Part shown: one piece after another, positions 1 to 59,495 of the stretch
Position numbering within the stretch: position 1 is the stretch's first letter
Layout: every line of letters begins with the position of its first letter
Assembly (NCBI GenBank): GCA_022826905.1
Contig: JAJDUA010000015.1
Location: 1 to 59,495, forward strand
DNA: 59,495 nucleotides
Direction: 5' to 3'
DNA from: Candidatus Dadabacteria bacterium
GTDB lineage: Bacteria; Desulfobacterota_D; UBA1144; Nemesobacterales; Nemesobacteraceae
Program-made: the position numbers and the translations under genes
The notes under the pieces: generated by a model
The model's database searches: none
Told to the model about the DNA's origin: nothing
Seen by the model: only the letters and a program-made list of their open reading frames with translations

Positions 1-386
1 AGGACTGGGCCGAGGTGATAAGAGATCTTGTGGATGTGCATTATCCGGGGAAACGAGTTGTTTTGGTTATGGACAATCTGAATACTCACAGTCCGGCGTC
101 TTTATACAAGGCGTTCAGTCCTGAGGAGGCGCGCAGGATTACAGAGAGGCTGGAGATTCATTACACTCCCAAGCATGGGAGTTGGCTTAACATGGCGGAG
201 ATAGAGATAGGAGTTCTGCGGCGGCAGTGTCTTGACCGTCGTATTGCGGACCGGGAGATTCTGCGCCAGGAGGTGAGCGCTTGGCAGAAGAGGCGCAACG
301 AAAACGGAAGCGCAGTGGATTGGCGTTTTACGATGAAGGATGCAAGAATCAAGCTTAAGTCATTATACCCGCCAGTGCAAAACTGA
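1..386 (+). CDS. IS630-family transposase, C-terminal part (5' end outside window)
   Basis: The frame is open from the window edge (DWAEV precedes the first internal GTG at 15), so this is the 3' part of a longer gene. It shows the DDE-type catalytic core end of IS630/Tc1-mariner transposases: VLVMDNLNTH contains the second catalytic Asp, and TPKHGSWLNMAEIE contains the final Glu region. The C-terminal tail is intact to the stop codon. These enzymes cut and paste their own element at TA targets. I could not identify the right terminal inverted repeat after the stop, so the end of the element is not placed. It marks the left accessory island as mobile. Family assignment is firm; whether the whole gene is intact cannot be seen. 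Confidence 0.88.
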   Translation, partial: DWAEVIRDLVDVHYPGKRVVLVMDNLNTHSPASLYKAFSPEEARRITERLEIHYTPKHGSWLNMAEIEIGVLRRQCLDRRIADREILRQEVSAWQKRRNENGSAVDWRFTMKDARIKLKSLYPPVQN

Positions 387-468
387 TGCTGTACTAGGTT
401 GTTGAACAGCGGCGGATGATATTGACGAAACGGCTTTTTTCTTAATAGTATGCCTATAGGAGGTTGTC

Positions 469-699
469 ATGGGTAATGTCTTCACAGTTGAAGCTAAGTG
501 GTATGAAGATATGTGGGTGGCAACCAGTGATGATATACTTGGATTAGCCGTTGAAGCACGCAATCTGAACGAACTCTGCGATCTTTTAAATGTGGTTATT
601 CCTGAATTATTGGAGGAGAACTCTCGTCTTGTTGAACAGGAAAACTTGCCGGTCGTTTTAAACGTTCATCTTGGAAGCTCTGACAATTTCGTACATTAA
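469..699 (+). CDS. DUF1902 (HicB-like) small protein
   Basis: A 76-aa protein with the DUF1902 pattern: a beta-strand start (FTVEAKWYEDMWVATSDDI), then GLAVEARNLNELCDLL and a VIPELLEEN helix. This fold is shared with HicB antitoxins, in which a degraded RNase-H-like domain binds the partner toxin. A strong ribosome binding site (AGGAGG) lies 7 bases before the ATG. The gene usually has a small HicA-like or related partner, but none lies on either side: the transposase tail is upstream and a weak terminator is downstream. It is therefore either an orphan antitoxin or a member of a non-TA DUF1902 subgroup. The family is recognised with good confidence; a toxin-neutralising role is inference. 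Confidence 0.8.
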   Translation: MGNVFTVEAKWYEDMWVATSDDILGLAVEARNLNELCDLLNVVIPELLEENSRLVEQENLPVVLNVHLGSSDNFVH

Positions 700-723
700 T
701 AATTTCTCACAGGAATTGAAAAT

Positions 724-755
724 AATCCTCAATAAAGAGGGGTTCTTTTTTTTTT
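724..755 (+). terminator. Probable Rho-independent terminator after the DUF1902 gene
   Basis: A short stem (CCTC, loop AATAAA, GAGG, extended by a G-T pair and A-T pairs) is followed almost at once by a run of ten or more T residues at about 746-755. The stem is weak but the T tract is long. It lies 25 bases after the DUF1902 stop and would end transcription coming from the IS630 side. Confidence 0.5.
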
Positions 756-908
756 AGATGCAAGGCAGGGAATTTCACGAAATCTGATATAGTCCGAAAT
801 CAGGTAGAAGTTTTCCCATCGAGGCTGAGGCCAGGAAAAAGCATTTAGCGGATGAATCTTAAAGCTAAAGCAAGCTGGATTAGATAAACATTTTAATTTC
901 CTTTAACC

Positions 909-3900
909 GTGGATACCGAGAAACCTTTTCGGGGAAGTCTTTTCTCCAATGATTTCTTAAGCCAGTCTATAGTCAAGTTACCCGACTGGAAATATCTTGA
1001 TTCCGAGTCAGTAGACAGATTTTACGAATCGCTGAAGGAAATATTCAGCAAGTTTCCGGTTTCAGGTAAACCAAATGAAAGCCAGACGGAAACCGACCTA
1101 GTCTGGCCCATACTCGAATGCTTGGGCTGGACCGCGAGTCTGCGACAACAGAATCTTACCGTAAAGGGAAGGCAGGATGTGCCCGATGGCCTTATGTTCG
1201 CAGACGATGCGGCCAAGGAGCGGGCTAACGGTTTTACAGAAGAATGGAAACGCTACCAGTTCGGTCTTGCAGTAGTTGAGTGCAAGCGCTGGCTTCGACC
1301 ACTCGATCGCTGGTCAGGACTTCCTGATGAGGTGACGGCGCCTTCAACGCAGATACTTCGCTATCTTCGACGAGTGGATGATCTGACTTCGGGAAAGCTA
1401 AGGTGGGGCATTCTTACCAATGGCGCGAGATGGCGGCTTTACTACCAGGGCGCCCGGTCGGTTTCCGAGCAGTTCCTGGATATTGACCTCGGAAAGATAT
1501 TGAATATTTACAATCGGGACGATGATTCGCCCGTTCTTTCCGAATCCGAGCGTCACCACTGGCTTTGCGTGTTCGTTCTGATGTTCAGGCGCGAGGCCTT
1601 TCTTCCCGGCGCTGCTGATCCGCGCACGTTTCACCAGCGCTCTCTTGATGAAAGCAAGTTCTACGAAGAACGAGTCGCGGGCAACCTCTCGGAACTGATT
1701 TTCGGCAAGGTTTTCCCTGAACTCGCCCGCGCTTTCGCACTTGCTTCGCCCAAGACCCCTTTGGATCAGGTGCGCGAGGCTGTCCTGGTTTTTCTCTACA
1801 GACTTCTTTTCATCCTCTACGCCGAGGACCGCGAGTTGCTGCCCGTGCGCGATACGCGTTACGACGACTATGCCCTGCGGGATAAAGTGCGGGGTGATGT
1901 GGGACGACGCAAGGACCAGAATGATGTTTTTTCCGAAAAAGCGTCGAGATACTGGAATGCCATTGATGATCTCTGTCTCGCTATTGATCAGGGCGATTCT
2001 TCAATAGGGCTACCGCCATATAACGGCGGCCTTTTTGACAGGGAGAGCACCCCGCTTCTTGAAGAAATCCGGATCGGAGACCAAGTTGTCGCCGACGTGG
2101 TTGATGCCCTTTCCTTCGAACAGACAGAGCATGGACGCCGGTATATCAATTACCGCGACCTCAGCGTCCAGCAGCTCGGATCCATATACGAACGTCTTCT
2201 TGAATACGAGCTCGCGCGGGGTGATGGTGAAATAGTCATTCGCCCGAACATCTTCGCGAGAAAAGAATCGGGAAGCTACTACACTCTGGACGATTTGGTC
2301 GGTTTGATAATAAAAGAGACAATTGAACCTCTGGCGCAGAGATCCATGGATGAGTTTGAGTCCAGAATCGCGGAACTCGCCGAAAGCGGATTGTCCGAAG
2401 ATATGAAAATCGGACTTCTGAAGGAAACCGATCCGGCGGAAAAGCTTCTCGAACTGAAAATCTGCGACCCCGCCATGGGTTCGGGGCACTTCCTGGTCAA
2501 TCTCGTGGATTTTCTTACCGACAGCGTGATTGCAGCAATGGCCGACGCCGAGGCCGCGGTGGAAAACTACATATCTCCTCTAAACGCGCGGATTGACAGG
2601 ATTCGCAACAGGATTATGGCAAACGCGCAGAAGCGCAAGTGGAGCGTTAATTTCGAGCCGCTTGACGACCGTCACGTAATCAGGCGCATGGTGCTCAAGC
2701 GCTGCGTTTACGGAGTTGACAGAAATCCCATGGCGGTTGAACTTGCCAAGGTGTCTCTATGGCTCCATACGTTTACGCCCGGGGCTCCCTTGAGCTTCAT
2801 TGATCACCATCTACGCTGCGGAAACAGCCTGTTCGGCATGTGGGTCAGGGATGGGGTAAAAAAGGCCGAGGAGTACGGAGGGCCGCTTCTGCTTCAAAAA
2901 CCCATCGCGCGGGCTATTTCGACCGCGGCCCCCATGCAGATAATTGAAGGCCTGACCGATGAGGAGATATCCGAAGCTCACCGTTCCGCCGACATCTTTA
3001 ATGGGATCAAGGAAGACACGGCGCCTCTGGATGCTTTTCTCTCGGTTGTGCATGCCTTTGACTGGCTTAACATCCGGGATCGTGACGACAAGAGCGCTCT
3101 CTACGCTTTTTTTGAAGGCATATTCGGCGACCCTGTCGACATTTCTCTGGGAGAGTCTGATATACAGAACGGGAAAACGCAGTCGGAGCGCTTTGCGGGG
3201 ATTCTTGAGAAAGTGCAAGAACTTGTTGAGGAAGAGCGTTTTTGCAACTGGCAGGTGATGTTTCCCGGAGTGTGGTCGGAGTGGGAGAATTGCGGACTAC
3301 AGGGGGGTTTTGACGCGATAATAGGGAATCCGCCTTGGGATCGGGTAAAACTGCAGCAGGTCGAGTGGTTTGCAACTCGCCGTCGTGAGATTGCCTTGGC
3401 GGCCCGGGCCGCAGACCGAAAGCGTATGATCGCTGACCTAGAAAAAAAGGGGGATTCACTTGCGGAAGATTTCTATAAAGCGAAAGAGCGGGCGGAGAAC
3501 GCGGCCCGTGTTGCCAGAACATGCGGCGATTATCCTTTGCTTTCGGGAGGAGACCTTAATCTTTACTCTCTTTTTGTTGAACGAGCTATGAATATCGTAA
3601 AATCTGATGGGATGGTAGGTCTTCTTACTCCCTCCGGGATTGCCTCTGACAAGACTGCTGCGAAGTTTTTCAAAAAAGTGGCAACGGAGGGTAGATTGAA
3701 AGTACTCTACGATTTTGAAAACCGACGCACGCGTTTCAAGACCACCCCCTTTTTCCCGGATGTGGATAGTCGCTTTAAATTTTGTGTTTTCGTCGCAAGT
3801 CCATTACCGGTCCCCGGTCCAACTCAATGTGCGTTTTTCCTGCAGAATGTGTCCGAGGTCGAAGATCATGATTGCTGTTTCCCTATGACGGCACAGAACT

Positions 3901-4994
3901 TTGCGCAAGTCAATCCAAACACAGGTACTGCGCCGGTTTTCCGATCTCGCCGGGATGCGGAACTGGCCAAGGCAATCTATAAAGACTTGCCTGTGTTAGT
4001 TGATCGATCCAGCGGGGAAGAAGTGAAAACATGGCCCGTGAAATATGTTCGTATGTTTGATATGACCAACGACTCTGGTCTTTTTCGTACGCGTCAGGAA
4101 CTTGAGGAAAAAGAGAAAGCTTATCCGATTGGAGGCAATCGATTCAGTAGTCCAGAAGGTGAATGGGTTCCTCTATATGTTGGCCGTATGATCCACCAAT
4201 TCGACCATCGGGCTGCCTCGGTAAAAGTAAACCCAGAAAGTCTTCACAATCCGGCGCTAAGTGGAGATATAGTACTAGCAGAAAAAGCAGACCCCAATTT
4301 TGTTCCCACCCCACAATATTGGGTTCCTGCTAGTGAAGTAAGGATTTCAAACAACTTAGAATGGACCTTGGGATTCCGGAATATTGCCCGTGCCACCGAT
4401 GCCCGGACAATAATCATTACTGTTGTTCCTTTTGCGGGATTAGGAAACTCAATTCCGATTTTAACTTCAGAAGATAGAAATACTTATTGTCAATTTGTAT
4501 CTTGTTTTGTTGCTAATTTTAATTCTTTACTCCTCGATTATATTGTGCGTCAAAAGATGCATGGGACCAATTTGAACTGGTATATTATTGAACAACTGCC
4601 TGTAATACCTCTCGATCATTACGAAATTACTTACTTTGGTTCGAAAACGGCCGGGGAGATCATACGGGAAGCTGTGTTGGAACTCACATATACCGCCCAC
4701 GATATGGCACCATTTGCCCGCGACATGGGTTATGTCGACCAGAACGGAAAAATAAAACCGCCATTTCTGTGGGATGAAGAACGTAGACTGCATTTACGTG
4801 CCAAACTTGACGCAGTATTTTTCCACCTCTATGGAGTTACTGACCGTAACGATGTGCGCTATGTTTTTTCTACTTTTCCGATAGTGGAAGCTCAGGAAAT
4901 CAAAACTTACGGCACTTACAGGTTCCGTGAACTTTGTCTTGCATATATGAATGCGCTCGAGTCAGGAGATTCGGATGTGGAGATAAGTTTGTGA
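909..4994 (+). CDS. Type IIG-like restriction-modification fusion protein (PD-ExK nuclease plus N6-adenine methyltransferase)
   Basis: A 1361-aa protein. The N-terminal part has a PD-(D/E)xK nuclease core: E61 in QTET, P92-D93 in DVPDGLMF, and E124-C-K126 in AVVECKRW. The middle is an N6-adenine methyltransferase: motif I DPAMGSGHF at 520-528 (SAM binding) and catalytic motif IV NPPW at 807-810. The remaining ~500 residues should contain the target-recognition part (a readable motif is LNWYIIEQLPVIP). One polypeptide would both methylate and cut DNA, as in Eco57I-class enzymes. No separate specificity or helicase subunit is adjacent. The start is a GTG with no clear ribosome binding site; upstream in-frame starts were not seen. 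BREX PglX and DISARM methylases share the methyltransferase part but come with neighbours that are missing here. Architecture is confident; activity and target are unknown. Confidence 0.85.
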   Translation: MDTEKPFRGSLFSNDFLSQSIVKLPDWKYLDSESVDRFYESLKEIFSKFPVSGKPNESQTETDLVWPILECLGWTASLRQQNLTVKGRQDVPDGLMFADDAAKERANGFTEEWKRYQFGLAVVECKRWLRPLDRWSGLPDEVTAPSTQILRYLRRVDDLTSGKLRWGILTNGARWRLYYQGARSVSEQFLDIDLGKILNIYNRDDDSPVLSESERHHWLCVFVLMFRREAFLPGAADPRTFHQRSLDESKFYEERVAGNLSELIFGKVFPELARAFALASPKTPLDQVREAVLVFLYRLLFILYAEDRELLPVRDTRYDDYALRDKVRGDVGRRKDQNDVFSEKASRYWNAIDDLCLAIDQGDSSIGLPPYNGGLFDRESTPLLEEIRIGDQVVADVVDALSFEQTEHGRRYINYRDLSVQQLGSIYERLLEYELARGDGEIVIRPNIFARKESGSYYTLDDLVGLIIKETIEPLAQRSMDEFESRIAELAESGLSEDMKIGLLKETDPAEKLLELKICDPAMGSGHFLVNLVDFLTDSVIAAMADAEAAVENYISPLNARIDRIRNRIMANAQKRKWSVNFEPLDDRHVIRRMVLKRCVYGVDRNPMAVELAKVSLWLHTFTPGAPLSFIDHHLRCGNSLFGMWVRDGVKKAEEYGGPLLLQKPIARAISTAAPMQIIEGLTDEEISEAHRSADIFNGIKEDTAPLDAFLSVVHAFDWLNIRDRDDKSALYAFFEGIFGDPVDISLGESDIQNGKTQSERFAGILEKVQELVEEERFCNWQVMFPGVWSEWENCGLQGGFDAIIGNPPWDRVKLQQVEWFATRRREIALAARAADRKRMIADLEKKGDSLAEDFYKAKERAENAARVARTCGDYPLLSGGDLNLYSLFVERAMNIVKSDGMVGLLTPSGIASDKTAAKFFKKVATEGRLKVLYDFENRRTRFKTTPFFPDVDSRFKFCVFVASPLPVPGPTQCAFFLQNVSEVEDHDCCFPMTAQNFAQVNPNTGTAPVFRSRRDAELAKAIYKDLPVLVDRSSGEEVKTWPVKYVRMFDMTNDSGLFRTRQELEEKEKAYPIGGNRFSSPEGEWVPLYVGRMIHQFDHRAASVKVNPESLHNPALSGDIVLAEKADPNFVPTPQYWVPASEVRISNNLEWTLGFRNIARATDARTIIITVVPFAGLGNSIPILTSEDRNTYCQFVSCFVANFNSLLLDYIVRQKMHGTNLNWYIIEQLPVIPLDHYEITYFGSKTAGEIIREAVLELTYTAHDMAPFARDMGYVDQNGKIKPPFLWDEERRLHLRAKLDAVFFHLYGVTDRNDVRYVFSTFPIVEAQEIKTYGTYRFRELCLAYMNALESGDSDVEISL

Positions 4995-5187
4995 GATGTA
5001 GATTTTCAAGTCTTGTTTCACGTCTCAAGTACTCTATTTAATGTTGTCCCGGCGTTCCTTAGAGTGTGCGTAATCCACGGAGCATAAGTGGTTCAGAAAA
5101 CATGCGAGGCCGTATTTCTTCACGTATCCCACCCTTTTTTAGTGAAAGCTGTTGTAAGAATCCTCGTTTCTGAACTTCCTTCGATTC

Positions 5188-5820
5188 TCAAGCAGATTCT
5201 TTCTTGGAATAAGCAATACGCCGTTCCTTGGCTGCATACGCTTTATCCATCAACTCCTCTTTGGTGAGGAACAGGTCCCTATGGCCGCCCGTTCCCAATT
5301 GCTCTAACAAGCGCTTCATTGCAATGTCGTGTCGTTCCGCTTGTCCATCTGCCAGAATATGCTCGACATCTAATTTTACTCTCACTAATTCACGCGCGAC
5401 AAGAATCGTCCTGTGACAGTCAAGCGGGTCTTTCTCCGCGCACATTAAAGCAATCTTCTTGTGTTTGCTGCCTTTACGGACCCACTCTATTCCTTCCCTG
5501 AACAGCTTGGTTCTGACAAGCAACCGGTACTTTACTCTTCTGTTCTCGTAGCATTCAGGATTATCTGGTCGCGCGCCAAGCTCCTTGCCAAGAAAAACAT
5601 ATTCGATGCTGTGCACATGAAGGGAGTCAGTCAAATTTTCGCGATTGAATTGCGGGTAATAGCGACTATACGGCACTGACCTCACATCAGCAACTGCGTT
5701 TATCCGGTGTCGCTTTAAAAGCGAAATGTAATTTCCGATCTCATGAGTCGAGTGACCTATGGTGTAAACTGTTCTTTTTTTCACTGATTCCATAATCGCA
5801 GACCCTGAGATAGCATTCAT
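5188..5820 (-). CDS. DUF488 family protein
   Basis: A 210-aa protein with the DUF488 signature: VYTIGHSTHEIGNYISLL near the N terminus, ADVRSVPYSRYYPQFN, VFLGKELGARP, and the C-terminal IALMCAEKDPLDCHRTILVAREL. The conserved Cys and His in MCAEKDPLDCHR are typical of the family, whose biochemical function is not established and which often lies near defence or restriction genes. An internal ATG (at 5793, MESVKKRTVYTIGHS) with AGGG upstream is an alternative start. It lies 48 bases downstream of the PD-(D/E)XK-like gene on the same strand and converges on the restriction-modification gene, so these two may form a pair. Family certain; role unknown. Confidence 0.85.
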   Translation of the reverse strand: MNAISGSAIMESVKKRTVYTIGHSTHEIGNYISLLKRHRINAVADVRSVPYSRYYPQFNRENLTDSLHVHSIEYVFLGKELGARPDNPECYENRRVKYRLLVRTKLFREGIEWVRKGSKHKKIALMCAEKDPLDCHRTILVARELVRVKLDVEHILADGQAERHDIAMKRLLEQLGTGGHRDLFLTKEELMDKAYAAKERRIAYSKKESA

Positions 5821-5868
5821 ATTGACAAAGCTAAATTCAGAATTGAGTCGAGTAATTCTGTAGATTCG

Positions 5869-6498
5869 TCAAGGTTGTTGCTTAATCTCACACTCCAAGT
5901 CCGAAATAGTCTCCTTCAAGTCTGCATAGGAACACTTGCGCGGCGAGAGCTTTTCGAGAGAATTCAAGCGAATGGTTTTTTGCTCCGGGCATTCTTGGTC
6001 AAGAACCTTAGTTAGAAGAACGTAAAAATCCCAGGTAGCGGTGTCAAGCGGGTTAAAAGGGGGTTCTTTCTTCGTAAAAACGCAGAATACGTACATGTCT
6101 GCCCAGCGCTGCTTAACGTCTCCTCCGGTACTCTCTCCGGTTTTGGGATCCCAGCTCCAAAAGCGAGGAGCGATGGTGAATTCGATAGGGAAGTATTCTT
6201 TCTGCTTCCATGACTGCACGTACGCGGAGCTTTTGACTTCAATTGTCGTGCCTGACTCCATGCGCAGGTCATACCCTCCCCATTCTACTCTAGGTTCTTT
6301 GTGAAGGTTGAGCGCCGTTGCGACGAGGAACTCCGCCAGAATCCCGCGGGTGGTATTGTCCAGAAGATTGGAACCTGACCATCTCCAGTAGTCAAGCAGC
6401 TTCAGGGCGGGTGCATCCCCTCCCTGAAACGGTTCGTCGCCACCCAGCAGTTCGGTTTTCTGTTGAGACAGTCCGTCGTTCATGAATACAGCATACAT
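5869..6498 (-). CDS. PD-(D/E)XK nuclease-like protein of unknown role
   Basis: A 209-aa protein. The visible pattern is a restriction-endonuclease-like fold: E56 in a helix (GILAEFLVATAL), D77 in GGYDLRM, E87-V-K89 in TTIEVKSSAYVQSW, and a late strand ADMYVFCVF followed by WDFYVLLTKVLD. That spacing (E, D, ExK) matches metal-dependent PD-(D/E)XK nucleases. I do not know a named family. The alternative start M6 (6483) is possible. The gene precedes the DUF488 gene on the same strand and faces the type IIG-like gene, so it may belong to the same restriction or defence locus. Nuclease activity is inferred from motif spacing only. Confidence 0.65.
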   Translation of the reverse strand: MYAVFMNDGLSQQKTELLGGDEPFQGGDAPALKLLDYWRWSGSNLLDNTTRGILAEFLVATALNLHKEPRVEWGGYDLRMESGTTIEVKSSAYVQSWKQKEYFPIEFTIAPRFWSWDPKTGESTGGDVKQRWADMYVFCVFTKKEPPFNPLDTATWDFYVLLTKVLDQECPEQKTIRLNSLEKLSPRKCSYADLKETISDLECEIKQQP

Positions 6499-6742
6499 TG
6501 TGACGCTATATTCGGGAAACGTGGTACTTATGTCTTTATGCTGCCTGATATGTAAAAATTGCCCGGATTCTTCCTAAGCATTCTTGGCGCTTTGCTGGTT
6601 GGAACGAGTCTTTCCTCTCGATATATCTTTGCCGCAATCTTCCGTATAATTTATTGCTGATAGCGGGGAAGAGGGTTGAGTTGTGCGGAATTGACTCACT
6701 CACCATGTGTAAAGTTCCTCTGAGCCTTAATGCCATGAACAA

Positions 6743-7045
6743 ATGAGTGTGCAAATAGATATACCAAAAAAGATGGTTGCGGAATTCTGTCGCCGTAACC
6801 GCATAACGCGACTGTCGCTCTTCGGTTCAGCGATCAGGGATGATTTCGGCCCCGACAGCGATATAGATGTACTGGTAGAATTCGAGCGGGACGCCCGAAT
6901 CGGTTTTATTACGCTTGCGGGATTGGAAATCGAGTTGACTGAAATTCTAGGTCGCAACGCGGAACTGCATACCGTGAAAGGACTTCACCCCAGATTTCGA
7001 GATGAAGTATTGCGGTTGGCGGAGGTGCAGTATGAGCAGGCGTGA
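6743..7045 (+). CDS. MNT-type nucleotidyltransferase (MntA-like antitoxin)
   Basis: A 100-aa minimal nucleotidyltransferase. The core motif is LSLFGSAIRDDFGPDSDIDVLVEF: the GS signature followed by the catalytic D-x-D, then a helical C-terminal half (FITLAGLEIELTEILGRNAEL). In the MntA-HepT toxin-antitoxin type, the MNT protein adenylylates and silences a HEPN RNase encoded next to it. Here the gene overlaps the start of a reading frame that looks like the beginning of HepT but stops after 22 codons. No good ribosome binding site is visible. The protein itself looks intact. Confidence 0.85.
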   Translation: MSVQIDIPKKMVAEFCRRNRITRLSLFGSAIRDDFGPDSDIDVLVEFERDARIGFITLAGLEIELTEILGRNAELHTVKGLHPRFRDEVLRLAEVQYEQA

Positions 7046-7100
7046 TGATCATACGAACATCGGGGATAGCCTCAGTCATGCGAGAGAAGAAATTTCCTGA
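7032..7100 (+). pseudogene. Truncated HepT-like (DUF86/HEPN) reading frame
   Basis: An ATG inside the last codons of the MNT gene opens a 22-codon frame, MSRRDDHTNIGDSLSHAREE then IS and TGA. The M-S-R-D-D beginning followed by a helix with AREEI resembles the N terminus of DUF86 HEPN toxins, which normally continue for another ~90-100 residues with an RX4-6H motif. Nothing HepT-like follows in any frame before carB. The normal overlap with the MNT gene is kept. This suggests the toxin gene was lost by deletion while the antitoxin survived. It rests on a very short match. Confidence 0.45.
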
Positions 7101-7345
7101 CCTCCTGACTGCATAAGAACTCTCTGTCTTTCAGTAGTTCGATCTTGTGTTCCAACGGGCTATTACTCGTGAATACGGCATAAATTGCGAAGCTTTATAC
7201 GGAAAACCTGGTGTACGTACTCCCGCTAACTCGGCCGTCAAGGGGACAACGCAAAATTCCGTTCTGAAAGCCGTAGTCTCTTCATGTTGCCTGTCAGCTT
7301 GTTATTAAGTATATATTTGCAACCCGTTAGAAGCTTTTCCGTTCC

Positions 7346-10300
7346 ATGCCCAAGCGAACTGACATAAAAACCATAATGATCATCGGCTCCGGTCCGATAG
7401 TGATAGGACAGGCCTGCGAGTTTGACTATTCGGGTACCCAGGCGTGCAAGGTGTTGAAGGAAGAAGGCTACAGGGTGGTTCTGGTGAACAGCAACCCGGC
7501 CACCATAATGACCGACCCGGACTTTGCCGATAAGACTTACGTGGAACCGCTTGTTCCAGAAATACTGGAAAAAATAATAGAGAAGGAGAAACCCGATGCC
7601 CTTCTGCCCACAATAGGCGGACAAACAGCCCTTAACCTAGCCGTTTCGCTTGCCGAGTCAGGCGCGCTCAAACGCCACGGCGTGGAACTCATAGGCGCGA
7701 AAATCCCGGCGATACAGAAGGCGGAGAACAGGGAGCTTTTCAAAAAAGCCATAGCTGACGTAGGTCTTGAGGTGCCTAAAAGCGGCATCGCGCATAACAT
7801 GGAAGAGGCATGGGAAGTTGTGGACGAGATAGGGTTTCCGGTCATCATACGGCCTTCTTTTACCCTTGGCGGGACCGGAGGGAGCGTGGCCTACAACAAG
7901 GAGGAATTCCAGGAGTTCGCCAAGGCGGGAATCGAAAGTTCCCCGTCAAGCGAGATACTCATAGAGGAATCCATAGTGGGGTGGAAGGAATTTGAGTATG
8001 AAGTAATGCGGGACCATATGGATAACGTTGTAATAATCTGCTCCATAGAGAATTTCGACGCCATGGGTGTTCACACGGGAGACAGCATAACGGTAGCTCC
8101 CGCCCAGACCCTTACCGACAAGGAATACCAGCATATGCGCGACGCGTCCATAGCGATAATAAGGGAAATCGGCGTTGAAACAGGGGGCTCAAACATCCAG
8201 TTCGCGGTTAACCCCAAAGACGGACGGATGATGGTAATAGAGATGAACCCGAGGGTTTCGCGAAGCTCCGCACTTGCCTCAAAAGCCACCGGGTTTCCGA
8301 TCGCCAAGATAGCCGCAAAGCTTGCGGTCGGCTATTCTCTCGATGAGATCTCAAACGATATAACGAAGTATACTCCCGCGTCTTTTGAACCGACGATAGA
8401 TTATGTTGTGGTGAAAATACCGAGGTTCGCGTTTGAGAAGTTTCCGCAGACGAGTCCGACTCTCACCACACAGATGAAATCAGTGGGGGAGGCCATGTCC
8501 ATGGGAAGGACTTTCAAGGAATCCCTGCAGAAGGCGATGAGATCCCTTGAGATAGATTCCTATGGTTTCGAGAAAGTGTCTGATGACCCCGAAGAGGTAA
8601 GGGAACAACTCAGGGTCCCCTCCCCGAGGCGGCTCTGGTACATAGCCGACGCGTTTCGTCTCGGCATGGACTTGGAGGAAATCTACTCGATCTCTCACGT
8701 AGACCCGTGGTTTCTTCGGAATATAAAGCAGATTGTTGACTTCGAATCTGATATTGCGAAAAACGGGCTTAACCGCGAGACCCTACTTCAGGCCAAGCGC
8801 CACGGTTTTTCCGACATTGAGATTGCAAAGATTCTTTCTACGGAAGAAGGGGAAGTAAGGGATTTCCGCCTGCGCGAGGGAATTGAGCCTGCTTTTAAGA
8901 TGGTTGATACCTGCGCCGCCGAATTCGAGGCCTACACCCCTTACCTCTACTCGACTTTCGAGAGTGAAAGCGAAGCGCTTCCCACGGACAGAAAAAAAGT
9001 TGTGATACTTGGCGGGGGACCGAACCGCATAGGCCAGGGCATAGAATTTGACTACTGCTGCGTGCATGCGTCTTTTGCGCTCCGGGAAGAAGGGTACGAG
9101 GCTGTTATGGTTAACTGCAATCCCGAGACCGTGAGCACGGATTACGATACCTCGGACAGGCTTTATTTTGAACCGCTTACGCTTGAAGACACCTTGGCTC
9201 TTATAAGAAGGGAAGACCCATGGGGAGTCATAGTTCACCTTGGAGGCCAGACTCCACTTCGCCTGGCCCTCGCGCTTGAGGAGGAAGGGGTGAAGATAAT
9301 AGGAACTTCCCCCGAAAGCATAGATCTTGCCGAGGACAGAGACAGATTCAGAAAGCTCGTTTCGGATCTGGGTCTGCTTCAGCCCCAAAGTGATACCGCG
9401 AGAAGCGAGGGGGAAGCCATTGGCATAGCCCGTGAAATAGGATATCCGGTCATGGTCCGCCCGTCTTACGTTCTGGGCGGTCGTGCCATGGAGATAGTTT
9501 ACGATGAGGAGTCTCTTCGAACTTATATACGGGAAGCCGCGAGCGTTTCACCGAACCACCCGATACTGATAGACAAGTTTCTAAAGGACGCAAAGGAAGT
9601 CGATGTGGACGCGGTTTGCGACGGGAGAACGGTTGTTGTGGGCGGGGTGCTCGAGCACATTGAGGAAGCAGGGGTTCATTCCGGGGACAGTGCGGCGATC
9701 CTGCCCCCGTTTTCGATGGAACCTGAAATTGTCGAGGAAATAAAGTCCCAGACGAAAAAACTTGCGCTTTCTCTGGACGTAAAAGGGCTTGTTAACATCC
9801 AGTTTGCCGTAAAGGACGGAGAGGTTTACATAATCGAGGTAAATCCCAGAGCAAGCCGCACTGTTCCTTTCGTGAGCAAGGCCATAGGAGTTCAGCTGGC
9901 CAAGATAGGGACTAAAGTGATGACCGGAAAATCTCTTGAAGAACTCGGCTACACGCAGGAAATCGTCCCAGAGCACTACTGCGTAAAGGAATCGGTCTTT
10001 CCTTTTGTCAAGTTTCCGGAAGTTGACACAATCCTGGGCCCGGAAATGAAATCCACCGGTGAGGTCATGGGGATCGCCCCTGACCTTGATCAGGCGTTCG
10101 CCAAATCCCAGATTGCGGCCGGCAACAGCCTTCCCTCCAGCGGAGTGGCCTTCATAAGCGTAAAAGACGAGGACAAGTCCGACAAGATGCTTGATATAGC
10201 CCAAAGGCTGAGCGATACCGGTTTTGATATAATGGCTACCGGGGGCACATCTGAATTTCTCAATAAAAATGGTATATTTTCCCGAACGGTGAAAAAGGTT

Positions 10301-10534
10301 AAGCAGGGCCGTCCCCACATAGTCGATCACCTTAAAAACGGTGAGGTGCAGTTGGTTATAAATACCACTTTCGGGAAAAAGGAGATCGCGCAGTCATATT
10401 CGATAAGAAGGACTGCGCTTATAAACAATGTTCCTTACTTTACCACTCTCGCCGGCGCGGTCGCCGGAGTCAGTGCTATCGAGGCCTTGGTGAGAATCGG
10501 TCTCGACGTGAAGGCTTTGCAAAGCTACTATTAA
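7346..10534 (+). CDS. carB: Carbamoyl-phosphate synthase large subunit
   Basis: A full-length 1062-aa protein. It makes carbamoyl phosphate from bicarbonate, ATP and ammonia delivered by the small subunit, feeding pyrimidine and arginine synthesis. The two homologous ATP-grasp halves are visible: the first begins [20 protein letters not shown], the second [20 protein letters not shown] near residue 550. Each carries the PVIIRPS or PVMVRPS nucleotide-binding strand and an [18 protein letters not shown] or [16 protein letters not shown] motif. The last ~120 residues are the MGS-like allosteric domain ([11 protein letters not shown]). The partner carA is not adjacent; the accessory island lies directly upstream. 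greA follows 38 bases downstream. Confidence 0.98.
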
Positions 10535-10572
10535 TCCGGGTGGGGTATGGCTGAGTCGAGGAGGAGATCTTA

Positions 10573-11049
10573 ATGAGTGTCCGAAGAGTTCTAATTACTC
10601 CCGATGGCTGGAAAAAGCTTCGGGACGAACTGCACAGGTTAAAAACCGTCGAAAGACAGGAAGTAATCAAACTTATAGAATATGCGAGATCTCTCGGGGA
10701 TCTTTCCGAAAACGCCGAGTACGAGACTGCCAAGCAGAAACAGTCGTTCATAGAGGGAAGGATACAGGAAATAGAAGACCGCCTCGGCCGCGCGGAAGTA
10801 ATTGACCCCGAGAAAATCACTGCCAGGGACAGGGTGGTTTTCGGTCTTACGGTTACGGTGGAGGATATCGATTCCGGGGACATAAAAAAGTATAAGCTTG
10901 TTGGAGAGGATGAATCCGAGCCCGAAGATGGCTTTATATCGGTTACCTCTCCGGTAGGCAGCGCGCTTATCGGAAAGAGAGTTGATGACGAGATACAGGT
11001 CAGGGTTCCTGGAGGAATTAAGGAGTTTCTGGTTATTAATATAGAATAA
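10573..11049 (+). CDS. greA: Transcription elongation factor GreA
   Basis: A 158-aa protein of standard length. It rescues backtracked RNA polymerase by stimulating transcript cleavage through the secondary channel. The N-terminal coiled coil is clear, with the acidic tip region in ARSLGDLSENAEYETAKQKQ (the D and E that help coordinate the catalytic metal), followed by the globular FKBP-like C-terminal domain (VTSPVGSALIGKRVDDEIQVRVP). The ribosome binding site GGAGGA lies just before the ATG. Gene order carB-greA is common in Desulfobacterota, which supports the taxonomic guess. Confidence 0.97.
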   Translation: MSVRRVLITPDGWKKLRDELHRLKTVERQEVIKLIEYARSLGDLSENAEYETAKQKQSFIEGRIQEIEDRLGRAEVIDPEKITARDRVVFGLTVTVEDIDSGDIKKYKLVGEDESEPEDGFISVTSPVGSALIGKRVDDEIQVRVPGGIKEFLVINIE

Positions 11050-11058
11050 TCTTTTGGT

Positions 11059-11640
11059 ATGGGCAGGCCGGTTGACAATCTCAAGAAATTCATACTGTTT
11101 TCAATTGTCTTCCATGTTCTTATATCTATTGCTTGGGGGAAGATTGTCGTGCAGAAAAGTGTCCCCGTATACGGCGATCACATAGAGGTTTCCCTGAGGC
11201 ATTTTGAATTCAAAAAACCCGAGCCTGCAAAAAAAATCGTAAAGAAAAAAAAGGTTGTTAAGAAGAAAAAAGAAAAAGTCGTAAAGGAAGTGAAAAAGCG
11301 GGATGACTCCATAGCGCTTAAAAAGGAAGCAAAACCCGCCCCGGAGGAGCAAGCCGAAGAAAGTTATGCCACCGCGAGGCCATCTTACGGTTTTACCCCC
11401 AGACCTGGCTATCCCGCGGTTGCCATAAGACGCGGTTACGAGGGCAGCGTGTTGCTTAATGTGCATGTGCTTCCGAACGGGAAACCCGAGGAAGTAACCA
11501 TCTTCAGATCCTCCGGCCACAAGGTTCTTGATAATGCTGCTTTGAAGGCTGTAAGAAAGTGGAAATTCGTACCGGCGCAAAGAGGCTTCAAGGCAGTTTC
11601 AAGCTGGGTCAAGGTTCCGATAGAGTTTCGGCTGGAATGA
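11059..11640 (+). CDS. TonB-family energy transducer
   Basis: A 193-aa protein with a single N-terminal membrane segment (FILFSIVFHVLISIAW), a very Lys-rich periplasmic linker (runs of K, V and E at about residues 55-80, far fewer Pro than in classical TonB), and a C-terminal TonB domain: GYEGSVLLNVHVLPNGKPEEVTIFRSSGHKVLDNAALKAVRKWKF. It would link proton motive force to outer-membrane receptors, or act as a TonB-like protein in envelope biogenesis. No exbB, exbD or receptor gene is nearby. It starts 9 bases after greA ends, so it is probably co-transcribed. Confidence 0.87.
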   Translation: MGRPVDNLKKFILFSIVFHVLISIAWGKIVVQKSVPVYGDHIEVSLRHFEFKKPEPAKKIVKKKKVVKKKKEKVVKEVKKRDDSIALKKEAKPAPEEQAEESYATARPSYGFTPRPGYPAVAIRRGYEGSVLLNVHVLPNGKPEEVTIFRSSGHKVLDNAALKAVRKWKFVPAQRGFKAVSSWVKVPIEFRLE

Positions 11641-11704
11641 GGCTTAACTATCTTCCGGGAGTTTCCGGGATTTTCTTTCGGGGTCGGGATTTCTTGTTTT
11701 TTTC

Positions 11705-12193
11705 ATGAGAAACTATCTGAGCGTATTCGTTATATCTTTTCTGGTAGTATTGCTTGACCAGCTGACCAAGTGGTTCGTTAAGGCTCACGTGCCATTTTTA
11801 TCGAGGATAAACGTGTTTTCATGGTTCGATATAACACATTTGCGAAATCCGGGAATCGCGTTTGGCATGTTAAGGAACATGTCCGAGGATCTAAGGCTTT
11901 ACTTCTATATAGTTATTTTCGTTTTGGTGCTGATCGTGATTTTTTTCTTTCTCCGCAGACTTGAAGAGGAGCAGAGAGCTTTTCGATATGCGCTTGCTTT
12001 TGTGCTGGGGGGAGCTATTGGAAACTCAATAGACAGGTTTACCTACGGATACGTGACCGATTTTATTGCAGTCTACTGGCCGGGGAACCCGGACCTGCTC
12101 TGGCCTCCTTTTAACGTAGCCGATTCTGCGATCACGGTTGGAGCGATTTCGATTCTTATTTCCGGAGTCGTGTGGCGGGGCAAGGAGAGTTAG
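11705..12193 (+). CDS. lspA: Lipoprotein signal peptidase (signal peptidase II)
   Basis: A 162-aa integral membrane aspartyl protease that removes signal peptides from diacylglyceryl-modified prolipoproteins. Four membrane spans are visible. The family motifs are present: LLDQLTKW near the start, RNPGIAFGM, GGAIGNSIDRFTYGYVTDFI (first catalytic Asp) and FNVADSAITVG (second catalytic Asp). The stop codon abuts the ATG of ribE. It works downstream of lgt and upstream of lnt, both encoded at 32-35 kb, so all three steps of lipoprotein maturation are in this window although not in one operon. Confidence 0.96.
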   Translation: MRNYLSVFVISFLVVLLDQLTKWFVKAHVPFLSRINVFSWFDITHLRNPGIAFGMLRNMSEDLRLYFYIVIFVLVLIVIFFFLRRLEEEQRAFRYALAFVLGGAIGNSIDRFTYGYVTDFIAVYWPGNPDLLWPPFNVADSAITVGAISILISGVVWRGKES

Positions 12194-12826
12194 ATGTTTA
12201 GCGGCATAGTTGAAGACATTGGCGCTGTGCGGGCGCTCGAGAAAAAGGACAAGGGCGTTCTTTTAAGAATCGGGGTTCGGAAGATCGATGCCGGGGAACT
12301 GGATCTGGGGGAGAGCGTGGCCGTAAACGGCGTATGCCTTACGGTGGTTTCTGCAGGAGACGGTAGTTTTTCCGTTGACGCATCCCACGAAACGCTTTCC
12401 AGGACAAATCTTTCCGGTCTCCAGACGGGGAGCGGAGTGAATCTCGAGAAATCTCTTCGGGTCGGAGACAGGATGGGTGGACATATCGTCACGGGCCACG
12501 TGGACGGAGTCGGGATCGTTCAGTCCATTGCTCCGGTAGGAGAGTCCAGGTTTTTTTCTTTTTCGATTCCCTCATCTCTTGCGAAATATGTGGTCGAAAA
12601 AGGATCAATCGCCGTTGACGGCGTAAGTCTCACCGTCAATTCGGTAAAAGACACTGAGTTTTCGGTAAACATAATTCCCTACACGCTTCGGGAAACAACT
12701 TTTTCCGAATTTCGCCGAGGGATGGAAGTTAACATAGAGTGTGACATAATAGGCAAGTACGTTGAGAAAATGCTCTCCGGCGCAGATGTCCCCGCCGAGG
12801 GTTCTCCCATCGGAAGAAAGTTGTAG
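12194..12826 (+). CDS. ribE: Riboflavin synthase, alpha chain
   Basis: A 210-aa protein starting with the family hallmark MFSGIVEDIG. Two tandem lumazine-binding barrels are visible: residues ~1-97 with GESVAVNGVCLTVV and ~98-195 with KGSIAVDGVSLTVNSV. It joins two 6,7-dimethyl-8-ribityllumazine molecules to give riboflavin. It starts at the base following the lspA stop codon, suggesting translational coupling. No FMN riboswitch was recognised upstream, and the other rib genes are not in this window. Confidence 0.97.
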   Translation: MFSGIVEDIGAVRALEKKDKGVLLRIGVRKIDAGELDLGESVAVNGVCLTVVSAGDGSFSVDASHETLSRTNLSGLQTGSGVNLEKSLRVGDRMGGHIVTGHVDGVGIVQSIAPVGESRFFSFSIPSSLAKYVVEKGSIAVDGVSLTVNSVKDTEFSVNIIPYTLRETTFSEFRRGMEVNIECDIIGKYVEKMLSGADVPAEGSPIGRKL

Positions 12827-12832
12827 GTTGAT

Positions 12833-13345
12833 TTGAGCGAGAAACGACATATTTTTCTTACGGGGTTTATGGGAGCGGGCAAAACAAGCGTCGGCAGGAA
12901 GCTTTCCAGAAAACTGCGAATGAATTTCTATGATCTTGACAGTGAAGTGGAACGGGCCGAAGGTCTTTCTGTATCTGAAATCTTTGAAGCGGAGGGAGAG
13001 GAGAGCTTCAGGCAGAAGGAAACTGAGATGCTTGCCATCCTTTCGCAGAAAACATCCCCGGCCGTAATCTCAACGGGGGGAGGTGCGGTTCTGCGGCAGC
13101 AGAATCGCGAAATAATGGAGACCTCGGGTGAGGTTTTCTATCTGCGGGCGGATATCGATACCCTTTGGAACAGGGTGAGGAGCGATAAGGGAAGACCCCT
13201 TCTCCACGTCAAAGACCCTAGGGCTGAGTTCTATGAGCTTTTCATGAAAAGAAAAGATATTTACGAACTCTCGCCGCATGTTGTTTTTACGAATGATATG
13301 AGTATCTCCGAAGTTGCTGATAAAATAGTCGGGATGCTCGAATGA
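12833..13345 (+). CDS. aroK: Shikimate kinase
   Basis: A 170-aa P-loop kinase. The Walker A motif is GFMGAGKTS (residues 11-19), the shikimate-binding D-x-D/E region is FYDLDSEVER, and the GGG of STGGGAVLR follows. R-x-x-x-R-P-L (RVRSDKGRPLL) forms the lid. It phosphorylates shikimate in chorismate synthesis. The start is a TTG six bases after the ribE stop. The last codons overlap the ATGA of a possible upstream start of the next gene. Confidence 0.95.
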   Translation: MSEKRHIFLTGFMGAGKTSVGRKLSRKLRMNFYDLDSEVERAEGLSVSEIFEAEGEESFRQKETEMLAILSQKTSPAVISTGGGAVLRQQNREIMETSGEVFYLRADIDTLWNRVRSDKGRPLLHVKDPRAEFYELFMKRKDIYELSPHVVFTNDMSISEVADKIVGMLE

Positions 13346-13362
13346 AGTTGGAGGTTTTAACT

Positions 13363-14811
13363 ATGAAAAAACCCGTTTTCCTGTTTTTTGCTGGTTGTCT
13401 TTTTCTCGTGGGTTCCCTTTCGTGCGCTAAGGTAGAGGAAGCCGAAGAAAGTTCCGGATCTCTGTCGCACGAAAACATACCGGAACTTCTCTCTTCTTCC
13501 GGCTCTTCTGAAAAATTCCCTTCCTTGGCGGGCCTTGTCGAGAAACAAAAGCATTCTGTTGTGAACATAAGCACCACGAGTGTCGTAAAGCGGGGCAAGG
13601 CGGTCCCTGATTTCGGCGAAGGGGACCCTTTTGAGGAATTTTTCAAAAGATTTTTTCCGAATGACCGGGAACGAGAGTTCAGGAAAAAAGGCCTTGGTTC
13701 CGGGTTCGTAGTCAGCAAAGACGGCTACATAGTTACCAACAACCATGTGATCAGCAGGGCAGAGGATATACAGGTCGTTCTCTACGATGGGTCAAGGTAT
13801 ACGGCCGAGATTGTGGGACAGGACTCGAAAACGGACCTTGCGGTCCTGAAGATAAAGCCTGAAAAAAAGCTAAAACCTGTTGTTTTCGGAGATTCGGACA
13901 AGCTTAGAATCGGCGACTGGGTCATGGCGATCGGAAATCCATTCGGACTCGGTTATACAGTGACGGTCGGAATAGTGAGCGCGAAGGGGAGATCTCTGGG
14001 TCTCGGAGCCTACGATGATTTCATTCAGACTGATGCATCCCTTAACCCTGGAAACAGTGGAGGTCCTCTTTTTAACCTTGGAGGGGATGTGGTCGGCGTT
14101 AACACCGCGATAGCGGCCAGAGGTCAAGGAATAGGTTTTTCTATACCCACCAACATGGCCAAGGGGGTCATATCGCAGCTCATGGAAAAAGGCAAGGTGG
14201 TCAGGGGATGGCTGGGAGTCATTATTCAGCCTATAACGCAAGAGATAGCTGAGAGCATGGGGCATAAGAGCACCGACGGAGCTCTTATATCCGACATAAG
14301 CCCGGGAAGTCCCGCGGAGAAAGCGGGCCTGCGCAGAGGGGACGTGGTAGTGAAATTTGACGGAGAGCCTATAAAAGAGTTTACGTCTTTATCCAAACTC
14401 GTGGGAATGAAAGCTCCCGGGACTTCTTCTAAGATCACGATTCTCCGCGACGGAGAACGCAAGGAGATTTCCGTTGTTCTCGGCAAGATGCCGGATGACG
14501 AGGTTCCTGCGGAGTCCCGGCGGGATGAAGATATTGAGTTAAGCGATATTACCCCAGATATTGCCGCACGGTTCGGCGTTGAGGATAAGGCCGGGGTGCT
14601 GGTTACGAACGTAAACCGTGGCAGCTCGGCTTGGGAGGCGGGATTTCGTCCCGGGGACGTGATACTTGAGGTTGACAAGAACCCCGTGGCGAACCTTGAA
14701 GACTACAATAAGATCCTAAGCGGCCTGAAACCCGGAAAGCAGTACCTTTTTCTGGTAAAGAAACGTAAAAGCACGATTTACATCGGCTACGCTCCCAAAA
14801 ATAAACAGTAG
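13363..14811 (+). CDS. degP: DegP/HtrA-type periplasmic serine protease
   Basis: I chose the ATG at 13363 because GGAGG sits 8 bases upstream and the protein then begins with a signal sequence (MKKPVFLFFAGCLFLVGSLSC); an ATG at 13342 overlaps aroK but would add a non-signal-like leader. The trypsin-like domain has the triad His in YIVTNNHVIS, Asp in SKTDLAVLKI and Ser in NPGNSGGPLFN. Two PDZ domains follow (GALISDISPGSPAEKAGLRRGD and GVLVTNVNRGSSAWEAGFRPGD). The Cys at the end of the signal could make it a lipoprotein, although the lipobox is imperfect. The role is degradation of misfolded envelope proteins. Confidence 0.95.
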   Translation: MKKPVFLFFAGCLFLVGSLSCAKVEEAEESSGSLSHENIPELLSSSGSSEKFPSLAGLVEKQKHSVVNISTTSVVKRGKAVPDFGEGDPFEEFFKRFFPNDREREFRKKGLGSGFVVSKDGYIVTNNHVISRAEDIQVVLYDGSRYTAEIVGQDSKTDLAVLKIKPEKKLKPVVFGDSDKLRIGDWVMAIGNPFGLGYTVTVGIVSAKGRSLGLGAYDDFIQTDASLNPGNSGGPLFNLGGDVVGVNTAIAARGQGIGFSIPTNMAKGVISQLMEKGKVVRGWLGVIIQPITQEIAESMGHKSTDGALISDISPGSPAEKAGLRRGDVVVKFDGEPIKEFTSLSKLVGMKAPGTSSKITILRDGERKEISVVLGKMPDDEVPAESRRDEDIELSDITPDIAARFGVEDKAGVLVTNVNRGSSAWEAGFRPGDVILEVDKNPVANLEDYNKILSGLKPGKQYLFLVKKRKSTIYIGYAPKNKQ

Positions 14812-14828
14812 CGGGAGACTTTCGGTGG

Positions 14829-15260
14829 TTACTCTCCAGGGATTATTTTCCTTCGGAATTCCTCCGGCATCCGCACGGTTTTCCTCTCTTTGTAGTCAAA
14901 AAACACGAGAGAGGTCTTGACCTTGGCCACCTCTTTGCCGCTTTTTTCGTTTGCCAGTACGTAGATGAGCTCGAGAAAATGGTTGCCATACTCGCCGATG
15001 CCGATGCTTATTTCCATTACGTCCCCGTAAAACGCTTCCGAACTGTAAGTGATTCCGACGTCTCCCATTATGATCCCCACTCCCTCTATATCGGCTTCGG
15101 TGTAACCGTGTGTTGCAAGGAACCTTACACGGGCCTCGTGCGCGAGGGTTAGCACCGAGTCGTGTCCAAGATGAGAACCGTAATTTATGTCGTCTATCCT
15201 TATCGGAATCTGCGTTGAAAAGACGAATCTGCTCGGTAAATCTATTTTTATTCTTGCCAT
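14829..15260 (-). CDS. Hotdog-fold acyl-CoA thioesterase
   Basis: A 143-aa protein when started at the ATG at 15260, preceded by GGAGAG; the frame stays open to 15347 but the extra N terminus is not family-like. The 4-hydroxybenzoyl-CoA thioesterase/YbgC pattern is present: a first strand IPIRIDDINYGSHLGHDSVLTLAHEARVRFL, with the Asp in RIDDINYGSH in the place of the usual catalytic Asp, then a VGITYSSEAFYGDVMEISIGI strand and a VAKVKTSLVFFDYKERK strand. It probably hydrolyses acyl-CoA or acyl-ACP thioesters; the substrate is unknown. It converges on the protease gene with a 17-base gap. Confidence 0.8.
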   Translation of the reverse strand: MARIKIDLPSRFVFSTQIPIRIDDINYGSHLGHDSVLTLAHEARVRFLATHGYTEADIEGVGIIMGDVGITYSSEAFYGDVMEISIGIGEYGNHFLELIYVLANEKSGKEVAKVKTSLVFFDYKERKTVRMPEEFRRKIIPGE

Positions 15261-15392
15261 TTTCGCAGGTGCTCTCCCTGAATATATCCGTATTTGCGGG
15301 GCTAGAAAAGAATCGTTTGCTTTTTGCTTTTCAGGGGTTATAGTCATGCCTCAATAATTGTTCCAACAAATTTTTCTAGGAGGCAGGATCAG

Positions 15393-15614
15393 ATGGAAGA
15401 AAGGACAGAAAAGGAGCATGTAAGTAACCACGTTGATATTGAATCCAAGAGGTTTTTCTTTGACGTTAAGGAAAACCACAAGGGTCAGTACCTCAGGATT
15501 ACGGAACTAAGCGGCGGCCGCTCAAGCATAGTCGTTCCCTTTGAAGGAATAGAGCAGTTCAGGGACAAGCTGGTCGAAACGATAAAACAATCCCTCGAAC
15601 TGGTGGAAGGCTAG
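15393..15614 (+). CDS. PUR-domain (PUR-alpha-like) nucleic-acid-binding protein
   Basis: A 73-aa protein started at 15393 because AGGAGG lies 11 bases upstream. A single PUR repeat is readable: SKRFFFDVKENHKGQYLRITELSGGRSSIVVPFEGIEQFRDKLVETI. Bacterial PUR proteins such as Borrelia BpuR bind single-stranded DNA and RNA, and related DUF3276 proteins occur in Bacteroidetes. One repeat per chain implies a dimer. It stands alone, divergent from the thioesterase and convergent with the secreted repeat protein. Function in this organism is unknown; a global nucleic-acid-binding role is inference. Confidence 0.8.
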   Translation: MEERTEKEHVSNHVDIESKRFFFDVKENHKGQYLRITELSGGRSSIVVPFEGIEQFRDKLVETIKQSLELVEG

Positions 15615-15663
15615 AGAAGTTCCCAGAAGTCTTAATCCCTCCCCACATTCAGGCATAAGTTTT

Positions 15664-16944
15664 CTACATGATCGCTTTTGCTTTTACCACTCTGAGTTTT
15701 ATAAGGTTCGGGTCAGGAAGCTTGCTTATAAATCCGACCTGAACATTCCTGAGCCACATTACCTGTTTCGGAGCCAGCACCTCTTTTATCTTGAAGCGGT
15801 TTGATCCGAAAGGAGTGTTTGAGGATTTGAAAAACTCTATTTCAAGCTCTATTTTTTCGTAAGCGATGTCGCTTATGTTCTCGATAACTAGCTTGCTGAG
15901 CGTTGCAGTCGCCCCAGGGATTCCGCTTCCCCATTCGAACTCCCTTATGACTATATCGTGCTTTGGGAAAGCTTCTCTGGGCTGTTCTTGGGAGAGTTCT
16001 ATGTTCTTCTCTGCAACCGAATCGGTAGAACCGACCGAACTGGCCGGAGAAGGAGCACTTTCGTTTCCTCCGCCGTAAGTGCTTCCGGGTTCATCCGAAG
16101 ATGATGTTTCCTGAAGCGGTTCGGCTTTTTTCTCCCCGTCTTTTTTCTTGAGTATGCTGACGGAACTGATTTTTTTCTTTATTCTCTCTCCCAAGCTTCC
16201 CCCGCCGGAAAGAATATAATTGAGTTCTTTTGTTGTTATCGCCTCGGCTCCTGAGACGGCGATGGATCTTTCAATAGCGTTCGGACTCGAAAAGCCGACG
16301 TTTATCCCGGTAAACGTTCTTTCCTCTCCGGCGGGAAGAACGTTATGTATTGTCACTGAGGAAAGATGGGTGCTTCCCGGTCCGCCTCCCCCGTCTTTTT
16401 CGGTTAAAAGTAGTTTTATGTTTTTAAAGTGGGTTTTTCCTGTGTTCTCAAGGGTAATCTCTGTTATGAAGCCTTCCGTTCCGAAGCTCGCGCCTTCAAA
16501 CTCCCAGTTTTTTATGAAAATCACGCTTTCGGCGCTTTCAAGCGAAGAACTTTGCGAAACCTCCGCCCCCGTTACCATCGCCTCGGAGTTTTCAAGATCC
16601 GAATTCATGAGTCCCAAATCCAAGTTGGAGAAGGTTTTTTGGCTTCCTGCGGGCAGTTCCTCGGGTATTTTTCCGTCAAGTGAGCCCAGAAGCTTGCCGG
16701 TTCTCGTAAACAGATCAATTCTGATTTTGATGTTCCTGTAGCTGTTTTTGCCGGAGTTTGCGACGGTTATTTCCCCGAGCGTCGCCATGCGTCCCACTCC
16801 GTAAGATTTCCACGAGTAGTCCGTTACGGTGAGATCTTCCCGCGGATTTGGCTGCGCATAAGCAACCTCCGCTTGCAGAGAGAGAAGAAGCGGAAAAAAC
16901 AGAAGGGCAAGGGTGGTTGTCGAGACGAGAATTATACTTTTCAT
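15664..16944 (-). CDS. Secreted protein with three FxLYD-like beta repeats
   Basis: A 426-aa protein with a Sec signal peptide (ILVSTTTLALLFFPLLLSLQAEVAYA). Three similar ~95-residue modules can be read: residues ~38-130 (TLGEITVANSGKNSYRNIKI ... LPAGSQKTFSNLDLGLM), ~145-245 (FITEITLENTGKTHFKNIKL ... LPAGEERTFTGINVGF) and ~325-426 (TLSKLVIENISDIAYEKIEL ... LAPKQVMWLRNVQVGF). Each has the pattern of an outgoing strand, an Asn/Gly/Lys turn, then a strand and a closing hydrophobic strand, as in FxLYD-type beta domains. A Ser/Glu-rich linker separates modules 2 and 3. No enzyme motif is seen. Probably a periplasmic or surface binding protein. Confidence 0.72.
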   Translation of the reverse strand: MKSIILVSTTTLALLFFPLLLSLQAEVAYAQPNPREDLTVTDYSWKSYGVGRMATLGEITVANSGKNSYRNIKIRIDLFTRTGKLLGSLDGKIPEELPAGSQKTFSNLDLGLMNSDLENSEAMVTGAEVSQSSSLESAESVIFIKNWEFEGASFGTEGFITEITLENTGKTHFKNIKLLLTEKDGGGGPGSTHLSSVTIHNVLPAGEERTFTGINVGFSSPNAIERSIAVSGAEAITTKELNYILSGGGSLGERIKKKISSVSILKKKDGEKKAEPLQETSSSDEPGSTYGGGNESAPSPASSVGSTDSVAEKNIELSQEQPREAFPKHDIVIREFEWGSGIPGATATLSKLVIENISDIAYEKIELEIEFFKSSNTPFGSNRFKIKEVLAPKQVMWLRNVQVGFISKLPDPNLIKLRVVKAKAIM

Positions 16945-17127
16945 CAGGTGTTAAAGGATGTTTGTAGTAGTATACCGGAGAGTTTTTGTTATGGAAGTTC
17001 CGGGGGAAAGCTTTTTTGCTTGAGATATCTTCCAAAAAAGTTTATAAATCTAGAACGGCCAGCTGGCAACTAAAGATTTTTTCGGCGTGCGATTCGCCGC
17101 AACTCATAAAGATAGCAGGTTTTTTCA

Positions 17128-17466
17128 ATGGCAATTTACATATTACTCAGCAGGCTTACTCCCGAGGGCAGAAAAACCGTGAAAGAACGGCCCGGGAGAA
17201 TAAAGGAAGTCGACGAGGAGCTTGAGGATATAGGCGTCAGGGTTATCGAGCAGTATGCGACTCTGGGCAGATACGATTTTGTAAACATAGTGGAGGCGCC
17301 CGATAACGAAACCATAGGGAAGGTCTCGGTTGACCTTTGCTCAAGGGGGACGGTCGAACTGGTAACTCTTCCGGCGGTCTCAGTCGAGTCTCTGGTTGAA
17401 TCGCTTAACAGGGCGAGAGCGGAGAAAACGCCCCCAACGCCATCCGGGGAAGACGAGGATGTTTAA
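17128..17466 (+). CDS. GYD-domain protein
   Basis: A 112-aa protein of the GYD family, related to dimeric alpha-beta barrels: IYILLSRLTPEGRKTVKERPGRIKEVDEELEDIGVRVIEQYATLGRYDFVNIVEAPDNETI. The GRYD turn that names the family is present. Function of the family is not established. The last codon overlaps the ATG of the next small membrane protein gene, so the two are translationally coupled. Confidence 0.85.
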   Translation: MAIYILLSRLTPEGRKTVKERPGRIKEVDEELEDIGVRVIEQYATLGRYDFVNIVEAPDNETIGKVSVDLCSRGTVELVTLPAVSVESLVESLNRARAEKTPPTPSGEDEDV

Positions 17467-17617
17467 AAAATATTTCGGCGTAGTGGAAGAACAGTCGCGG
17501 GACGTTTTCGGGACACACCCGAAGAAAACCCTCTCGGCTTTTTCCTTTTTCTCGGTCGCCGCGGTCATCTTACCTCTGATCATACTCATCCTGTTCATTC
17601 TACTTAAGCTTTTCTAA
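17459..17617 (+). CDS. 52-aa single-span membrane protein
   Basis: The ATG at 17459 overlaps the end of the GYD gene (last residues of one, first of the other). The protein starts MFKKYFGVVEEQSRDVFGTHPK and ends with one strongly hydrophobic span (AAVILPLIILILFILLKLF). mutL starts 8 bases later. I do not recognise a family. Its tight packing between two real genes and the reading-frame-conserved span suggest it is expressed. It may anchor or sense something at the membrane with its GYD partner; that is speculative. Confidence 0.6.
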   Translation: MFKKYFGVVEEQSRDVFGTHPKKTLSAFSFFSVAAVILPLIILILFILLKLF

Positions 17618-17624
17618 AGCATTA

Positions 17625-19427
17625 ATGGCCAAAATCAGAACACTTCCGGATGTACTTGTCTCTAAGATAGCTGCCGGAGAAATAGTCGAGAGACCCGCCT
17701 CCGTAGTAAAAGAACTTCTTGAAAACTCAATTGACGCCGGCGCGACCAGAATATCCATACACCTTGAAGCTGGAGGCAAGCGTCTTGTAAGGGTGGTTGA
17801 TAACGGCCACGGAATGTCCCGTGACGACGCTCTTATGAGCATTGAACGTCATGCCACGAGCAAGATAAGGGACATTGAGGATCTTTTCTCGATAGAGACT
17901 CTCGGTTTTCGCGGCGAGGCGCTTCCGAGCATAGCCAGCGTTTCAAGGTTCAGAATGATAACCGCCGCCGAGGGTTTGAAATCCGGTACCGAAATCTACA
18001 TTGAAGGCGGAGTCGTAAGAAAGATAAAGGAGACGGCATCTCCCGCGGGTTCATCAGTTGAGGTTAAGAACCTGTTTTTTAACACCCCGCCGCGGCTTAA
18101 ATTTCTGAAAAGGCCGGAGACCGAGCTTGGCAGGGTTCTTGAGGTTATACAGCGCGAGGCCCTCTCACGACCCGGGGTGTCTTTTGAAGTTTTCTCAGAT
18201 GGAAGAACCATCCATCGCTATGGTGCAAGCGAGTCGCTTGCGCAACGCGTAACGCAGATAATTCCCGGCACGTCGCTTTACCCTGTAAACTTTGAAGATG
18301 AGACGCTTGTGCTGCACGGCTTCCTAGGAAGCCCCTTGGACCCACGCTCCTCGATGCGCAGGCTCTTTACCTACGTAAATTCCAGACCCGTAAGAGACCG
18401 TTTCATAAACAGGATTATAATGGAGTGCTATGGAAGAATGGTTGAAAAGGGAAGATATCCCCAAGGGGCGGTTTTTATTGACAGGGATCCCGCCTTGGTG
18501 GACGTGAACGTGCATCCGACCAAAAGCGAGGTCATGTTCGAGAGCCAGTACGAAGTCGGTCAGAGCATTCGCCGCGCGATAGGAGGCATGCTTGCAGATG
18601 CCCCTTGGATGAAGGGCTCCAGGGGAAGAACCCAGAAGGCCCTCGAAGATTTCTACGAAAGGCAAAAAGATCCCGGACTTTCCGAGAACAGGGATTACTC
18701 CGCCACAGCGCCTTCGGCAAAAGCAGTTTCCACTCGAACCACTCACGAGCCTGAGCCGGGGTCTCCGCATCCCCACAAGGGTGGTTCTTCTGTATTTGAG
18801 AAATCTCTGGAGGCGGGAGGAGAGGACATGTTCTCCGGTGGCTTTTATTCAAGCCTCAAGTTTCTCGGACAGGTCGGAAAGCTTTATCTCGTATGCGAGG
18901 ACCCAGACGGCATCATTCTTATTGACCAGCATGCGGCCCATGAACGGGTTAACTTCGAGAGAATAAGAAAATCTTACCTCGAAGAAGCTTTTTCCTGCTC
19001 CCAGAAACTTCTCATCCCCGAAGTCGTTGAACTTACGGTCCGGGAAATCAATACGGCACTGCAATTCTCAGATGAAATGGAGAAGCTCGGCTTTGATTTT
19101 GAAGTTTTCGGGGAAAATGCGGTGAGAGTGAAATCCGTCCCGGGGTTTTTAAGGGACTCCGATTACGCCCGGGTTTTTGGCGACCTGTTTGATGAGCTTG
19201 ATGGTCTGGGCGATCCCAAAAGCTTGGAGGAGCGTCTTGATGGTGTGTGTGCGACCATGGCATGCCACAGTTCAATAACCGCAAACCGAAAGCTCTCGGA
19301 GCGGGAAGCCCGGACTCTTTTTGCGGATATGGATGCTTCTGAAAATCCGCATGCCTGCCCTCATGGTCGGCCGGTCGCAACCCGGATATCGTACAATATG
19401 CTTGAAAAGATGTTTAAGAGAACCTGA
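17625..19427 (+). CDS. mutL: DNA mismatch repair protein MutL
   Basis: A 600-aa protein. The N-terminal GHKL ATPase shows KIAAGEIVERPASVVKELLENSIDAG (Mg-binding Asn), VVDNGHGM and FRGEALPSIASV. The C-terminal domain carries the endonuclease metal site DQHAAHERVNFE (from residue 434), plus ACHSSI and CPHGRPV, so this is a nicking-type MutL rather than the E. coli type that relies on MutH. It couples MutS mismatch recognition to strand incision. mutS is not in this window. Confidence 0.97.
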   Translation: MAKIRTLPDVLVSKIAAGEIVERPASVVKELLENSIDAGATRISIHLEAGGKRLVRVVDNGHGMSRDDALMSIERHATSKIRDIEDLFSIETLGFRGEALPSIASVSRFRMITAAEGLKSGTEIYIEGGVVRKIKETASPAGSSVEVKNLFFNTPPRLKFLKRPETELGRVLEVIQREALSRPGVSFEVFSDGRTIHRYGASESLAQRVTQIIPGTSLYPVNFEDETLVLHGFLGSPLDPRSSMRRLFTYVNSRPVRDRFINRIIMECYGRMVEKGRYPQGAVFIDRDPALVDVNVHPTKSEVMFESQYEVGQSIRRAIGGMLADAPWMKGSRGRTQKALEDFYERQKDPGLSENRDYSATAPSAKAVSTRTTHEPEPGSPHPHKGGSSVFEKSLEAGGEDMFSGGFYSSLKFLGQVGKLYLVCEDPDGIILIDQHAAHERVNFERIRKSYLEEAFSCSQKLLIPEVVELTVREINTALQFSDEMEKLGFDFEVFGENAVRVKSVPGFLRDSDYARVFGDLFDELDGLGDPKSLEERLDGVCATMACHSSITANRKLSEREARTLFADMDASENPHACPHGRPVATRISYNMLEKMFKRT

Positions 19428-19515
19428 TTCTTAAGGTTGATACATGGTGATGGCAAGCGAGAATTTCCGAGAAAAATTACTTTTTTCAAATTCATGAAGG
19501 AGGACCGAATCCGAA

Positions 19516-20085
19516 ATGGCTGTTGTTGACACGAGTGGTTTTCACAAGGGCATGAAGATTGAGACCGAAGGGGCGATCTGGGAGATAGTCGAGTACAAGC
19601 ATTCAAAGATGGCGCAGAGAAGCCCGATAGTTACGGCGAGGCTTAAGAATATCGCCACGGGAGCCGTGCGGGAAATGAAATTCCGTGCGGGAGACACATT
19701 TAACGTTCCCGATATCCAGAGAAGAACCATGCAGTATCTCTACAGGGACGATGATATGTTTTACTTCATGGATTCCGAAACTTTCGATCAGTTTCCTTTC
19801 AGGGCGGATGCAATAGGGGATACGGTGAAATTTCTTAAGGAACAGCAGGAGATCACGGTGCAGATGCATGAAGGAGAACTCATAGGAGTGGAACTTCCCA
19901 CAGCCGTTGTCTTTGAGGTTACCCACACGGAACCCGGAGTGAAGGGAGATACGGTTTCAAGCACCACGAAACCGGCGACCATAGAAACCGGAGCGGTGGT
20001 GGCTGTCCCTCTTTTTATCAATATCGGGGACATGATAAAAGTTGATACCAGAAACGGAAACTATCTAGAAAGAGCGAAATCCTGA
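19516..20085 (+). CDS. efp: Elongation factor P, with Gln at the tip position usually modified
   Basis: A 189-aa protein, standard length, with GAAGGAGGACC as ribosome binding site. Domain I KOW-like, then two OB domains ending in GDMIKVDTRNGNYLERA. EF-P relieves ribosome stalling at polyproline. The N-terminal 45 residues align without gaps to E. coli EF-P, and the tip loop reads HSKMAQRSP where typical proteins read HVKPGKGGA: residue 34 is Gln instead of the lysine that is beta-lysylated, and position 32 is Met, not the rhamnosylated Arg. So neither classic modification can occur. mutL lies 88 bases upstream. Confidence 0.96.
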   Translation: MAVVDTSGFHKGMKIETEGAIWEIVEYKHSKMAQRSPIVTARLKNIATGAVREMKFRAGDTFNVPDIQRRTMQYLYRDDDMFYFMDSETFDQFPFRADAIGDTVKFLKEQQEITVQMHEGELIGVELPTAVVFEVTHTEPGVKGDTVSSTTKPATIETGAVVAVPLFINIGDMIKVDTRNGNYLERAKS

Positions 20086-20114
20086 GAGAAGACCGATTAT
20101 TAGTTAATTGTGAC

Positions 20115-21416
20115 CTATTTTCCGAAAGGGTCCTCAATTTCCGGATGCCAGAGCTTGAAATGTTCTTTGTGCAGATCGTGGTATGAATCTTTCTCGAAAT
20201 ACTTGTCGTAGAAATCAAGATCAAGGTGGTGGGCCTGAAATACCAGCCGAACAAACATCGGGTCCAGGAAAGCCGGGAATCTTCCGTAGTTCTCATACAC
20301 GTAAGTGCAGAAATCCTTTACTATCTGTATCCTGATCTCGGAGGGATGGTATTCGTCACGCAGGATCGATGCGGGATCTCTGTAGGGAAACGGATTATCC
20401 TCATTCCAGAACTGACCTCTTACCTCTAGAAACCTGTCGACAGCTTCGTTCATGTCCGCTACGTAGGGAGGACAGAGGGATTCAAAAACTCCGTCCCTTC
20501 CGACGGGATAAGGTGGGTTTGTGCTCCTCAGGCTTTCCTCCGGTTGGACGAACCGGAATCCGAGCCCTTTGTGAGAAGGGTCGACCCCGAGTGCGTAATG
20601 GGGAAGCAGTCCGGTGAAAGTCCAGCCTCCGAGACCCAAGGCCTGCAGCGCGAGATTCATGTTCTGGCTTATAAAGGCCTGCTCCACATTGAGCGTGGTC
20701 AGCACCCTTAATTCCAGATCGAACAGAGAAAGCCTGACGTCGTTTCTTATGTAGCCTTTCTCTATCCACTTATCAAGACCGCACGATCTTCCCCCGTTGA
20801 GTTCGTCAATAATGTTAAATCCGTACTTTGCTCCGAAGTATATGAACAGAAGCACCATATACTCGACTGTGGTGTTGGTTACCGGGATAAAGAAAGTCGT
20901 CCCCGGCTTGTTTGTATTCCATGCGTTAAAGTCGAAAAGGCCGGGTTCTCCCTTCGGGAGATCGGCTCTTTGGTTCTCAAGGGTAATTTTGCTTGCCCTG
21001 AAGAGTTCGACTATCTTTTCAAGTTGCTTTTCCCTGTCAAGCGACATGAAGATCGAGGTGTCGGGAGGTATGAGGTCAAAAAGCCGCACCATGTAAACGC
21101 CTTGGTCGTTTGTGTAGAAAAGTTCGGTCGAATGGGAATTGCAGGAGCATGGCCAGCTTCTGCCGGTCCACTGAAAAAGCCATGATATGCCGGTTCTCGG
21201 AAGGTCTCCCAGGGAAAGACCTGTGGTTCCCGTGCCTGCCCAGATCAAAAAAGCCTCTTCAAGTTCGGAGAGAGGGATCGGGTCGTGAGCGGAACTGTGC
21301 GCCAGGTTTCCCTCGGGAATCTCCATCCCGAGGCCAAAACGGCGCGATCTTCTTGAGAATATGGAATCGAGAAGACTGAAGTTTATGGCTCGTTCAAAGC
21401 CCTGCGGGATTTTCAT
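20115..21416 (-). CDS. Nitroreductase-like protein, unassigned subgroup
   Basis: A 433-aa protein. The N-terminal part (FSLLDSIFSRRSRRFGLGMEIP ... IPLSELEEAFLIWAGTGTTGLS) and the segment VEQAFISQNMNLALQALGLGGW resemble the FMN-binding layout of nitroreductase/SagB-type oxidoreductases, in which a Ser/Arg-rich N-terminal strand and a late helix (QN-x-x-LALQALGLG) hold the flavin. The insert WSCSCNSHSTELFYTNDQGVYMVRL and the C-terminal ~130 residues rich in aromatic and acidic residues are not familiar. Function cannot be assigned; an oxidoreductase is the best guess. It converges on efp and sits upstream of nothing in its operon. Confidence 0.5.
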   Translation of the reverse strand: MKIPQGFERAINFSLLDSIFSRRSRRFGLGMEIPEGNLAHSSAHDPIPLSELEEAFLIWAGTGTTGLSLGDLPRTGISWLFQWTGRSWPCSCNSHSTELFYTNDQGVYMVRLFDLIPPDTSIFMSLDREKQLEKIVELFRASKITLENQRADLPKGEPGLFDFNAWNTNKPGTTFFIPVTNTTVEYMVLLFIYFGAKYGFNIIDELNGGRSCGLDKWIEKGYIRNDVRLSLFDLELRVLTTLNVEQAFISQNMNLALQALGLGGWTFTGLLPHYALGVDPSHKGLGFRFVQPEESLRSTNPPYPVGRDGVFESLCPPYVADMNEAVDRFLEVRGQFWNEDNPFPYRDPASILRDEYHPSEIRIQIVKDFCTYVYENYGRFPAFLDPMFVRLVFQAHHLDLDFYDKYFEKDSYHDLHKEHFKLWHPEIEDPFGK

Positions 21417-21462
21417 TTTTCCGCTCTTTTAGATGGCCTTGCGAGAAGCGGCCCGTTCCTGG

Positions 21463-21912
21463 TCAGTTGTTAAGGGCCTTGCATTCCTCGCAGATTCCGC
21501 TGAAAAGTACCGAGTATCCAAGAATTTTGTAATTGTCTATTTGCGGGTCAAGTTCCGAGTAGGCTATGGAATCGTCGTAGATATCTTCTATCTTTTTGCA
21601 TTCTACGCATACGACGTGGTGGTGAGGTTCCATGTTGGCGTCGTATCTTGCGGCGTGATAGAGGGTATTTATCACGGATATCAGTCCCATTTTCTCGAAC
21701 GTCTCAAGGGTTCTGTACACGGTGGTAAGGGATATGTTCGGGTAGTAGTCCTTTATGTTCTTGTAGATCATCTCGGTGCTCGGGTGCTGGCGGCTTCCCG
21801 CAAGCTCCCTGTATATCGCTATTCTCTGGGGTGTCACCTTGAGCCCCAGCTCTTTGCTTCTTTGTATGAATTGAGATATCTTGCTTTCGGTTCTGAGTTC
21901 CGGGTTTTTCAT
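21463..21912 (-). CDS. Fur-family transcriptional regulator (PerR-like)
   Basis: A 149-aa protein. The N-terminal winged helix is visible (GLKVTPQRIAIYRELAGS ... LTTVYRTLETFEKMGLI), then the dimerisation domain with the metal-binding HHHVVCVECKKIEDI and C-terminal CEECKALNN. The two CxxC-type pairs form the structural zinc site, and the His/Asp cluster the regulatory one. Such regulators respond to iron, zinc or peroxide; the sequence does not settle which. It may control its neighbours, since its start lies in the intergenic region facing eda. Confidence 0.9.
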   Translation of the reverse strand: MKNPELRTESKISQFIQRSKELGLKVTPQRIAIYRELAGSRQHPSTEMIYKNIKDYYPNISLTTVYRTLETFEKMGLISVINTLYHAARYDANMEPHHHVVCVECKKIEDIYDDSIAYSELDPQIDNYKILGYSVLFSGICEECKALNN

Positions 21913-21990
21913 AATCTGCCCCTCAGAGGGGATTAAAACAGACCAGTTCCAGTATACCTTTAAATTGCCTGATTCTCAAAACCGTGCGCC

Positions 21991-22602
21991 ATGGCAGAGA
22001 CTGCGATTGAATTTATGAAGAGAAACAGGGTCGTGGCCGTTATAAGGTCCGCCAGTTACGAAAAATCCCTTGAATTCGCAAGGGGATGCGTTGACGGCGG
22101 GATAAAAATCATAGAGATCATATCAATCTCCGCGGGTTCACAGAGACTTGTTCGGGAACTTGCTCCCGAGGATGGGATATGCGTAGGCGCGGGCACGGTT
22201 CTTGACCGCGATTCCGCCGAGCGGATGTCTAATTGCGGGGCCCGTTTCATAGTCTCTCCGCACACAGATCCCGGCATAATCGAGTACTGCGGGGGAAACG
22301 GCATCACGGTGATCTCAGGCGCCTTTACATCTTCTGAGATGGTTAACGCCCGCGCCATGGGAGCGGACTTCGTGAAGGTATTTCCCGCTTCAAGCTTCGG
22401 CCCGGGTTACGTGAAGGCTATAAAGGAGCCACTCGGATTCATGGATATCATGGTTACAGGAGGCATAACGGCGGAGAACATCGGAGATTACTTCTCTGCG
22501 GGGGCGGCGCTTGCCGGAGTGTCTACCACGCTTCTGGGAGGCGGAGACGACTACGAGTCCATAAAGCGGAGAGCGGAGGAGTTCTCCCGGTTCTGCAAGT
22601 GA
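21991..22602 (+). CDS. eda: KDPG/KHG aldolase
   Basis: A 203-aa class I aldolase of the Entner-Doudoroff family. The pattern RVVAVIRSASYEKSLEFARGCVDGGIKIIEI, the GAGTVLD turn, the Schiff-base Lys in ADFVKVFPAS and the phosphate-binding GGITAENIGDYFSAGA are all there. It cleaves 2-keto-3-deoxy-6-phosphogluconate to pyruvate and glyceraldehyde phosphate, or acts on a related keto-hydroxyglutarate. No edd or sugar-acid genes are adjacent, so its pathway is uncertain. The stop overlaps the start of the next small gene. Confidence 0.9.
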   Translation: MAETAIEFMKRNRVVAVIRSASYEKSLEFARGCVDGGIKIIEIISISAGSQRLVRELAPEDGICVGAGTVLDRDSAERMSNCGARFIVSPHTDPGIIEYCGGNGITVISGAFTSSEMVNARAMGADFVKVFPASSFGPGYVKAIKEPLGFMDIMVTGGITAENIGDYFSAGAALAGVSTTLLGGGDDYESIKRRAEEFSRFCK

Positions 22603-22970
22603 AAATGGATACGAAGCCTGTTGCGAGGGAGTTTTATCTTGATTCAATTGACGAAGTCTTCGCCGAGATATTTTTTCTTTTCGGCGGCTGCTTTCGTGTA
22701 CGGATGCAGATCGCTTCTCGAACCTCGCTTGTAAGCGCTTCTTTTTCTCGAGGTGATTTTACAGTTGACCTGAAGGTGGCGGGTGACTTTGAGCTTTGTG
22801 CCTTTGAGTGTTCAGGGGTTTCTGCTGAAAATCTTGAAGAGTATTGCGGAGCGCCTGTGCTTACGAGCAGCGCAGTTGAATTTTTCGACTATGTTTTTTC
22901 CCAGAAACCGGAAATTGACTGCGGTGTGAATTTTTCGGGAAACAGCTGGGTTATAGTCCTTGACTCTTAA
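22599..22970 (+). CDS. Hypothetical protein coupled to eda
   Basis: A 123-aa protein starting at a GTG that overlaps the eda stop (GTGA); an ATG at 22605 is equally possible. No family is recognised. It has no signal peptide or membrane span, is mildly acidic and hydrophobic (FAEIFFLFGGCFRVRMQIASR ... FELCAFECSGVSAENLEEYCG). Its direct overlap with eda and composition like the neighbours argue that it is real. Function unknown. Confidence 0.5.
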   Translation: MKMDTKPVAREFYLDSIDEVFAEIFFLFGGCFRVRMQIASRTSLVSASFSRGDFTVDLKVAGDFELCAFECSGVSAENLEEYCGAPVLTSSAVEFFDYVFSQKPEIDCGVNFSGNSWVIVLDS

Positions 22971-23026
22971 ACTGTTGAAAATCCTTACGGGTATGTTTTT
23001 CAGGTCTGCGTTCCGGAGAGTTCTGT

Positions 23027-23500
23027 TCACCGCCATCCTGCGCGAAGCTGACTGACATAGGAGTCTGCGTCTTCCGGATTCCATATCTCTTTGCCCAGGC
23101 CACGTAGTGAAAGTATCGGGTCAATCTTCTCGGTATTATCCCCTCCTGTGTAATCATGATGATACCAGTCGAGCAGTTCACGATACTTCCTTGGAATGTC
23201 TTTTTCGTTCGGGGTGTTTTTTCCGGTACGAAGATAGTGGTACGGATCTCCCGGCTTAAACAGGCGTCGGCGCCCTTTAGATGTCTCAAACAGCATTCTG
23301 TATCTTCCTGGGTTGGGAGGTCTGTTGGCTACGCAGTGAAGGTAAGCGTGAATTCTCACTCCCGGTCTCAGGGGCCCCGTCCCGGCTATCTTCTCAATCT
23401 CCGCTTGGCGGACTATTTCTCTTACAGCAAAGTCCCTCTGGTTAGGATTTCTTTTATGAAGTAGTGCCGTCGCTATCCAAACTTCATCTGCGACAAGAAT
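23027..23500 (-). CDS. Small conserved-looking protein with no standard start codon
   Basis: The frame is open from the end of mqnC to the TGA at 23027. It reads ILVADEVWIATALLHKRNPN then QRDFAVREIVRQAEIEKIAG, GVRIHAYLHCVANRPPNPGRYRM, RLFKPGDPYHYLRTGKNTP, and ends ILSLRGLGKEIWNPEDADSYVSQLRAGW. From memory this resembles a family of small proteins that begins PDEIWLATALLHREHP, so the N-terminal part should be translated. Yet between the mqnC stop (23508) and the GTG at 23359 there is no ATG, GTG or TTG in frame; an ATT lies at 23500 and an ATA at 23506. Either a rare start is used or the start has been lost. Function unknown. Confidence 0.55.
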   Translation of the reverse strand: MLVADEVWIATALLHKRNPNQRDFAVREIVRQAEIEKIAGTGPLRPGVRIHAYLHCVANRPPNPGRYRMLFETSKGRRRLFKPGDPYHYLRTGKNTPNEKDIPRKYRELLDWYHHDYTGGDNTEKIDPILSLRGLGKEIWNPEDADSYVSQLRAGWR

Positions 23501-23507
23501 TCTTATT

Positions 23508-24587
23508 CTAGAATTTCTCCAGAATTTCGTAATAGGTATTCCTCTGCGCGGGGTTAAACCCGGCGCTTTTTATCATGTGAACGAGTTCGTCCACAGTCGA
23601 GCGGATCTTGTTCTCAGCGCATCCCAAGACATTTTCATCGTAAAGGGTTCCGCCGAGGTCGCTCGCGCCGTAGTGCAGGGACATTGAACCCATTTTCTTT
23701 CCTTGGGTAAACCAAGAGCCCTGTACATGCTTGAAGTTATCAAGGAATATTCTGCATACCGAGAGAACCCTAAGGTATCTTTCTCCGCCGACTTCGTCCT
23801 TTATTCTTTTCTCAAGCAGGGTGTTCTTGGGCTTAAACGTCCAGGGGATAAACGCCAGGAAATTCCCCGTTTCATCCTGAAGCTCTCTTATCCTGAAGAG
23901 GTGCTCGATTATGTCCTCGTCATCCTCAAGGTGACCGAACATCATGGTTGCGGTTGTCTTAAAGCCCACAAGGTGAGCTTCCCTGGTGATTCTCATCCAG
24001 GTGTCGGCATCTATCTTAAGAGGGCTTATAGCTCTTCTCGCTCTGTTGGACAGCACCTCGGCTCCTCCTCCCGGTATTGTTCTTAGCCCCGCATCCCAGA
24101 GGGTTTGCAGCACGTACTTTGTGTCTAGGTTCTCATACTTGGCAATGGCGGCTATCTCCGGGGCTGAGAATGCGTGGAGATGAAGTTCCGGTATTTCCTT
24201 CGTGGTCCTTTCTACTATCTCTATATAGTAATCAAGCTTAAGTTCCGGGTTGTGACCGCCCTGCAGAAGGACCGTCGTGGCGCCGTTATGATAAGAGGTG
24301 CGCATTATCTCAATCACCTTGTCGACGCTTAGCGTGTAGGAGTCGTAGGCGCCCGGAGGTCTCCAGAAGGCGCAGAAAAGACACTCGGTGTCGCAGATGT
24401 TGGTATAGTTGGGGTTTGTGTCCGCTACGAAGGTAACTATGTTCTCTGGATTAAACCTTTTCCTTGCGATATCGGCTAGGGAGCCTAGCTGGAGCAGGTC
24501 AGCTTTGTCTAGAAGCAGTGCGGCTTCGTCAGTCGATATCCTGCTGCCTTCAAAAACCTTCGCGTAAATGTTTTCAATCTTGCCCAC
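23508..24587 (-). CDS. mqnC: Cyclic dehypoxanthinyl futalosine synthase
   Basis: A radical-SAM enzyme of the futalosine menaquinone pathway, cyclising dehypoxanthine futalosine. The iron-sulfur motif is CDTECLFC, giving C65, C69 and C72 with the start used here, in the context NYTNICDTECLFCAFWRPPG. VLLQGGHNPELKLDYY and GLRTIPGGGAEVLS are MqnC-type rather than MqnE-type. I chose the GTG at 24587 because it gives the usual ~360 residues; the frame stays open to an ATG at 24653. Neither start has a strong ribosome binding site. Other mqn genes are not in this window. It shows that menaquinone is made by the futalosine route. Confidence 0.9.
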   Translation of the reverse strand: MGKIENIYAKVFEGSRISTDEAALLLDKADLLQLGSLADIARKRFNPENIVTFVADTNPNYTNICDTECLFCAFWRPPGAYDSYTLSVDKVIEIMRTSYHNGATTVLLQGGHNPELKLDYYIEIVERTTKEIPELHLHAFSAPEIAAIAKYENLDTKYVLQTLWDAGLRTIPGGGAEVLSNRARRAISPLKIDADTWMRITREAHLVGFKTTATMMFGHLEDDEDIIEHLFRIRELQDETGNFLAFIPWTFKPKNTLLEKRIKDEVGGERYLRVLSVCRIFLDNFKHVQGSWFTQGKKMGSMSLHYGASDLGGTLYDENVLGCAENKIRSTVDELVHMIKSAGFNPAQRNTYYEILEKF

Positions 24588-24859
24588 GGCGAAACTAAAA
24601 TAAATCTTAGTGCACGTAAAGTCAATCTCTCTGCGGGCTGTGCATACCCCCATGTTAAGGGGCAGGTATTTGTGGTCAGAGTCTTCCCCCGGAACAAGTA
24701 TTCATTTTTAACCGTAATATGCGTAGGTATTGTTTTTTCCCCGTTGTATATTTTTATTCGTTTTTGTTATCCTGTTTGAAAAGCTCTTGCCCGGTGTTGC
24801 CTTGGAGGTTTTACTTTCGTGACTGGCAGGCACAGGGTCTTGGTGCCGAAGATTGATAA

Positions 24860-26617
24860 TTGCTCAGGCGTGTGTTGAAAAAATCTCCTAGAAAACTTTT
24901 CCTTCTGTTTTTTCTGTTTTTCTGCGTTTCCTGCGCAGGCGCAGGACTCTCGGTTGATCCCAACCAGGATATTGAAAGTGCAGACCGGGGAAGTGCGTAT
25001 TATAATTTTGCGCTTTCGACGCTTTATCTGGAAAAAGGGAACCTGAAACGTGCGTTGGAGAGCCTTGAAGAGGCAGAACGGATTGATCCCCAGTCTTCTG
25101 AAATAAAATACCGCCTCGCTCTGATTTACACGGTTCTTAATATGCGCGAGAAGGCCGTTGCCAAGTTCACCGATTCCATCGTTCTCGATCCGTCAAATTC
25201 CCCGGCATACAGGGACCTTGCCCGCATCTATCTCGCATCCCCTGACGAAACCATGAAGAAAAGGGGTAAGAAATTCCTGCTCAAGGCAGCCGAAACCGAC
25301 CCCGGAGACAAGGAAACCTACCTGCTTCTCTGCGCGACTGAACTTTATTCAGGCAACCTTGAAAAGGCGGAGCGCTACGCTGAAAAAAGCCTTTCTATAA
25401 GTCCGAACGATGTCGCGGGTCATTTCTATCTTGGAAGCATCGCATACAGAAGAAATAATCTCGATGCCGCGGTAAAACACTACAAGAGAGCCCTTGAAAT
25501 TCAGCGGACATACTACCCGGCTTTTGCCGGGCTTGTTGAAACCCTTGAGAAGGCGAAAAGAATCGAAGAAGCGATAGAGCAGTACGAGTCGGCGATCAGG
25601 AAATTTGCTCCTTATCGCGATGTCTTTATTTCCTACGGGAACATGCTTTACCGCCAGCGCAGGTTCGAAGAGGCAATCAAGCAGTACCACAACGCGGAAG
25701 CCTCGGACCCGGAGAATCCCGAGATCAGCTTCAGAATCGGTCTTCTGTATCTTGAAAGCGGCAGTTACGAGAAAGCTATCGGAGAACTAAAGCAGGTTCT
25801 CAAACGCCTGCCAGCGCATTTCGGGGCAAAATACTACTCCGCCATCGCCCACACCAAGCTCGGGCGGTATTCCAAGTCAAGGAGGCTTCTCGATTCCATA
25901 CCCCAAAGCTCTGATTTTCATATAGATGCGGTCATTCATGGGGCATACATACATGAACTTGAGGGTTCAGCACAGAAGGCGATTGAGATACTGAGAGCGC
26001 TTCACGAGAAGAGCCCGTACAATCCCAAGACCGTGAATTCTCTGGGTGAAATCTATGGAAGGCAGGGAAGACAGGAGGATTCGATCTCTTTGTACGGCAG
26101 GTATCTTGAAAAGCACCCCGATGACGAATCCATTCTGTATTCGCTTGGCGTTTCGTATTACTACAGCGATCGCATACTGGAAGCGCTTTCGGTAATGGAG
26201 GATATAGTCAGCAGGAATCCGCAGAATTTCGATGCGATGAATTTCATCGGGTACACATACGCCGAGCGGGGAGAAAAACTTGATTATGCCGAGGAACTCA
26301 TTAGCAAGGCTCTTGAGCTTGCTCCGGGGCGAGGCTACATAATCGACAGTCTGGGGTGGGTCTACTACCAGAGAGGCGATTTTGCGAGGGCGCTTGAACA
26401 GTTGCTTCGCGCCTCGGAGATTCCTCCTGCCGATGCGGCCATTCTGGAGCATCTGGGAGATGTGTACGAGAAGCTCGGCAGAACGGAGCTTGCGGAGGAA
26501 AATTACGCAAAAGCCCTTGAGCTTCTGGATTCCAAGAAGCTTGTTACGGCTGAAGATAGAAAAGCCCGCGCGAGGCTTCAAGAAAAGCTAAAGGAATTCG
26601 GGCGCGATGAAGCATAG
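24860..26617 (+). CDS. TPR-repeat lipoprotein
   Basis: A 585-aa protein with a lipoprotein signal (KLFLLFFLFFCVSCAGAG; Cys after VS). About ten to twelve tetratricopeptide repeats follow, with the typical A-x-x-x-Y/F and A-L-E-L-x-P pattern (for example NLKRALESLEEAERIDPQSS, NLEKAERYAEKSLSISPND, RFEEAIKQYHNAEASDPENP, DYAEELISKALELAPGRGY). Such proteins act as outer-membrane or periplasmic scaffolds. The start is TTG 24860 or a GTG or TTG a few codons later. It overlaps the LolB-like gene by 11 bases, suggesting they are made together. Confidence 0.88.
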   Translation: MLRRVLKKSPRKLFLLFFLFFCVSCAGAGLSVDPNQDIESADRGSAYYNFALSTLYLEKGNLKRALESLEEAERIDPQSSEIKYRLALIYTVLNMREKAVAKFTDSIVLDPSNSPAYRDLARIYLASPDETMKKRGKKFLLKAAETDPGDKETYLLLCATELYSGNLEKAERYAEKSLSISPNDVAGHFYLGSIAYRRNNLDAAVKHYKRALEIQRTYYPAFAGLVETLEKAKRIEEAIEQYESAIRKFAPYRDVFISYGNMLYRQRRFEEAIKQYHNAEASDPENPEISFRIGLLYLESGSYEKAIGELKQVLKRLPAHFGAKYYSAIAHTKLGRYSKSRRLLDSIPQSSDFHIDAVIHGAYIHELEGSAQKAIEILRALHEKSPYNPKTVNSLGEIYGRQGRQEDSISLYGRYLEKHPDDESILYSLGVSYYYSDRILEALSVMEDIVSRNPQNFDAMNFIGYTYAERGEKLDYAEELISKALELAPGRGYIIDSLGWVYYQRGDFARALEQLLRASEIPPADAAILEHLGDVYEKLGRTELAEENYAKALELLDSKKLVTAEDRKARARLQEKLKEFGRDEA

Positions 26618-27359
26618 CTGGGTTTTTATTCCGCTTGTTCTTCTCCTTTTTTCCTGCGCCGGCAAACTCACGCCCACTACTGCCGAACGCCCTGATCTTT
26701 CCGTTATATTAGCAAAGGCAAAACGTACTCAGATGGACTTTACTTCGATAAAAGCCAGGGCGAGGGTGTCGATAAAGTCCCCACAGGGGAAAATTGTTTT
26801 CGATCAAGTAGCCACCGCCGTCCGCCCGGAGTTTCTGAGAATTTCGGTTTTCGCTCCTTTCGGTGAGATGCTCGCGAGGGTAGTTTCCGATGGAGAAAGC
26901 GTGAGAATGAAGACCAACTGGGAAGAGTTGATCTTTGAGAATCCGGAGGATTTCAGGCTTTCCTACCTTTATCCGGGACTCCCGCCCCAGCTCAGGGTTG
27001 AGGACATAGTGAATTTTTTGCTGGGGGGATCCCCGTTTGCCATTCCTCAGGAAAGTTACTCTGTGCGGGCTGGGGAGAAGGAAGGGGAGATAGTTTTTGT
27101 GTTTTCGGGAAGTACCCCCCTCCGGGTCACAGTGGATTTCCCGAGAAATTTCATAATCAGAGTAGAGGGTATGCTTTCTGACGGAGAGAAAGCTAAAATT
27201 GAGTTCTCATTGCTGAAACGGATTTCCTCGGACACCTATTTCCCGAGAAAGCTGCTATTTGAGACTGCCGATTACAGTCTTAACGTGAATTATGACGAGA
27301 ATTTACGGATAAACTCAAAGGCGGATATTTCTTTTTTCCGGTCCGCAGAGGAAAAGTGA
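26607..27359 (+). CDS. LolB-like lipoprotein (DUF4292-type)
   Basis: A 250-aa protein with a lipobox (VLLLFSCAGK). After a linker come beta-strands with the LolB-like layout: FTSIKARARVSIKSPQGKIVFDQVATAVRPEFLRISVFAPFGEMLARVVSDGESVRM, then a hydrophobic LRVEDIVNFLLGG. Such lipoproteins carry lipids or lipoproteins to the outer membrane. The ATG overlaps the end of the TPR gene. Together with lgt, lnt and lspA in the window this fits an outer-membrane lipoprotein system, although true LolB function is not shown. Confidence 0.7.
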   Translation: MKHSWVFIPLVLLLFSCAGKLTPTTAERPDLSVILAKAKRTQMDFTSIKARARVSIKSPQGKIVFDQVATAVRPEFLRISVFAPFGEMLARVVSDGESVRMKTNWEELIFENPEDFRLSYLYPGLPPQLRVEDIVNFLLGGSPFAIPQESYSVRAGEKEGEIVFVFSGSTPLRVTVDFPRNFIIRVEGMLSDGEKAKIEFSLLKRISSDTYFPRKLLFETADYSLNVNYDENLRINSKADISFFRSAEEK

Positions 27360-27360
27360 G

Positions 27361-27654
27361 TTGTCGCAGAAGCCGATTGTAAGAACCTTTGTAATAAGAA
27401 ACCGTCTGGGTCTTCACGCAAGAGCGGCCGCGGTTCTGGTTGCCCTGACCAGCAGATTCAGTTCCAGTATAATGATAAAGAAAGACAGTTTCGAGATAGA
27501 CGGGAAAAGCATACTGGGCGTTTTGTCCCTTGCGGCCGTTTGCGGCACTGAAGTTGCCGTTACTGTAGAAGGGGAAGACTCGGAGCTTGCAATGGAGGAA
27601 GTCTCCCGTCTGATTGAAGGCGGGTTCGGAGAAGGGGTTGATCTTGAGAACTGA
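27361..27654 (+). CDS. HPr-family phosphocarrier protein
   Basis: A 97-aa protein. The phosphorylated His is H19 in RLGLHARAAA; the regulatory Ser region is GKSILGVLSLAA (S50 in the Ser46 position). It starts with TTG two bases after the LolB-like stop. No PTS permease or enzyme I is nearby, so it may belong to a regulatory (PTS-Ntr) or a partial system. The fold assignment is firm; the partner is unknown. Confidence 0.9.
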   Translation: MSQKPIVRTFVIRNRLGLHARAAAVLVALTSRFSSSIMIKKDSFEIDGKSILGVLSLAAVCGTEVAVTVEGEDSELAMEEVSRLIEGGFGEGVDLEN

Positions 27655-27718
27655 GTCTGGAATCCTGCAAACGGGATAAAGTGAACTCGGTCTTTAATGG
27701 AAAGGCGCTGTTAGAACC

Positions 27719-29011
27719 ATGAAAATTATAAAGATAAACTCGAAGAACCTCGAAAGAAGATCGAGAGAAATAGAGAAGTCGGCCTCACATTTTGATCCAC
27801 AACTTGTTTCGCAGACGGAAAAGATTGTAGAGGATGTGAGAGAGCGGGGAGACTCTGCGCTTTTTCGCTACGCGAAGAAATTTGACGGACCGCATGTAAC
27901 CGCGAAGAACGTAAAGGTTACCGATCGTGAATTTGAAGAGGCGAGAGCAGCCGTTGCGCCCGGCATTGCGAGGGACCTCAAGAAGGCCGCTTCGCGGATT
28001 CGCTCCTACCAGAAAAAAAAGCTTCCGAGGGCCGAGACTTATAAGGATGCGCTTGGAAATGAACTTGGCTGGCTTATAAGACCTATTGAAAAGGTGGGAG
28101 TTTATGTTCCGGGAGGCAAGGCTTCTTATCCTTCGACCGTACTCATGACTGCAATACCGGCTCGGGTTGCCGGAGCAGTCGAAATAAGCGTTGTCACCCC
28201 GTGTTCCGGGAAACGGGTTAATCCCGAGATTCTTCTGGCGTGCGAGATTGCCGGGGTAAGCAACGTCTACAAAATAGGCGGGGCCCACGCCATAGCGGCT
28301 ATGGCTTTTGGAACCAGAAGCATACCGAAAGTGGACAAGGTGGTAGGCCCGGGAAACATCTATGTTACGATAGCCAAGAAACTGGTTTATGGTTTCTGCG
28401 ACATTGACATGCTGGCAGGGCCGACCGAGGTTCTGATTATTGCCGACGGTTCGTGTCCTCCGGGATGGGTGGCCGCAGATCTGCTCGCCCAGGCCGAGCA
28501 TGACGAAATGTCAATCCCGGTTCTTGCGACCACCAGCTACGATTACGCAAAAGAGGTGAAAAAGGAAGTGCTCTCGCAGTTAAGGGATCTTGACAGGGAG
28601 GAAATCGCAGGCGCCGCGGTTTCGAACAACGGGAGAATCTACGTAACCGAAAACATGGAGCAGGCCGTGGTGCTTTCAAACGCGGTTGCTCCCGAGCACC
28701 TTGAGCTCTGCGTGCGTTCCCCCAAATCTCTTCTCAAGGGCATAAAACACGCGGGAGCCGTGTTTCTGGGTTCTCTCTCGACCGAGCCTTTCGGCGATTA
28801 TGTCTCGGGTCCGAGCCATGTTCTTCCGACGGGAGGGGCGGCGAGATTCTCTTCCCCGCTCAGCGTTTATGATTTCCTGAGGATGCCGAGCACCATATCG
28901 ATGTCGAAAAAAGGCTTTTCATCTCTCGGCCCGACCGTTATGAACCTTGCCCATGCCGAGGGGCTTTCGGGTCATGCGTTCTCGGTAAAAAGACGGATTG
29001 AGGATTCCTGA
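27719..29011 (+). CDS. hisD: Histidinol dehydrogenase
   Basis: A 430-aa Zn enzyme that oxidises L-histidinol twice to histidine. Motifs seen: IEKVGVYVPGGKASYPSTVLM, VYKIGGAHAIAAMAFGT, IDMLAGPTEVLIIADG, DLLAQAEHDE (Zn ligands) and the late GPSHVLPTGGAARFSSPLSV. It precedes hisC, forming a small histidine pair. Confidence 0.97.
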   Translation: MKIIKINSKNLERRSREIEKSASHFDPQLVSQTEKIVEDVRERGDSALFRYAKKFDGPHVTAKNVKVTDREFEEARAAVAPGIARDLKKAASRIRSYQKKKLPRAETYKDALGNELGWLIRPIEKVGVYVPGGKASYPSTVLMTAIPARVAGAVEISVVTPCSGKRVNPEILLACEIAGVSNVYKIGGAHAIAAMAFGTRSIPKVDKVVGPGNIYVTIAKKLVYGFCDIDMLAGPTEVLIIADGSCPPGWVAADLLAQAEHDEMSIPVLATTSYDYAKEVKKEVLSQLRDLDREEIAGAAVSNNGRIYVTENMEQAVVLSNAVAPEHLELCVRSPKSLLKGIKHAGAVFLGSLSTEPFGDYVSGPSHVLPTGGAARFSSPLSVYDFLRMPSTISMSKKGFSSLGPTVMNLAHAEGLSGHAFSVKRRIEDS

Positions 29012-29048
29012 GTAATGTTCACACTGCTGTTTAGAGCGGGAGACGCCA

Positions 29049-30122
29049 GTGTCTGACTCAAGTTCGATTAAAAGCAGAATTTCTAAGAGCGTAAGACCAA
29101 TATCGGCTTACTCTGTGCCGAGGATCGAGTGCTCAGTGAAGCTTGATGGAAACGAAAGCCCTTACGATCTTGAGGGAGAGGAGAAGCTTGCGCTTTCCGA
29201 ACGGCTGGCAAAGCTTCCGGTAAACCGTTATCCGGACCCCGAAGCTCTGGGCGTAAGAACATCTCTTTCCCACGCTGTAGGCTTTCCTGTGGACGGCATA
29301 CTGCTTGGCAACGGCTCAGATGAGATCATACAGATGATTGTGGAAGTCTTCGGGGGAAAAAGCGGCCGCGTGCTCGTGCCGTCCCCGACTTTCTCAATGT
29401 ACAGAATCACGTCGCTTATTCTGGGAAAACAGGTAACGGAAGTTGAGCTTGATGAAAATTTTGACATAGATCTCGAACAGACACTGGAGACGATTCGTGC
29501 GCAGGACCCTGACATTGTTTTTCTCGCGACTCCGAACAATCCTACTGGGAACTCTTTTTCGGAGGAAAAAGTGCTGGAGATTCTGGAGGCAAGCGGGGGC
29601 GCGGTGGTTGTCGATGAGGCTTACTGCGATTTTTCGAAAAAAAGCTATATTCCACATATAGATAAATATGAAAACCTGCTGGTACTGAGAACAATGTCCA
29701 AGATAGGGTTTGCGGGGGCGAGACTTGGAATGTTCTTTGCACGACCGCAGATCACAGACGAAGTGAACAAGGCGCGTCTTCCCTACAACATAAACTCTTT
29801 TAGTCAGCAGGCGATGTCTTTTGCTCTTGAAACCCCCGAGGTTATCGAACGGAAGATAAATCTTATATTGAGCGAGAGAGAAAGAGTTCGCGCGTCGCTT
29901 GAGCGGATTGAGGAAATACATGTTTATCCAACAGACGCGAATTTTTTCCTGGTGCGGGTTCCGGACTCGGATTTCCTTTTCGAAGAGTTGGTCAAAAACG
30001 ATATTCTGGTCCGTCGCTTCAAGGGGGAGAAACGCCTTGCAAACTGCCTCAGGATCACGGTTGGAAATAGAGAGGAAAACGATCGGCTCACCCAAGCCCT
30101 AGTCGGCATATTTTCTTCCTAA
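29049..30122 (+). CDS. hisC: Histidinol-phosphate aminotransferase
   Basis: A 357-aa class I/II PLP enzyme converting imidazole-acetol phosphate to histidinol phosphate. It shows LLGNGSDEIIQMIVEVFGG, LATPNNPTGNSFS, VVVDEAYCDFS and the PLP Lys in RTMSKIGFAGARLG. The start is GTG. The last codons (GIFSS) lie in the left copy of the 40-bp repeat at 30101-30140 that brackets the AbiE cassette, so the coding end overlaps what looks like the cassette junction. Confidence 0.97.
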   Translation: MSDSSSIKSRISKSVRPISAYSVPRIECSVKLDGNESPYDLEGEEKLALSERLAKLPVNRYPDPEALGVRTSLSHAVGFPVDGILLGNGSDEIIQMIVEVFGGKSGRVLVPSPTFSMYRITSLILGKQVTEVELDENFDIDLEQTLETIRAQDPDIVFLATPNNPTGNSFSEEKVLEILEASGGAVVVDEAYCDFSKKSYIPHIDKYENLLVLRTMSKIGFAGARLGMFFARPQITDEVNKARLPYNINSFSQQAMSFALETPEVIERKINLILSERERVRASLERIEEIHVYPTDANFFLVRVPDSDFLFEELVKNDILVRRFKGEKRLANCLRITVGNREENDRLTQALVGIFSS

Positions 30123-30140
30123 GTAGTTTTTCACGACGAA
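30101..30140. repeat. Left copy of the 40-bp direct repeat flanking the AbiE cassette
   Basis: It matches 32371-32410 at 37 of 40 bases with no gaps; mismatches are at 30106, 30122 and 30127. Read forward it is the 3' end of hisC (IFSS and stop). Read in reverse it spells FVVKNYLGRKYAD and a TAG stop, a second copy of the C terminus of lnt. It is therefore a relic of the convergent hisC-lnt junction. Confidence 0.9.
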
Positions 30141-30177
30141 AATTCTCGCTTAAAACTGTTCCCTACGTACCTGACCA

Positions 30178-30192
30178 CTCCTCTTAGAGGAG
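30178..30192. repeat. Perfect short palindrome CTCCTC-TTA-GAGGAG
   Basis: Six-base arms with a three-base loop in the region upstream of abiEi, 133 bases before its start. It may be a terminator stem for hisC transcripts (no T tract follows) or a protein-binding site. Low certainty. Confidence 0.3.
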
Positions 30193-30240
30193 AAGTTTAT
30201 ACAACAAGTATTCGAATTTTCACCTAAAACGTGATTTGTT

Positions 30241-30255
30241 GCATATATAATATGC
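30241..30255. promoter_or_regulatory. Palindrome over a -10-like TATAAT upstream of abiEi
   Basis: GCATAT-ATA-ATATGC is a perfect inverted repeat, and TATAAT at 30246-30251 falls inside it. AbiEi antitoxins bind inverted repeats in their own promoter and repress it, so an operator covering the -10 is the expected arrangement. No convincing -35 box was found at the right distance. The site is 70 bases before the abiEi start. Confidence 0.4.
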
Positions 30256-30324
30256 TATTCTGCTTGAATATGGATTTCAAATAGTGTATATTCTAATATC
30301 AATAATTCACATTTTTGGTGATTT

Positions 30325-31146
30325 ATGGACAGTAGAGTTATACCACGAAGATCGATACCGCAAGGCAGACGCAACCTTGTAGCCGTGATCAATGAGGCTG
30401 GTGACATTATTCGGATTGAAGATGTCATCTCTGCGCTTCCGGTAAAGAGATCGGATGCCGCCAAGCTGCTTTCACGCTGGGCTAGCCAGGGATGGCTAAG
30501 GCGTGTAGGGACGGGTGCATATGTTGCTGTGCCTCTTGATTCTCTTGAAAGCGAGCGGATTCTGGATGATCCTTGGATACTGGTTCCGGTTCTTTATGCG
30601 CCTGCCTATATTGGTGGGTGGACTGCCGCGGAACACTGGAACCTCACCGAACAACTGTTCCGCCCAATTCTTGTCATGACCATGAAAACAGTGCGTAGAA
30701 AACACGAGATACGAGATGGGGCAGAATTCATGTTGCGCCATATAGAGGAACGGAAATTCTTCGGCACTAAAGCGGTCTGGCGCGGACGGTCCAAAGTTCT
30801 GGTTTCTGACGTTCACCGGACAGTTATTGATATGCTTGATGAACCGTCCAGCGGCGGGGGGAGTCAGCACATAGCAGATTGCCTGGCTGTTTACCTGAAG
30901 TGCCCTGATCGAAATGATGAAATACTAATAGACTACGCGAAAGCGCTTGACAACGGCGCGGTTTTCAAACGGCTAGGTTTCTTAGCTGAAAAATATCCCA
31001 ATACCGAGGTTTTGACCGAAGCCTGTCTGAAGCATATGACAAAAGGGAATGCCAAACTTGATCCCGTATTGAAATGTTCTCGTTTGGTCTCAAAGTGGTG
31101 TCTTCGGGTTCCGTCAAACTGTACAACGGGAGGACGATATGATTAG
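30325..31146 (+). CDS. AbiEi-like type IV antitoxin
   Basis: A 273-aa protein. The N-terminal half contains a winged helix (INEAGDIIRIEDVISALPVKRSDAAKLLSRWASQGWLRRVGTGAYVAVP), followed by the AbiEi middle and C-terminal domain (AYIGGWTAAEHWNLTEQLFRP, KVLVSDVHRTVIDMLDEP). It is the antitoxin of the AbiE system and also represses its own operon. The stop overlaps the toxin start by 8 bases, as is usual. Toxin and antitoxin lie in a cassette bounded by the 40-bp repeats. Confidence 0.92.
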   Translation: MDSRVIPRRSIPQGRRNLVAVINEAGDIIRIEDVISALPVKRSDAAKLLSRWASQGWLRRVGTGAYVAVPLDSLESERILDDPWILVPVLYAPAYIGGWTAAEHWNLTEQLFRPILVMTMKTVRRKHEIRDGAEFMLRHIEERKFFGTKAVWRGRSKVLVSDVHRTVIDMLDEPSSGGGSQHIADCLAVYLKCPDRNDEILIDYAKALDNGAVFKRLGFLAEKYPNTEVLTEACLKHMTKGNAKLDPVLKCSRLVSKWCLRVPSNCTTGGRYD

Positions 31147-32332
31147 CAAGCGTGAGATCATTGATGCGGCGACAATTAAGGGGCTCAATCCCCACATTAT
31201 CGAGAAGGATTATGTTCTTGGCTGGTTGCTGTGGGGAATATGTAATCATGAGATATTAGGTAGAACTTGGCTTTTTAAGGGAGGCACCTGCCTGAAAAAA
31301 TGCTTTTTTGAGACCTACAGGTTTTCCGAAGACCTCGATTTTACTCTTGTTGATCCCTCGCATATCGATGACGGTTTTCTTAAAACCGTGTTTGGGGAGA
31401 TATGCGAACGCGTCTATGAACAGGTCGGTATCGAACTGCCACTGCATTCTCACAAGTTTGACGTTTACCAAAACCCACGTGGCGGTAAATCCTGCCAAGC
31501 CCGGATAGGGTATCAGGGACCTGTGTCGCCACGTGGCAGAAGCATGCCGAGAGTTAAGCTTGACCTCACGGCTGATGAACTCGTGGTTCTGAGTCCGATT
31601 CAGTCACAGGTCTATCATCCTTACAGCGACGCCCCGAGCGGAGGTATCGCCATATGGTCATATGCATACGAGGAGGCGTTCGGCGAAAAGATAAGAGCAC
31701 TTGCCGAACGGGGGCGACCCCGTGATTTGTATGATGTAATCAGCCTGTTTCGCAATCCTGAGGCACGGCCCCCTGCTGCGGTATTAGATGATCTACTTCG
31801 TCAAAAGTGCGAGTTCAAGAATCTTGATTTCCCTGTCTTCGCTCAATTTGAAATTAATAGACCTTTTCTAGAAAGCAGATGGGCGCAGATGTTATCCCAT
31901 CAGTTGCCTGCCTTGCCTCCGTTTGTAACATTCTGGGACGAACTACCTATTTTCTTTGAATGGCTTCACGACGGAACTTTACCGCGGATTCCCGTCGCAT
32001 ATATTGGAGATGAAGGTGAAGAGGCTATACGAGAACGCGTGTTGCGCCTGCCGATTTCCACCGTGACTCAGTCCTATATCGAAATCATCCGTTTTGCCGC
32101 TTCCAATCTGCTTTGCGTGGACCTAGACTACGAAGGAAATACAGACCGCGTTGAACCCTATTCGCTTCGCCGTACTAGTAAGGGCAATGTGATCCTTAGG
32201 GCTTACAATGTGAATAAAAACGGACACAGCAGCTATCTGATCAGCAGTATTAAAGGAGCAAGAGTCACCGGTCAGGTTTTCAAACCCCGTTTCGCAATTG
32301 AATTGACGCCTACCGGTCCAGCGGTTGTTTAG
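31139..32332 (+). CDS. AbiEii-like type IV toxin nucleotidyltransferase with a WYL-like C-terminal tail
   Basis: A 397-aa protein. The nucleotidyltransferase core is clear: LFKGGTCLKKCF (G48, G49, T50) and RFSEDLDFTL (R61, S63, E64, D65, D67), matching the GGTxL and RxSEDxD signature. AbiEii-type enzymes halt translation by modifying tRNA 3' ends. Family members are often nearer 300 residues; here the extra ~70 C-terminal residues (EPYSLRRTSKGNVILRAYNV ... ISSIKGARVTGQVFKPRFAIEL) read like a WYL-type domain. Whether that part senses nucleic acid or ligand is inference. Confidence 0.92.
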   Translation: MISKREIIDAATIKGLNPHIIEKDYVLGWLLWGICNHEILGRTWLFKGGTCLKKCFFETYRFSEDLDFTLVDPSHIDDGFLKTVFGEICERVYEQVGIELPLHSHKFDVYQNPRGGKSCQARIGYQGPVSPRGRSMPRVKLDLTADELVVLSPIQSQVYHPYSDAPSGGIAIWSYAYEEAFGEKIRALAERGRPRDLYDVISLFRNPEARPPAAVLDDLLRQKCEFKNLDFPVFAQFEINRPFLESRWAQMLSHQLPALPPFVTFWDELPIFFEWLHDGTLPRIPVAYIGDEGEEAIRERVLRLPISTVTQSYIEIIRFAASNLLCVDLDYEGNTDRVEPYSLRRTSKGNVILRAYNVNKNGHSSYLISSIKGARVTGQVFKPRFAIELTPTGPAVV

Positions 32333-32368
32333 CTGATATGAATTCAAGACGACGATGGATTGCTGTTG

Positions 32369-33952
32369 TTAGTCGTCATATTTTCTTCCTAGGTAGCTTT
32401 TCACGACGAAGAGAATTGTTGCAGCAAGGGCTATCCACGCGAAGATGTCTCCTACTCTCGAGTAAAGAGTTTCAAGCGAATCAATCAGAACTATTTCTCC
32501 ATTCAGGTTCTCCGTAGTGAAAATGCCCGTGCGGGCCTCTATCTTTCCGGTAGGAGATACGATCGCGCTTACGCCGCTATTTGTTGATCTTACCAGATAA
32601 CGGCGCGTTTCAACTGCCCTCGGAATTGAGAGAAGCAGATGCTGGTAGGGAGCGATGCTCCTTCCGAACCACGCGTCGTTTGTTAGGTTAACCAGGAGGT
32701 TGGCTCCCATTTTCACGTAGTCCCTCGAAATCTTCGCCACTATGTCCTCATAGCATATAAGGGGCCCTATTCTCATATTCTTTCCCGGAATCTCAAGCAC
32801 TTCGAGACCTTCCCCCGGGGTAAGGTCTCCCATCATTGGGAAGACCCTTTTCAGGAACTTAAGCTCCTCGTTTATCCAAGGGAAATATTCGCCCAGAAGA
32901 AAAAGCCCGGTCTTGCTGTAGTGGCCGAGGATATCACTTTGAGGATTGACTAGGAAGGCCGTGTTGTATTTTTTGTGATCCTCTTCGTCCCAGCCGTCCT
33001 CAAGCAGAGCAGGGTCCTGGGTAAAGGAGAGTCCCCCGATGAGGAAGTGCGCTGCGTGCCCCGTCGGCACTACGTCTATTTGGTCTTCAATTCTGTATGA
33101 CGGTTTGTCTTTGGGGAGCCAGTACTGAACCGATGTCTCCGGCCAGATCACGAGGTCTGCCTCCTGAAGTCTTCGTGACATCTCCCTGTGTTTTTCCGTT
33201 ATGATCGGTTCATTGTCGAGGTTTTTTTCCGCGTAATCAAAGTTCGCCTGAACCATCCCGATTTTCACCCGGGGCTCTGTTTTAAGGAAATTCTCAATTT
33301 CGTTTATTCTGAAAGATCCATAGCCGAGCACAATTGCGATTGTGGCAATCGAGATCGCGGGTGCGGCAAGCGCAGGTTTTTTTCTCCGCCGCAAGTCGTG
33401 AACGAGGTAGAAAACCGATATGTTTGCAAAGAACATCAGAAATCCCAGAAAGTTTATCCCGAGCGTATCAACCACCTGTATTACCTTTGGGTAATAGCCT
33501 TGAGAGACTCCTATTCCGTACGGAAAGAGAACCGGGAAGAAAAACTCTGTAACCACCCAGGCAAAAGAGATCATAAGCGCATTTGCGACACTTTTTCTCC
33601 GGCAGAGTCCGAATCTCGATATAAACCAGGTGAAAATTCCGAACTGAAGCGAAGAGTACACGCAGAACAGGAACACGGCCGCCATGCTTGGGACCAAAGG
33701 GATTTCCCCGAACCTGTTGAGAGTCCCGACGAGCCAGTAAAGCGAGACGAGATTCATGGATACCCCGGATATCATGCCCAGTCGAAGTGACTGCAAAGCG
33801 CTTTTTCCCTGAAGCGCCAAAAGCATTGGGGCAAAGCATACCCAGCCCAATATGCCTAGGGGGCTTGAAAAAAGTGATATGGAGAAAAGCACCCCGGATG
33901 CAGCGGCTAGGATTTCATTTCCGGTCGGTCTGGTTATCCGGATCATTCTCAT
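32369..33952 (-). CDS. lnt: Apolipoprotein N-acyltransferase
   Basis: A polytopic membrane enzyme adding the third acyl chain to lipoproteins. The N-terminal half has six or more spans, the C-terminal half is a nitrilase-like domain: VIWPETSVQYW (catalytic Glu), LFLLGEYFPWINEEL, IRIGPLICYEDI (nucleophile Cys) and MGANLLVNLTNDAWFG. The chosen start, ATG at 33952, gives 527 residues; the frame is open to 34027 and overlaps lgt. The last 13 residues (FVVKSYLGRKYDD) lie in the right copy of the 40-bp repeat. lgt is encoded just upstream on the same strand. Confidence 0.93.
   Translation of the reverse strand: MRMIRITRPTGNEILAAASGVLFSISLFSSPLGILGWVCFAPMLLALQGKSALQSLRLGMISGVSMNLVSLYWLVGTLNRFGEIPLVPSMAAVFLFCVYSSLQFGIFTWFISRFGLCRRKSVANALMISFAWVVTEFFFPVLFPYGIGVSQGYYPKVIQVVDTLGINFLGFLMFFANISVFYLVHDLRRRKKPALAAPAISIATIAIVLGYGSFRINEIENFLKTEPRVKIGMVQANFDYAEKNLDNEPIITEKHREMSRRLQEADLVIWPETSVQYWLPKDKPSYRIEDQIDVVPTGHAAHFLIGGLSFTQDPALLEDGWDEEDHKKYNTAFLVNPQSDILGHYSKTGLFLLGEYFPWINEELKFLKRVFPMMGDLTPGEGLEVLEIPGKNMRIGPLICYEDIVAKISRDYVKMGANLLVNLTNDAWFGRSIAPYQHLLLSIPRAVETRRYLVRSTNSGVSAIVSPTGKIEARTGIFTTENLNGEIVLIDSLETLYSRVGDIFAWIALAATILFVVKSYLGRKYDD
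32371..32410. repeat. Right copy of the 40-bp direct repeat flanking the AbiE cassette
   Basis: It is 37/40 identical to 30101-30140. In reverse it holds the functional 3' end of lnt. In the forward frame of hisC it reads VIFSS and a TAG, a second copy of the hisC C terminus. The 2270-bp unit from 30101 to 32370 contains abiEi and abiEii and no integrase. Confidence 0.9.
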
Positions 33953-33974
33953 GCGTAGCGGCGAAATTACGGGT

Positions 33975-34733
33975 TCAAGACGCTTCGTTGTGTTTGCGTA
34001 GAGATGTGTATTTAAGCGCTCCAACAAGAATCAGTGCAAGTGCCATTATCTGCGCTACCGAGAGGCCGTATATCGGGCTTTCAGTGGTAGTTCTTATGAA
34101 CTCGATGAAGAACCTTTCAAGACCTGCGAGTCCCAGATATATGCTGGCGAGCCAGCCGATAGGCCTGTCTTTTTTTCTTATCTTCCACAGTGCTAAGAAC
34201 ACAAGCGACATTATGATCGCTTCATAAATCTGAGTCGGATGAACCGCCTCAAGTGTCGGAGGGGAGCCCTTTGGAAACGACATCCCCCAAGGAAGTGAGC
34301 ATGCGATTCCGTAATCGCATCCAACCAGAAGACAGCCGACCCTTCCAATCGCGTAGGCTATTGCGAGAGCTGGGGCGGTGGCGTCAAGAACTTTCCAGAA
34401 ACTTTCTTTATGCTTTTTTGTTAGTACGAAAAAGGCGAAGAGAGCCAGAAAAAATCCTCCGTAGAAGGTAAGTCCTCCTCTTAGAAGAAGATAGTGCATT
34501 GGGTAGGAGATAAGGTTGCTTAGTGGAACGTTCTGGATCAAGAAAAGAAGCTTGGCCCCGAGTATGCCTCCCACAAGACAGGCAATAAAACCGTGTTCGT
34601 GGAGTTTTCTGGACATTCCTTTTCTTTCAAATTCCATCCCGGAAACCCAGAAAGCGACAAGAAAAGCGACGGCGACCGTCGCCCCGAAGGAGCTAATGTG
34701 AAAATCGCCTATTCTGAAAAGTTCAGGGAACAT
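33975..34733 (-). CDS. lgt: Prolipoprotein diacylglyceryl transferase
   Basis: A 252-aa polytopic membrane enzyme that attaches diacylglycerol to the lipobox Cys. The signature region is visible: HYLLLRGGLTFYGGFFLALFAF, then AIGRVGCLLVGCDYG (family motif with the Arg and Gly-Cys) and HPTQIYEAIIMS. It starts directly after the stop of the 42-aa membrane protein, whose final codons supply GGAGGAGAG as its ribosome binding site. lnt follows downstream, so the first and last step of lipoprotein maturation are in one operon. Confidence 0.96.
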   Translation of the reverse strand: MFPELFRIGDFHISSFGATVAVAFLVAFWVSGMEFERKGMSRKLHEHGFIACLVGGILGAKLLFLIQNVPLSNLISYPMHYLLLRGGLTFYGGFFLALFAFFVLTKKHKESFWKVLDATAPALAIAYAIGRVGCLLVGCDYGIACSLPWGMSFPKGSPPTLEAVHPTQIYEAIIMSLVFLALWKIRKKDRPIGWLASIYLGLAGLERFFIEFIRTTTESPIYGLSVAQIMALALILVGALKYTSLRKHNEAS

Positions 34734-34862
34734 TTACTTCTTCTCTCCTCCGGATTCAAGTTCTTTTTCCGCTTCGGAGTTTGATCTTGCAAGAAAGAAT
34801 ATGGACAGGAAAAGTGCTATGCAGAGTATTGTCTGAATCAGCAAGTTGGTTTTGATTTCCAT
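34734..34862 (-). CDS. 42-aa single-span membrane protein upstream of lgt
   Basis: Begins MEIKTNLLIQTILCIALFLS and ends AEKELESGGEKK; residues ~8-25 form one membrane span, and the C terminus is charged. Its stop codon touches the lgt start, and its last codons contain the ribosome binding site of lgt, so the reading frame is functionally constrained. AGAGGA lies about 12 bases before its ATG. I recognise no family. It may modulate or stabilise Lgt; that is inference. Confidence 0.6.
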   Translation of the reverse strand: MEIKTNLLIQTILCIALFLSIFFLARSNSEAEKELESGGEKK

Positions 34863-35046
34863 GTTAAGGGGTTTCCTCTTGAACATCCTCCTTTAAAGTG
34901 TGCATTTACTTAAGTAAAGACGAACGGGATGCTGTCGTGATTGCATTTTGGCCGAACGATGGGAATTTTAACTAACAGTTAAGGAAAATAAAAGCGTCGT
35001 CGCGTGCTTGAATAACACCCGCAAGCCGGTAAATTAGTCGGCTAAT

Positions 35047-35643
35047 ATGCTTCAGTCACCGGTACTGGTTTTGAACAGGTTTTTCGTCCCTGTCTCGGTA
35101 ACAAGTCTTAAAAGGGCCTTTATTCTTCTTTACGGTGGTGCCGCAAAGGCTGTAAACAGGGAGTATGAGACTTTTGACTTCGATTCGTGGAAGGATGTCC
35201 GTTCGGTCGACGCTGATGACTGCGTGAGAACCGTTACCAACGTTATAAAAGCTCCACGAGTGATAGTTCTCGTTAGGTATGAGGGGTATCACAGAAAGCA
35301 GCCTAAGTTCAACAGGATAAATATTTTCAGAAGGGACGCGGACACATGCCAGTACTGTGCCAAAGTTTTTCCGAAAAGAGATCTTACCCTTGACCATGTG
35401 ATTCCGCGGTCAATGGGCGGAAGAAGTACCTGGGATAACATAGTGTGCTGTTGTGTTAAGTGCAACAGGAAAAAGGGAGGAAGAACTCCCGAGCAGGCGA
35501 ACATGAAACTGCTTGCCAAACCTGTGAAGCCCGCCGCCAGTATTTTTTCCAACCTCCATTTCAAGACCGTGAGATATGAGGAGTGGGAACCTTTTCTGAG
35601 CTTTGTCGATATGTCTTACTGGAACGTTGAACTGACTGACTGA
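35047..35643 (+). CDS. HNH endonuclease domain protein
   Basis: A 198-aa protein. The HNH/zinc-ribbon core is CQYCAKVFPKRDLTLDHVIPRSMGG ... WDNIVCCCVKCNRKKGGRTPEQA: two CxxC pairs and the D-H-V catalytic His. The N-terminal half (VLVLNRFFVPVSVTSLKRAFILLYGGAAKAV) is the typical leader of the standalone HNH family widespread in bacteria and not usually part of a phage. Its biological role is unknown. No partner gene is linked. Confidence 0.9.
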   Translation: MLQSPVLVLNRFFVPVSVTSLKRAFILLYGGAAKAVNREYETFDFDSWKDVRSVDADDCVRTVTNVIKAPRVIVLVRYEGYHRKQPKFNRINIFRRDADTCQYCAKVFPKRDLTLDHVIPRSMGGRSTWDNIVCCCVKCNRKKGGRTPEQANMKLLAKPVKPAASIFSNLHFKTVRYEEWEPFLSFVDMSYWNVELTD

Positions 35644-35714
35644 AGGTTTGTCTCGGGTGTTCCTTTGCCGTGAGATCATTATCCGTTCGCGGCCTCGGGG
35701 CTTGGAAAGAAAAA

Positions 35715-36980
35715 ATGAGATCAGCGCTTGCGGTTTTCTTTACGCTCTTGTTTATCCCCTGCCTGGCGACTGCGCAGATACAGCTTCCCCCGGCTGCTTC
35801 CCCGATAAAGAAAATACCGATTGCCGTCGCAGTGCTTAAGGCCAAGGGAGATTTAAGCGTATACGGGAAGAATTTCACTGATGTCCTGAAAAACGATCTT
35901 ACCAACGCGGCCCTTTTTGATGTCCGCCAGGTGAACATCCTGTTTTCATCCCCTTTTGAAGATATAGATTTCGAATATTTAGATGCTCAGAAAACCAGAT
36001 ATCTGGTGAGCGGAAATTTCAATGTCTCGCCTCGGGAGGTCTCTTACGATCTCATAGTCTATGATGTGCCCGGCAGGCAGGAGCGCATGAGAAAGAAATA
36101 CGTGGTGTCTCCGCGCCACATAAGGAACGTGGTGCACAAGTTTGCGGGCGAGCTTATGAGGGAGCTTGCCGGCCTTGACGGGTTTTTTGATTCCGAAATC
36201 GTGTTTGTCAGGAGGGACGGCCATGGAAGTGATCTCTTTATCATGGATTACGACGGGCACAACGCAAAAAGGCTTACCAATCACGGGTCTTCGGTTCTCT
36301 CTCCTGACTGTTCGCCTGACGGAAGGCAAGTGGTTTTCACTTCCGACAGAAGCTGGGACCATGATGTCTACTCGCTGAATTTCAAGGCCACCCGGCTTCC
36401 CGCCGAGGGCAAGAGAATAACCCGGGGCATTCACCTTGATAATTCTCCGAGCTGGTCCCCGGACGGCAGGCGTGTGGCGTTTAGCCGTAACGGGGACATA
36501 TACATAGCTTCGTCCTCGGGGGAAATACTCAAGCGACTTACCCAGTCCCCCTCAATAGATATTTCCCCAGCTTGGTCTCCCGACAGCAGAAAAATTGCCT
36601 TTGTGTCAGATCGGGCGGGAGCGCCGAACATATACGTGATAAGTTCCGAGGGAGGTCGAGCGATAAGAATTACTTCGGAGGGTTATAATACCGACCCGGT
36701 CTGGTCTCCAAACCCCTTAGTTAACCGTATAGCGTTCGTGAAAGTAAAAAAATCCGAGGCCGACATCTACGCCATAGGACCTGACGGCCGGGGTCAGCAG
36801 AGGCTTACTTCTTCAGGAAAAAACGAGCATCCCTCGTGGTCTCCCGATGGTCACTACATCACTTTTTCTTCAGAGAGACTGGGGCAAAGGCAGATATATA
36901 TCATGTACTTAAACGGTGAGAACAAGCTTCCGCTTTCCCGGGGCAAAAACGATTCGTTTTCCACTTGGTGTGTGAAGTAG
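35715..36980 (+). CDS. tolB: TolB, Tol-Pal system periplasmic beta-propeller
   Basis: I chose the ATG at 35715, where a signal peptide begins (MRSALAVFFTLLFIPCLATAQ); the frame is open from a GTG at 35670. The N-terminal TolB domain is followed by a six-bladed PD40-type propeller with repeats of the form SPDCSPDGRQVVFTSDR, SWSPDGRRVAFSRNG, AWSPDSRKIAFVSDR and SWSPDGHYITFSSER. It helps keep the outer membrane in place during division. pal and the other tol genes are not adjacent. Its last codons overlap the frame of the next gene. Confidence 0.95.
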   Translation: MRSALAVFFTLLFIPCLATAQIQLPPAASPIKKIPIAVAVLKAKGDLSVYGKNFTDVLKNDLTNAALFDVRQVNILFSSPFEDIDFEYLDAQKTRYLVSGNFNVSPREVSYDLIVYDVPGRQERMRKKYVVSPRHIRNVVHKFAGELMRELAGLDGFFDSEIVFVRRDGHGSDLFIMDYDGHNAKRLTNHGSSVLSPDCSPDGRQVVFTSDRSWDHDVYSLNFKATRLPAEGKRITRGIHLDNSPSWSPDGRRVAFSRNGDIYIASSSGEILKRLTQSPSIDISPAWSPDSRKIAFVSDRAGAPNIYVISSEGGRAIRITSEGYNTDPVWSPNPLVNRIAFVKVKKSEADIYAIGPDGRGQQRLTSSGKNEHPSWSPDGHYITFSSERLGQRQIYIMYLNGENKLPLSRGKNDSFSTWCVK

Positions 36981-37000
36981 CGGATGGGGAGGCTTTACTC

Positions 37001-37546
37001 TTGAGACTTTTTATCGCGGCCTTTCTTCCCGAGGAAACAAAAGATGTGCTTTTTCGCTACGTACAGTCGCTTAGGAGTTTTCTTCAAGGCGTAAGGTGGG
37101 AGCCGAGGGAGAAATTCCACGTCACGCTCAGGTTTCTTGGAGATGTTGATAAATCGTGCCTTGAGGACATATCAACCGATGTAGGTTCCGCGGTTTGGGG
37201 TTCGGGAAGTATTGAATCTGGGTTTGACGGTTTCTGCCTGTTTCCAGGCTCGAGAAATCCTAGAGTGTTGGCCTTGGGTCTTGTGAAAAACGAGCAGTTC
37301 CAGTCTCTTTTTGACAGAGTGCAGAGTGCGGTTCTGCAGAACGGGTTTGAGGTGGAAAAAAGAAAATTTATCCCGCACGTGACTCTGGGCAGGATCAGAG
37401 GGGATTTCGAGGGAATCAGGAAAATTCCTCGACCGGACGGAACGGGGTTCTCCATTACAAGAATCGGGATTGTTCAAAGTAAGCTTGGACCCCGGGGATC
37501 CCGGTACACCAGCCTCAGGACATGGAATCTTCAGGGCGACATTTGA
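37001..37546 (+). CDS. thpR: RNA 2',3'-cyclic phosphodiesterase (2H family)
   Basis: A 181-aa protein if started at the TTG at 37001 (the usual RLFIAAF start). The two HxTx catalytic motifs are HVTL at residue 40 and HVTL at residue 126. The enzyme opens 2',3'-cyclic phosphates of RNA ends or ligates tRNA halves in vitro. It is a LigT-family member with a normal length. Confidence 0.93.
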   Translation: MRLFIAAFLPEETKDVLFRYVQSLRSFLQGVRWEPREKFHVTLRFLGDVDKSCLEDISTDVGSAVWGSGSIESGFDGFCLFPGSRNPRVLALGLVKNEQFQSLFDRVQSAVLQNGFEVEKRKFIPHVTLGRIRGDFEGIRKIPRPDGTGFSITRIGIVQSKLGPRGSRYTSLRTWNLQGDI

Positions 37547-37600
37547 CAAAGGAATTTTTTAACAGGCAAAATAGTGCTTCCATAAAGTGTGGAGGACGTT

Positions 37601-37915
37601 ATGCACGCTGTTATAAAAACCGGTGGAAAACAGTATATAGTCAAGCCGGGTGACATTATTGATATAGAAAAAATCTCCGGTGAACCAGGCGAAGAGGTAG
37701 GTTTTGAGGAAGTTCTGCTTGTGTCCGCTGACGGAGAGGACGTTAAGGTGGGCAGCCCTGTTGTTGAAAGTGCTAGGGTTGAGGGTAGAATAGTAAAACA
37801 GAAAAGGGGCGAGAAGATAGTAGTCTTCAAGTTCAAAAGAAGGAAGGGGTACAGGAAAAAGGCGGGCCATCGCCAGAACCTGACCAGCGTCGAGATTACA
37901 AGCATAAGCGCTTGA
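37601..37915 (+). CDS. rplU: Ribosomal protein L21
   Basis: A 104-aa protein, [20 protein letters not shown]. The ATG at 37601 has GGAGG ten bases upstream; a GTG a few codons earlier is less likely. The C-terminal [27 protein letters not shown] binds 23S rRNA. rpmA follows, as in most bacteria. Confidence 0.98.
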
Positions 37916-37934
37916 TTCGCGGAGGCGAGTAAGC

Positions 37935-38189
37935 ATGTCAACCAAAAAAGGCGGCGGAAGTTCCAAAAACGGAAGGGACTCAGTAGGCAGAAGGCTTGGC
38001 GTGAAGAAATTCGGAGGCCAGCCGGTTGTCAAGGGGAACATAATAGTAAGGCAGCGTGGTACCAGCATTAAGCCTGGTCTTAACGTAGGGCTCGGAAAGG
38101 ATTACACGATATTCGCAATGTCTGACGGGGTTGTGAAATTTCAGAAATCCGGAAAGGGCAGAACAAAGGTTTCCGTAATTCCAGCCTGA
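37935..38189 (+). CDS. rpmA: Ribosomal protein L27
   Basis: An 84-aa protein, [21 protein letters not shown] followed by [15 protein letters not shown]. Its N-terminal tail reaches the peptidyl transferase centre. The usual next gene, obgE, is missing here; a membrane protein with a cyclase-like domain follows instead. Confidence 0.98.
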
Positions 38190-38290
38190 GAGATTCCCCG
38201 TAGAACTAGTTTTTTGTTTTTCTCCTATTATAATTACTGAGTACCTTCACCGGTATGTTGTCCTTCTGAATAAGCTAGACGGAATTCACC

Positions 38291-39712
38291 TTGAGTCCTT
38301 TGAAAAACCGGAAAAAATCTTTCAATCTAGTTCCATTTTTTCCCGTATTTATTTTCTGTCTCTTACTTTCATTTTTGGCGATCTTTGCGTTCCAGTATTT
38401 TTATTTCCCGGAGAGGTACGCCGACCTCAGAGTCACAGAGATGGAAGAAGTGTTCGGCGAAGAAGAGTTTTTCGCCGATCGTGCAAGAAGCGTTCTTGAT
38501 ACGAGGAACGATGTAGGGTACGTAAGACTTCTTGATCATAACGGGGTGCTTGAGAAGAGTTTTGGTTTTCAGGATGACAAGGGTTTTCAGAAGCTCACTC
38601 TCAAGGGACCTGAGGGAAAGACTGTCCTTTTGGGTCTGAGAAGCCCTGTTGGCAAGGATCTCTACCTTGACGCTTTGCTCTGGAGCCTCATTTTCGCTTC
38701 CCTGATGGCAGTTGTTTTTACTTCCCTGATACGTTTTATAAGTGATCGGGCATTTAGGTTCCTTGGGGAATTCTCTGAAGCTGTAGGTTCTGTTGCCAGC
38801 GGAGATTATTCGGTCCGTCTGGATGGACGATCTTCGCTCATTACCGGGGCAGGGGTTCAGTGGCTCTGTCGAGAATTCAATGAAATGGTCTCTTCGCTTG
38901 AAAGCGGATCGGCCGACCGGGAAGACGCGGAAGACTTCAGGGATGCGGATTTTGACCGTTCCGCTGAACTGCGGACGGATTTCCGTCCAAAAATAGTCTT
39001 AAGCCAGGAGCAATCTTCTGAGGCTTCTCCATTTCAAGCTCCTGAAGATTCGTTTGATGAGGGCTTGGTGGAAATCGTGCATGTTTCTGATGAGGAGGCT
39101 CCCGAACCTGAACAAGAGACTCTCCCTGCCGCTACCGAAATTGCGGAGTCCGACGGACAAAAGATAGATATTAGCATACTCGTCATAAAGATCTCAGATT
39201 TTGAAAGCCTGATCGAAGATGTTTCACCATCCAGCGTCAACTCTCTTACGGCCGATTACAGAAATTCCGTTTCAACCACTATAACTTCCTTCGGAGGAAC
39301 CATAGAAGCCGTACTTCGCGATGAGGTGGTGGCTTTTTTCACCAACTCCGATCCCGGACCCGTTGCAAAGCTCAATTGCGTATGCTGCGCGGTTGAAATG
39401 ATGCAGCTTTTCGCCGGGATGGTCGATGGTCAGAAAGTCTCTGCCCGGTCGGATATAAAGCTTAAGATGGGCATTTCCTCGACTGGCTTGTCGGTGTCAG
39501 ACGAATCGGATGTTTTTGCGCTTGCAAAACCCTTTGTGGAAGAGGCCAAGGCTCTTTGCAATGGAGCAAAGGCTTGGAGTGTTTTTGTTACTACTGGTTT
39601 CCGCGAAGGTGCGAGCGATTACCTCGAAGTAAGACGTGAAAAAGTCGATGGGAATCTCTGTTACGCCATTACCGGGGTTGAGGAAGAAGCGTTGCAGCGG
39701 ACCGGAAAATAG
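38291..39712 (+). CDS. Membrane protein with HAMP-like region and decayed nucleotidyl-cyclase domain
   Basis: A 473-aa protein starting with TTG. Two spans (LVPFFPVFIFCLLLSFLAIFAF and ALLWSLIFASLMAVVFTSLI) bracket a ~90-residue sensor loop. A HAMP-like segment follows (GSVASGDYSVRLDG ... WLCREFNEMVSSLE), then an acidic linker. The C-terminal part aligns with class III cyclase domains, but the first metal Asp of the FxDIxGFT motif is Lys (VIKISDFESL) and the GDxxMAxF loop reads RDEVVAFF. Catalysis looks unlikely, so it probably acts as a sensory or regulatory pseudo-enzyme. The function is unknown. Confidence 0.72.
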   Translation: MSPLKNRKKSFNLVPFFPVFIFCLLLSFLAIFAFQYFYFPERYADLRVTEMEEVFGEEEFFADRARSVLDTRNDVGYVRLLDHNGVLEKSFGFQDDKGFQKLTLKGPEGKTVLLGLRSPVGKDLYLDALLWSLIFASLMAVVFTSLIRFISDRAFRFLGEFSEAVGSVASGDYSVRLDGRSSLITGAGVQWLCREFNEMVSSLESGSADREDAEDFRDADFDRSAELRTDFRPKIVLSQEQSSEASPFQAPEDSFDEGLVEIVHVSDEEAPEPEQETLPAATEIAESDGQKIDISILVIKISDFESLIEDVSPSSVNSLTADYRNSVSTTITSFGGTIEAVLRDEVVAFFTNSDPGPVAKLNCVCCAVEMMQLFAGMVDGQKVSARSDIKLKMGISSTGLSVSDESDVFALAKPFVEEAKALCNGAKAWSVFVTTGFREGASDYLEVRREKVDGNLCYAITGVEEEALQRTGK

Positions 39713-39834
39713 CGCTTTTTCTTTACTTCGCTTCGCTATTTCAATTCAGTTTTTTACCATTCCTGTTATATTTCTCATCCGGGCTTCTAAGCCAGTCGCG
39801 GTTCACGGTATTGTGTGCCCGGGTTTTTTGTCAG

Positions 39835-42453
39835 ATGAAAGGATACGAAGTCAGAAGAGGATTTATCGAGTATTTTTCCAAGCGGGGACACGAACCGGTC
39901 CGTAGCTCCACTCTTATACCGGAGAACGATCCGACTCTCCTTTTTACCAACGCCGGGATGGTTCAGTTCAAAAATGTTTTCACTGGGAATGAAGCCATAG
40001 ATTTCAAAAGAGCGGTCTCTTCCCAGAAGTGCCTGAGGGCCGGGGGAAAGCACAACGATCTTGACAACGTTGGGTATACGGCGAGACACCATACTTTTTT
40101 TGAAATGCTCGGGAATTTTTCCTTTGGTGATTACTTCAAGGAAGGAGCCATCAACTATGGATGGGATCTTATCACGAATGTTTACGGGCTTCCTAAGGAA
40201 AAACTCTGGGTTACCGTTTATAAAGACGACGACGAGGCTTTTGATATCTGGAGCAAGGATGTCGGGGTTGCCAGGAAAAGGATCGTGAGGATGGGGGAGA
40301 AAGACAATTTCTGGTCAATGGGGGATACGGGTCCGTGCGGTCCGTGTTCCGAGATACTGATAGACCAGGGAGAGTCGCTTGGATGCGGAAAAGCGGGGTG
40401 CGCTGTCGGGTGCGAGTGCGATCGTTACCTCGAGCTCTGGAATTTCGTGTTCATGCAGTTTGAGAGAAACGAGAAAGGAGAGATGATGTCTCTTCCTCGT
40501 CCCAGCATTGATACGGGTCTTGGACTTGAAAGACTTGCAGCGGTTCTTCAGGGGGTGCGGAGCAACTATGAGACAGACCTTTTAAGAGGGATAATAAGTC
40601 AAATAGAAGAACTTTCCGGAAGAGATTATTCCACCGACCGCTCGACCGAGGTTGCAATGAGGGTTATTGCGGATCACTCAAGAGCACTTGCCTTTCTCAT
40701 CTCGGACGGAGTATTTCCGTCAAACGAAGGCAGGGGATATGTTCTTAGGAGAATACTCAGAAGAGCCGTCCGCCACTCCAAGTTTCTGGGAATAGACGAA
40801 CCCTTTATCTACAGGGTTCTGCCCGCAGTTCAGGATATCATGGCGGATGCGTATCCTGAGATCAGGGAAAAGGGAGATTTTGTATCCCAGGTTGTAAAAA
40901 GCGAAGAGGAGAGGTTCCTTGAGACAGTGGACAGGGGGCTTGAACTTCTTAACCAGGAAATCGCAAAGCTCGGCAAGAAGAAGAGACTCCCGGGAAAGGT
41001 GGTTTTCAGTCTCTACGATACATACGGGTTTCCGGTCGACCTGACTGAAGACATAACTAAAAACGAGGGTATAGATATTGATCTCCAGGGTTTTGAGAAG
41101 GAAATGGAGAGACAGAGAACCAAGTCAAGGAAAGCCCGCGGCGGCGGGGAAAACAGTCTTGCGTCTGTTTTGCTTGAGCTTGCCGGAGAGATGACAACAG
41201 AATTTGTTGGCTACAGAACCCTCTCTTCCGAAAGTACGGTTGCTGGAATAATGAGCCAAGGGGAGATTTCCGACACAGCTTGGGAGGGTCAGGAAGTCCA
41301 GATGATTACCGACATCACCCCTTTTTACGGGGAGTCGGGCGGACAGACCGGGGACAGGGGTGAAATTGCCGGGCCGGGATTTCACGCTAAAGTCCTTGAT
41401 ACGCAAAAGCTCACCCCCACGTTTTTCATTCACAATGTTGTTATCGAGAAGGGAAATGCACAGGTAGGCGACCCGGTACGCATGGAGGTTGACCCCGTGT
41501 TCAGACAGGGGGTTATGGCTCACCATACCTCAACACATGTGCTCCACGCTGTTTTAAAAGAAGTCCTCGGTAATCACGTCAACCAGGCGGGGTCGTTCGT
41601 CGGGCCCGACAGGCTCAGGTTTGATTTCAGCCACTATTCCTCGATCGAGAAACAGCAACTTGATTCAATAGAACAGATTGTTAACGAGAGAATAAGGAGT
41701 GACGACAAGGTTGTGACAAAAGAAGATGTTTCGTACGACGAGGCCATAAAAGATGGGGCCACAGCTATATTCGAAGAGAAATACGGCGACAGGGTGAGAG
41801 TGGTAATGATAGGGGACTACAGCAAGGAGCTTTGCGGCGGTACCCATGTCAGGGCCTCGGGTGAGATAGGAATGGTGAAGATAGTGTCCGAGAGCGCGTC
41901 TTCTGCGGGAGTAAGGAGGATCGAGGCCGTAAGCGGTCAGGCGGCATGGAATTACATGAAAGGGCAGGAGAATATTCTGAACGAATTCTCCACCACTCTT
42001 AACGCCTCCCGCTCCGAACTTCTTTCTAAACTTGCCGGAGTGATTGATGAAAATGCCCGGCTTCAGGCGGAAATCGAATCTTTCAGGGCGAGGACTCTTG
42101 TAGAAACGGCCTCCGGGCTGATTGATAAAGTCGAGGATGCAGGAGGGGTTAACCTGCTTCGGGTCAAAGTTTCTGTTTCGAAACCTGCAGAACTGCGTTC
42201 TCTCTGGGATTACCTGAAAGGGAAAATGGATAACGGCGTCGCTGTACTTGTCGCGGAGAGCGGAGGACGAGTTTTTATTCTCGTGGGTATTACCAAGGAT
42301 ATTGTCGGCAGGTATCACGCTGGAAAAATAGTAAAGGAGCTTGCCGGGATTGTAGGCGGAAAAGGGGGCGGGGGTGCCGAGATGGCTCAAGCGGGCGGAA
42401 ATATGCCTGGTAATATACCGAAGATGCTTAATCGCTTGGGAGATATCATATGA
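39835..42453 (+). CDS. alaS: Alanyl-tRNA synthetase
   Basis: An 872-aa protein started at ATG 39835 (MKGYEVRRGFIEYFSKRGHEP). The class II core has TNAGMVQFKNVFTG, RHHTFFEMLGNFSFGDYFK and GLGLERLAAVLQG. The editing domain carries HHTSTHVLHAVL (HxxxH) and CGGTHVRASGEIG (CxxxH); the C-Ala domain ends in GGKGGGGAEMAQAGG. It charges tRNA-Ala and clears mis-charged Ser and Gly. Its stop overlaps the start of the beta-barrel gene. Confidence 0.98.
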   Translation: MKGYEVRRGFIEYFSKRGHEPVRSSTLIPENDPTLLFTNAGMVQFKNVFTGNEAIDFKRAVSSQKCLRAGGKHNDLDNVGYTARHHTFFEMLGNFSFGDYFKEGAINYGWDLITNVYGLPKEKLWVTVYKDDDEAFDIWSKDVGVARKRIVRMGEKDNFWSMGDTGPCGPCSEILIDQGESLGCGKAGCAVGCECDRYLELWNFVFMQFERNEKGEMMSLPRPSIDTGLGLERLAAVLQGVRSNYETDLLRGIISQIEELSGRDYSTDRSTEVAMRVIADHSRALAFLISDGVFPSNEGRGYVLRRILRRAVRHSKFLGIDEPFIYRVLPAVQDIMADAYPEIREKGDFVSQVVKSEEERFLETVDRGLELLNQEIAKLGKKKRLPGKVVFSLYDTYGFPVDLTEDITKNEGIDIDLQGFEKEMERQRTKSRKARGGGENSLASVLLELAGEMTTEFVGYRTLSSESTVAGIMSQGEISDTAWEGQEVQMITDITPFYGESGGQTGDRGEIAGPGFHAKVLDTQKLTPTFFIHNVVIEKGNAQVGDPVRMEVDPVFRQGVMAHHTSTHVLHAVLKEVLGNHVNQAGSFVGPDRLRFDFSHYSSIEKQQLDSIEQIVNERIRSDDKVVTKEDVSYDEAIKDGATAIFEEKYGDRVRVVMIGDYSKELCGGTHVRASGEIGMVKIVSESASSAGVRRIEAVSGQAAWNYMKGQENILNEFSTTLNASRSELLSKLAGVIDENARLQAEIESFRARTLVETASGLIDKVEDAGGVNLLRVKVSVSKPAELRSLWDYLKGKMDNGVAVLVAESGGRVFILVGITKDIVGRYHAGKIVKELAGIVGGKGGGGAEMAQAGGNMPGNIPKMLNRLGDII

Positions 42454-43283
42454 GACAGGCAATTAATTCCTTGGCAGACCTTGTTTTGATGGAAGCCTCC
42501 AGAATAAAGCTTCTGGTCGGCAGTTTAACACTTTTTCTGCTGGTTTTTCTGGCCATTCCGGATGCCGGTTTTGCGGGTGTAATGCCCGATAGTCCCCAAC
42601 GGAACAAAATGGAGACTGTACGCTCCGACAAATACGCGGGGGTATTCATTGGCCCCGGTTTCATGAAAAACCGGATAACGGATGTTGACGGCTTTGCTGA
42701 CTGGGGTAACCCCGGTTCGGTTTCCAATTATGACGATACGGCCTTTATAGGCGGCGTTCTTGTTGGGAAAAAATTCGATGCTGGTGGCTTGATACTTAGA
42801 ATGGAGCTTGACGGAGCGTTGACCAACGTGTCGGCGTCAACCGACAAGCTTGATCTTGAGGGTCTCGATGAAACTGCCGAATCTGAGTTTTCGTGGATTA
42901 TCTCTGCGCGCGGGGGAGTTGAACAGGCTGTTGGTCGCGTAACAGTCTTTGTCACAACCGGGCTGGCTTTTGCCGGTATCAGCAACTCTGTAACCGATAT
43001 TGACTTCATTGATTCCGGCTCCATGGCAGACCCGGATGATTCTTTCAGCAAGGATTCAACGGAGGTGGGCTGGGTGATCGGCGCCGGCGTGGAAACCGCT
43101 TTGTCCGACGCCTGGGCTTTGAGACTTGAAGGCTCGTATCTGGATTTCGGAGAGAGCACTCATCTTGTTAACCGCTCCGCAGACAACCTCTGCTGCGGAC
43201 CCGAAACTCCAAGAAGAGTCGTATCCTACGAAGTTGAAAACAGACTCGCCACCGCACGCTTGGCGGTAATTCGCTGGTTCTGA
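42450..43283 (+). CDS. Outer-membrane beta-barrel protein
   Basis: A 277-aa protein; the ATG overlaps the alaS stop (ATGA). A signal-like segment (LLVGSLTLFLLVFLAIPDAGFA) precedes a body of alternating amphipathic strands with the pattern AFIGGVLVGKKFDAGGLILRMELDGAL, FSWIISARGGVEQAVGRVTVFVTTGLAFAG and AWALRLEGSYLDFGESTHL. The last residue is Phe after ARLAVIRW, as in barrel proteins recognised by BamA. OmpA-like small barrels (8 strands) are the likely class. Its role is unknown. Confidence 0.75.
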   Translation: MRQAINSLADLVLMEASRIKLLVGSLTLFLLVFLAIPDAGFAGVMPDSPQRNKMETVRSDKYAGVFIGPGFMKNRITDVDGFADWGNPGSVSNYDDTAFIGGVLVGKKFDAGGLILRMELDGALTNVSASTDKLDLEGLDETAESEFSWIISARGGVEQAVGRVTVFVTTGLAFAGISNSVTDIDFIDSGSMADPDDSFSKDSTEVGWVIGAGVETALSDAWALRLEGSYLDFGESTHLVNRSADNLCCGPETPRRVVSYEVENRLATARLAVIRWF

Positions 43284-43896
43284 GTTAAGCGGCTTATCAG
43301 ACTGGCTTGCAGACCTCAGGCGACCTTTGAAAGAGTTGTCTTTTTCGATGTTTAGGATTTCTGAAAAAGTTCATTTCTGCTCGGAAAACTCGCAGGAGGG
43401 GATAAATGTGAAATATTCGGGTCTCCTGAAAAGGTGAATACGAGAACGGAAATCCGATTCTTTGCTGAAGCGGGATCGAGAACCCCCTATGAATTCACGG
43501 CGACTGGCCCTATGTCTTCATTGCATGCATGAAGTCACCGCCATGTCTCCAAACTATAAAGGATCTCGACCCGCTAGACTCTTCTCCTCTTCGACTGGAG
43601 AAAAGGAAAGTCAGAACGTATATTTCATTGCCAGACTGACTCCAAATACACTTAAGCCGTCAGTTTCAATTACATACTCAACTGTGTTCGTTCCCGGGGC
43701 GTAGTATAATCCCCGCTCAACAAACCCTCTTCTTTATGAGGGTAGATGAGTAATTACAAACCACCTATATAGAACATATTATAATTCGGACACTAATTCA
43801 ATTGAAAATTTGCAAAATGAAAAATTTGTAAACAGTTAGAAATTTCAGTGGATTATGGGTAAAAATCTTTTCGGGCTTATGCTTGTTCCAAGAATT
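43284..43896. other. Gene-poor 613-bp interval
   Basis: No convincing gene is present. The right part (from ~43740) is very AT-rich. A small hairpin lies at 43724-43743 (ACCCTC, TTCTTTAT, GAGGGT). The only coding-like signal is the possible porin tail at 43611-43733 on the minus strand. The rest shows nothing I can name. Confidence 0.6.
43611..43733 (-). pseudogene. Possible C-terminal fragment of an outer-membrane barrel protein
   Basis: The reverse strand reads GLYYAPGTNTVEYVIETDG then LSVFGVSLAMKYTF and a stop at 43611. A terminal strand that ends in Phe (MKYTF) with alternating hydrophobic residues is typical for barrel proteins. An in-frame TAA at 43734 and no coding sequence beyond make it a remnant at best. 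Confidence is limited because the match is only about 40 residues. Confidence 0.3.
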
Positions 43897-44787
43897 CTAT
43901 AAGTGAAAATTCTCGTTCTGGAATTCCTGCCGGATTTTCTTAAGAGCGTTTTTCTCTATCTGTCTTACACGTTCTCTTGAAATGCCGAATCTACGGGAAA
44001 GTTTCTCAAGAGTCTCGGGAGAATCGGTGAGAATCCGTCTTTCGATAATGTATCTTTCCCTGTCTTTTAGGTTCGCCAAGGCTTCTTTTATCTTTTTGGC
44101 CACAAGCGGACGGGCCTGGGAATCTTCAAGGAACTGTTCCTGATCAAACGTGTCCCCCAGCATGTCAACGTAGGTACGTTCCGTGCTGCCTTCTATGTTT
44201 GCGTCAAGAGACAGGTCTTTTCCGGACATTACCCGGTCCATTTCGATTACCTGGCTGTCCGGCACGTCAAGTTCCTTTGCTATCTCGGAGTAAATATTCT
44301 CTTCCATCTCGGCACCTACGGCTTCGATTTTGCTTTTCGTTGACCTAAGCTTGTAGAAGAGCTTTCTTTGCGACTGGTTCGTCCCGACTTTTACCAGGCT
44401 CCAGGTCTTCATTATGTGGTTCTGTATGTACGCCCTTATCCACCAGACCGCGTATGAAATGAGCCTGTATCCCTTGGTAGGGTCAAATCCTCTTACGGCC
44501 TTCATGAGTCCTAGGTTGCCTTCCTGGATAAGATCCAGGGTGTTTACGTTGTAGTTTTTGTATTCGTTTGCAATACGTACGACGAACTTCAGATTTGATA
44601 CGATCAGTTTTCTGGCGGCCTCAAGATCACCCGTTTCCCTGTGCCTCATCGCGAGTTCGTACTCTTCTTCCCTGCTCAAAACAGGGTAGTCCCTGATCTG
44701 TGCCAGATAGCTTTGCAGGGAGTTTGAAAGTGCGGGAAGAGGTGGACTCACTTCCTTCGGCTTCTTTTCTTCTTTTTTTCCGGCCAT
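43897..44787 (-). CDS. rpoH: RNA polymerase heat-shock sigma factor (sigma-32)
   Basis: A 296-aa sigma-70 family protein. Region 2 (RKLIVSNLKFVVRIANEYKNY, DLIQEGNLGLMKAVRGFDP and YAVWWIRAYIQNHIM) and region 4 (FGISRERVRQIEKNALKKIRQ) are clear. The RpoH box QRKLFYKLR (residues 140-148) distinguishes it from other sigma factors. It directs transcription of heat-shock genes. It is divergent from tRNA-Asn, with 83 bases between. Confidence 0.95.
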   Translation of the reverse strand: MAGKKEEKKPKEVSPPLPALSNSLQSYLAQIRDYPVLSREEEYELAMRHRETGDLEAARKLIVSNLKFVVRIANEYKNYNVNTLDLIQEGNLGLMKAVRGFDPTKGYRLISYAVWWIRAYIQNHIMKTWSLVKVGTNQSQRKLFYKLRSTKSKIEAVGAEMEENIYSEIAKELDVPDSQVIEMDRVMSGKDLSLDANIEGSTERTYVDMLGDTFDQEQFLEDSQARPLVAKKIKEALANLKDRERYIIERRILTDSPETLEKLSRRFGISRERVRQIEKNALKKIRQEFQNENFHL

Positions 44788-44808
44788 TTTTACTCGGTAT
44801 TAGATTTG

Positions 44809-44836
44809 TTGACTGTTTTCCTTATCTATATAAAAT
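44809..44836 (+). promoter_or_regulatory. Probable promoter of tRNA-Asn
   Basis: TTGACT at 44809-44814 and TAAAAT at 44831-44836, 16 bases apart, 34 bases before the tRNA. The -35 matches consensus at five of six positions. The overlapping TATAAA (44829) would give a 14-base spacing. Confidence 0.5.
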
Positions 44837-44870
44837 TAACTACTCCTTGGCTTTTTTCTATTTTTACAGT

Positions 44871-44946
44871 TCCGGCGTAGCTCAGTTGGCAGAGCAGATG
44901 ACTGTTAATCATCGGGTCGCAGGTTCGAGCCCTGCCGCCGGAGCCA
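44871..44946 (+). tRNA. tRNA-Asn (anticodon GTT)
   Basis: A complete cloverleaf: acceptor TCCGGCG pairs with CGCCGGA; anticodon arm GATGA-CTGTTAA-TCATC with anticodon GTT; T arm GCAGG-TTCGAGC-CCTGC; discriminator G at 44943 and an encoded CCA at 44944-44946. The DUF4143 ATPase gene ends four bases beyond, on the opposite strand. Confidence 0.97.
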
Positions 44947-44950
44947 GAGT

Positions 44951-46126
44951 TCATCGGTAAAAATCTGCTTCATGCAGCCTGTGCCAGGGAATTATATTTC
45001 CATCCGTGCGTTGCTGGAAGTCATCTCCCCCATAGACTATGGCGATATCGGACGGACGGGGTAGTTTGCTCAGATGCTTGTGGACGCGCCGTACTCCGCT
45101 GAACAAACTGGACGACGCAGTCGCGGTGGATTTGGCATCGACGAGTGTAATACCTGACGAGCGTTCAATAATAATATCCGCCTCAGCTCCATTCCGGTCA
45201 CGGTAAAACGAGAGACCTGCAGTCTCGCCGCTGTTACTTCGGTGCTTTATTATCTCCGAGGCTACCCAGGTTTCAAAAATCGGACCGCGCAGCGGATGTG
45301 AGCGCAGTTGCTCGGGCGTCCGGATACCTAGGAGCCAGCAGACAAGACCCGTATCATAGAAATGCAGTTTCGGCATTTTCACAAGCCTCTTGCGCAGGTT
45401 CGAGTGAAACTGCGGAAGGCGGAAAACGATAAAGCTCGTCTCAAGTATGTTAAGCCAGGCTTTTGCGCTCGGTTGTGATATCCCGCAGTCGCCAGCCAGT
45501 GACGAATACTTAAGCAGTTGCGCCGTACGGCCGGCACACAGTTGGACAAACCGTTGGAATGTCGCGATATCGGCCACATTGCTGATTGTCCGCACGTCAC
45601 GTTCTATGTAAGTGGTTACATAAGAGCGGAACCAATCTGCCGGGTCAAGATCAAGATCAAATATGCGCGGGTATCCGCCGGCAAAAAGGGTCTCTTCGAG
45701 ATTCCCGGGATATTTATCGAACCGCGTAATCTCGTTACGTACTAGAGGAAACAGGTTGTATACCGCTGTCCGCCCCGCTAACGACTGACTGACCGACTTG
45801 AGTAAAGAGAAGTTCTGCGAGCCCGTTAGGATCCAGCGCCCGGGCGCCGGGTCCTCGTCGATTATACCTTGGAGGTAGGAAAGAAGACCGGGTGCGCGCT
45901 GCACCTCGTCGATAATGCAGCCTTCTGGAAATTGAGCTAGGAAAGCCCGCGGGTCTTCCGTTGCGAAAGCTCGTACATCCAGAGCTTCAAGGCTTGAGTA
46001 CGGGTGACGCGGGAACAGGGACTTGCACAGGGTTGTCTTACCGCTTTGCCGAGGTCCCGTAAGCGTTATGGATGGAAACTTCCGTGCTGCTTCAATGAGC
46101 TTTGGTGCCAGATTGCGATCAATCAT
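44951..46126 (-). CDS. AAA-type ATPase with DUF4143 C-terminal domain
   Basis: A 391-aa protein. Walker A is GPRQSGKTTL (K30), Walker B is GCIIDEVQRAP, and LTGSQNFSLLKSVSQSLAGRTAVYNLFPL is the conserved sensor region. The DUF4143 half ends with EADIIIERSSGITLVDAKST, a PD-(D/E)XK-like strand. This widespread family has no firm function and often occurs in accessory DNA. Its stop lies four bases from the tRNA-Asn end, a classic place for acquired genes, though no repeat of the tRNA 3' end was found at the far side. Confidence 0.88.
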   Translation of the reverse strand: MIDRNLAPKLIEAARKFPSITLTGPRQSGKTTLCKSLFPRHPYSSLEALDVRAFATEDPRAFLAQFPEGCIIDEVQRAPGLLSYLQGIIDEDPAPGRWILTGSQNFSLLKSVSQSLAGRTAVYNLFPLVRNEITRFDKYPGNLEETLFAGGYPRIFDLDLDPADWFRSYVTTYIERDVRTISNVADIATFQRFVQLCAGRTAQLLKYSSLAGDCGISQPSAKAWLNILETSFIVFRLPQFHSNLRKRLVKMPKLHFYDTGLVCWLLGIRTPEQLRSHPLRGPIFETWVASEIIKHRSNSGETAGLSFYRDRNGAEADIIIERSSGITLVDAKSTATASSSLFSGVRRVHKHLSKLPRPSDIAIVYGGDDFQQRTDGNIIPWHRLHEADFYR

Positions 46127-46153
46127 AATAAGCCGCAGTCTAACGGATAAATC

Positions 46154-46186
46154 AGGCTATTTCAAATTCCTTTTTTGAAATAGCCT
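46154..46186. terminator. 13-bp perfect hairpin between the ATPase gene and a small unknown gene
   Basis: AGGCTATTTCAAA and TTTGAAATAGCCT form a perfect 13-bp stem with a 7-base loop. It lies 22 bases after the stop of the minus-strand gene ending at 46208. The T-rich tract after the stem on that strand is weak (GATTTATCC), so it is either a terminator or a transcript-end stabiliser. Confidence 0.5.
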
Positions 46187-46207
46187 AGAATCTGTTTCAG
46201 GAATTCT

Positions 46208-46555
46208 CTAGATCAGATAGTAAATCAGCATGAAGAGGTACCGCATGTTCGGGCTTGAGTTGTGAGTTTCAAGCCTCGCCGAGAGGTCTCCTATTCCACC
46301 GAAAAAAGAGTCGTTATAGACTTCCGCTACTCTTTTGAACTCATCAAACTTGATAAGCGGCGGTTCGCGAACCATAAGCGGCCGCACGTTTTTCTCCGCG
46401 GAGGTTATCCTTATTCCGTCGCCTTCGGTAGTGGCCAAGAACCATCGCTGGGAGTCTTCGAGCATAAGCTCTATGCCGCCTTCGGTTTTCTGTCTAAGAA
46501 TTTCCCACTCTTCTTCTTTGGATTCGCTGAAAGGTATTTTTCTGTCTGCAAGCAT
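46208..46555 (-). CDS. Hypothetical protein downstream of uvrA
   Basis: A 115-aa protein, acidic, beginning MLADRKIPFSESKEEEWEIL and containing EGGIELMLEDSQRWFLATTE. No signal peptide, span or known domain. It lies 68 bases after uvrA on the same strand and may be co-transcribed with it. Function unknown. Confidence 0.6.
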   Translation of the reverse strand: MLADRKIPFSESKEEEWEILRQKTEGGIELMLEDSQRWFLATTEGDGIRITSAEKNVRPLMVREPPLIKFDEFKRVAEVYNDSFFGGIGDLSARLETHNSSPNMRYLFMLIYYLI

Positions 46556-46623
46556 TTTTTCTCTCCGACAAGATTGTTTTTAAGGTTCTATTCTACCCCA
46601 TGTCGAGAAAATATATAATCCGA

Positions 46624-49371
46624 CTAACCGAGAAGCGGTCTCAGGTGCTCTCCGGTATAAGAGTTTTCTACCGAAGCAACCTGTTCCGGAGTGCCGGAGG
46701 CCACTATGCGTCCCCCGTTATCTCCTCCCTCAGGTCCGAGGTCAACTACATAATCCGCGCATTTTATCATCTCAAGGTTGTGCTCTATCACTATTACGCT
46801 GTTGCCGGCGTCGACAAGCCTGTTAAGAACGTCGAGGAGTTTTCCTATGTCGTCGATGTGAAGTCCTACCGTGGGCTCGTCAAGGATGTAGAGGATGTTG
46901 TTTTTTTCTTTTTTCGAGAGTTCCCGGGCTATCTTTATCCTCTGGGCCTCTCCTCCCGACAGTGTTGTTGCGGGCTGTCCGAGCCTCAGATAGCCGCATC
47001 CGACATCCTTTAGAACTTTGAGCTTCCTGGTAACGGCCAGGCTTCCCGAGAAAAATCCCATAGCCTGATCGACGGTGAGGTTAAGTATGTCGTCTATATT
47101 TTTCCCTTTGTACCTGTAGCCGAGAACCTCTTTTCCGAACCTTTTTCCTCCGCATTCCTCGCACGTCACCATGACGTCGGCGAGAAAGTGCATCTCGACC
47201 CTGTGGCTTCCCTCGCCCATGCATTTCTCGCAGCGTCCTCCCCTCACGTTGAAGGAAAAATGTGACGGGGTGAGCTTGCGGAGCTTCGCCTGATAGTGTC
47301 CGGCGAGGATTTTGCGTATGTCGTCGTAAACCTTTATGTAAGTGGCGGGATTCGATCTCGAGGTTCTTCCTATGCTTGCCTGATCAAGAATTATCACGTC
47401 GTCTATATACTCTGTGCCTTCTATGCGTTCATGTTTTCCGACCCTTTCAGTTTTCCTTCTGAATTTTCTCAGAAGAGCGTTATACAGGATATCGTTTACA
47501 AGCGAGCTTTTCCCCGAACCCGATACCCCGGTTACGCACGTGAGAGTTCCAAGGGGGAAGCAGACGTCTATATGCTTAAGGTTGTTTTCGCTTGCGCCGA
47601 TTACGTTTATTGAATTGCCGGTGGTTTTTCTGCGGGAACCGGGAACTTTTATTTTCTTTTCATTTGCGAGGTATTTTTTAGTGGTCGAACTTTTCGCCGA
47701 ACGCAGAAAACTCTTCAGAGTCCCCTGGTACACGACTTCTCCCCCGCCGTCTCCCGCCCGGGGACCGAGTTCCACTATGTAGTCGGCTGACTTTACGGTG
47801 TCAAGGTCGTGCTCTATTAGTATGATGGTGTTGTTTCTTCCCCGGAGTTCTCTTATCAGCGAATTAAGCCGGCTCATGTCCCTTGCGTGCAGACCGATCG
47901 AGGGCTCGTCCAGAATGTACAGGGTCTCGGTAAGCCGCGAACTCATCTGGCAGGCGAGGTTTATCCTCTGCGCTTCTCCGCCCGAGAGAGTGCGGGTGAG
48001 CCTCGAGAGAGTCAGGTAGTCAAGTCCAACGTGGACAAGAAAATCCAGTCGCGAGTTTATTTCCTTCATTATGTCGGAGGCGATCTCCAGTTCATGAGCG
48101 GAGAAGGTTAAGCGGTCAAACCAGGATGCCAGGCCCTTTACGGACATCTGGGAAAGATGGAATATGCTTTTCCCCTCTATCCGCACGTTAAGGGCCTTTT
48201 GCTTGAGCCTGCTTCCCCCGCAGTCCTCGCAGGTAAAGGCGGAGCGGTATCTTGAGAGAAAAACCCTTATGTGGGTTTTGTAGTTTTTCCGCTCAAGTCT
48301 TTTGAAATACCCTTTCACGCCGTGGTAGTGCTCATTTCCGCTTAGGACGAGGTCCTTCTCCCTTGCCGAAAGTTCCGAGAAGGGCTTTTCCGTGTTTATT
48401 CCCACCTCCTCGGCGAAGGCAAGCAGTTTTCTCATCTGCCTTCTGTAGGAAGTTTTTGTAAAGGGTTCTATCGCTCCTTCGGCGAGACTGAGACTGGGGT
48501 CTGGAACGAGGAGTTCGGGGTCGATTTCCAGGTTTCTTCCGAATCCGCTGCATCGCTCGCAAGCGCCGTAGGGGCTGTTAAAGGAAAACATGTTCGGTGT
48601 GGTTTTTTCGAATGCAATTTCGCAAGGGTCACAGCGAAGTTCTCTTGAGAAACGCAGGCTCTGCCCCGAAACGATGTGTACAAACGCCCGTCTGCTCTCG
48701 GAAAAAGCGGCCTCGAGTGCTTCTGTAATCCTCGATTTTGACCGCTTGCCTATAACGGTTCTCGCGGTGACTATCTGGGTTTTTGCGTCCGGGCTCCCAA
48801 TAGTTTCTTCCATGTCCCGGGTCTTTCCGTCCCGGTAGGTGCGGGAATAGCCTTTTTTCATGTATTGCGAGAGGTCTGCACCCTCTTCGGTCTCAAAGCA
48901 GATGACGGCTCTTTCCCCCGGGAATCTTTCGAGCAGCAGCCGGGTTAGGGACTGGGGGGAGTGCTCCGTCACTTCCTCCCCGCATTCTGGGCATCGGGTT
49001 TTTCCGATTTTTGCGAACAGAAGTCTCATATAGTCGTATATTTCTGTTGTAGTTCCTACTGTGGAACGGGGGTTTATGACATTGTTTCGGCTTTCAATGG
49101 CTATCGGGGTCGGGAGACCTTCTATGTCGTCCATCGCGGGGCGCTCGACTTTTTCTATGAACTGTCTTGCGTAGGTTGAAAGGCAGTCGATGTACCTTCT
49201 GAGTCCTTCCTTGTAAACTGTGTCAAGCACCAGGGATGATTTGCCCGAACCGCTGAGACCAGTCACCACCGTGAATCTGTTCTGAGGGATTCGGACGTCT
49301 ATGTTCTTCAGGTTGTTTTCCCTGGCGCCTTTTATTTCTATGTATCCGTTTCGTTTCGCGGTCTTCGCCAT
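46624..49371 (-). CDS. uvrA: Excinuclease ABC subunit A
   Basis: A ~915-aa protein started at ATG 49371, with GTGGGA just upstream (a GTG at 49383 is possible). Two ABC ATPase halves: first Walker A VTGLSGSGKSSLV near residue 35 and signature LSGGEAQRINLA; second VTGVSGSGKSSLV and LSGGEAQRIKIA. Zinc-binding Cys pairs are CPECG, CDPC with CERCSG, CEDCGGSR and CEKCMGEG with CEECGGKR. It recognises bulky DNA damage and loads UvrB. The length is normal for UvrA. Confidence 0.96.
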   Translation of the reverse strand: MAKTAKRNGYIEIKGARENNLKNIDVRIPQNRFTVVTGLSGSGKSSLVLDTVYKEGLRRYIDCLSTYARQFIEKVERPAMDDIEGLPTPIAIESRNNVINPRSTVGTTTEIYDYMRLLFAKIGKTRCPECGEEVTEHSPQSLTRLLLERFPGERAVICFETEEGADLSQYMKKGYSRTYRDGKTRDMEETIGSPDAKTQIVTARTVIGKRSKSRITEALEAAFSESRRAFVHIVSGQSLRFSRELRCDPCEIAFEKTTPNMFSFNSPYGACERCSGFGRNLEIDPELLVPDPSLSLAEGAIEPFTKTSYRRQMRKLLAFAEEVGINTEKPFSELSAREKDLVLSGNEHYHGVKGYFKRLERKNYKTHIRVFLSRYRSAFTCEDCGGSRLKQKALNVRIEGKSIFHLSQMSVKGLASWFDRLTFSAHELEIASDIMKEINSRLDFLVHVGLDYLTLSRLTRTLSGGEAQRINLACQMSSRLTETLYILDEPSIGLHARDMSRLNSLIRELRGRNNTIILIEHDLDTVKSADYIVELGPRAGDGGGEVVYQGTLKSFLRSAKSSTTKKYLANEKKIKVPGSRRKTTGNSINVIGASENNLKHIDVCFPLGTLTCVTGVSGSGKSSLVNDILYNALLRKFRRKTERVGKHERIEGTEYIDDVIILDQASIGRTSRSNPATYIKVYDDIRKILAGHYQAKLRKLTPSHFSFNVRGGRCEKCMGEGSHRVEMHFLADVMVTCEECGGKRFGKEVLGYRYKGKNIDDILNLTVDQAMGFFSGSLAVTRKLKVLKDVGCGYLRLGQPATTLSGGEAQRIKIARELSKKEKNNILYILDEPTVGLHIDDIGKLLDVLNRLVDAGNSVIVIEHNLEMIKCADYVVDLGPEGGDNGGRIVASGTPEQVASVENSYTGEHLRPLLG

Positions 49372-49578
49372 TACAATTCCCACTTCCCGTGTTTATCTTC
49401 TCCCAGAAGAATTTTCTGTTCCCTCAAACAGCGTCTATAACGAAATTGAGGTTTCCGGGGCATTCGGTATTCTTTTCCTCGGGAAAGATGAATATCCCGT
49501 GGCTTCTCACTTTAAATTTACACAATTATCGCGCGATTTTTTTCCGGAATGCTGGATTACCGACAGGTCGCCGCGCCG

Positions 49579-49605
49579 GACGGCACTTGGTCCGGAGGGG
49601 CCGTC
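49579..49605. other. Hairpin in the glyA leader
   Basis: GACGGC (49579) pairs with GCCGTC (ending 49605) around a G-rich loop, 34 bases before the glyA ATG, followed by TTCTAAATACTTTTC. It could be a leader stem or a weak terminator. No known riboswitch class fits by eye. Confidence 0.3.
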
Positions 49606-49638
49606 TTCTAAATACTTTTCTCGTTTCGAGGTGAATAG

Positions 49639-50889
49639 ATGAGTCATCTAATGGGGGTTGATGAGCAGATAGCGGAAGTTATCCGCATGGAAACGCAGCG
49701 CCAGGAATGGAAGCTCGAGATGATAGCGTCTGAGAACTACGTCAGCGACGCTGTCATGGAGGCCATGGGATCAGTGCTTACGAACAAGTACGCCGAGGGT
49801 CTTCCCGGGAGGCGTTATTACGGGGGATGCGAATTCGTTGACGTGGCCGAGGACCTTGCGAGAGAGAGAGCCCTTGAGCTTTTCGGGGCGGACGCCGTTA
49901 ATGTGCAGCCGCATTCGGGAGCCCAGGCGAACATGGCCGTGTTTTTCGCCGCTCTTAAGCCTGGAGAAACGGTTTTGGGCATGAGGCTTGACCACGGAGG
50001 ACATCTTACCCATGGACACCCCGTTAATTTTTCGGGACGGCTCTACAACGTCGTTGCCTACGGAGTTTCAAAAGAGACGGGAACGATTGATTACGACGAG
50101 GTGAGGGAACTTGCCTTGGAGCACTCCCCGGGTCTCATAATCGCCGGCTGGAGCGCTTACCCGAGAGATGTGGACTATGCGAAATTCAGAAGCATAGCGG
50201 ATGAGTGCGGGGCGCTTCTGCTTGCGGATATAGCGCATCCGGCGGGACTTGTGGTTGCCGGACTTCACTCGGACCCTGTGCCCCACTGTGATTTCGTAAC
50301 AACTACCACCCATAAAACGCTTCGGGGACCGCGAGGCGGAATGGTAATGATGAAGGAAAAGCACGCGAAGACCGTAAACAGCAGGGTTTTCCCGGGGACT
50401 CAGGGAGGTCCGCTGATGCATGTGATAGCGGCCAAGGCCGTTGCGTTCAAGGAGGCTCTTGGGCCTGAGTTTTTAGAGTATCAGAACCAGATAGTGAAAA
50501 ACGCACAGCGTCTCGGGGAAAATCTCTTAAACGCGGGTCTTAAGCTTGTCTCGGGCGGAACCGACAACCATCTGGTGCTGGTTGATCTCACGGAAACGGA
50601 GTTTACCGGGCAGGTTGTTGAACAGACCTTGGAGAAAGCGGGCATAACGGTCAATAAAAACACTATTCCCTTTGACCCGCGTCCTCCCATGGTCACAAGC
50701 GGCGTAAGGATCGGAACCCCCGCGATTACCACAAGGGGAATGAAGGAACCGGAAATCGACGCGATATCGAGCTTCATAATGGAAGCTTTTAACAATCATG
50801 AGAACGAAAAGGTTCTGGGTAGAATAAAAGAAGATGTGAAGGAACTGTGCCTGCGTTTTCCCGTTTACGGTCACAGGCTGGGCGGATGA
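49639..50889 (+). CDS. glyA: Serine hydroxymethyltransferase
   Basis: A 416-aa PLP enzyme. It shows [51 protein letters not shown] and the PLP Lys in [14 protein letters not shown]. It interconverts serine and glycine with folate. Start is ATG in GTGAATAGATGAG. nrdR follows 3 bases after the stop. Confidence 0.98.
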
Positions 50890-50892
50890 GAA

Positions 50893-51351
50893 ATGAAGTG
50901 TCCTTTCTGCAAATCTGATGACACCAGAGTAGTTGATTCAAGAGAAGGAAAAGACGGTTTTTCCGTCAGGAGACGCAGGGAGTGCAACGACTGCCAGGAG
51001 AGATTTACCACTTACGAGAGAATCCACCACGCCGAGGTGATTGTGGTGAAAAAGGACGGCCGCAGGGAAGAGTTTGACCGCAACAAGATAATAGCCGGGA
51101 TGCGCAAAGCGTGCGAGAAAAGGCCCGTAAGCACCGAGATCATAGAGGATTTTGTTTCCGGTCTCGAAAAGGAACTTCTCGAGAGGGGAGAGAGGGAGAT
51201 ATCGAGCGAAGAAATAGGGGAGAAGCTGATAGACAAGCTTTATGATATCGATCAGGTCGCATACGTAAGGTTCGCTTCGGTCTACAGGTCGTTTAAGGAC
51301 GTAAACGAGTTTCTCAGCGAGGTAACGGGTCTCCTTAAGGAGAAAGAATAG
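50893..51351 (+). CDS. nrdR: Transcriptional repressor NrdR
   Basis: A 152-aa protein. The zinc ribbon is C3xxC6 ... C31xxC34 (MKCPFCKSDDTRVVDSREG, CNDCQERF). The ATP-cone domain follows (VVKKDGRREEFDRNKIIAGM). It senses nucleotides and represses ribonucleotide reductase genes. glyA-nrdR is a common arrangement. Confidence 0.97.
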   Translation: MKCPFCKSDDTRVVDSREGKDGFSVRRRRECNDCQERFTTYERIHHAEVIVVKKDGRREEFDRNKIIAGMRKACEKRPVSTEIIEDFVSGLEKELLERGEREISSEEIGEKLIDKLYDIDQVAYVRFASVYRSFKDVNEFLSEVTGLLKEKE

Positions 51352-51356
51352 ATCGC

Positions 51357-52139
51357 ATGCTGGTTGATTCCCACGCCCATCTGCTTAGCATTGAAGACCC
51401 CGTGAGCGCCGTGTCAAGAGCTGCGGCCGAGGGAGTCGGTAAGATCATATCCATCGGGACCGGAATTGAATCCTCCCTTGGGACCATAGAGTTTTCAAGG
51501 AGATACAGGGGAGTTTACGTGTCGGTCGGAATCCACCCGCACTCCGCTTCCAGTTTCAATGAAAGGGTGATGCGGAAGTTTGAGGGAATGCTTGAAGACC
51601 CGAAAGTAGTGGCGATTGGGGAAACCGGGCTTGATTATCACTACATGAATTCTCCTAGGGAAGATCAGATAAGGTCGTTTGAAGCGCATATGGAGCTTGC
51701 GAGGAGACACGACCTTCCTTTTGTTGTTCACGTAAGGGATGCGGAAGAGGAACTGCTTTCAATGCTCCGGGAGACCGACCTTGGTCCGAGGCCCGGGGTT
51801 ATTCACTGTTTTTCAGGGGATTACGAAACGGCGAAGAAGTATCTGGATCTCGGTTTTTTCATTTCCTTCTCGGGAATAGTAACTTTTAAGAGGGCCGAGG
51901 AGGTAAGGGACGCGGCGGCCAGAATACCCATCGAAAGGCTTCTTTACGAGACGGATTCTCCTTACCTGGCGCCGGTGCCCCACAGGGGAAAACCGAATGA
52001 GCCGTGCAATGTAGTTTACGTGGCCAGGCTTATTTCGAAGCTCCGGGGTCTGTCTCTTGAGGAATTTACTCAAATTGTTTTTGAGAACGTGACGGAGCTT
52101 TTCCCAAAAGTATCGAAAGACAAAGACGGTCTTATCTGA
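51357..52139 (+). CDS. TatD-family metal-dependent hydrolase
   Basis: A 260-aa TIM-barrel hydrolase starting MLVDSHAHL (the H-x-H metal ligands). Further ligands are in IGETGLDYHYM (Glu), FVVHVRDA (His), GVIHCFSG (His) and LLYETDSPYLAPVP (Asp). The family removes 3' nucleotides from DNA or acts in quality control. It is five bases after nrdR, so probably one operon with it. Confidence 0.95.
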   Translation: MLVDSHAHLLSIEDPVSAVSRAAAEGVGKIISIGTGIESSLGTIEFSRRYRGVYVSVGIHPHSASSFNERVMRKFEGMLEDPKVVAIGETGLDYHYMNSPREDQIRSFEAHMELARRHDLPFVVHVRDAEEELLSMLRETDLGPRPGVIHCFSGDYETAKKYLDLGFFISFSGIVTFKRAEEVRDAAARIPIERLLYETDSPYLAPVPHRGKPNEPCNVVYVARLISKLRGLSLEEFTQIVFENVTELFPKVSKDKDGLI

Positions 52140-52165
52140 CTGAAAAGAAATCAAGAGGTGTTTTA

Positions 52166-53116
52166 GTGAGTGGAAAATCAAAAATAGCCGTAACGATGGG
52201 AGACCCGAACGGGATAGGCCCGGAGGTCTGCATAAGGGCTTTTTACGACGGTTTTTTCGAGGATATATACGATATCGTGTTTGTCGGAAGCGAACCGGTT
52301 CTGCATAGGGCTAACGGCGAGTTCGGAAAGGGCGGCCTTCTGTCTATTATAGACCCCACCGATTTTTCCTTGGAGGATATTGAAGAAGGTGTGAGGTCTG
52401 AAAAAGCGGGGAGGGCGTCTGTTGCCTGCATAGAGAAGGCCGTGGCCATGGCCCTTGCGGGAGAGGTTGACGCTATAGTTACGGCTCCCATAAGCAAAAG
52501 ATCCATCCATATGGCCGGCTCTACGTATCCCGGGCACACGGAGATGCTTATGGATCTTACGGGTTCTGAAAACGTGGTAATGCTTTTCGAAGGAACTAGG
52601 TTCCGCGTCGCGCCCGTGACGATACACGTTCCCCTTCGTGAAGTTCCGGACATGATTACGGAAGAAAGCGTTTATGTTACCGTCTCCATATCGGCCCGGG
52701 AACTCAAAAAAAGATTCGGCGTCGAAGATCCCAAGATAGTTGTCTGCGGGCTCAACCCCCACGCCGGAGAGTCGGGATCTTTCGGAAACGAGGAGCAGGA
52801 ACATATCATTCCGGCCCTTGAGAGGGCGAGAGCTGAAGGAATATCGGTCGAGGGCCCTCTTCCCGCGGACACTCTTTTCTATGACGCTCTTCGCGGCAAG
52901 TGGGACCTTGTGGTCGCCATGTACCACGACCAGGGTTTCGTGCCCTTCAAGATGCTTTCTTTCGATACCGGGGTTAACGTCACTCTGGGACTGCCTATAC
53001 TGCGGACCTCTCCTGACCACGGAACCGCTTTTGACATAGCGTGGAAGGGCGCGGCACGCCCCGAGAGCATGATTCAGGCCATAAAGGTAGCCATGGAGAT
53101 ATGCGATATGAAATAA
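52166..53116 (+). CDS. pdxA: 4-hydroxythreonine-4-phosphate dehydrogenase
   Basis: A 316-aa NAD-dependent enzyme of pyridoxal phosphate synthesis. It begins with GTG (AVTMGDPNGIGPEV) and has TAPISKRSIHMAGSTYPGHTE, CGLNPHAGESGSFGNEE and AMYHDQGFVPFKML (metal-binding His). GTG is preceded by AAGAGGTG. Its product feeds glyA and the other PLP enzymes of the window. Confidence 0.96.
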   Translation: MSGKSKIAVTMGDPNGIGPEVCIRAFYDGFFEDIYDIVFVGSEPVLHRANGEFGKGGLLSIIDPTDFSLEDIEEGVRSEKAGRASVACIEKAVAMALAGEVDAIVTAPISKRSIHMAGSTYPGHTEMLMDLTGSENVVMLFEGTRFRVAPVTIHVPLREVPDMITEESVYVTVSISARELKKRFGVEDPKIVVCGLNPHAGESGSFGNEEQEHIIPALERARAEGISVEGPLPADTLFYDALRGKWDLVVAMYHDQGFVPFKMLSFDTGVNVTLGLPILRTSPDHGTAFDIAWKGAARPESMIQAIKVAMEICDMK

Positions 53117-53174
53117 CGGCGGGAAGGATCTGCTGTGCCCGGCAGTATGCGTCTTTATCTTCGTCGTTTTCTGC

Positions 53175-54695
53175 TTAACGCGACATCCCTGGGTCAATTA
53201 TTTTGCCCGACAGTCCGGAAGGCTGTATGGGAATCGGATCTCCTGACAATGTCTGGTTTCCGGCTCCGGGATCCCTCTGTGTTGCAGCTCCGGCATCGGG
53301 ACAGGCACCGTTTTCCCTGTAGGCAAGAGCTGCCTTCAGAAGAGCTTCTTCCGGGTCTCCGAGTTGATGGTTAAAGTCTTCCACCGCTTGGCATGTCGGG
53401 ATAAAACCCTTTTCGAAATCCGCTTCACCCTTTGCGTTTACCCCTCTGAAGTTGATAGAAAAATAAACAGTTCCGCAGTTCTCCGCGGGAAGAAAACCGT
53501 AGGGCTTGCCGCACGTAGGGGATCCGATCACGATCACTTCGATGTTGACCCCACGCAGGCTGTTTATTATTGATTCGCTTGCCGAGCATGTGGCAGAGCT
53601 TGTGAGAACGAACAGGCGTTTCAGACCAATGCTGGGAACAGTTAAATCCGTATCGCTGAGTGTCGAGTCAGCTGGAAATTCAAGAGCGAAATTCCAGATT
53701 TCCGAATCGATATAACCCTTTCCGTTTGTCTGAAGCTCTTCAAAGATTTCTCCTTCTTTTTCCGCTCCGGCTACCATTGAAGCGATCATCTGCGCCACAT
53801 AGAGTATTCCCCCGCCATTATAGCGAAGATCAATTATCAGGTCATTAATCCCTCCGTTATCAATAAACCATTGGCCTGTGTTTATAACCGCTTGCGCAGC
53901 TGGAGCGGAATGCTCGTTAAACAGCATATAGCCGATACGGTCTCCATTGGGAGCGGTCAGAATATCTACATTCTGAACCGGTGAGGATTCTACCACCGCG
54001 GATGTCATGGTAACTGTGCGGGGGGTGTCTGATCCGAGGTCAAGAACTGTAAATGTGTGGGTTTCGCCCGCTCTGCGTGGATACAGCCCGTTGTTAAGCA
54101 CATTTATGTTGTTTGAATCCAGAACTTTTTCTCCGTCAATTGCAAGGATTCGCGCGCCGCGGGAAAGATTGACAGCAGACGCCGGTGAATTCGGCTCCGT
54201 ATAGGCGATTCTGATATCCCTGGGCGGTCTGGCCTGCAGGATGACAAACTCGGCACCGTATCCGCTTGAGACGCTTTCTCTTGACTGGAGGTATTGCACA
54301 GTGGGTTGGGTGTAATGAAAATTATCTTTGGGATCTCCCGCCGCGTTTTTTTCAAAGGTTTTCATCAGGTCAAAGTATACGGGGGTGCTGCAGCAGGTAG
54401 GGTCCTGATCCTTGATCTCGTCGTACCAGAAATAAGTCTCATTGCTCCAGGAACGAATCCAGTTATTTTCATCCGCGTAGATGCCGGGAGTGGCAAAATC
54501 TTTATAGTAAGCTTTGTCGGGTTCAGCGCATACGTCCGCAAAAACTGTGCTTGGATAAAACACCGGATCTTCTTTTTCCACAGTTTCATAAGTGTCGCCG
54601 CAGCCGAGAAAGATTGATGCTCCGAGCATGCATACGGCAAGCATACATATTGACGATAATCTGTTAAACGAAAGCCTTTTTTCTGATTTGCGCAA
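53175..54695 (-). CDS. S41-family peptidase lipoprotein
   Basis: A 506-aa protein with a signal and Cys at 32 (GASIFLGCGD). After a conserved ENNWIRSWSNETYFWYDEI module comes a PDZ-like region (DIRIAYTEPNSPASAVNLSRGARILAIDG) and the S41 protease core: IIDLRYNGGG, the nucleophile Ser at 371 in TCSASESI and the Lys at 397 in TCGKPYGF. It would cleave C-terminal or unfolded secreted proteins. The Cys residues next to the Ser and Lys may make a disulfide. The larger paralog follows upstream on the same strand. Confidence 0.88.
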   Translation of the reverse strand: MRKSEKRLSFNRLSSICMLAVCMLGASIFLGCGDTYETVEKEDPVFYPSTVFADVCAEPDKAYYKDFATPGIYADENNWIRSWSNETYFWYDEIKDQDPTCCSTPVYFDLMKTFEKNAAGDPKDNFHYTQPTVQYLQSRESVSSGYGAEFVILQARPPRDIRIAYTEPNSPASAVNLSRGARILAIDGEKVLDSNNINVLNNGLYPRRAGETHTFTVLDLGSDTPRTVTMTSAVVESSPVQNVDILTAPNGDRIGYMLFNEHSAPAAQAVINTGQWFIDNGGINDLIIDLRYNGGGILYVAQMIASMVAGAEKEGEIFEELQTNGKGYIDSEIWNFALEFPADSTLSDTDLTVPSIGLKRLFVLTSSATCSASESIINSLRGVNIEVIVIGSPTCGKPYGFLPAENCGTVYFSINFRGVNAKGEADFEKGFIPTCQAVEDFNHQLGDPEEALLKAALAYRENGACPDAGAATQRDPGAGNQTLSGDPIPIQPSGLSGKIIDPGMSR

Positions 54696-54834
54696 AATGG
54701 TTTCCTCCGTGGAGTGAGTCGGCAGCTGGGATTCTATTAAGCCAGAATCAATATGACTGACAAACAGGATTTATCAACTGACATGCAGGCAGTGATGTTG
54801 CGGACGGGGACGGTTAAGGAGATTTTAAGCCTTA

Positions 54835-57800
54835 TCAGTCAAGAATAAGTCCTGGAAAATCGGAATATGCCGCAGGAGGCGTATTGATAGAAAGTCCCTC
54901 TCCCGGGGAGCTTCTCTGTGCCGCTCCCTGAATCCGAGCGGAGTCCAGGGAAGGGCACACGCCGTCAGTCTGGTAAGCCAGTGCGGTTTTCAGGAGACTT
55001 TCCTGCGGGTTGCCGAGCTGGTGCTCAAAGTCATCATCCGCGACGGAGCAGGTTGGCGAGAATCCGTCATCATAATCAGCCGTTTCGCGGTCGTTTACCA
55101 CTTTTAACTCAATGGAAAAATACGTGGTGCCGCAGTTGTCCCGTGGTATGAAGCCGTAATACTTGCCGCATGTTGAAGAGCCGATCACTATCACGTCAAT
55201 GTCGATTCCGCTCAGACTGTTGATTATCAATTCGCTTGCGGAGCATGTGCTTGAGGTGGTTAGAACGAAAAGCCTTGAGAGATCAAGCATCGGCAGGCTG
55301 GCTGAATTGTAAGATGTGATAAAGGAATAGTAATAATCTTGTTTTTTGTCGTTGTGCTCGATTTTTACGAAGTTTTTACCGTTTCCGGCGGAGCCGGCTA
55401 TCATGGAAGTAATCAGTTGGGCGATACCGAGCGATCCTCCCCCGTTGTAGCGGAGATCAAGTACAAGATCGTCAATCCCGTTTCCCTGAACGAAACTTCT
55501 CACGGCGTTTATAAGAGGCTGTGCAGCAGTGGAAATGTGTCGGTTAAACAGCATATAGCCGATACGGTCTCCGTCGGATGCAGTGATGACTTTCACATTC
55601 TGAACCGGACTTGTCGTTACCGCGCCTGCGGTCATTGTCACGGACCGCTGCTGTGAGGATGCGCCGGGGTCCTTGACCGTGAATGTATAGGTGTCTCCGG
55701 AAGATGGATTAAGGGCCCTGTTCATCGTTTGTATTTCCGCGCTGTTTACGGAATTCACAACGTCAAATCCGTTGATTTCCAGAATCTCCGTGCCGCGAAG
55801 GAGGTTGACGCCCGCCGCGGTGGCGGGGGAGTTCGGTTCCGTACGCGCTATGATTACCTTTCGCGGGGGAGAGGAACTCAATATCTTGAATACGGCGCCG
55901 TATCCCGCCTGAATTCCCTGTTGCGTGAGCCGGTTGTATTCCGCGGTGGATTGTGAGAAGTGGAACCTGTCTTTTGGATTTCCTGAAGAAGTGGTTTGCT
56001 TCGTTTTCATCAGGGTAAAGTATGCGGGCGTAGTGCAGCATGCCGGATCCCTGTCCTCAATCTCATCATACCAGAGATAGATTTCGTGGCTCCAGGAGCG
56101 AAGCCAGTTATTCTCGTCCGTGCGTGTGCCCTGAACAGTCGCACCCTTGTTGTAGGCCCCGGCGGGATTGGCGCAGGAGTGACGAAAATTCTCACTGGGG
56201 CAGAAAACGTCTTCTTTCCAGGGGCTGTCGATAGTGGCGCAGGGGTCGGGCTTAGGGAGGGGGTCCTCAATGGAGAACTCCGCCAGACTGTCGGTTTTGC
56301 CGGCTCCGCCGCCGAGGCCCGAATACACAAGAGTGCCGAGGCCGATATTCACCGTTTCCGGGGTGCTCTCCGCAATGCTGTCCGTTGATGCCGTCAGCGT
56401 CATCGCGGCTACGGTTGCTGTGGTGCCCGAGTTCGGGCCGGTGAAGACGACTCGCGCGCTTGAGCTGTTGAGGTTGGCATAGGTTATTCCCGTGGCGGCG
56501 GTACTCGCCAGAGTGTAGTCCGTGTTCTGTGTGGCCGTACCGGCGAAGGTCAGGGGAACGGTGAGAGTTTCGCCTCGCTCAAGCCCTCTGCCCAGTGTGA
56601 TGGTGATTGCCTTCGTTGATCCCTCCGTCACGTTGCCTGCCGCACCGGCCAGTCTCACCGTTGTGGCGTCATTGTCGTTCACCGTAACCGAGTGCGAGCC
56701 CGTTGAACCCACCGTATAGCCGCTGCCGTTGTTCACGGTCACCATCACCGGACCGTTCGGCTCGTCGTTTGTGTCTCCTGTGGTCGCCACGGTGAAGCTG
56801 TGCGTACCTCTCGTAGCGGGAATCGTCACAGTCCGGGATCCCTGACCCAAAGACCCGACGAAATCACTGTTCGGTGCGTCCGTCACGGTTACCTTGACGT
56901 CGAGATCATTACCCGGAGCGGGGTTTGCGGTCAGGATAAAACTTGCCGCCGTACCTTCCGTAACCGAAGTGCCTCCCGAAATGGTAATCATCGGACGCGG
57001 GACAGAGTCATTATCTGCAATGACAATCTGTCCGTTGCCTGCGATTGAACTTTTAGTTCCGTCACCGAGATTGGCAGCAGTCAGTTTCAGACCGTTGCCG
57101 GTTGAAGACGGTGGAATGGACACCGTCACGGTTCTGTCCTTGGCATCCTGATCTCGCGCGGCGGTGAGTGTGATTGTCACTGTAGCGGCGCTGGTGCCGG
57201 AACTCGGGCCGGCAAATGTCACGGCGGCGTTGGAGTTGGCGAGGTTTGTACAGCTTACGCCTCTGGGCGGAGAAACTGGACAAGTCAGGGTAAAGTCAGT
57301 ACCCACGGAACCTCCGGTGAACTGCAAGGGGACCTTCAGAGTTTCCCCTTTCACGAGTCCTCGGCTCAGCGTAAGCGTTATTGATGCCGTATTGGTTCCG
57401 CTGCCTTCTTCCGCGCTTGCGTCCGGCGTGGCAAGCGTCACAGTGGTAGGGTCATTGTCATTTACCGTAACCGAGTGCGAGCTCGCTGAACCTACCGTAT
57501 AGCCGCTGCCATTGTTCACGGTCACCATCACCGGACCGTTCGGCTCGTCGTCTGTGTCTGCTGTGGTTGCCACGGTGAAGCTGTGCGTACCTCTCGTAGC
57601 GGGAATCGTCACAGTCCGGGATCCCTGACCCAAAGACCCGACGAAATCACTGTTCGGTGCGTCCGTCACGGTTACCTTGACGTCCAGAGGAGCGCTAGGA
57701 GCGGGGTTTGCGGTCAGTATAAAACTTGCCGCCGTACCTTCCGTAACCGAAGTGCCGCCCGAAATGGTAACGACCGGTTCGGCAGTTGTGATTGAGTCAG

Positions 57801-58146
57801 GAGGCGTGTTGGTAGTTGGAGGTGAGTTGGTAATCGGAGGCGTGTTGGTAGTTGAAGGCGGGCTTGTGGTCGGAGGTGGACTGGTAGTTGGAGGCGGACT
57901 AGTGGTCGGAGGCGGACTGGTAGTCGGGGGTGGGCTGGTAATCGGAGGCGTGTTAGTGGTCGGGGATGAATCGGTAGTAGGAGGCGGGCTTTTCTCTGAG
58001 CCTTCCGTCCCTCCGCAGCCTGCGGAACCCAGGACGCTTGCCAGAATCAGAAATATCCCAAGAAAACCCGGAGCGAACAGATGTCTTAAGCGACTTTTCC
58101 TTTTTCTGAGAGCAGAATGCCTGTCAGATGGGTCAGATTTCCTCAT
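54835..58146 (-). CDS. Large S41 peptidase lipoprotein with Calx-beta-like repeats
   Basis: An 1103-aa protein with a lipoprotein-type signal (Cys 44 in GSAGCGG) and AGAGG seven bases before the ATG. Residues 53-116 are a Thr/Pro linker. Then come two pairs of Calx-beta-like domains: 125-232 and 233-384, then 386-493 and 494-628. The second pair is a duplicate of the first. From ~640 the paralogous module ENNWLRSWSHEIYLWYDEI, a PDZ-like region and an S41 core (LDLRYNGGG, Ser 969 in TCSASE, Lys 995 in TCGKYYGF). It may be a cell-surface protease whose Ca-binding arm holds or binds targets; that is inference. Confidence 0.85.
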   Translation of the reverse strand: MRKSDPSDRHSALRKRKSRLRHLFAPGFLGIFLILASVLGSAGCGGTEGSEKSPPPTTDSSPTTNTPPITSPPPTTSPPPTTSPPPTTSPPPTTSPPSTTNTPPITNSPPTTNTPPDSITTAEPVVTISGGTSVTEGTAASFILTANPAPSAPLDVKVTVTDAPNSDFVGSLGQGSRTVTIPATRGTHSFTVATTADTDDEPNGPVMVTVNNGSGYTVGSASSHSVTVNDNDPTTVTLATPDASAEEGSGTNTASITLTLSRGLVKGETLKVPLQFTGGSVGTDFTLTCPVSPPRGVSCTNLANSNAAVTFAGPSSGTSAATVTITLTAARDQDAKDRTVTVSIPPSSTGNGLKLTAANLGDGTKSSIAGNGQIVIADNDSVPRPMITISGGTSVTEGTAASFILTANPAPGNDLDVKVTVTDAPNSDFVGSLGQGSRTVTIPATRGTHSFTVATTGDTNDEPNGPVMVTVNNGSGYTVGSTGSHSVTVNDNDATTVRLAGAAGNVTEGSTKAITITLGRGLERGETLTVPLTFAGTATQNTDYTLASTAATGITYANLNSSSARVVFTGPNSGTTATVAAMTLTASTDSIAESTPETVNIGLGTLVYSGLGGGAGKTDSLAEFSIEDPLPKPDPCATIDSPWKEDVFCPSENFRHSCANPAGAYNKGATVQGTRTDENNWLRSWSHEIYLWYDEIEDRDPACCTTPAYFTLMKTKQTTSSGNPKDRFHFSQSTAEYNRLTQQGIQAGYGAVFKILSSSPPRKVIIARTEPNSPATAAGVNLLRGTEILEINGFDVVNSVNSAEIQTMNRALNPSSGDTYTFTVKDPGASSQQRSVTMTAGAVTTSPVQNVKVITASDGDRIGYMLFNRHISTAAQPLINAVRSFVQGNGIDDLVLDLRYNGGGSLGIAQLITSMIAGSAGNGKNFVKIEHNDKKQDYYYSFITSYNSASLPMLDLSRLFVLTTSSTCSASELIINSLSGIDIDVIVIGSSTCGKYYGFIPRDNCGTTYFSIELKVVNDRETADYDDGFSPTCSVADDDFEHQLGNPQESLLKTALAYQTDGVCPSLDSARIQGAAQRSSPGEGLSINTPPAAYSDFPGLILD
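56668..56987. repeat. Intragenic 320-bp direct repeat, copy 1
   Basis: It matches 57451-57770 with about 19 mismatches and no gaps (counted by eye), and the 116 bases at 56786-56901 are identical. It encodes the third Calx-beta-like domain. Confidence 0.9.
57451..57770. repeat. Intragenic 320-bp direct repeat, copy 2
   Basis: The partner of 56668-56987, offset 783 bp (261 codons, so in frame). It encodes the first Calx-beta-like domain. The near-identity suggests recent duplication or gene conversion. Confidence 0.9.
57799..57990. repeat. 18-bp coding minisatellite for a Thr/Pro linker
   Basis: The minus-strand codons spell variations of TTSPPP and TTNTPP, a six-residue period (18 bp) over about ten units. 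The most regular part encodes SPPPTTSPPPTTSPPPTTSP. Such linkers are often length-variable between strains. It is not a CRISPR array: the units are contiguous, coding and have no spacers. Confidence 0.85.
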
Positions 58147-58162
58147 AGCAACGCCTCTTTTT

Positions 58163-58912
58163 TTACATGCGGTTATGAGAAATTTCGGATTCCGTCAGCA
58201 AAGGCAGTGTTTCAGCGGATTTGCCCATTACGCTTACGTCATAGAGACCTGTGCCTGGAGTTCTTTCAATATTGATCTCAACTACCGGTTTTTCGCTTTT
58301 CTTTGCTATAAGCCCCATTGATGCGGCCGGTTCAACCACTCCGGAGGTTCCCACTATTAGAAGAAGGTCGCATTGCTCTATGGCAAACAGGCATCTGTCT
58401 ATTCTTTCCATCGGGATTATCTCTCCGAACAGTACGGTGTTCGGCTTTACTATCGCGTCGCAGGTCCCGCACTTTGGGGGCAGTTCGGGAATAGGAACCC
58501 GGTAGTCTTTTTCCACCCTCTCGCACTCTGTGCACTTGGTTTCCCAGAGACTTCCGTGAAGCTCTATTACGTTTCTTGTTCCTGCGGCGAAATGAAGGCC
58601 GTCTACATTCTGAGTTATAAGGGTGAAATCCTTTTTTTCCTTCTCAAGCGCAGTCAGTGCGAAGTGCCCGGGGTTGGGCTTCGCGTTTTTCATTATGGCT
58701 CTTCTTGAGTCGTACCACTCCCATACGAGCTTGGGATTTCTGAAAAAGGCTTCAGGGGTCGCAAGCTCATGGGGGTCATAATTTCTCCAGAGTCCCTCTT
58801 CTCCCCTGTAGGTCGGAATGCCGCTTTCAGCCGATATGCCCGCCCCTGTGAGAACGACGATCTCGTTGGAATTGCCTATGAGTTCATATGCTTTTGCTAT
58901 CTCTTTTTCCAT
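58163..58912 (-). CDS. cobB: NAD-dependent protein deacylase (sirtuin)
   Basis: A 249-aa Sir2 protein started at ATG 58912, the usual family start; the frame is open to 59029. It shows VVLTGAGISAESGIPTYRGEEGLW, ITQNVDGLHFAAG and the catalytic His in VIELHGSLW, and the Zn ligands CTEC and CGTC. It removes acyl groups from lysines with NAD. The protease genes lie downstream on the same strand. Confidence 0.95.
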   Translation of the reverse strand: MEKEIAKAYELIGNSNEIVVLTGAGISAESGIPTYRGEEGLWRNYDPHELATPEAFFRNPKLVWEWYDSRRAIMKNAKPNPGHFALTALEKEKKDFTLITQNVDGLHFAAGTRNVIELHGSLWETKCTECERVEKDYRVPIPELPPKCGTCDAIVKPNTVLFGEIIPMERIDRCLFAIEQCDLLLIVGTSGVVEPAASMGLIAKKSEKPVVEINIERTPGTGLYDVSVMGKSAETLPLLTESEISHNRM

Positions 58913-59305
58913 GTTCCAGCTACTTTGAATATGGTAACCGTTTTGCGGTTTTTTCCCATTTCTCATCATAAAGACATGACAGGAGATTCTCTGTAGAGAG
59001 CAAATTATATGGCTGGTTTTTAAGCACACGAATTGGCTGGCTCAGGGCAAGAAAAAAGTGACTCAGATTGACACAATAAGAAATCTCAAGGTTTCCCCAG
59101 TCTACCAACTCACCCCAAGTTTTACACCCACTCTTTACCAGCCAGCGGACGCAACTATCCCTTCGGAATTCATTGCTGTTTTACTGAATCAATACAGAAA
59201 ACGCTACACCAAACACAGGGAATTCATGGAGCAGTCAAGCTTGGTTATCCTGTCGGGAAGCAGGCTACCCATTAAAATTGTTTCAGAAGACTCTTTTTAC
59301 TGTCT
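58913..59305. other. 393-bp interval without a convincing gene
   Basis: The region lies between the sirtuin start and the end of the last gene. Open frames here are random-like, of mixed composition. It should hold the sirtuin promoter, but no clear promoter or terminator was recognised. Confidence 0.5.
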
Positions 59306-59495
59306 CTACTCAATCTCCCAAAGCGCCCTGGCTACCTCTACCCAGCGCGCCCACCCACGGTCAGCAAAAACCTGCGCATCAGCCGCCGTCATGGGCTCAA
59401 GCGACGAATCCGACACACTCTCCCCGAACGCAAGCAACGCCCGGTCCCAGCGGTTCGTGTGCGACTTGTAAGACACATACCGCGTGTCATAGCGC
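59306..59495 (-). CDS. C-terminal end of an unknown protein (5' end outside window)
   Basis: The minus-strand frame runs from the edge to a TAG at 59306, without an internal stop. It reads YDTRYVSYKSHTNRWDRAL then LAFGESVSDSSLEPMTAADA and ends GWARWVEVARALWEIE. From memory a TAADAQ-FADRGWxRW-type ending occurs in some large secreted repeat proteins, but I cannot name the family. Only the last 62 residues are visible. Confidence 0.55.
   Translation of the reverse strand, partial: RYDTRYVSYKSHTNRWDRALLAFGESVSDSSLEPMTAADAQVFADRGWARWVEVARALWEIE

Follow-up and report, generated by a model that had tools for sequence, protein, structure and literature searches.

An AbiE toxin-antitoxin cassette between duplicated copies of the hisC/lnt junction in Candidatus Dadabacteria

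How does a two-gene defence module with no recombinase of its own come to lie between two overlapping core genes and leave both of them intact? To our knowledge, the movement of small toxin-antitoxin and defence modules without an integrase or transposase is little understood. The question is raised by the window, i.e. the whole stretch of 59,495 nucleotides of Candidatus Dadabacteria DNA that was analysed, in which hisD-hisC on the plus strand faces lnt and lgt on the minus strand. Of these names, hisD and lgt were given by eye and hisC presumably follows from its place after hisD. Between hisC and lnt an abiEi-abiEii pair is enclosed by a direct repeat of 41 nt (Table 1), and here we ask how it arrived there.

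The two copies of the repeat are identical at 38/41 positions with a spacing of 2270. The expected number of 38/41 matches arising at random anywhere in 59.5 kb of equal-base sequence is about 1e-10 and the repeat is not due to chance. An earlier reading of the sequence alone (hereafter the sequence-only reading) had described a 40-bp repeat bracketing AbiE; that repeat is real, its 40 nt lying inside the 41-nt one. It was also right that each copy encodes the end of hisC forward and the end of lnt in reverse, as the ORFs and the copies themselves bear out. On the reverse strand of the left copy the idle lnt end reads FVVKNYLGRKYAD before its stop, whilst the working lnt end in the right copy reads FVVKSYLGRKYDD before its stop. 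Both genes retain an intact end, supporting the proposal that the unit entered an overlapping junction and rebuilt both sides of it. Moreover, the right copy starts precisely at the lnt stop codon, beyond which coding constraint no longer acts. Therefore, the original duplication was at least 41 nt long, and coding constraint may have trimmed a longer one down to the part now visible.

Table 1. Features of the hisC/lnt locus in the window.
Feature	Position	Strand	Evidence and remarks
hisC, aminotransferase class I/II	29049..30122	+	ORF; Pfam PF00155 1.3e-44; last 23 nt inside left repeat
Left copy of 41-nt repeat	30100..30140		hisC end working (forward, stop at 30122), lnt end idle (minus)
AT-rich cassette leader, 31% GC	30141..30324		Aligned among four cassettes
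abiEi, antitoxin/regulator of type IV toxin-antitoxin pair	30325..31146	+	PADLOC AbiEi PDLC02271 3e-119
abiEii, nucleotidyltransferase toxin	31139..32332	+	Pfam PF08843 8.1e-35; PADLOC PDLC02317 7e-176
Right spacer, 37 nt	32333..32369		38% against right spacer of G012 cassette in alignment, i.e. unlike
Right copy of 41-nt repeat	32370..32410		lnt end working (minus), hisC end idle
lnt, apolipoprotein N-acyltransferase	32369..34027	-	Pfam CN_hydrolase and LNT_N; stop codon 32371-32369

The genomes compared here appear to be MAGs, and an assembly or binning error, against which the sequence-only reading had cautioned, could in principle have produced the duplication. This is extremely improbable, since both copies are also present in G002, which together with G001 represents two differently named MAGs. 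The same structure recurs in G002 and G012 with diverged repeats, and the two copies in the window differ at 3/41 positions and lie well inside contigs.

The unit is filled by two AbiE ORFs, which overlap by 8 nt, and there is no transposase or integrase among its ORFs; the sequence-only reading had likewise noted the lack of an integrase. The arrangement is bicistronic and AbiEii has nucleotidyltransferase motifs (FKGGT and SEDLDF) whose columns are invariant in three homologues. By these features the window pair is an AbiE type IV toxin-antitoxin, for which toxicity and neutralisation by AbiEi are predicted. The product of abiEi has no Pfam match at 0.001. The leader is presumed to hold the promoter and operator of abiEi. 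When the whole cassette was searched against L003-L015, it matched only L003, L004 and L009. No inverted repeat of at least 16 nt pairs the two cassette ends and no terminator was detected in the repeat, terminator-like sites in 29900-32600 numbering 4 compared with 2.9 in shuffles. The motifs of AbiEii contain GG and DxD residues that probably correspond to those mutated in PMC3985639. An exact 30-nt repeat at 53916/55543 was considered as the mark of a second cassette in the window and rejected; it sits in two paralogous genes, presumably protease-like, and is unrelated.

The site was compared across 13 genomes of the genus (G000-G012), together with G013 from another genus of the same family. 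In 8/13 genomes (G003-G008, G010, G011) hisC and lnt overlap through a single copy of the repeat without any insert. These are the empty single-copy sites that the sequence-only reading had proposed looking for in relatives. AbiE occupies the site in four genomes altogether: it lies between two repeat copies in G000, G002 and G012, and after hisC in G001, where the contig stops within AbiEii. In a further genome, G009, the site holds an AbiE-free insert of ~0.3 kb, flanked by a left copy that has decayed and a right copy that is clear. No AbiE remnants were found in this insert: the hisC end and the repeat account for all of its significant matches. Other fillings of the site, which that reading had also proposed looking for, are seen as diverged AbiE alleles and as the G009 insert. 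Since the hisC and lnt matches overlap in G013 as well, the empty state is taken as ancestral and the insertion as derived.

The occupied genomes do not form a lineage of their own. In the rpoB tree the occupied G012 groups with the empty G008/G010/G011 (100/100), and monophyly of the four occupied genomes is rejected. Between G000 and G002, dS is 0.11 and 0.15 for the cassette genes compared with 0.29-0.36 for hisD, hisC, lnt and lgt, whilst between G000 and G012 it is 0.65 and 0.72 compared with 0.23-0.41 for the flanking genes. Being far below the flanks in one pair and far above them in the other, the cassettes at hisC/lnt therefore have their own history, and cassette and host histories are decoupled at this site. 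Moreover, when hisD-hisC of G012 is aligned with its three sisters, 41 differences fall in the last 303 columns compared with 37/2120 before (permutation p = 0.0005), and the hisC tract without the repeat still differs from the sisters at 35/261 positions. This foreign hisC tail of about 300 nt beside the cassette indicates homologous exchange. Synonymous differences between G000 and G002 in windows near the cassette (63/313) are intermediate between those of the cassette (57/468) and of the far flanks (239/821), so that the edges of that exchange are blurred in this pair.

On balance we favour, with modest confidence, the reading that a 2.2-kb AbiE cassette inserted at hisC/lnt with duplication of the junction, akin to long-target-duplication insertion, and was spread by homologous recombination. 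The founding event would be a recombination anchored in short homology, homologous on one side and illegitimate on the other, without the action of an integrase. Such an event would create the duplication and leave each neighbour with an intact end. Thereafter, ordinary homologous recombination could remove a cassette that stands between copies of a core-gene end, stack it or pass it on, because congeners have the same gene end. For efficient crossing-over of the RecA type, a tract of 41 nt is on the short side. ComEC (PF03772), which usually takes part in DNA uptake for transformation, was found in 0/13 genomes by a search that was positive in 10/14 control genomes. Therefore, natural transformation of the canonical kind is not an obvious route.

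Similar scars occur at other sites in the genus. The gyrB leader is duplicated in G000 (46 nt aligned), and a second AbiE pair sits upstream of gyrB between the two copies. What follows the second copy aligns with the sequence found right after the single leader in G002 and G003. AbiE is also present at gyrB in G011 and G012 with one leader copy only. Across the genomes the gyrB-dcd interval holds AbiE, a STAS gene, a decarboxylase-like gene, large genes or nothing, where the names of the inserts other than STAS are presumed by eye. A third pair in G000 is associated with a gene that we take, by eye, to be EF-hand-like: on one side of the pair are the intact leader and start of this gene, on the other a partial copy (54 nt aligned). 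This leader is present once in the eight relatives checked, among which G011 has a related AbiE without a second copy. The fourth pair in G000 stands between two 100-nt units. A single unit is present in G005 at this site; 357 nt of the G000 left flank adjoin it on one side and about 56 nt of the right flank, then other DNA, on the other. No match to the AbiE of G000 was found between the flanks; in G002 the AbiE of this site is present with one unit only.

The most elaborate case is in G002, where the 3′ end of one gene is present three times around two different defence systems. Copies one and two enclose a protein with Prok-E2, ThiF, JAB and patatin domains (E1-E2/JAB) and its partner, which is metallo-beta-lactamase-like below the Pfam cut-off, whilst copies two and three enclose an AbiE pair and a 132-nt fragment of a permease gene. 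The thrice-copied fragment has no Pfam match; from its peptide and its operon neighbours we read it as the end of a probable peptide-binding protein gene. In G011 a single copy of this gene end is followed by Fic-gene DNA, as after copy three in G002, and by a further gene. A cassette about 91% identical to the gene-end AbiE of G002 is found elsewhere in G011 and G010, upstream of a permease gene, and in G011 it stands behind a fragment of that same permease gene. Hence single-copy, cassette-free relatives exist at three sites besides hisC/lnt: gyrB (G002, G003), the 100-nt unit (G005) and the gene end (G011). We note that G005 and G011 have other accessory DNA close by at the latter two sites.

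These sites bear on whether the cassette was placed at hisC/lnt by site-specific integration, i.e. as a degenerate or satellite element with the junction as its att core, acted upon by a tyrosine recombinase that was supplied in trans or has been lost. The geometry resembles that of a gene-end-restoring island, and the same site is common to three genomes, in which the 41-nt repeat is constant. Moreover, the right copies of G000, G002 and G009 encode a YDD end whereas the eight empty sites encode YAD, and YDD in 3/4 visible right copies against 0/8 empty sites (Fisher p = 0.018, uncorrected for relatedness) could be attP-derived. The right copy of G012 is of the native YAD type. However, the unit has no integrase, and a recombinase search covering PF00589 (tyrosine recombinases) returned two strong matches per genome, which we take to be Xer proteins, besides 0-2 weaker matches; the contig of the window has none of these. 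The repeats measure 41, 46, 54, 100 and 161-258 nt by site, with an overall range of 32 to 258 nt, and those of six sites have no word longer than 8 nt in common, which argues against the work of a single site-specific enzyme. Nor does the foreign hisC tract of G012 suit this explanation, and att sites do not typically comprise 5′ leaders or a stretch from within a permease gene, both of which were copied here. Site-specific integration at hisC/lnt is not supported and we hold it to be rather unlikely. Thus, of the mobility originally proposed by the sequence-only reading, the repeat- or homology-mediated form fits, whilst the site-specific form is disfavoured by the lack of a common motif and by the foreign tract. 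Its choice of a protein-gene 3′ end as the target proved too narrow, as the scar is also found at the gyrB and EF-hand leaders.

Is the scar peculiar to AbiE? Loci were scored as bracketed if a repeat of at least 25 nt and at least 85% identity lay within 1.5 kb on each side. In the genus this applied to 8/31 AbiE loci compared with 1/38 PIN/ParE toxin-antitoxin loci (Fisher p = 0.0085), where the eight loci represent six sites with hisC/lnt counted three times, and where this and the other p values are rough because control modules are shorter than AbiE pairs, mocks overlap and related genomes are non-independent. The 31 loci are those used of 39 AbiEii matches, eight being omitted (contig edge, fragments, no wide locus taken), and the 38 are those used of 45 control loci, seven being omitted with cut flanks. 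When mock 2-kb blocks served as the control, 6/11 AbiE loci were bracketed, compared with 5/3882 overlapping mock positions outside AbiE; three of the eleven loci are hisC/lnt, and L092 was skipped. No bracketing repeat was found at L089, L093 and L099 in this test. Short or weak repeats surround larger islands at L089 and L099. In other phyla 5/66 AbiE loci were bracketed compared with 8/1681 mocks, the 66 being what is left of 80 loci after removal of 11 (2 records from Dadabacteria and 9 loci with short flanks) and of 3 lacking room. One of the loci from another phylum, L117, has an AbiE pair bracketed by a 42-nt repeat that by eye resembles the 3′ half of a tRNA, a likeness that would suit site-specific integration; the tRNA reading is not confirmed by ARAGORN, which detects no tRNA there. 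Two further loci, L169 and L170, possibly involve dispersed or longer repeats and carry weak weight as bracketed loci.

The nadE/birA locus of G007 and G011 carries AbiE, and no bracketing repeat was found there. Similar scars surround non-AbiE inserts in G005, G007 and G008/G010; the scar is therefore enriched at AbiE and not exclusive to it. A few such non-AbiE scars would be expected if survivorship were at work, such that a random illegitimate insertion must either duplicate the overlap or damage a neighbour, with ordinary allele exchange following later. That the right copy begins precisely where lnt stops is in keeping with this, and AbiE genes, if they are young insertions, would show fresher scars. 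Indeed, part of the AbiE excess may be due to age, toxin-antitoxin genes being young insertions. Yet duplications are also found without a visible forcing gene overlap, at the gyrB leader, the 100-nt unit and the G002 gene end, and bracketing is commoner at AbiE than at PIN/ParE loci. We thus regard survivorship as decidedly unlikely to be the explanation. Evidence against our preferred reading, insertion with junction duplication followed by homologous spread, includes the 23/31 AbiE loci in the genus without a bracketing repeat by the above criterion, the AbiE loci of G002, G011 and G012 that have a single target copy, and the YAD right copy of G012. Moreover, no junction was observed in the course of formation.

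A broader proposal can be put forward tentatively and with considerable doubt. AbiE modules might be a class of recombinase-free mobile cassettes whose insertion duplicates a long stretch of a core-gene end; the copied end might then act as a portable homology site for excision, for stacking with other defence systems and for passage between species. Because a single genus offers empty sites and cassette alleles of differing age alongside repeat scars at several loci, the question of mobility is testable.

Known systems offer three comparisons. Genomic islands that carry an integrase and insert at tRNA genes restore the 3′ end of the gene. As in those islands, the direct repeat at hisC/lnt rebuilds a gene end and the cargo is defensive. 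However, the unit described here has neither an integrase nor a common att word, its repeats vary in length from site to site and a homologous tract lies beside one of the inserts. Integrase-borne islands are also described at trmE and dusA (PMC8409611).

The second comparison is with the minimal mobile element (MME) of Neisseria (Saunders and Snyder 2002), whose definition is taken here from a passage of PMC3898611. In that passage, as here, different whole-gene cassettes occupy the space between two conserved genes in different strains, with signs of homologous recombination through a flanking gene. At hisC/lnt the same two genes enclose AbiE alleles, nothing or the 0.3-kb insert, and the gyrB-dcd interval is likewise filled in different ways. 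A foreign flanking tract is seen in G012 only. The locus differs from the MME in that target duplication is its hallmark, a feature unmentioned in the passage concerned, and in that ComEC was not found in the 13 genomes.

The closest comparison is with restriction-modification (RM) systems. Insertion of RM systems with long target duplication was reportedly described by Nobusato et al. in 2000 (Gene 259:99) and by Furuta et al. in 2010 (NAR 38:2428). It is treated in passages of PMC3874152, PMC3031569, PMC1643837 and PMC4978471. According to the first of these, target duplications that are long and variable (on the order of 100 bp) accompany the insertion of some RM systems, which seem to be mobile elements in their own right; the last describes a Helicobacter case of possible site-specific insertion with a long target duplication. 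For AbiE, no report of insertion with direct repeats was found in the titles and abstract beginnings of the matches listed, and long target duplication was likewise absent from the toxin-antitoxin and AbiE literature among those matches. In the passages seen of a toxin-antitoxin review (PMC2654758) the term occurs only as a cited title, in connection with RM systems sharing the apparent mobility of toxin-antitoxin systems.

As those passages present them, the RM cases resemble the present one. Both concern a small addictive defence unit with apparent mobility in the absence of a known mobile element, and in both long and variable target duplications are revealed by comparing related genomes. 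The features of such insertions that are present here are an empty single-copy relative, a variable direct repeat, and the lack of a recombinase or terminal inverted repeats. The differences from the RM cases as given there are that the cargo is an AbiE type IV toxin-antitoxin and the host belongs to Dadabacteria, that the window repeat of 41 nt is below the ~100 bp quoted and lies in overlapping convergent gene ends, and that one site has three gene-end copies around two defence systems. We therefore file AbiE at hisC/lnt as a variant of long-target-duplication insertion and not as a plain member, its cargo not being an RM system, unlike the cases in those passages. As such, it would extend the RM observation to AbiE and suggests that the same scar be sought in defence islands generally.

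Besides AbiE, other genes in the genus lie within direct repeats, as seen in G007 and G008 (table), and in G008 the repeated sequence is a copy of the 3′ end of a transporter-like gene. In a further genome, G002, two different defence systems are enclosed by three copies of one gene 3′ end, the second of these systems carrying a fragment of a permease gene. The ends of hisC and lnt lie apart in G009, and the ~300 nt between them, which hold no evident long ORF, possibly represent a decayed insertion. The interval between gyrB and dcd is an insertion hotspot whose contents were compared in one locus and 12 relatives; the large genes found there in G001 look by eye like BREX parts.

Coordinates of insertion sites and repeats (L-numbers are excerpted loci, with local coordinates)
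Locus	Position	Feature
L243 (G007)	5649-7930	non-AbiE genes within 209-nt direct repeats
L245 (G008)	2836-4575	non-AbiE genes within 323-nt direct repeats
L325 (G002)	383-8058	two defence systems
L012 (G009)	1204-1500	separated hisC and lnt ends
L087	2743-5403	gyrB-dcd; with relatives: AbiE, STAS-domain gene, decarboxylase-like gene, large genes or nothing
Window	53175-58146	protease-like genes
Window	56647-56987, 57430-57770	341-nt internal repeats
L117	2515-2556, 5335-5376	42-nt repeat

Two adjacent paralogous protease-like genes, S41-like by eye, are present in the window, and the second contains long internal repeats. ComEC (PF03772) was detected in 0/13 genomes of the genus; the same search was positive in 10 of 14 control genomes.

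Outside the genus, an AbiE pair in a deltaproteobacterial MAG (L117) is also bracketed by a repeat. No complete tRNA gene was found at this repeat, which resembles the 3′ half of a tRNA.
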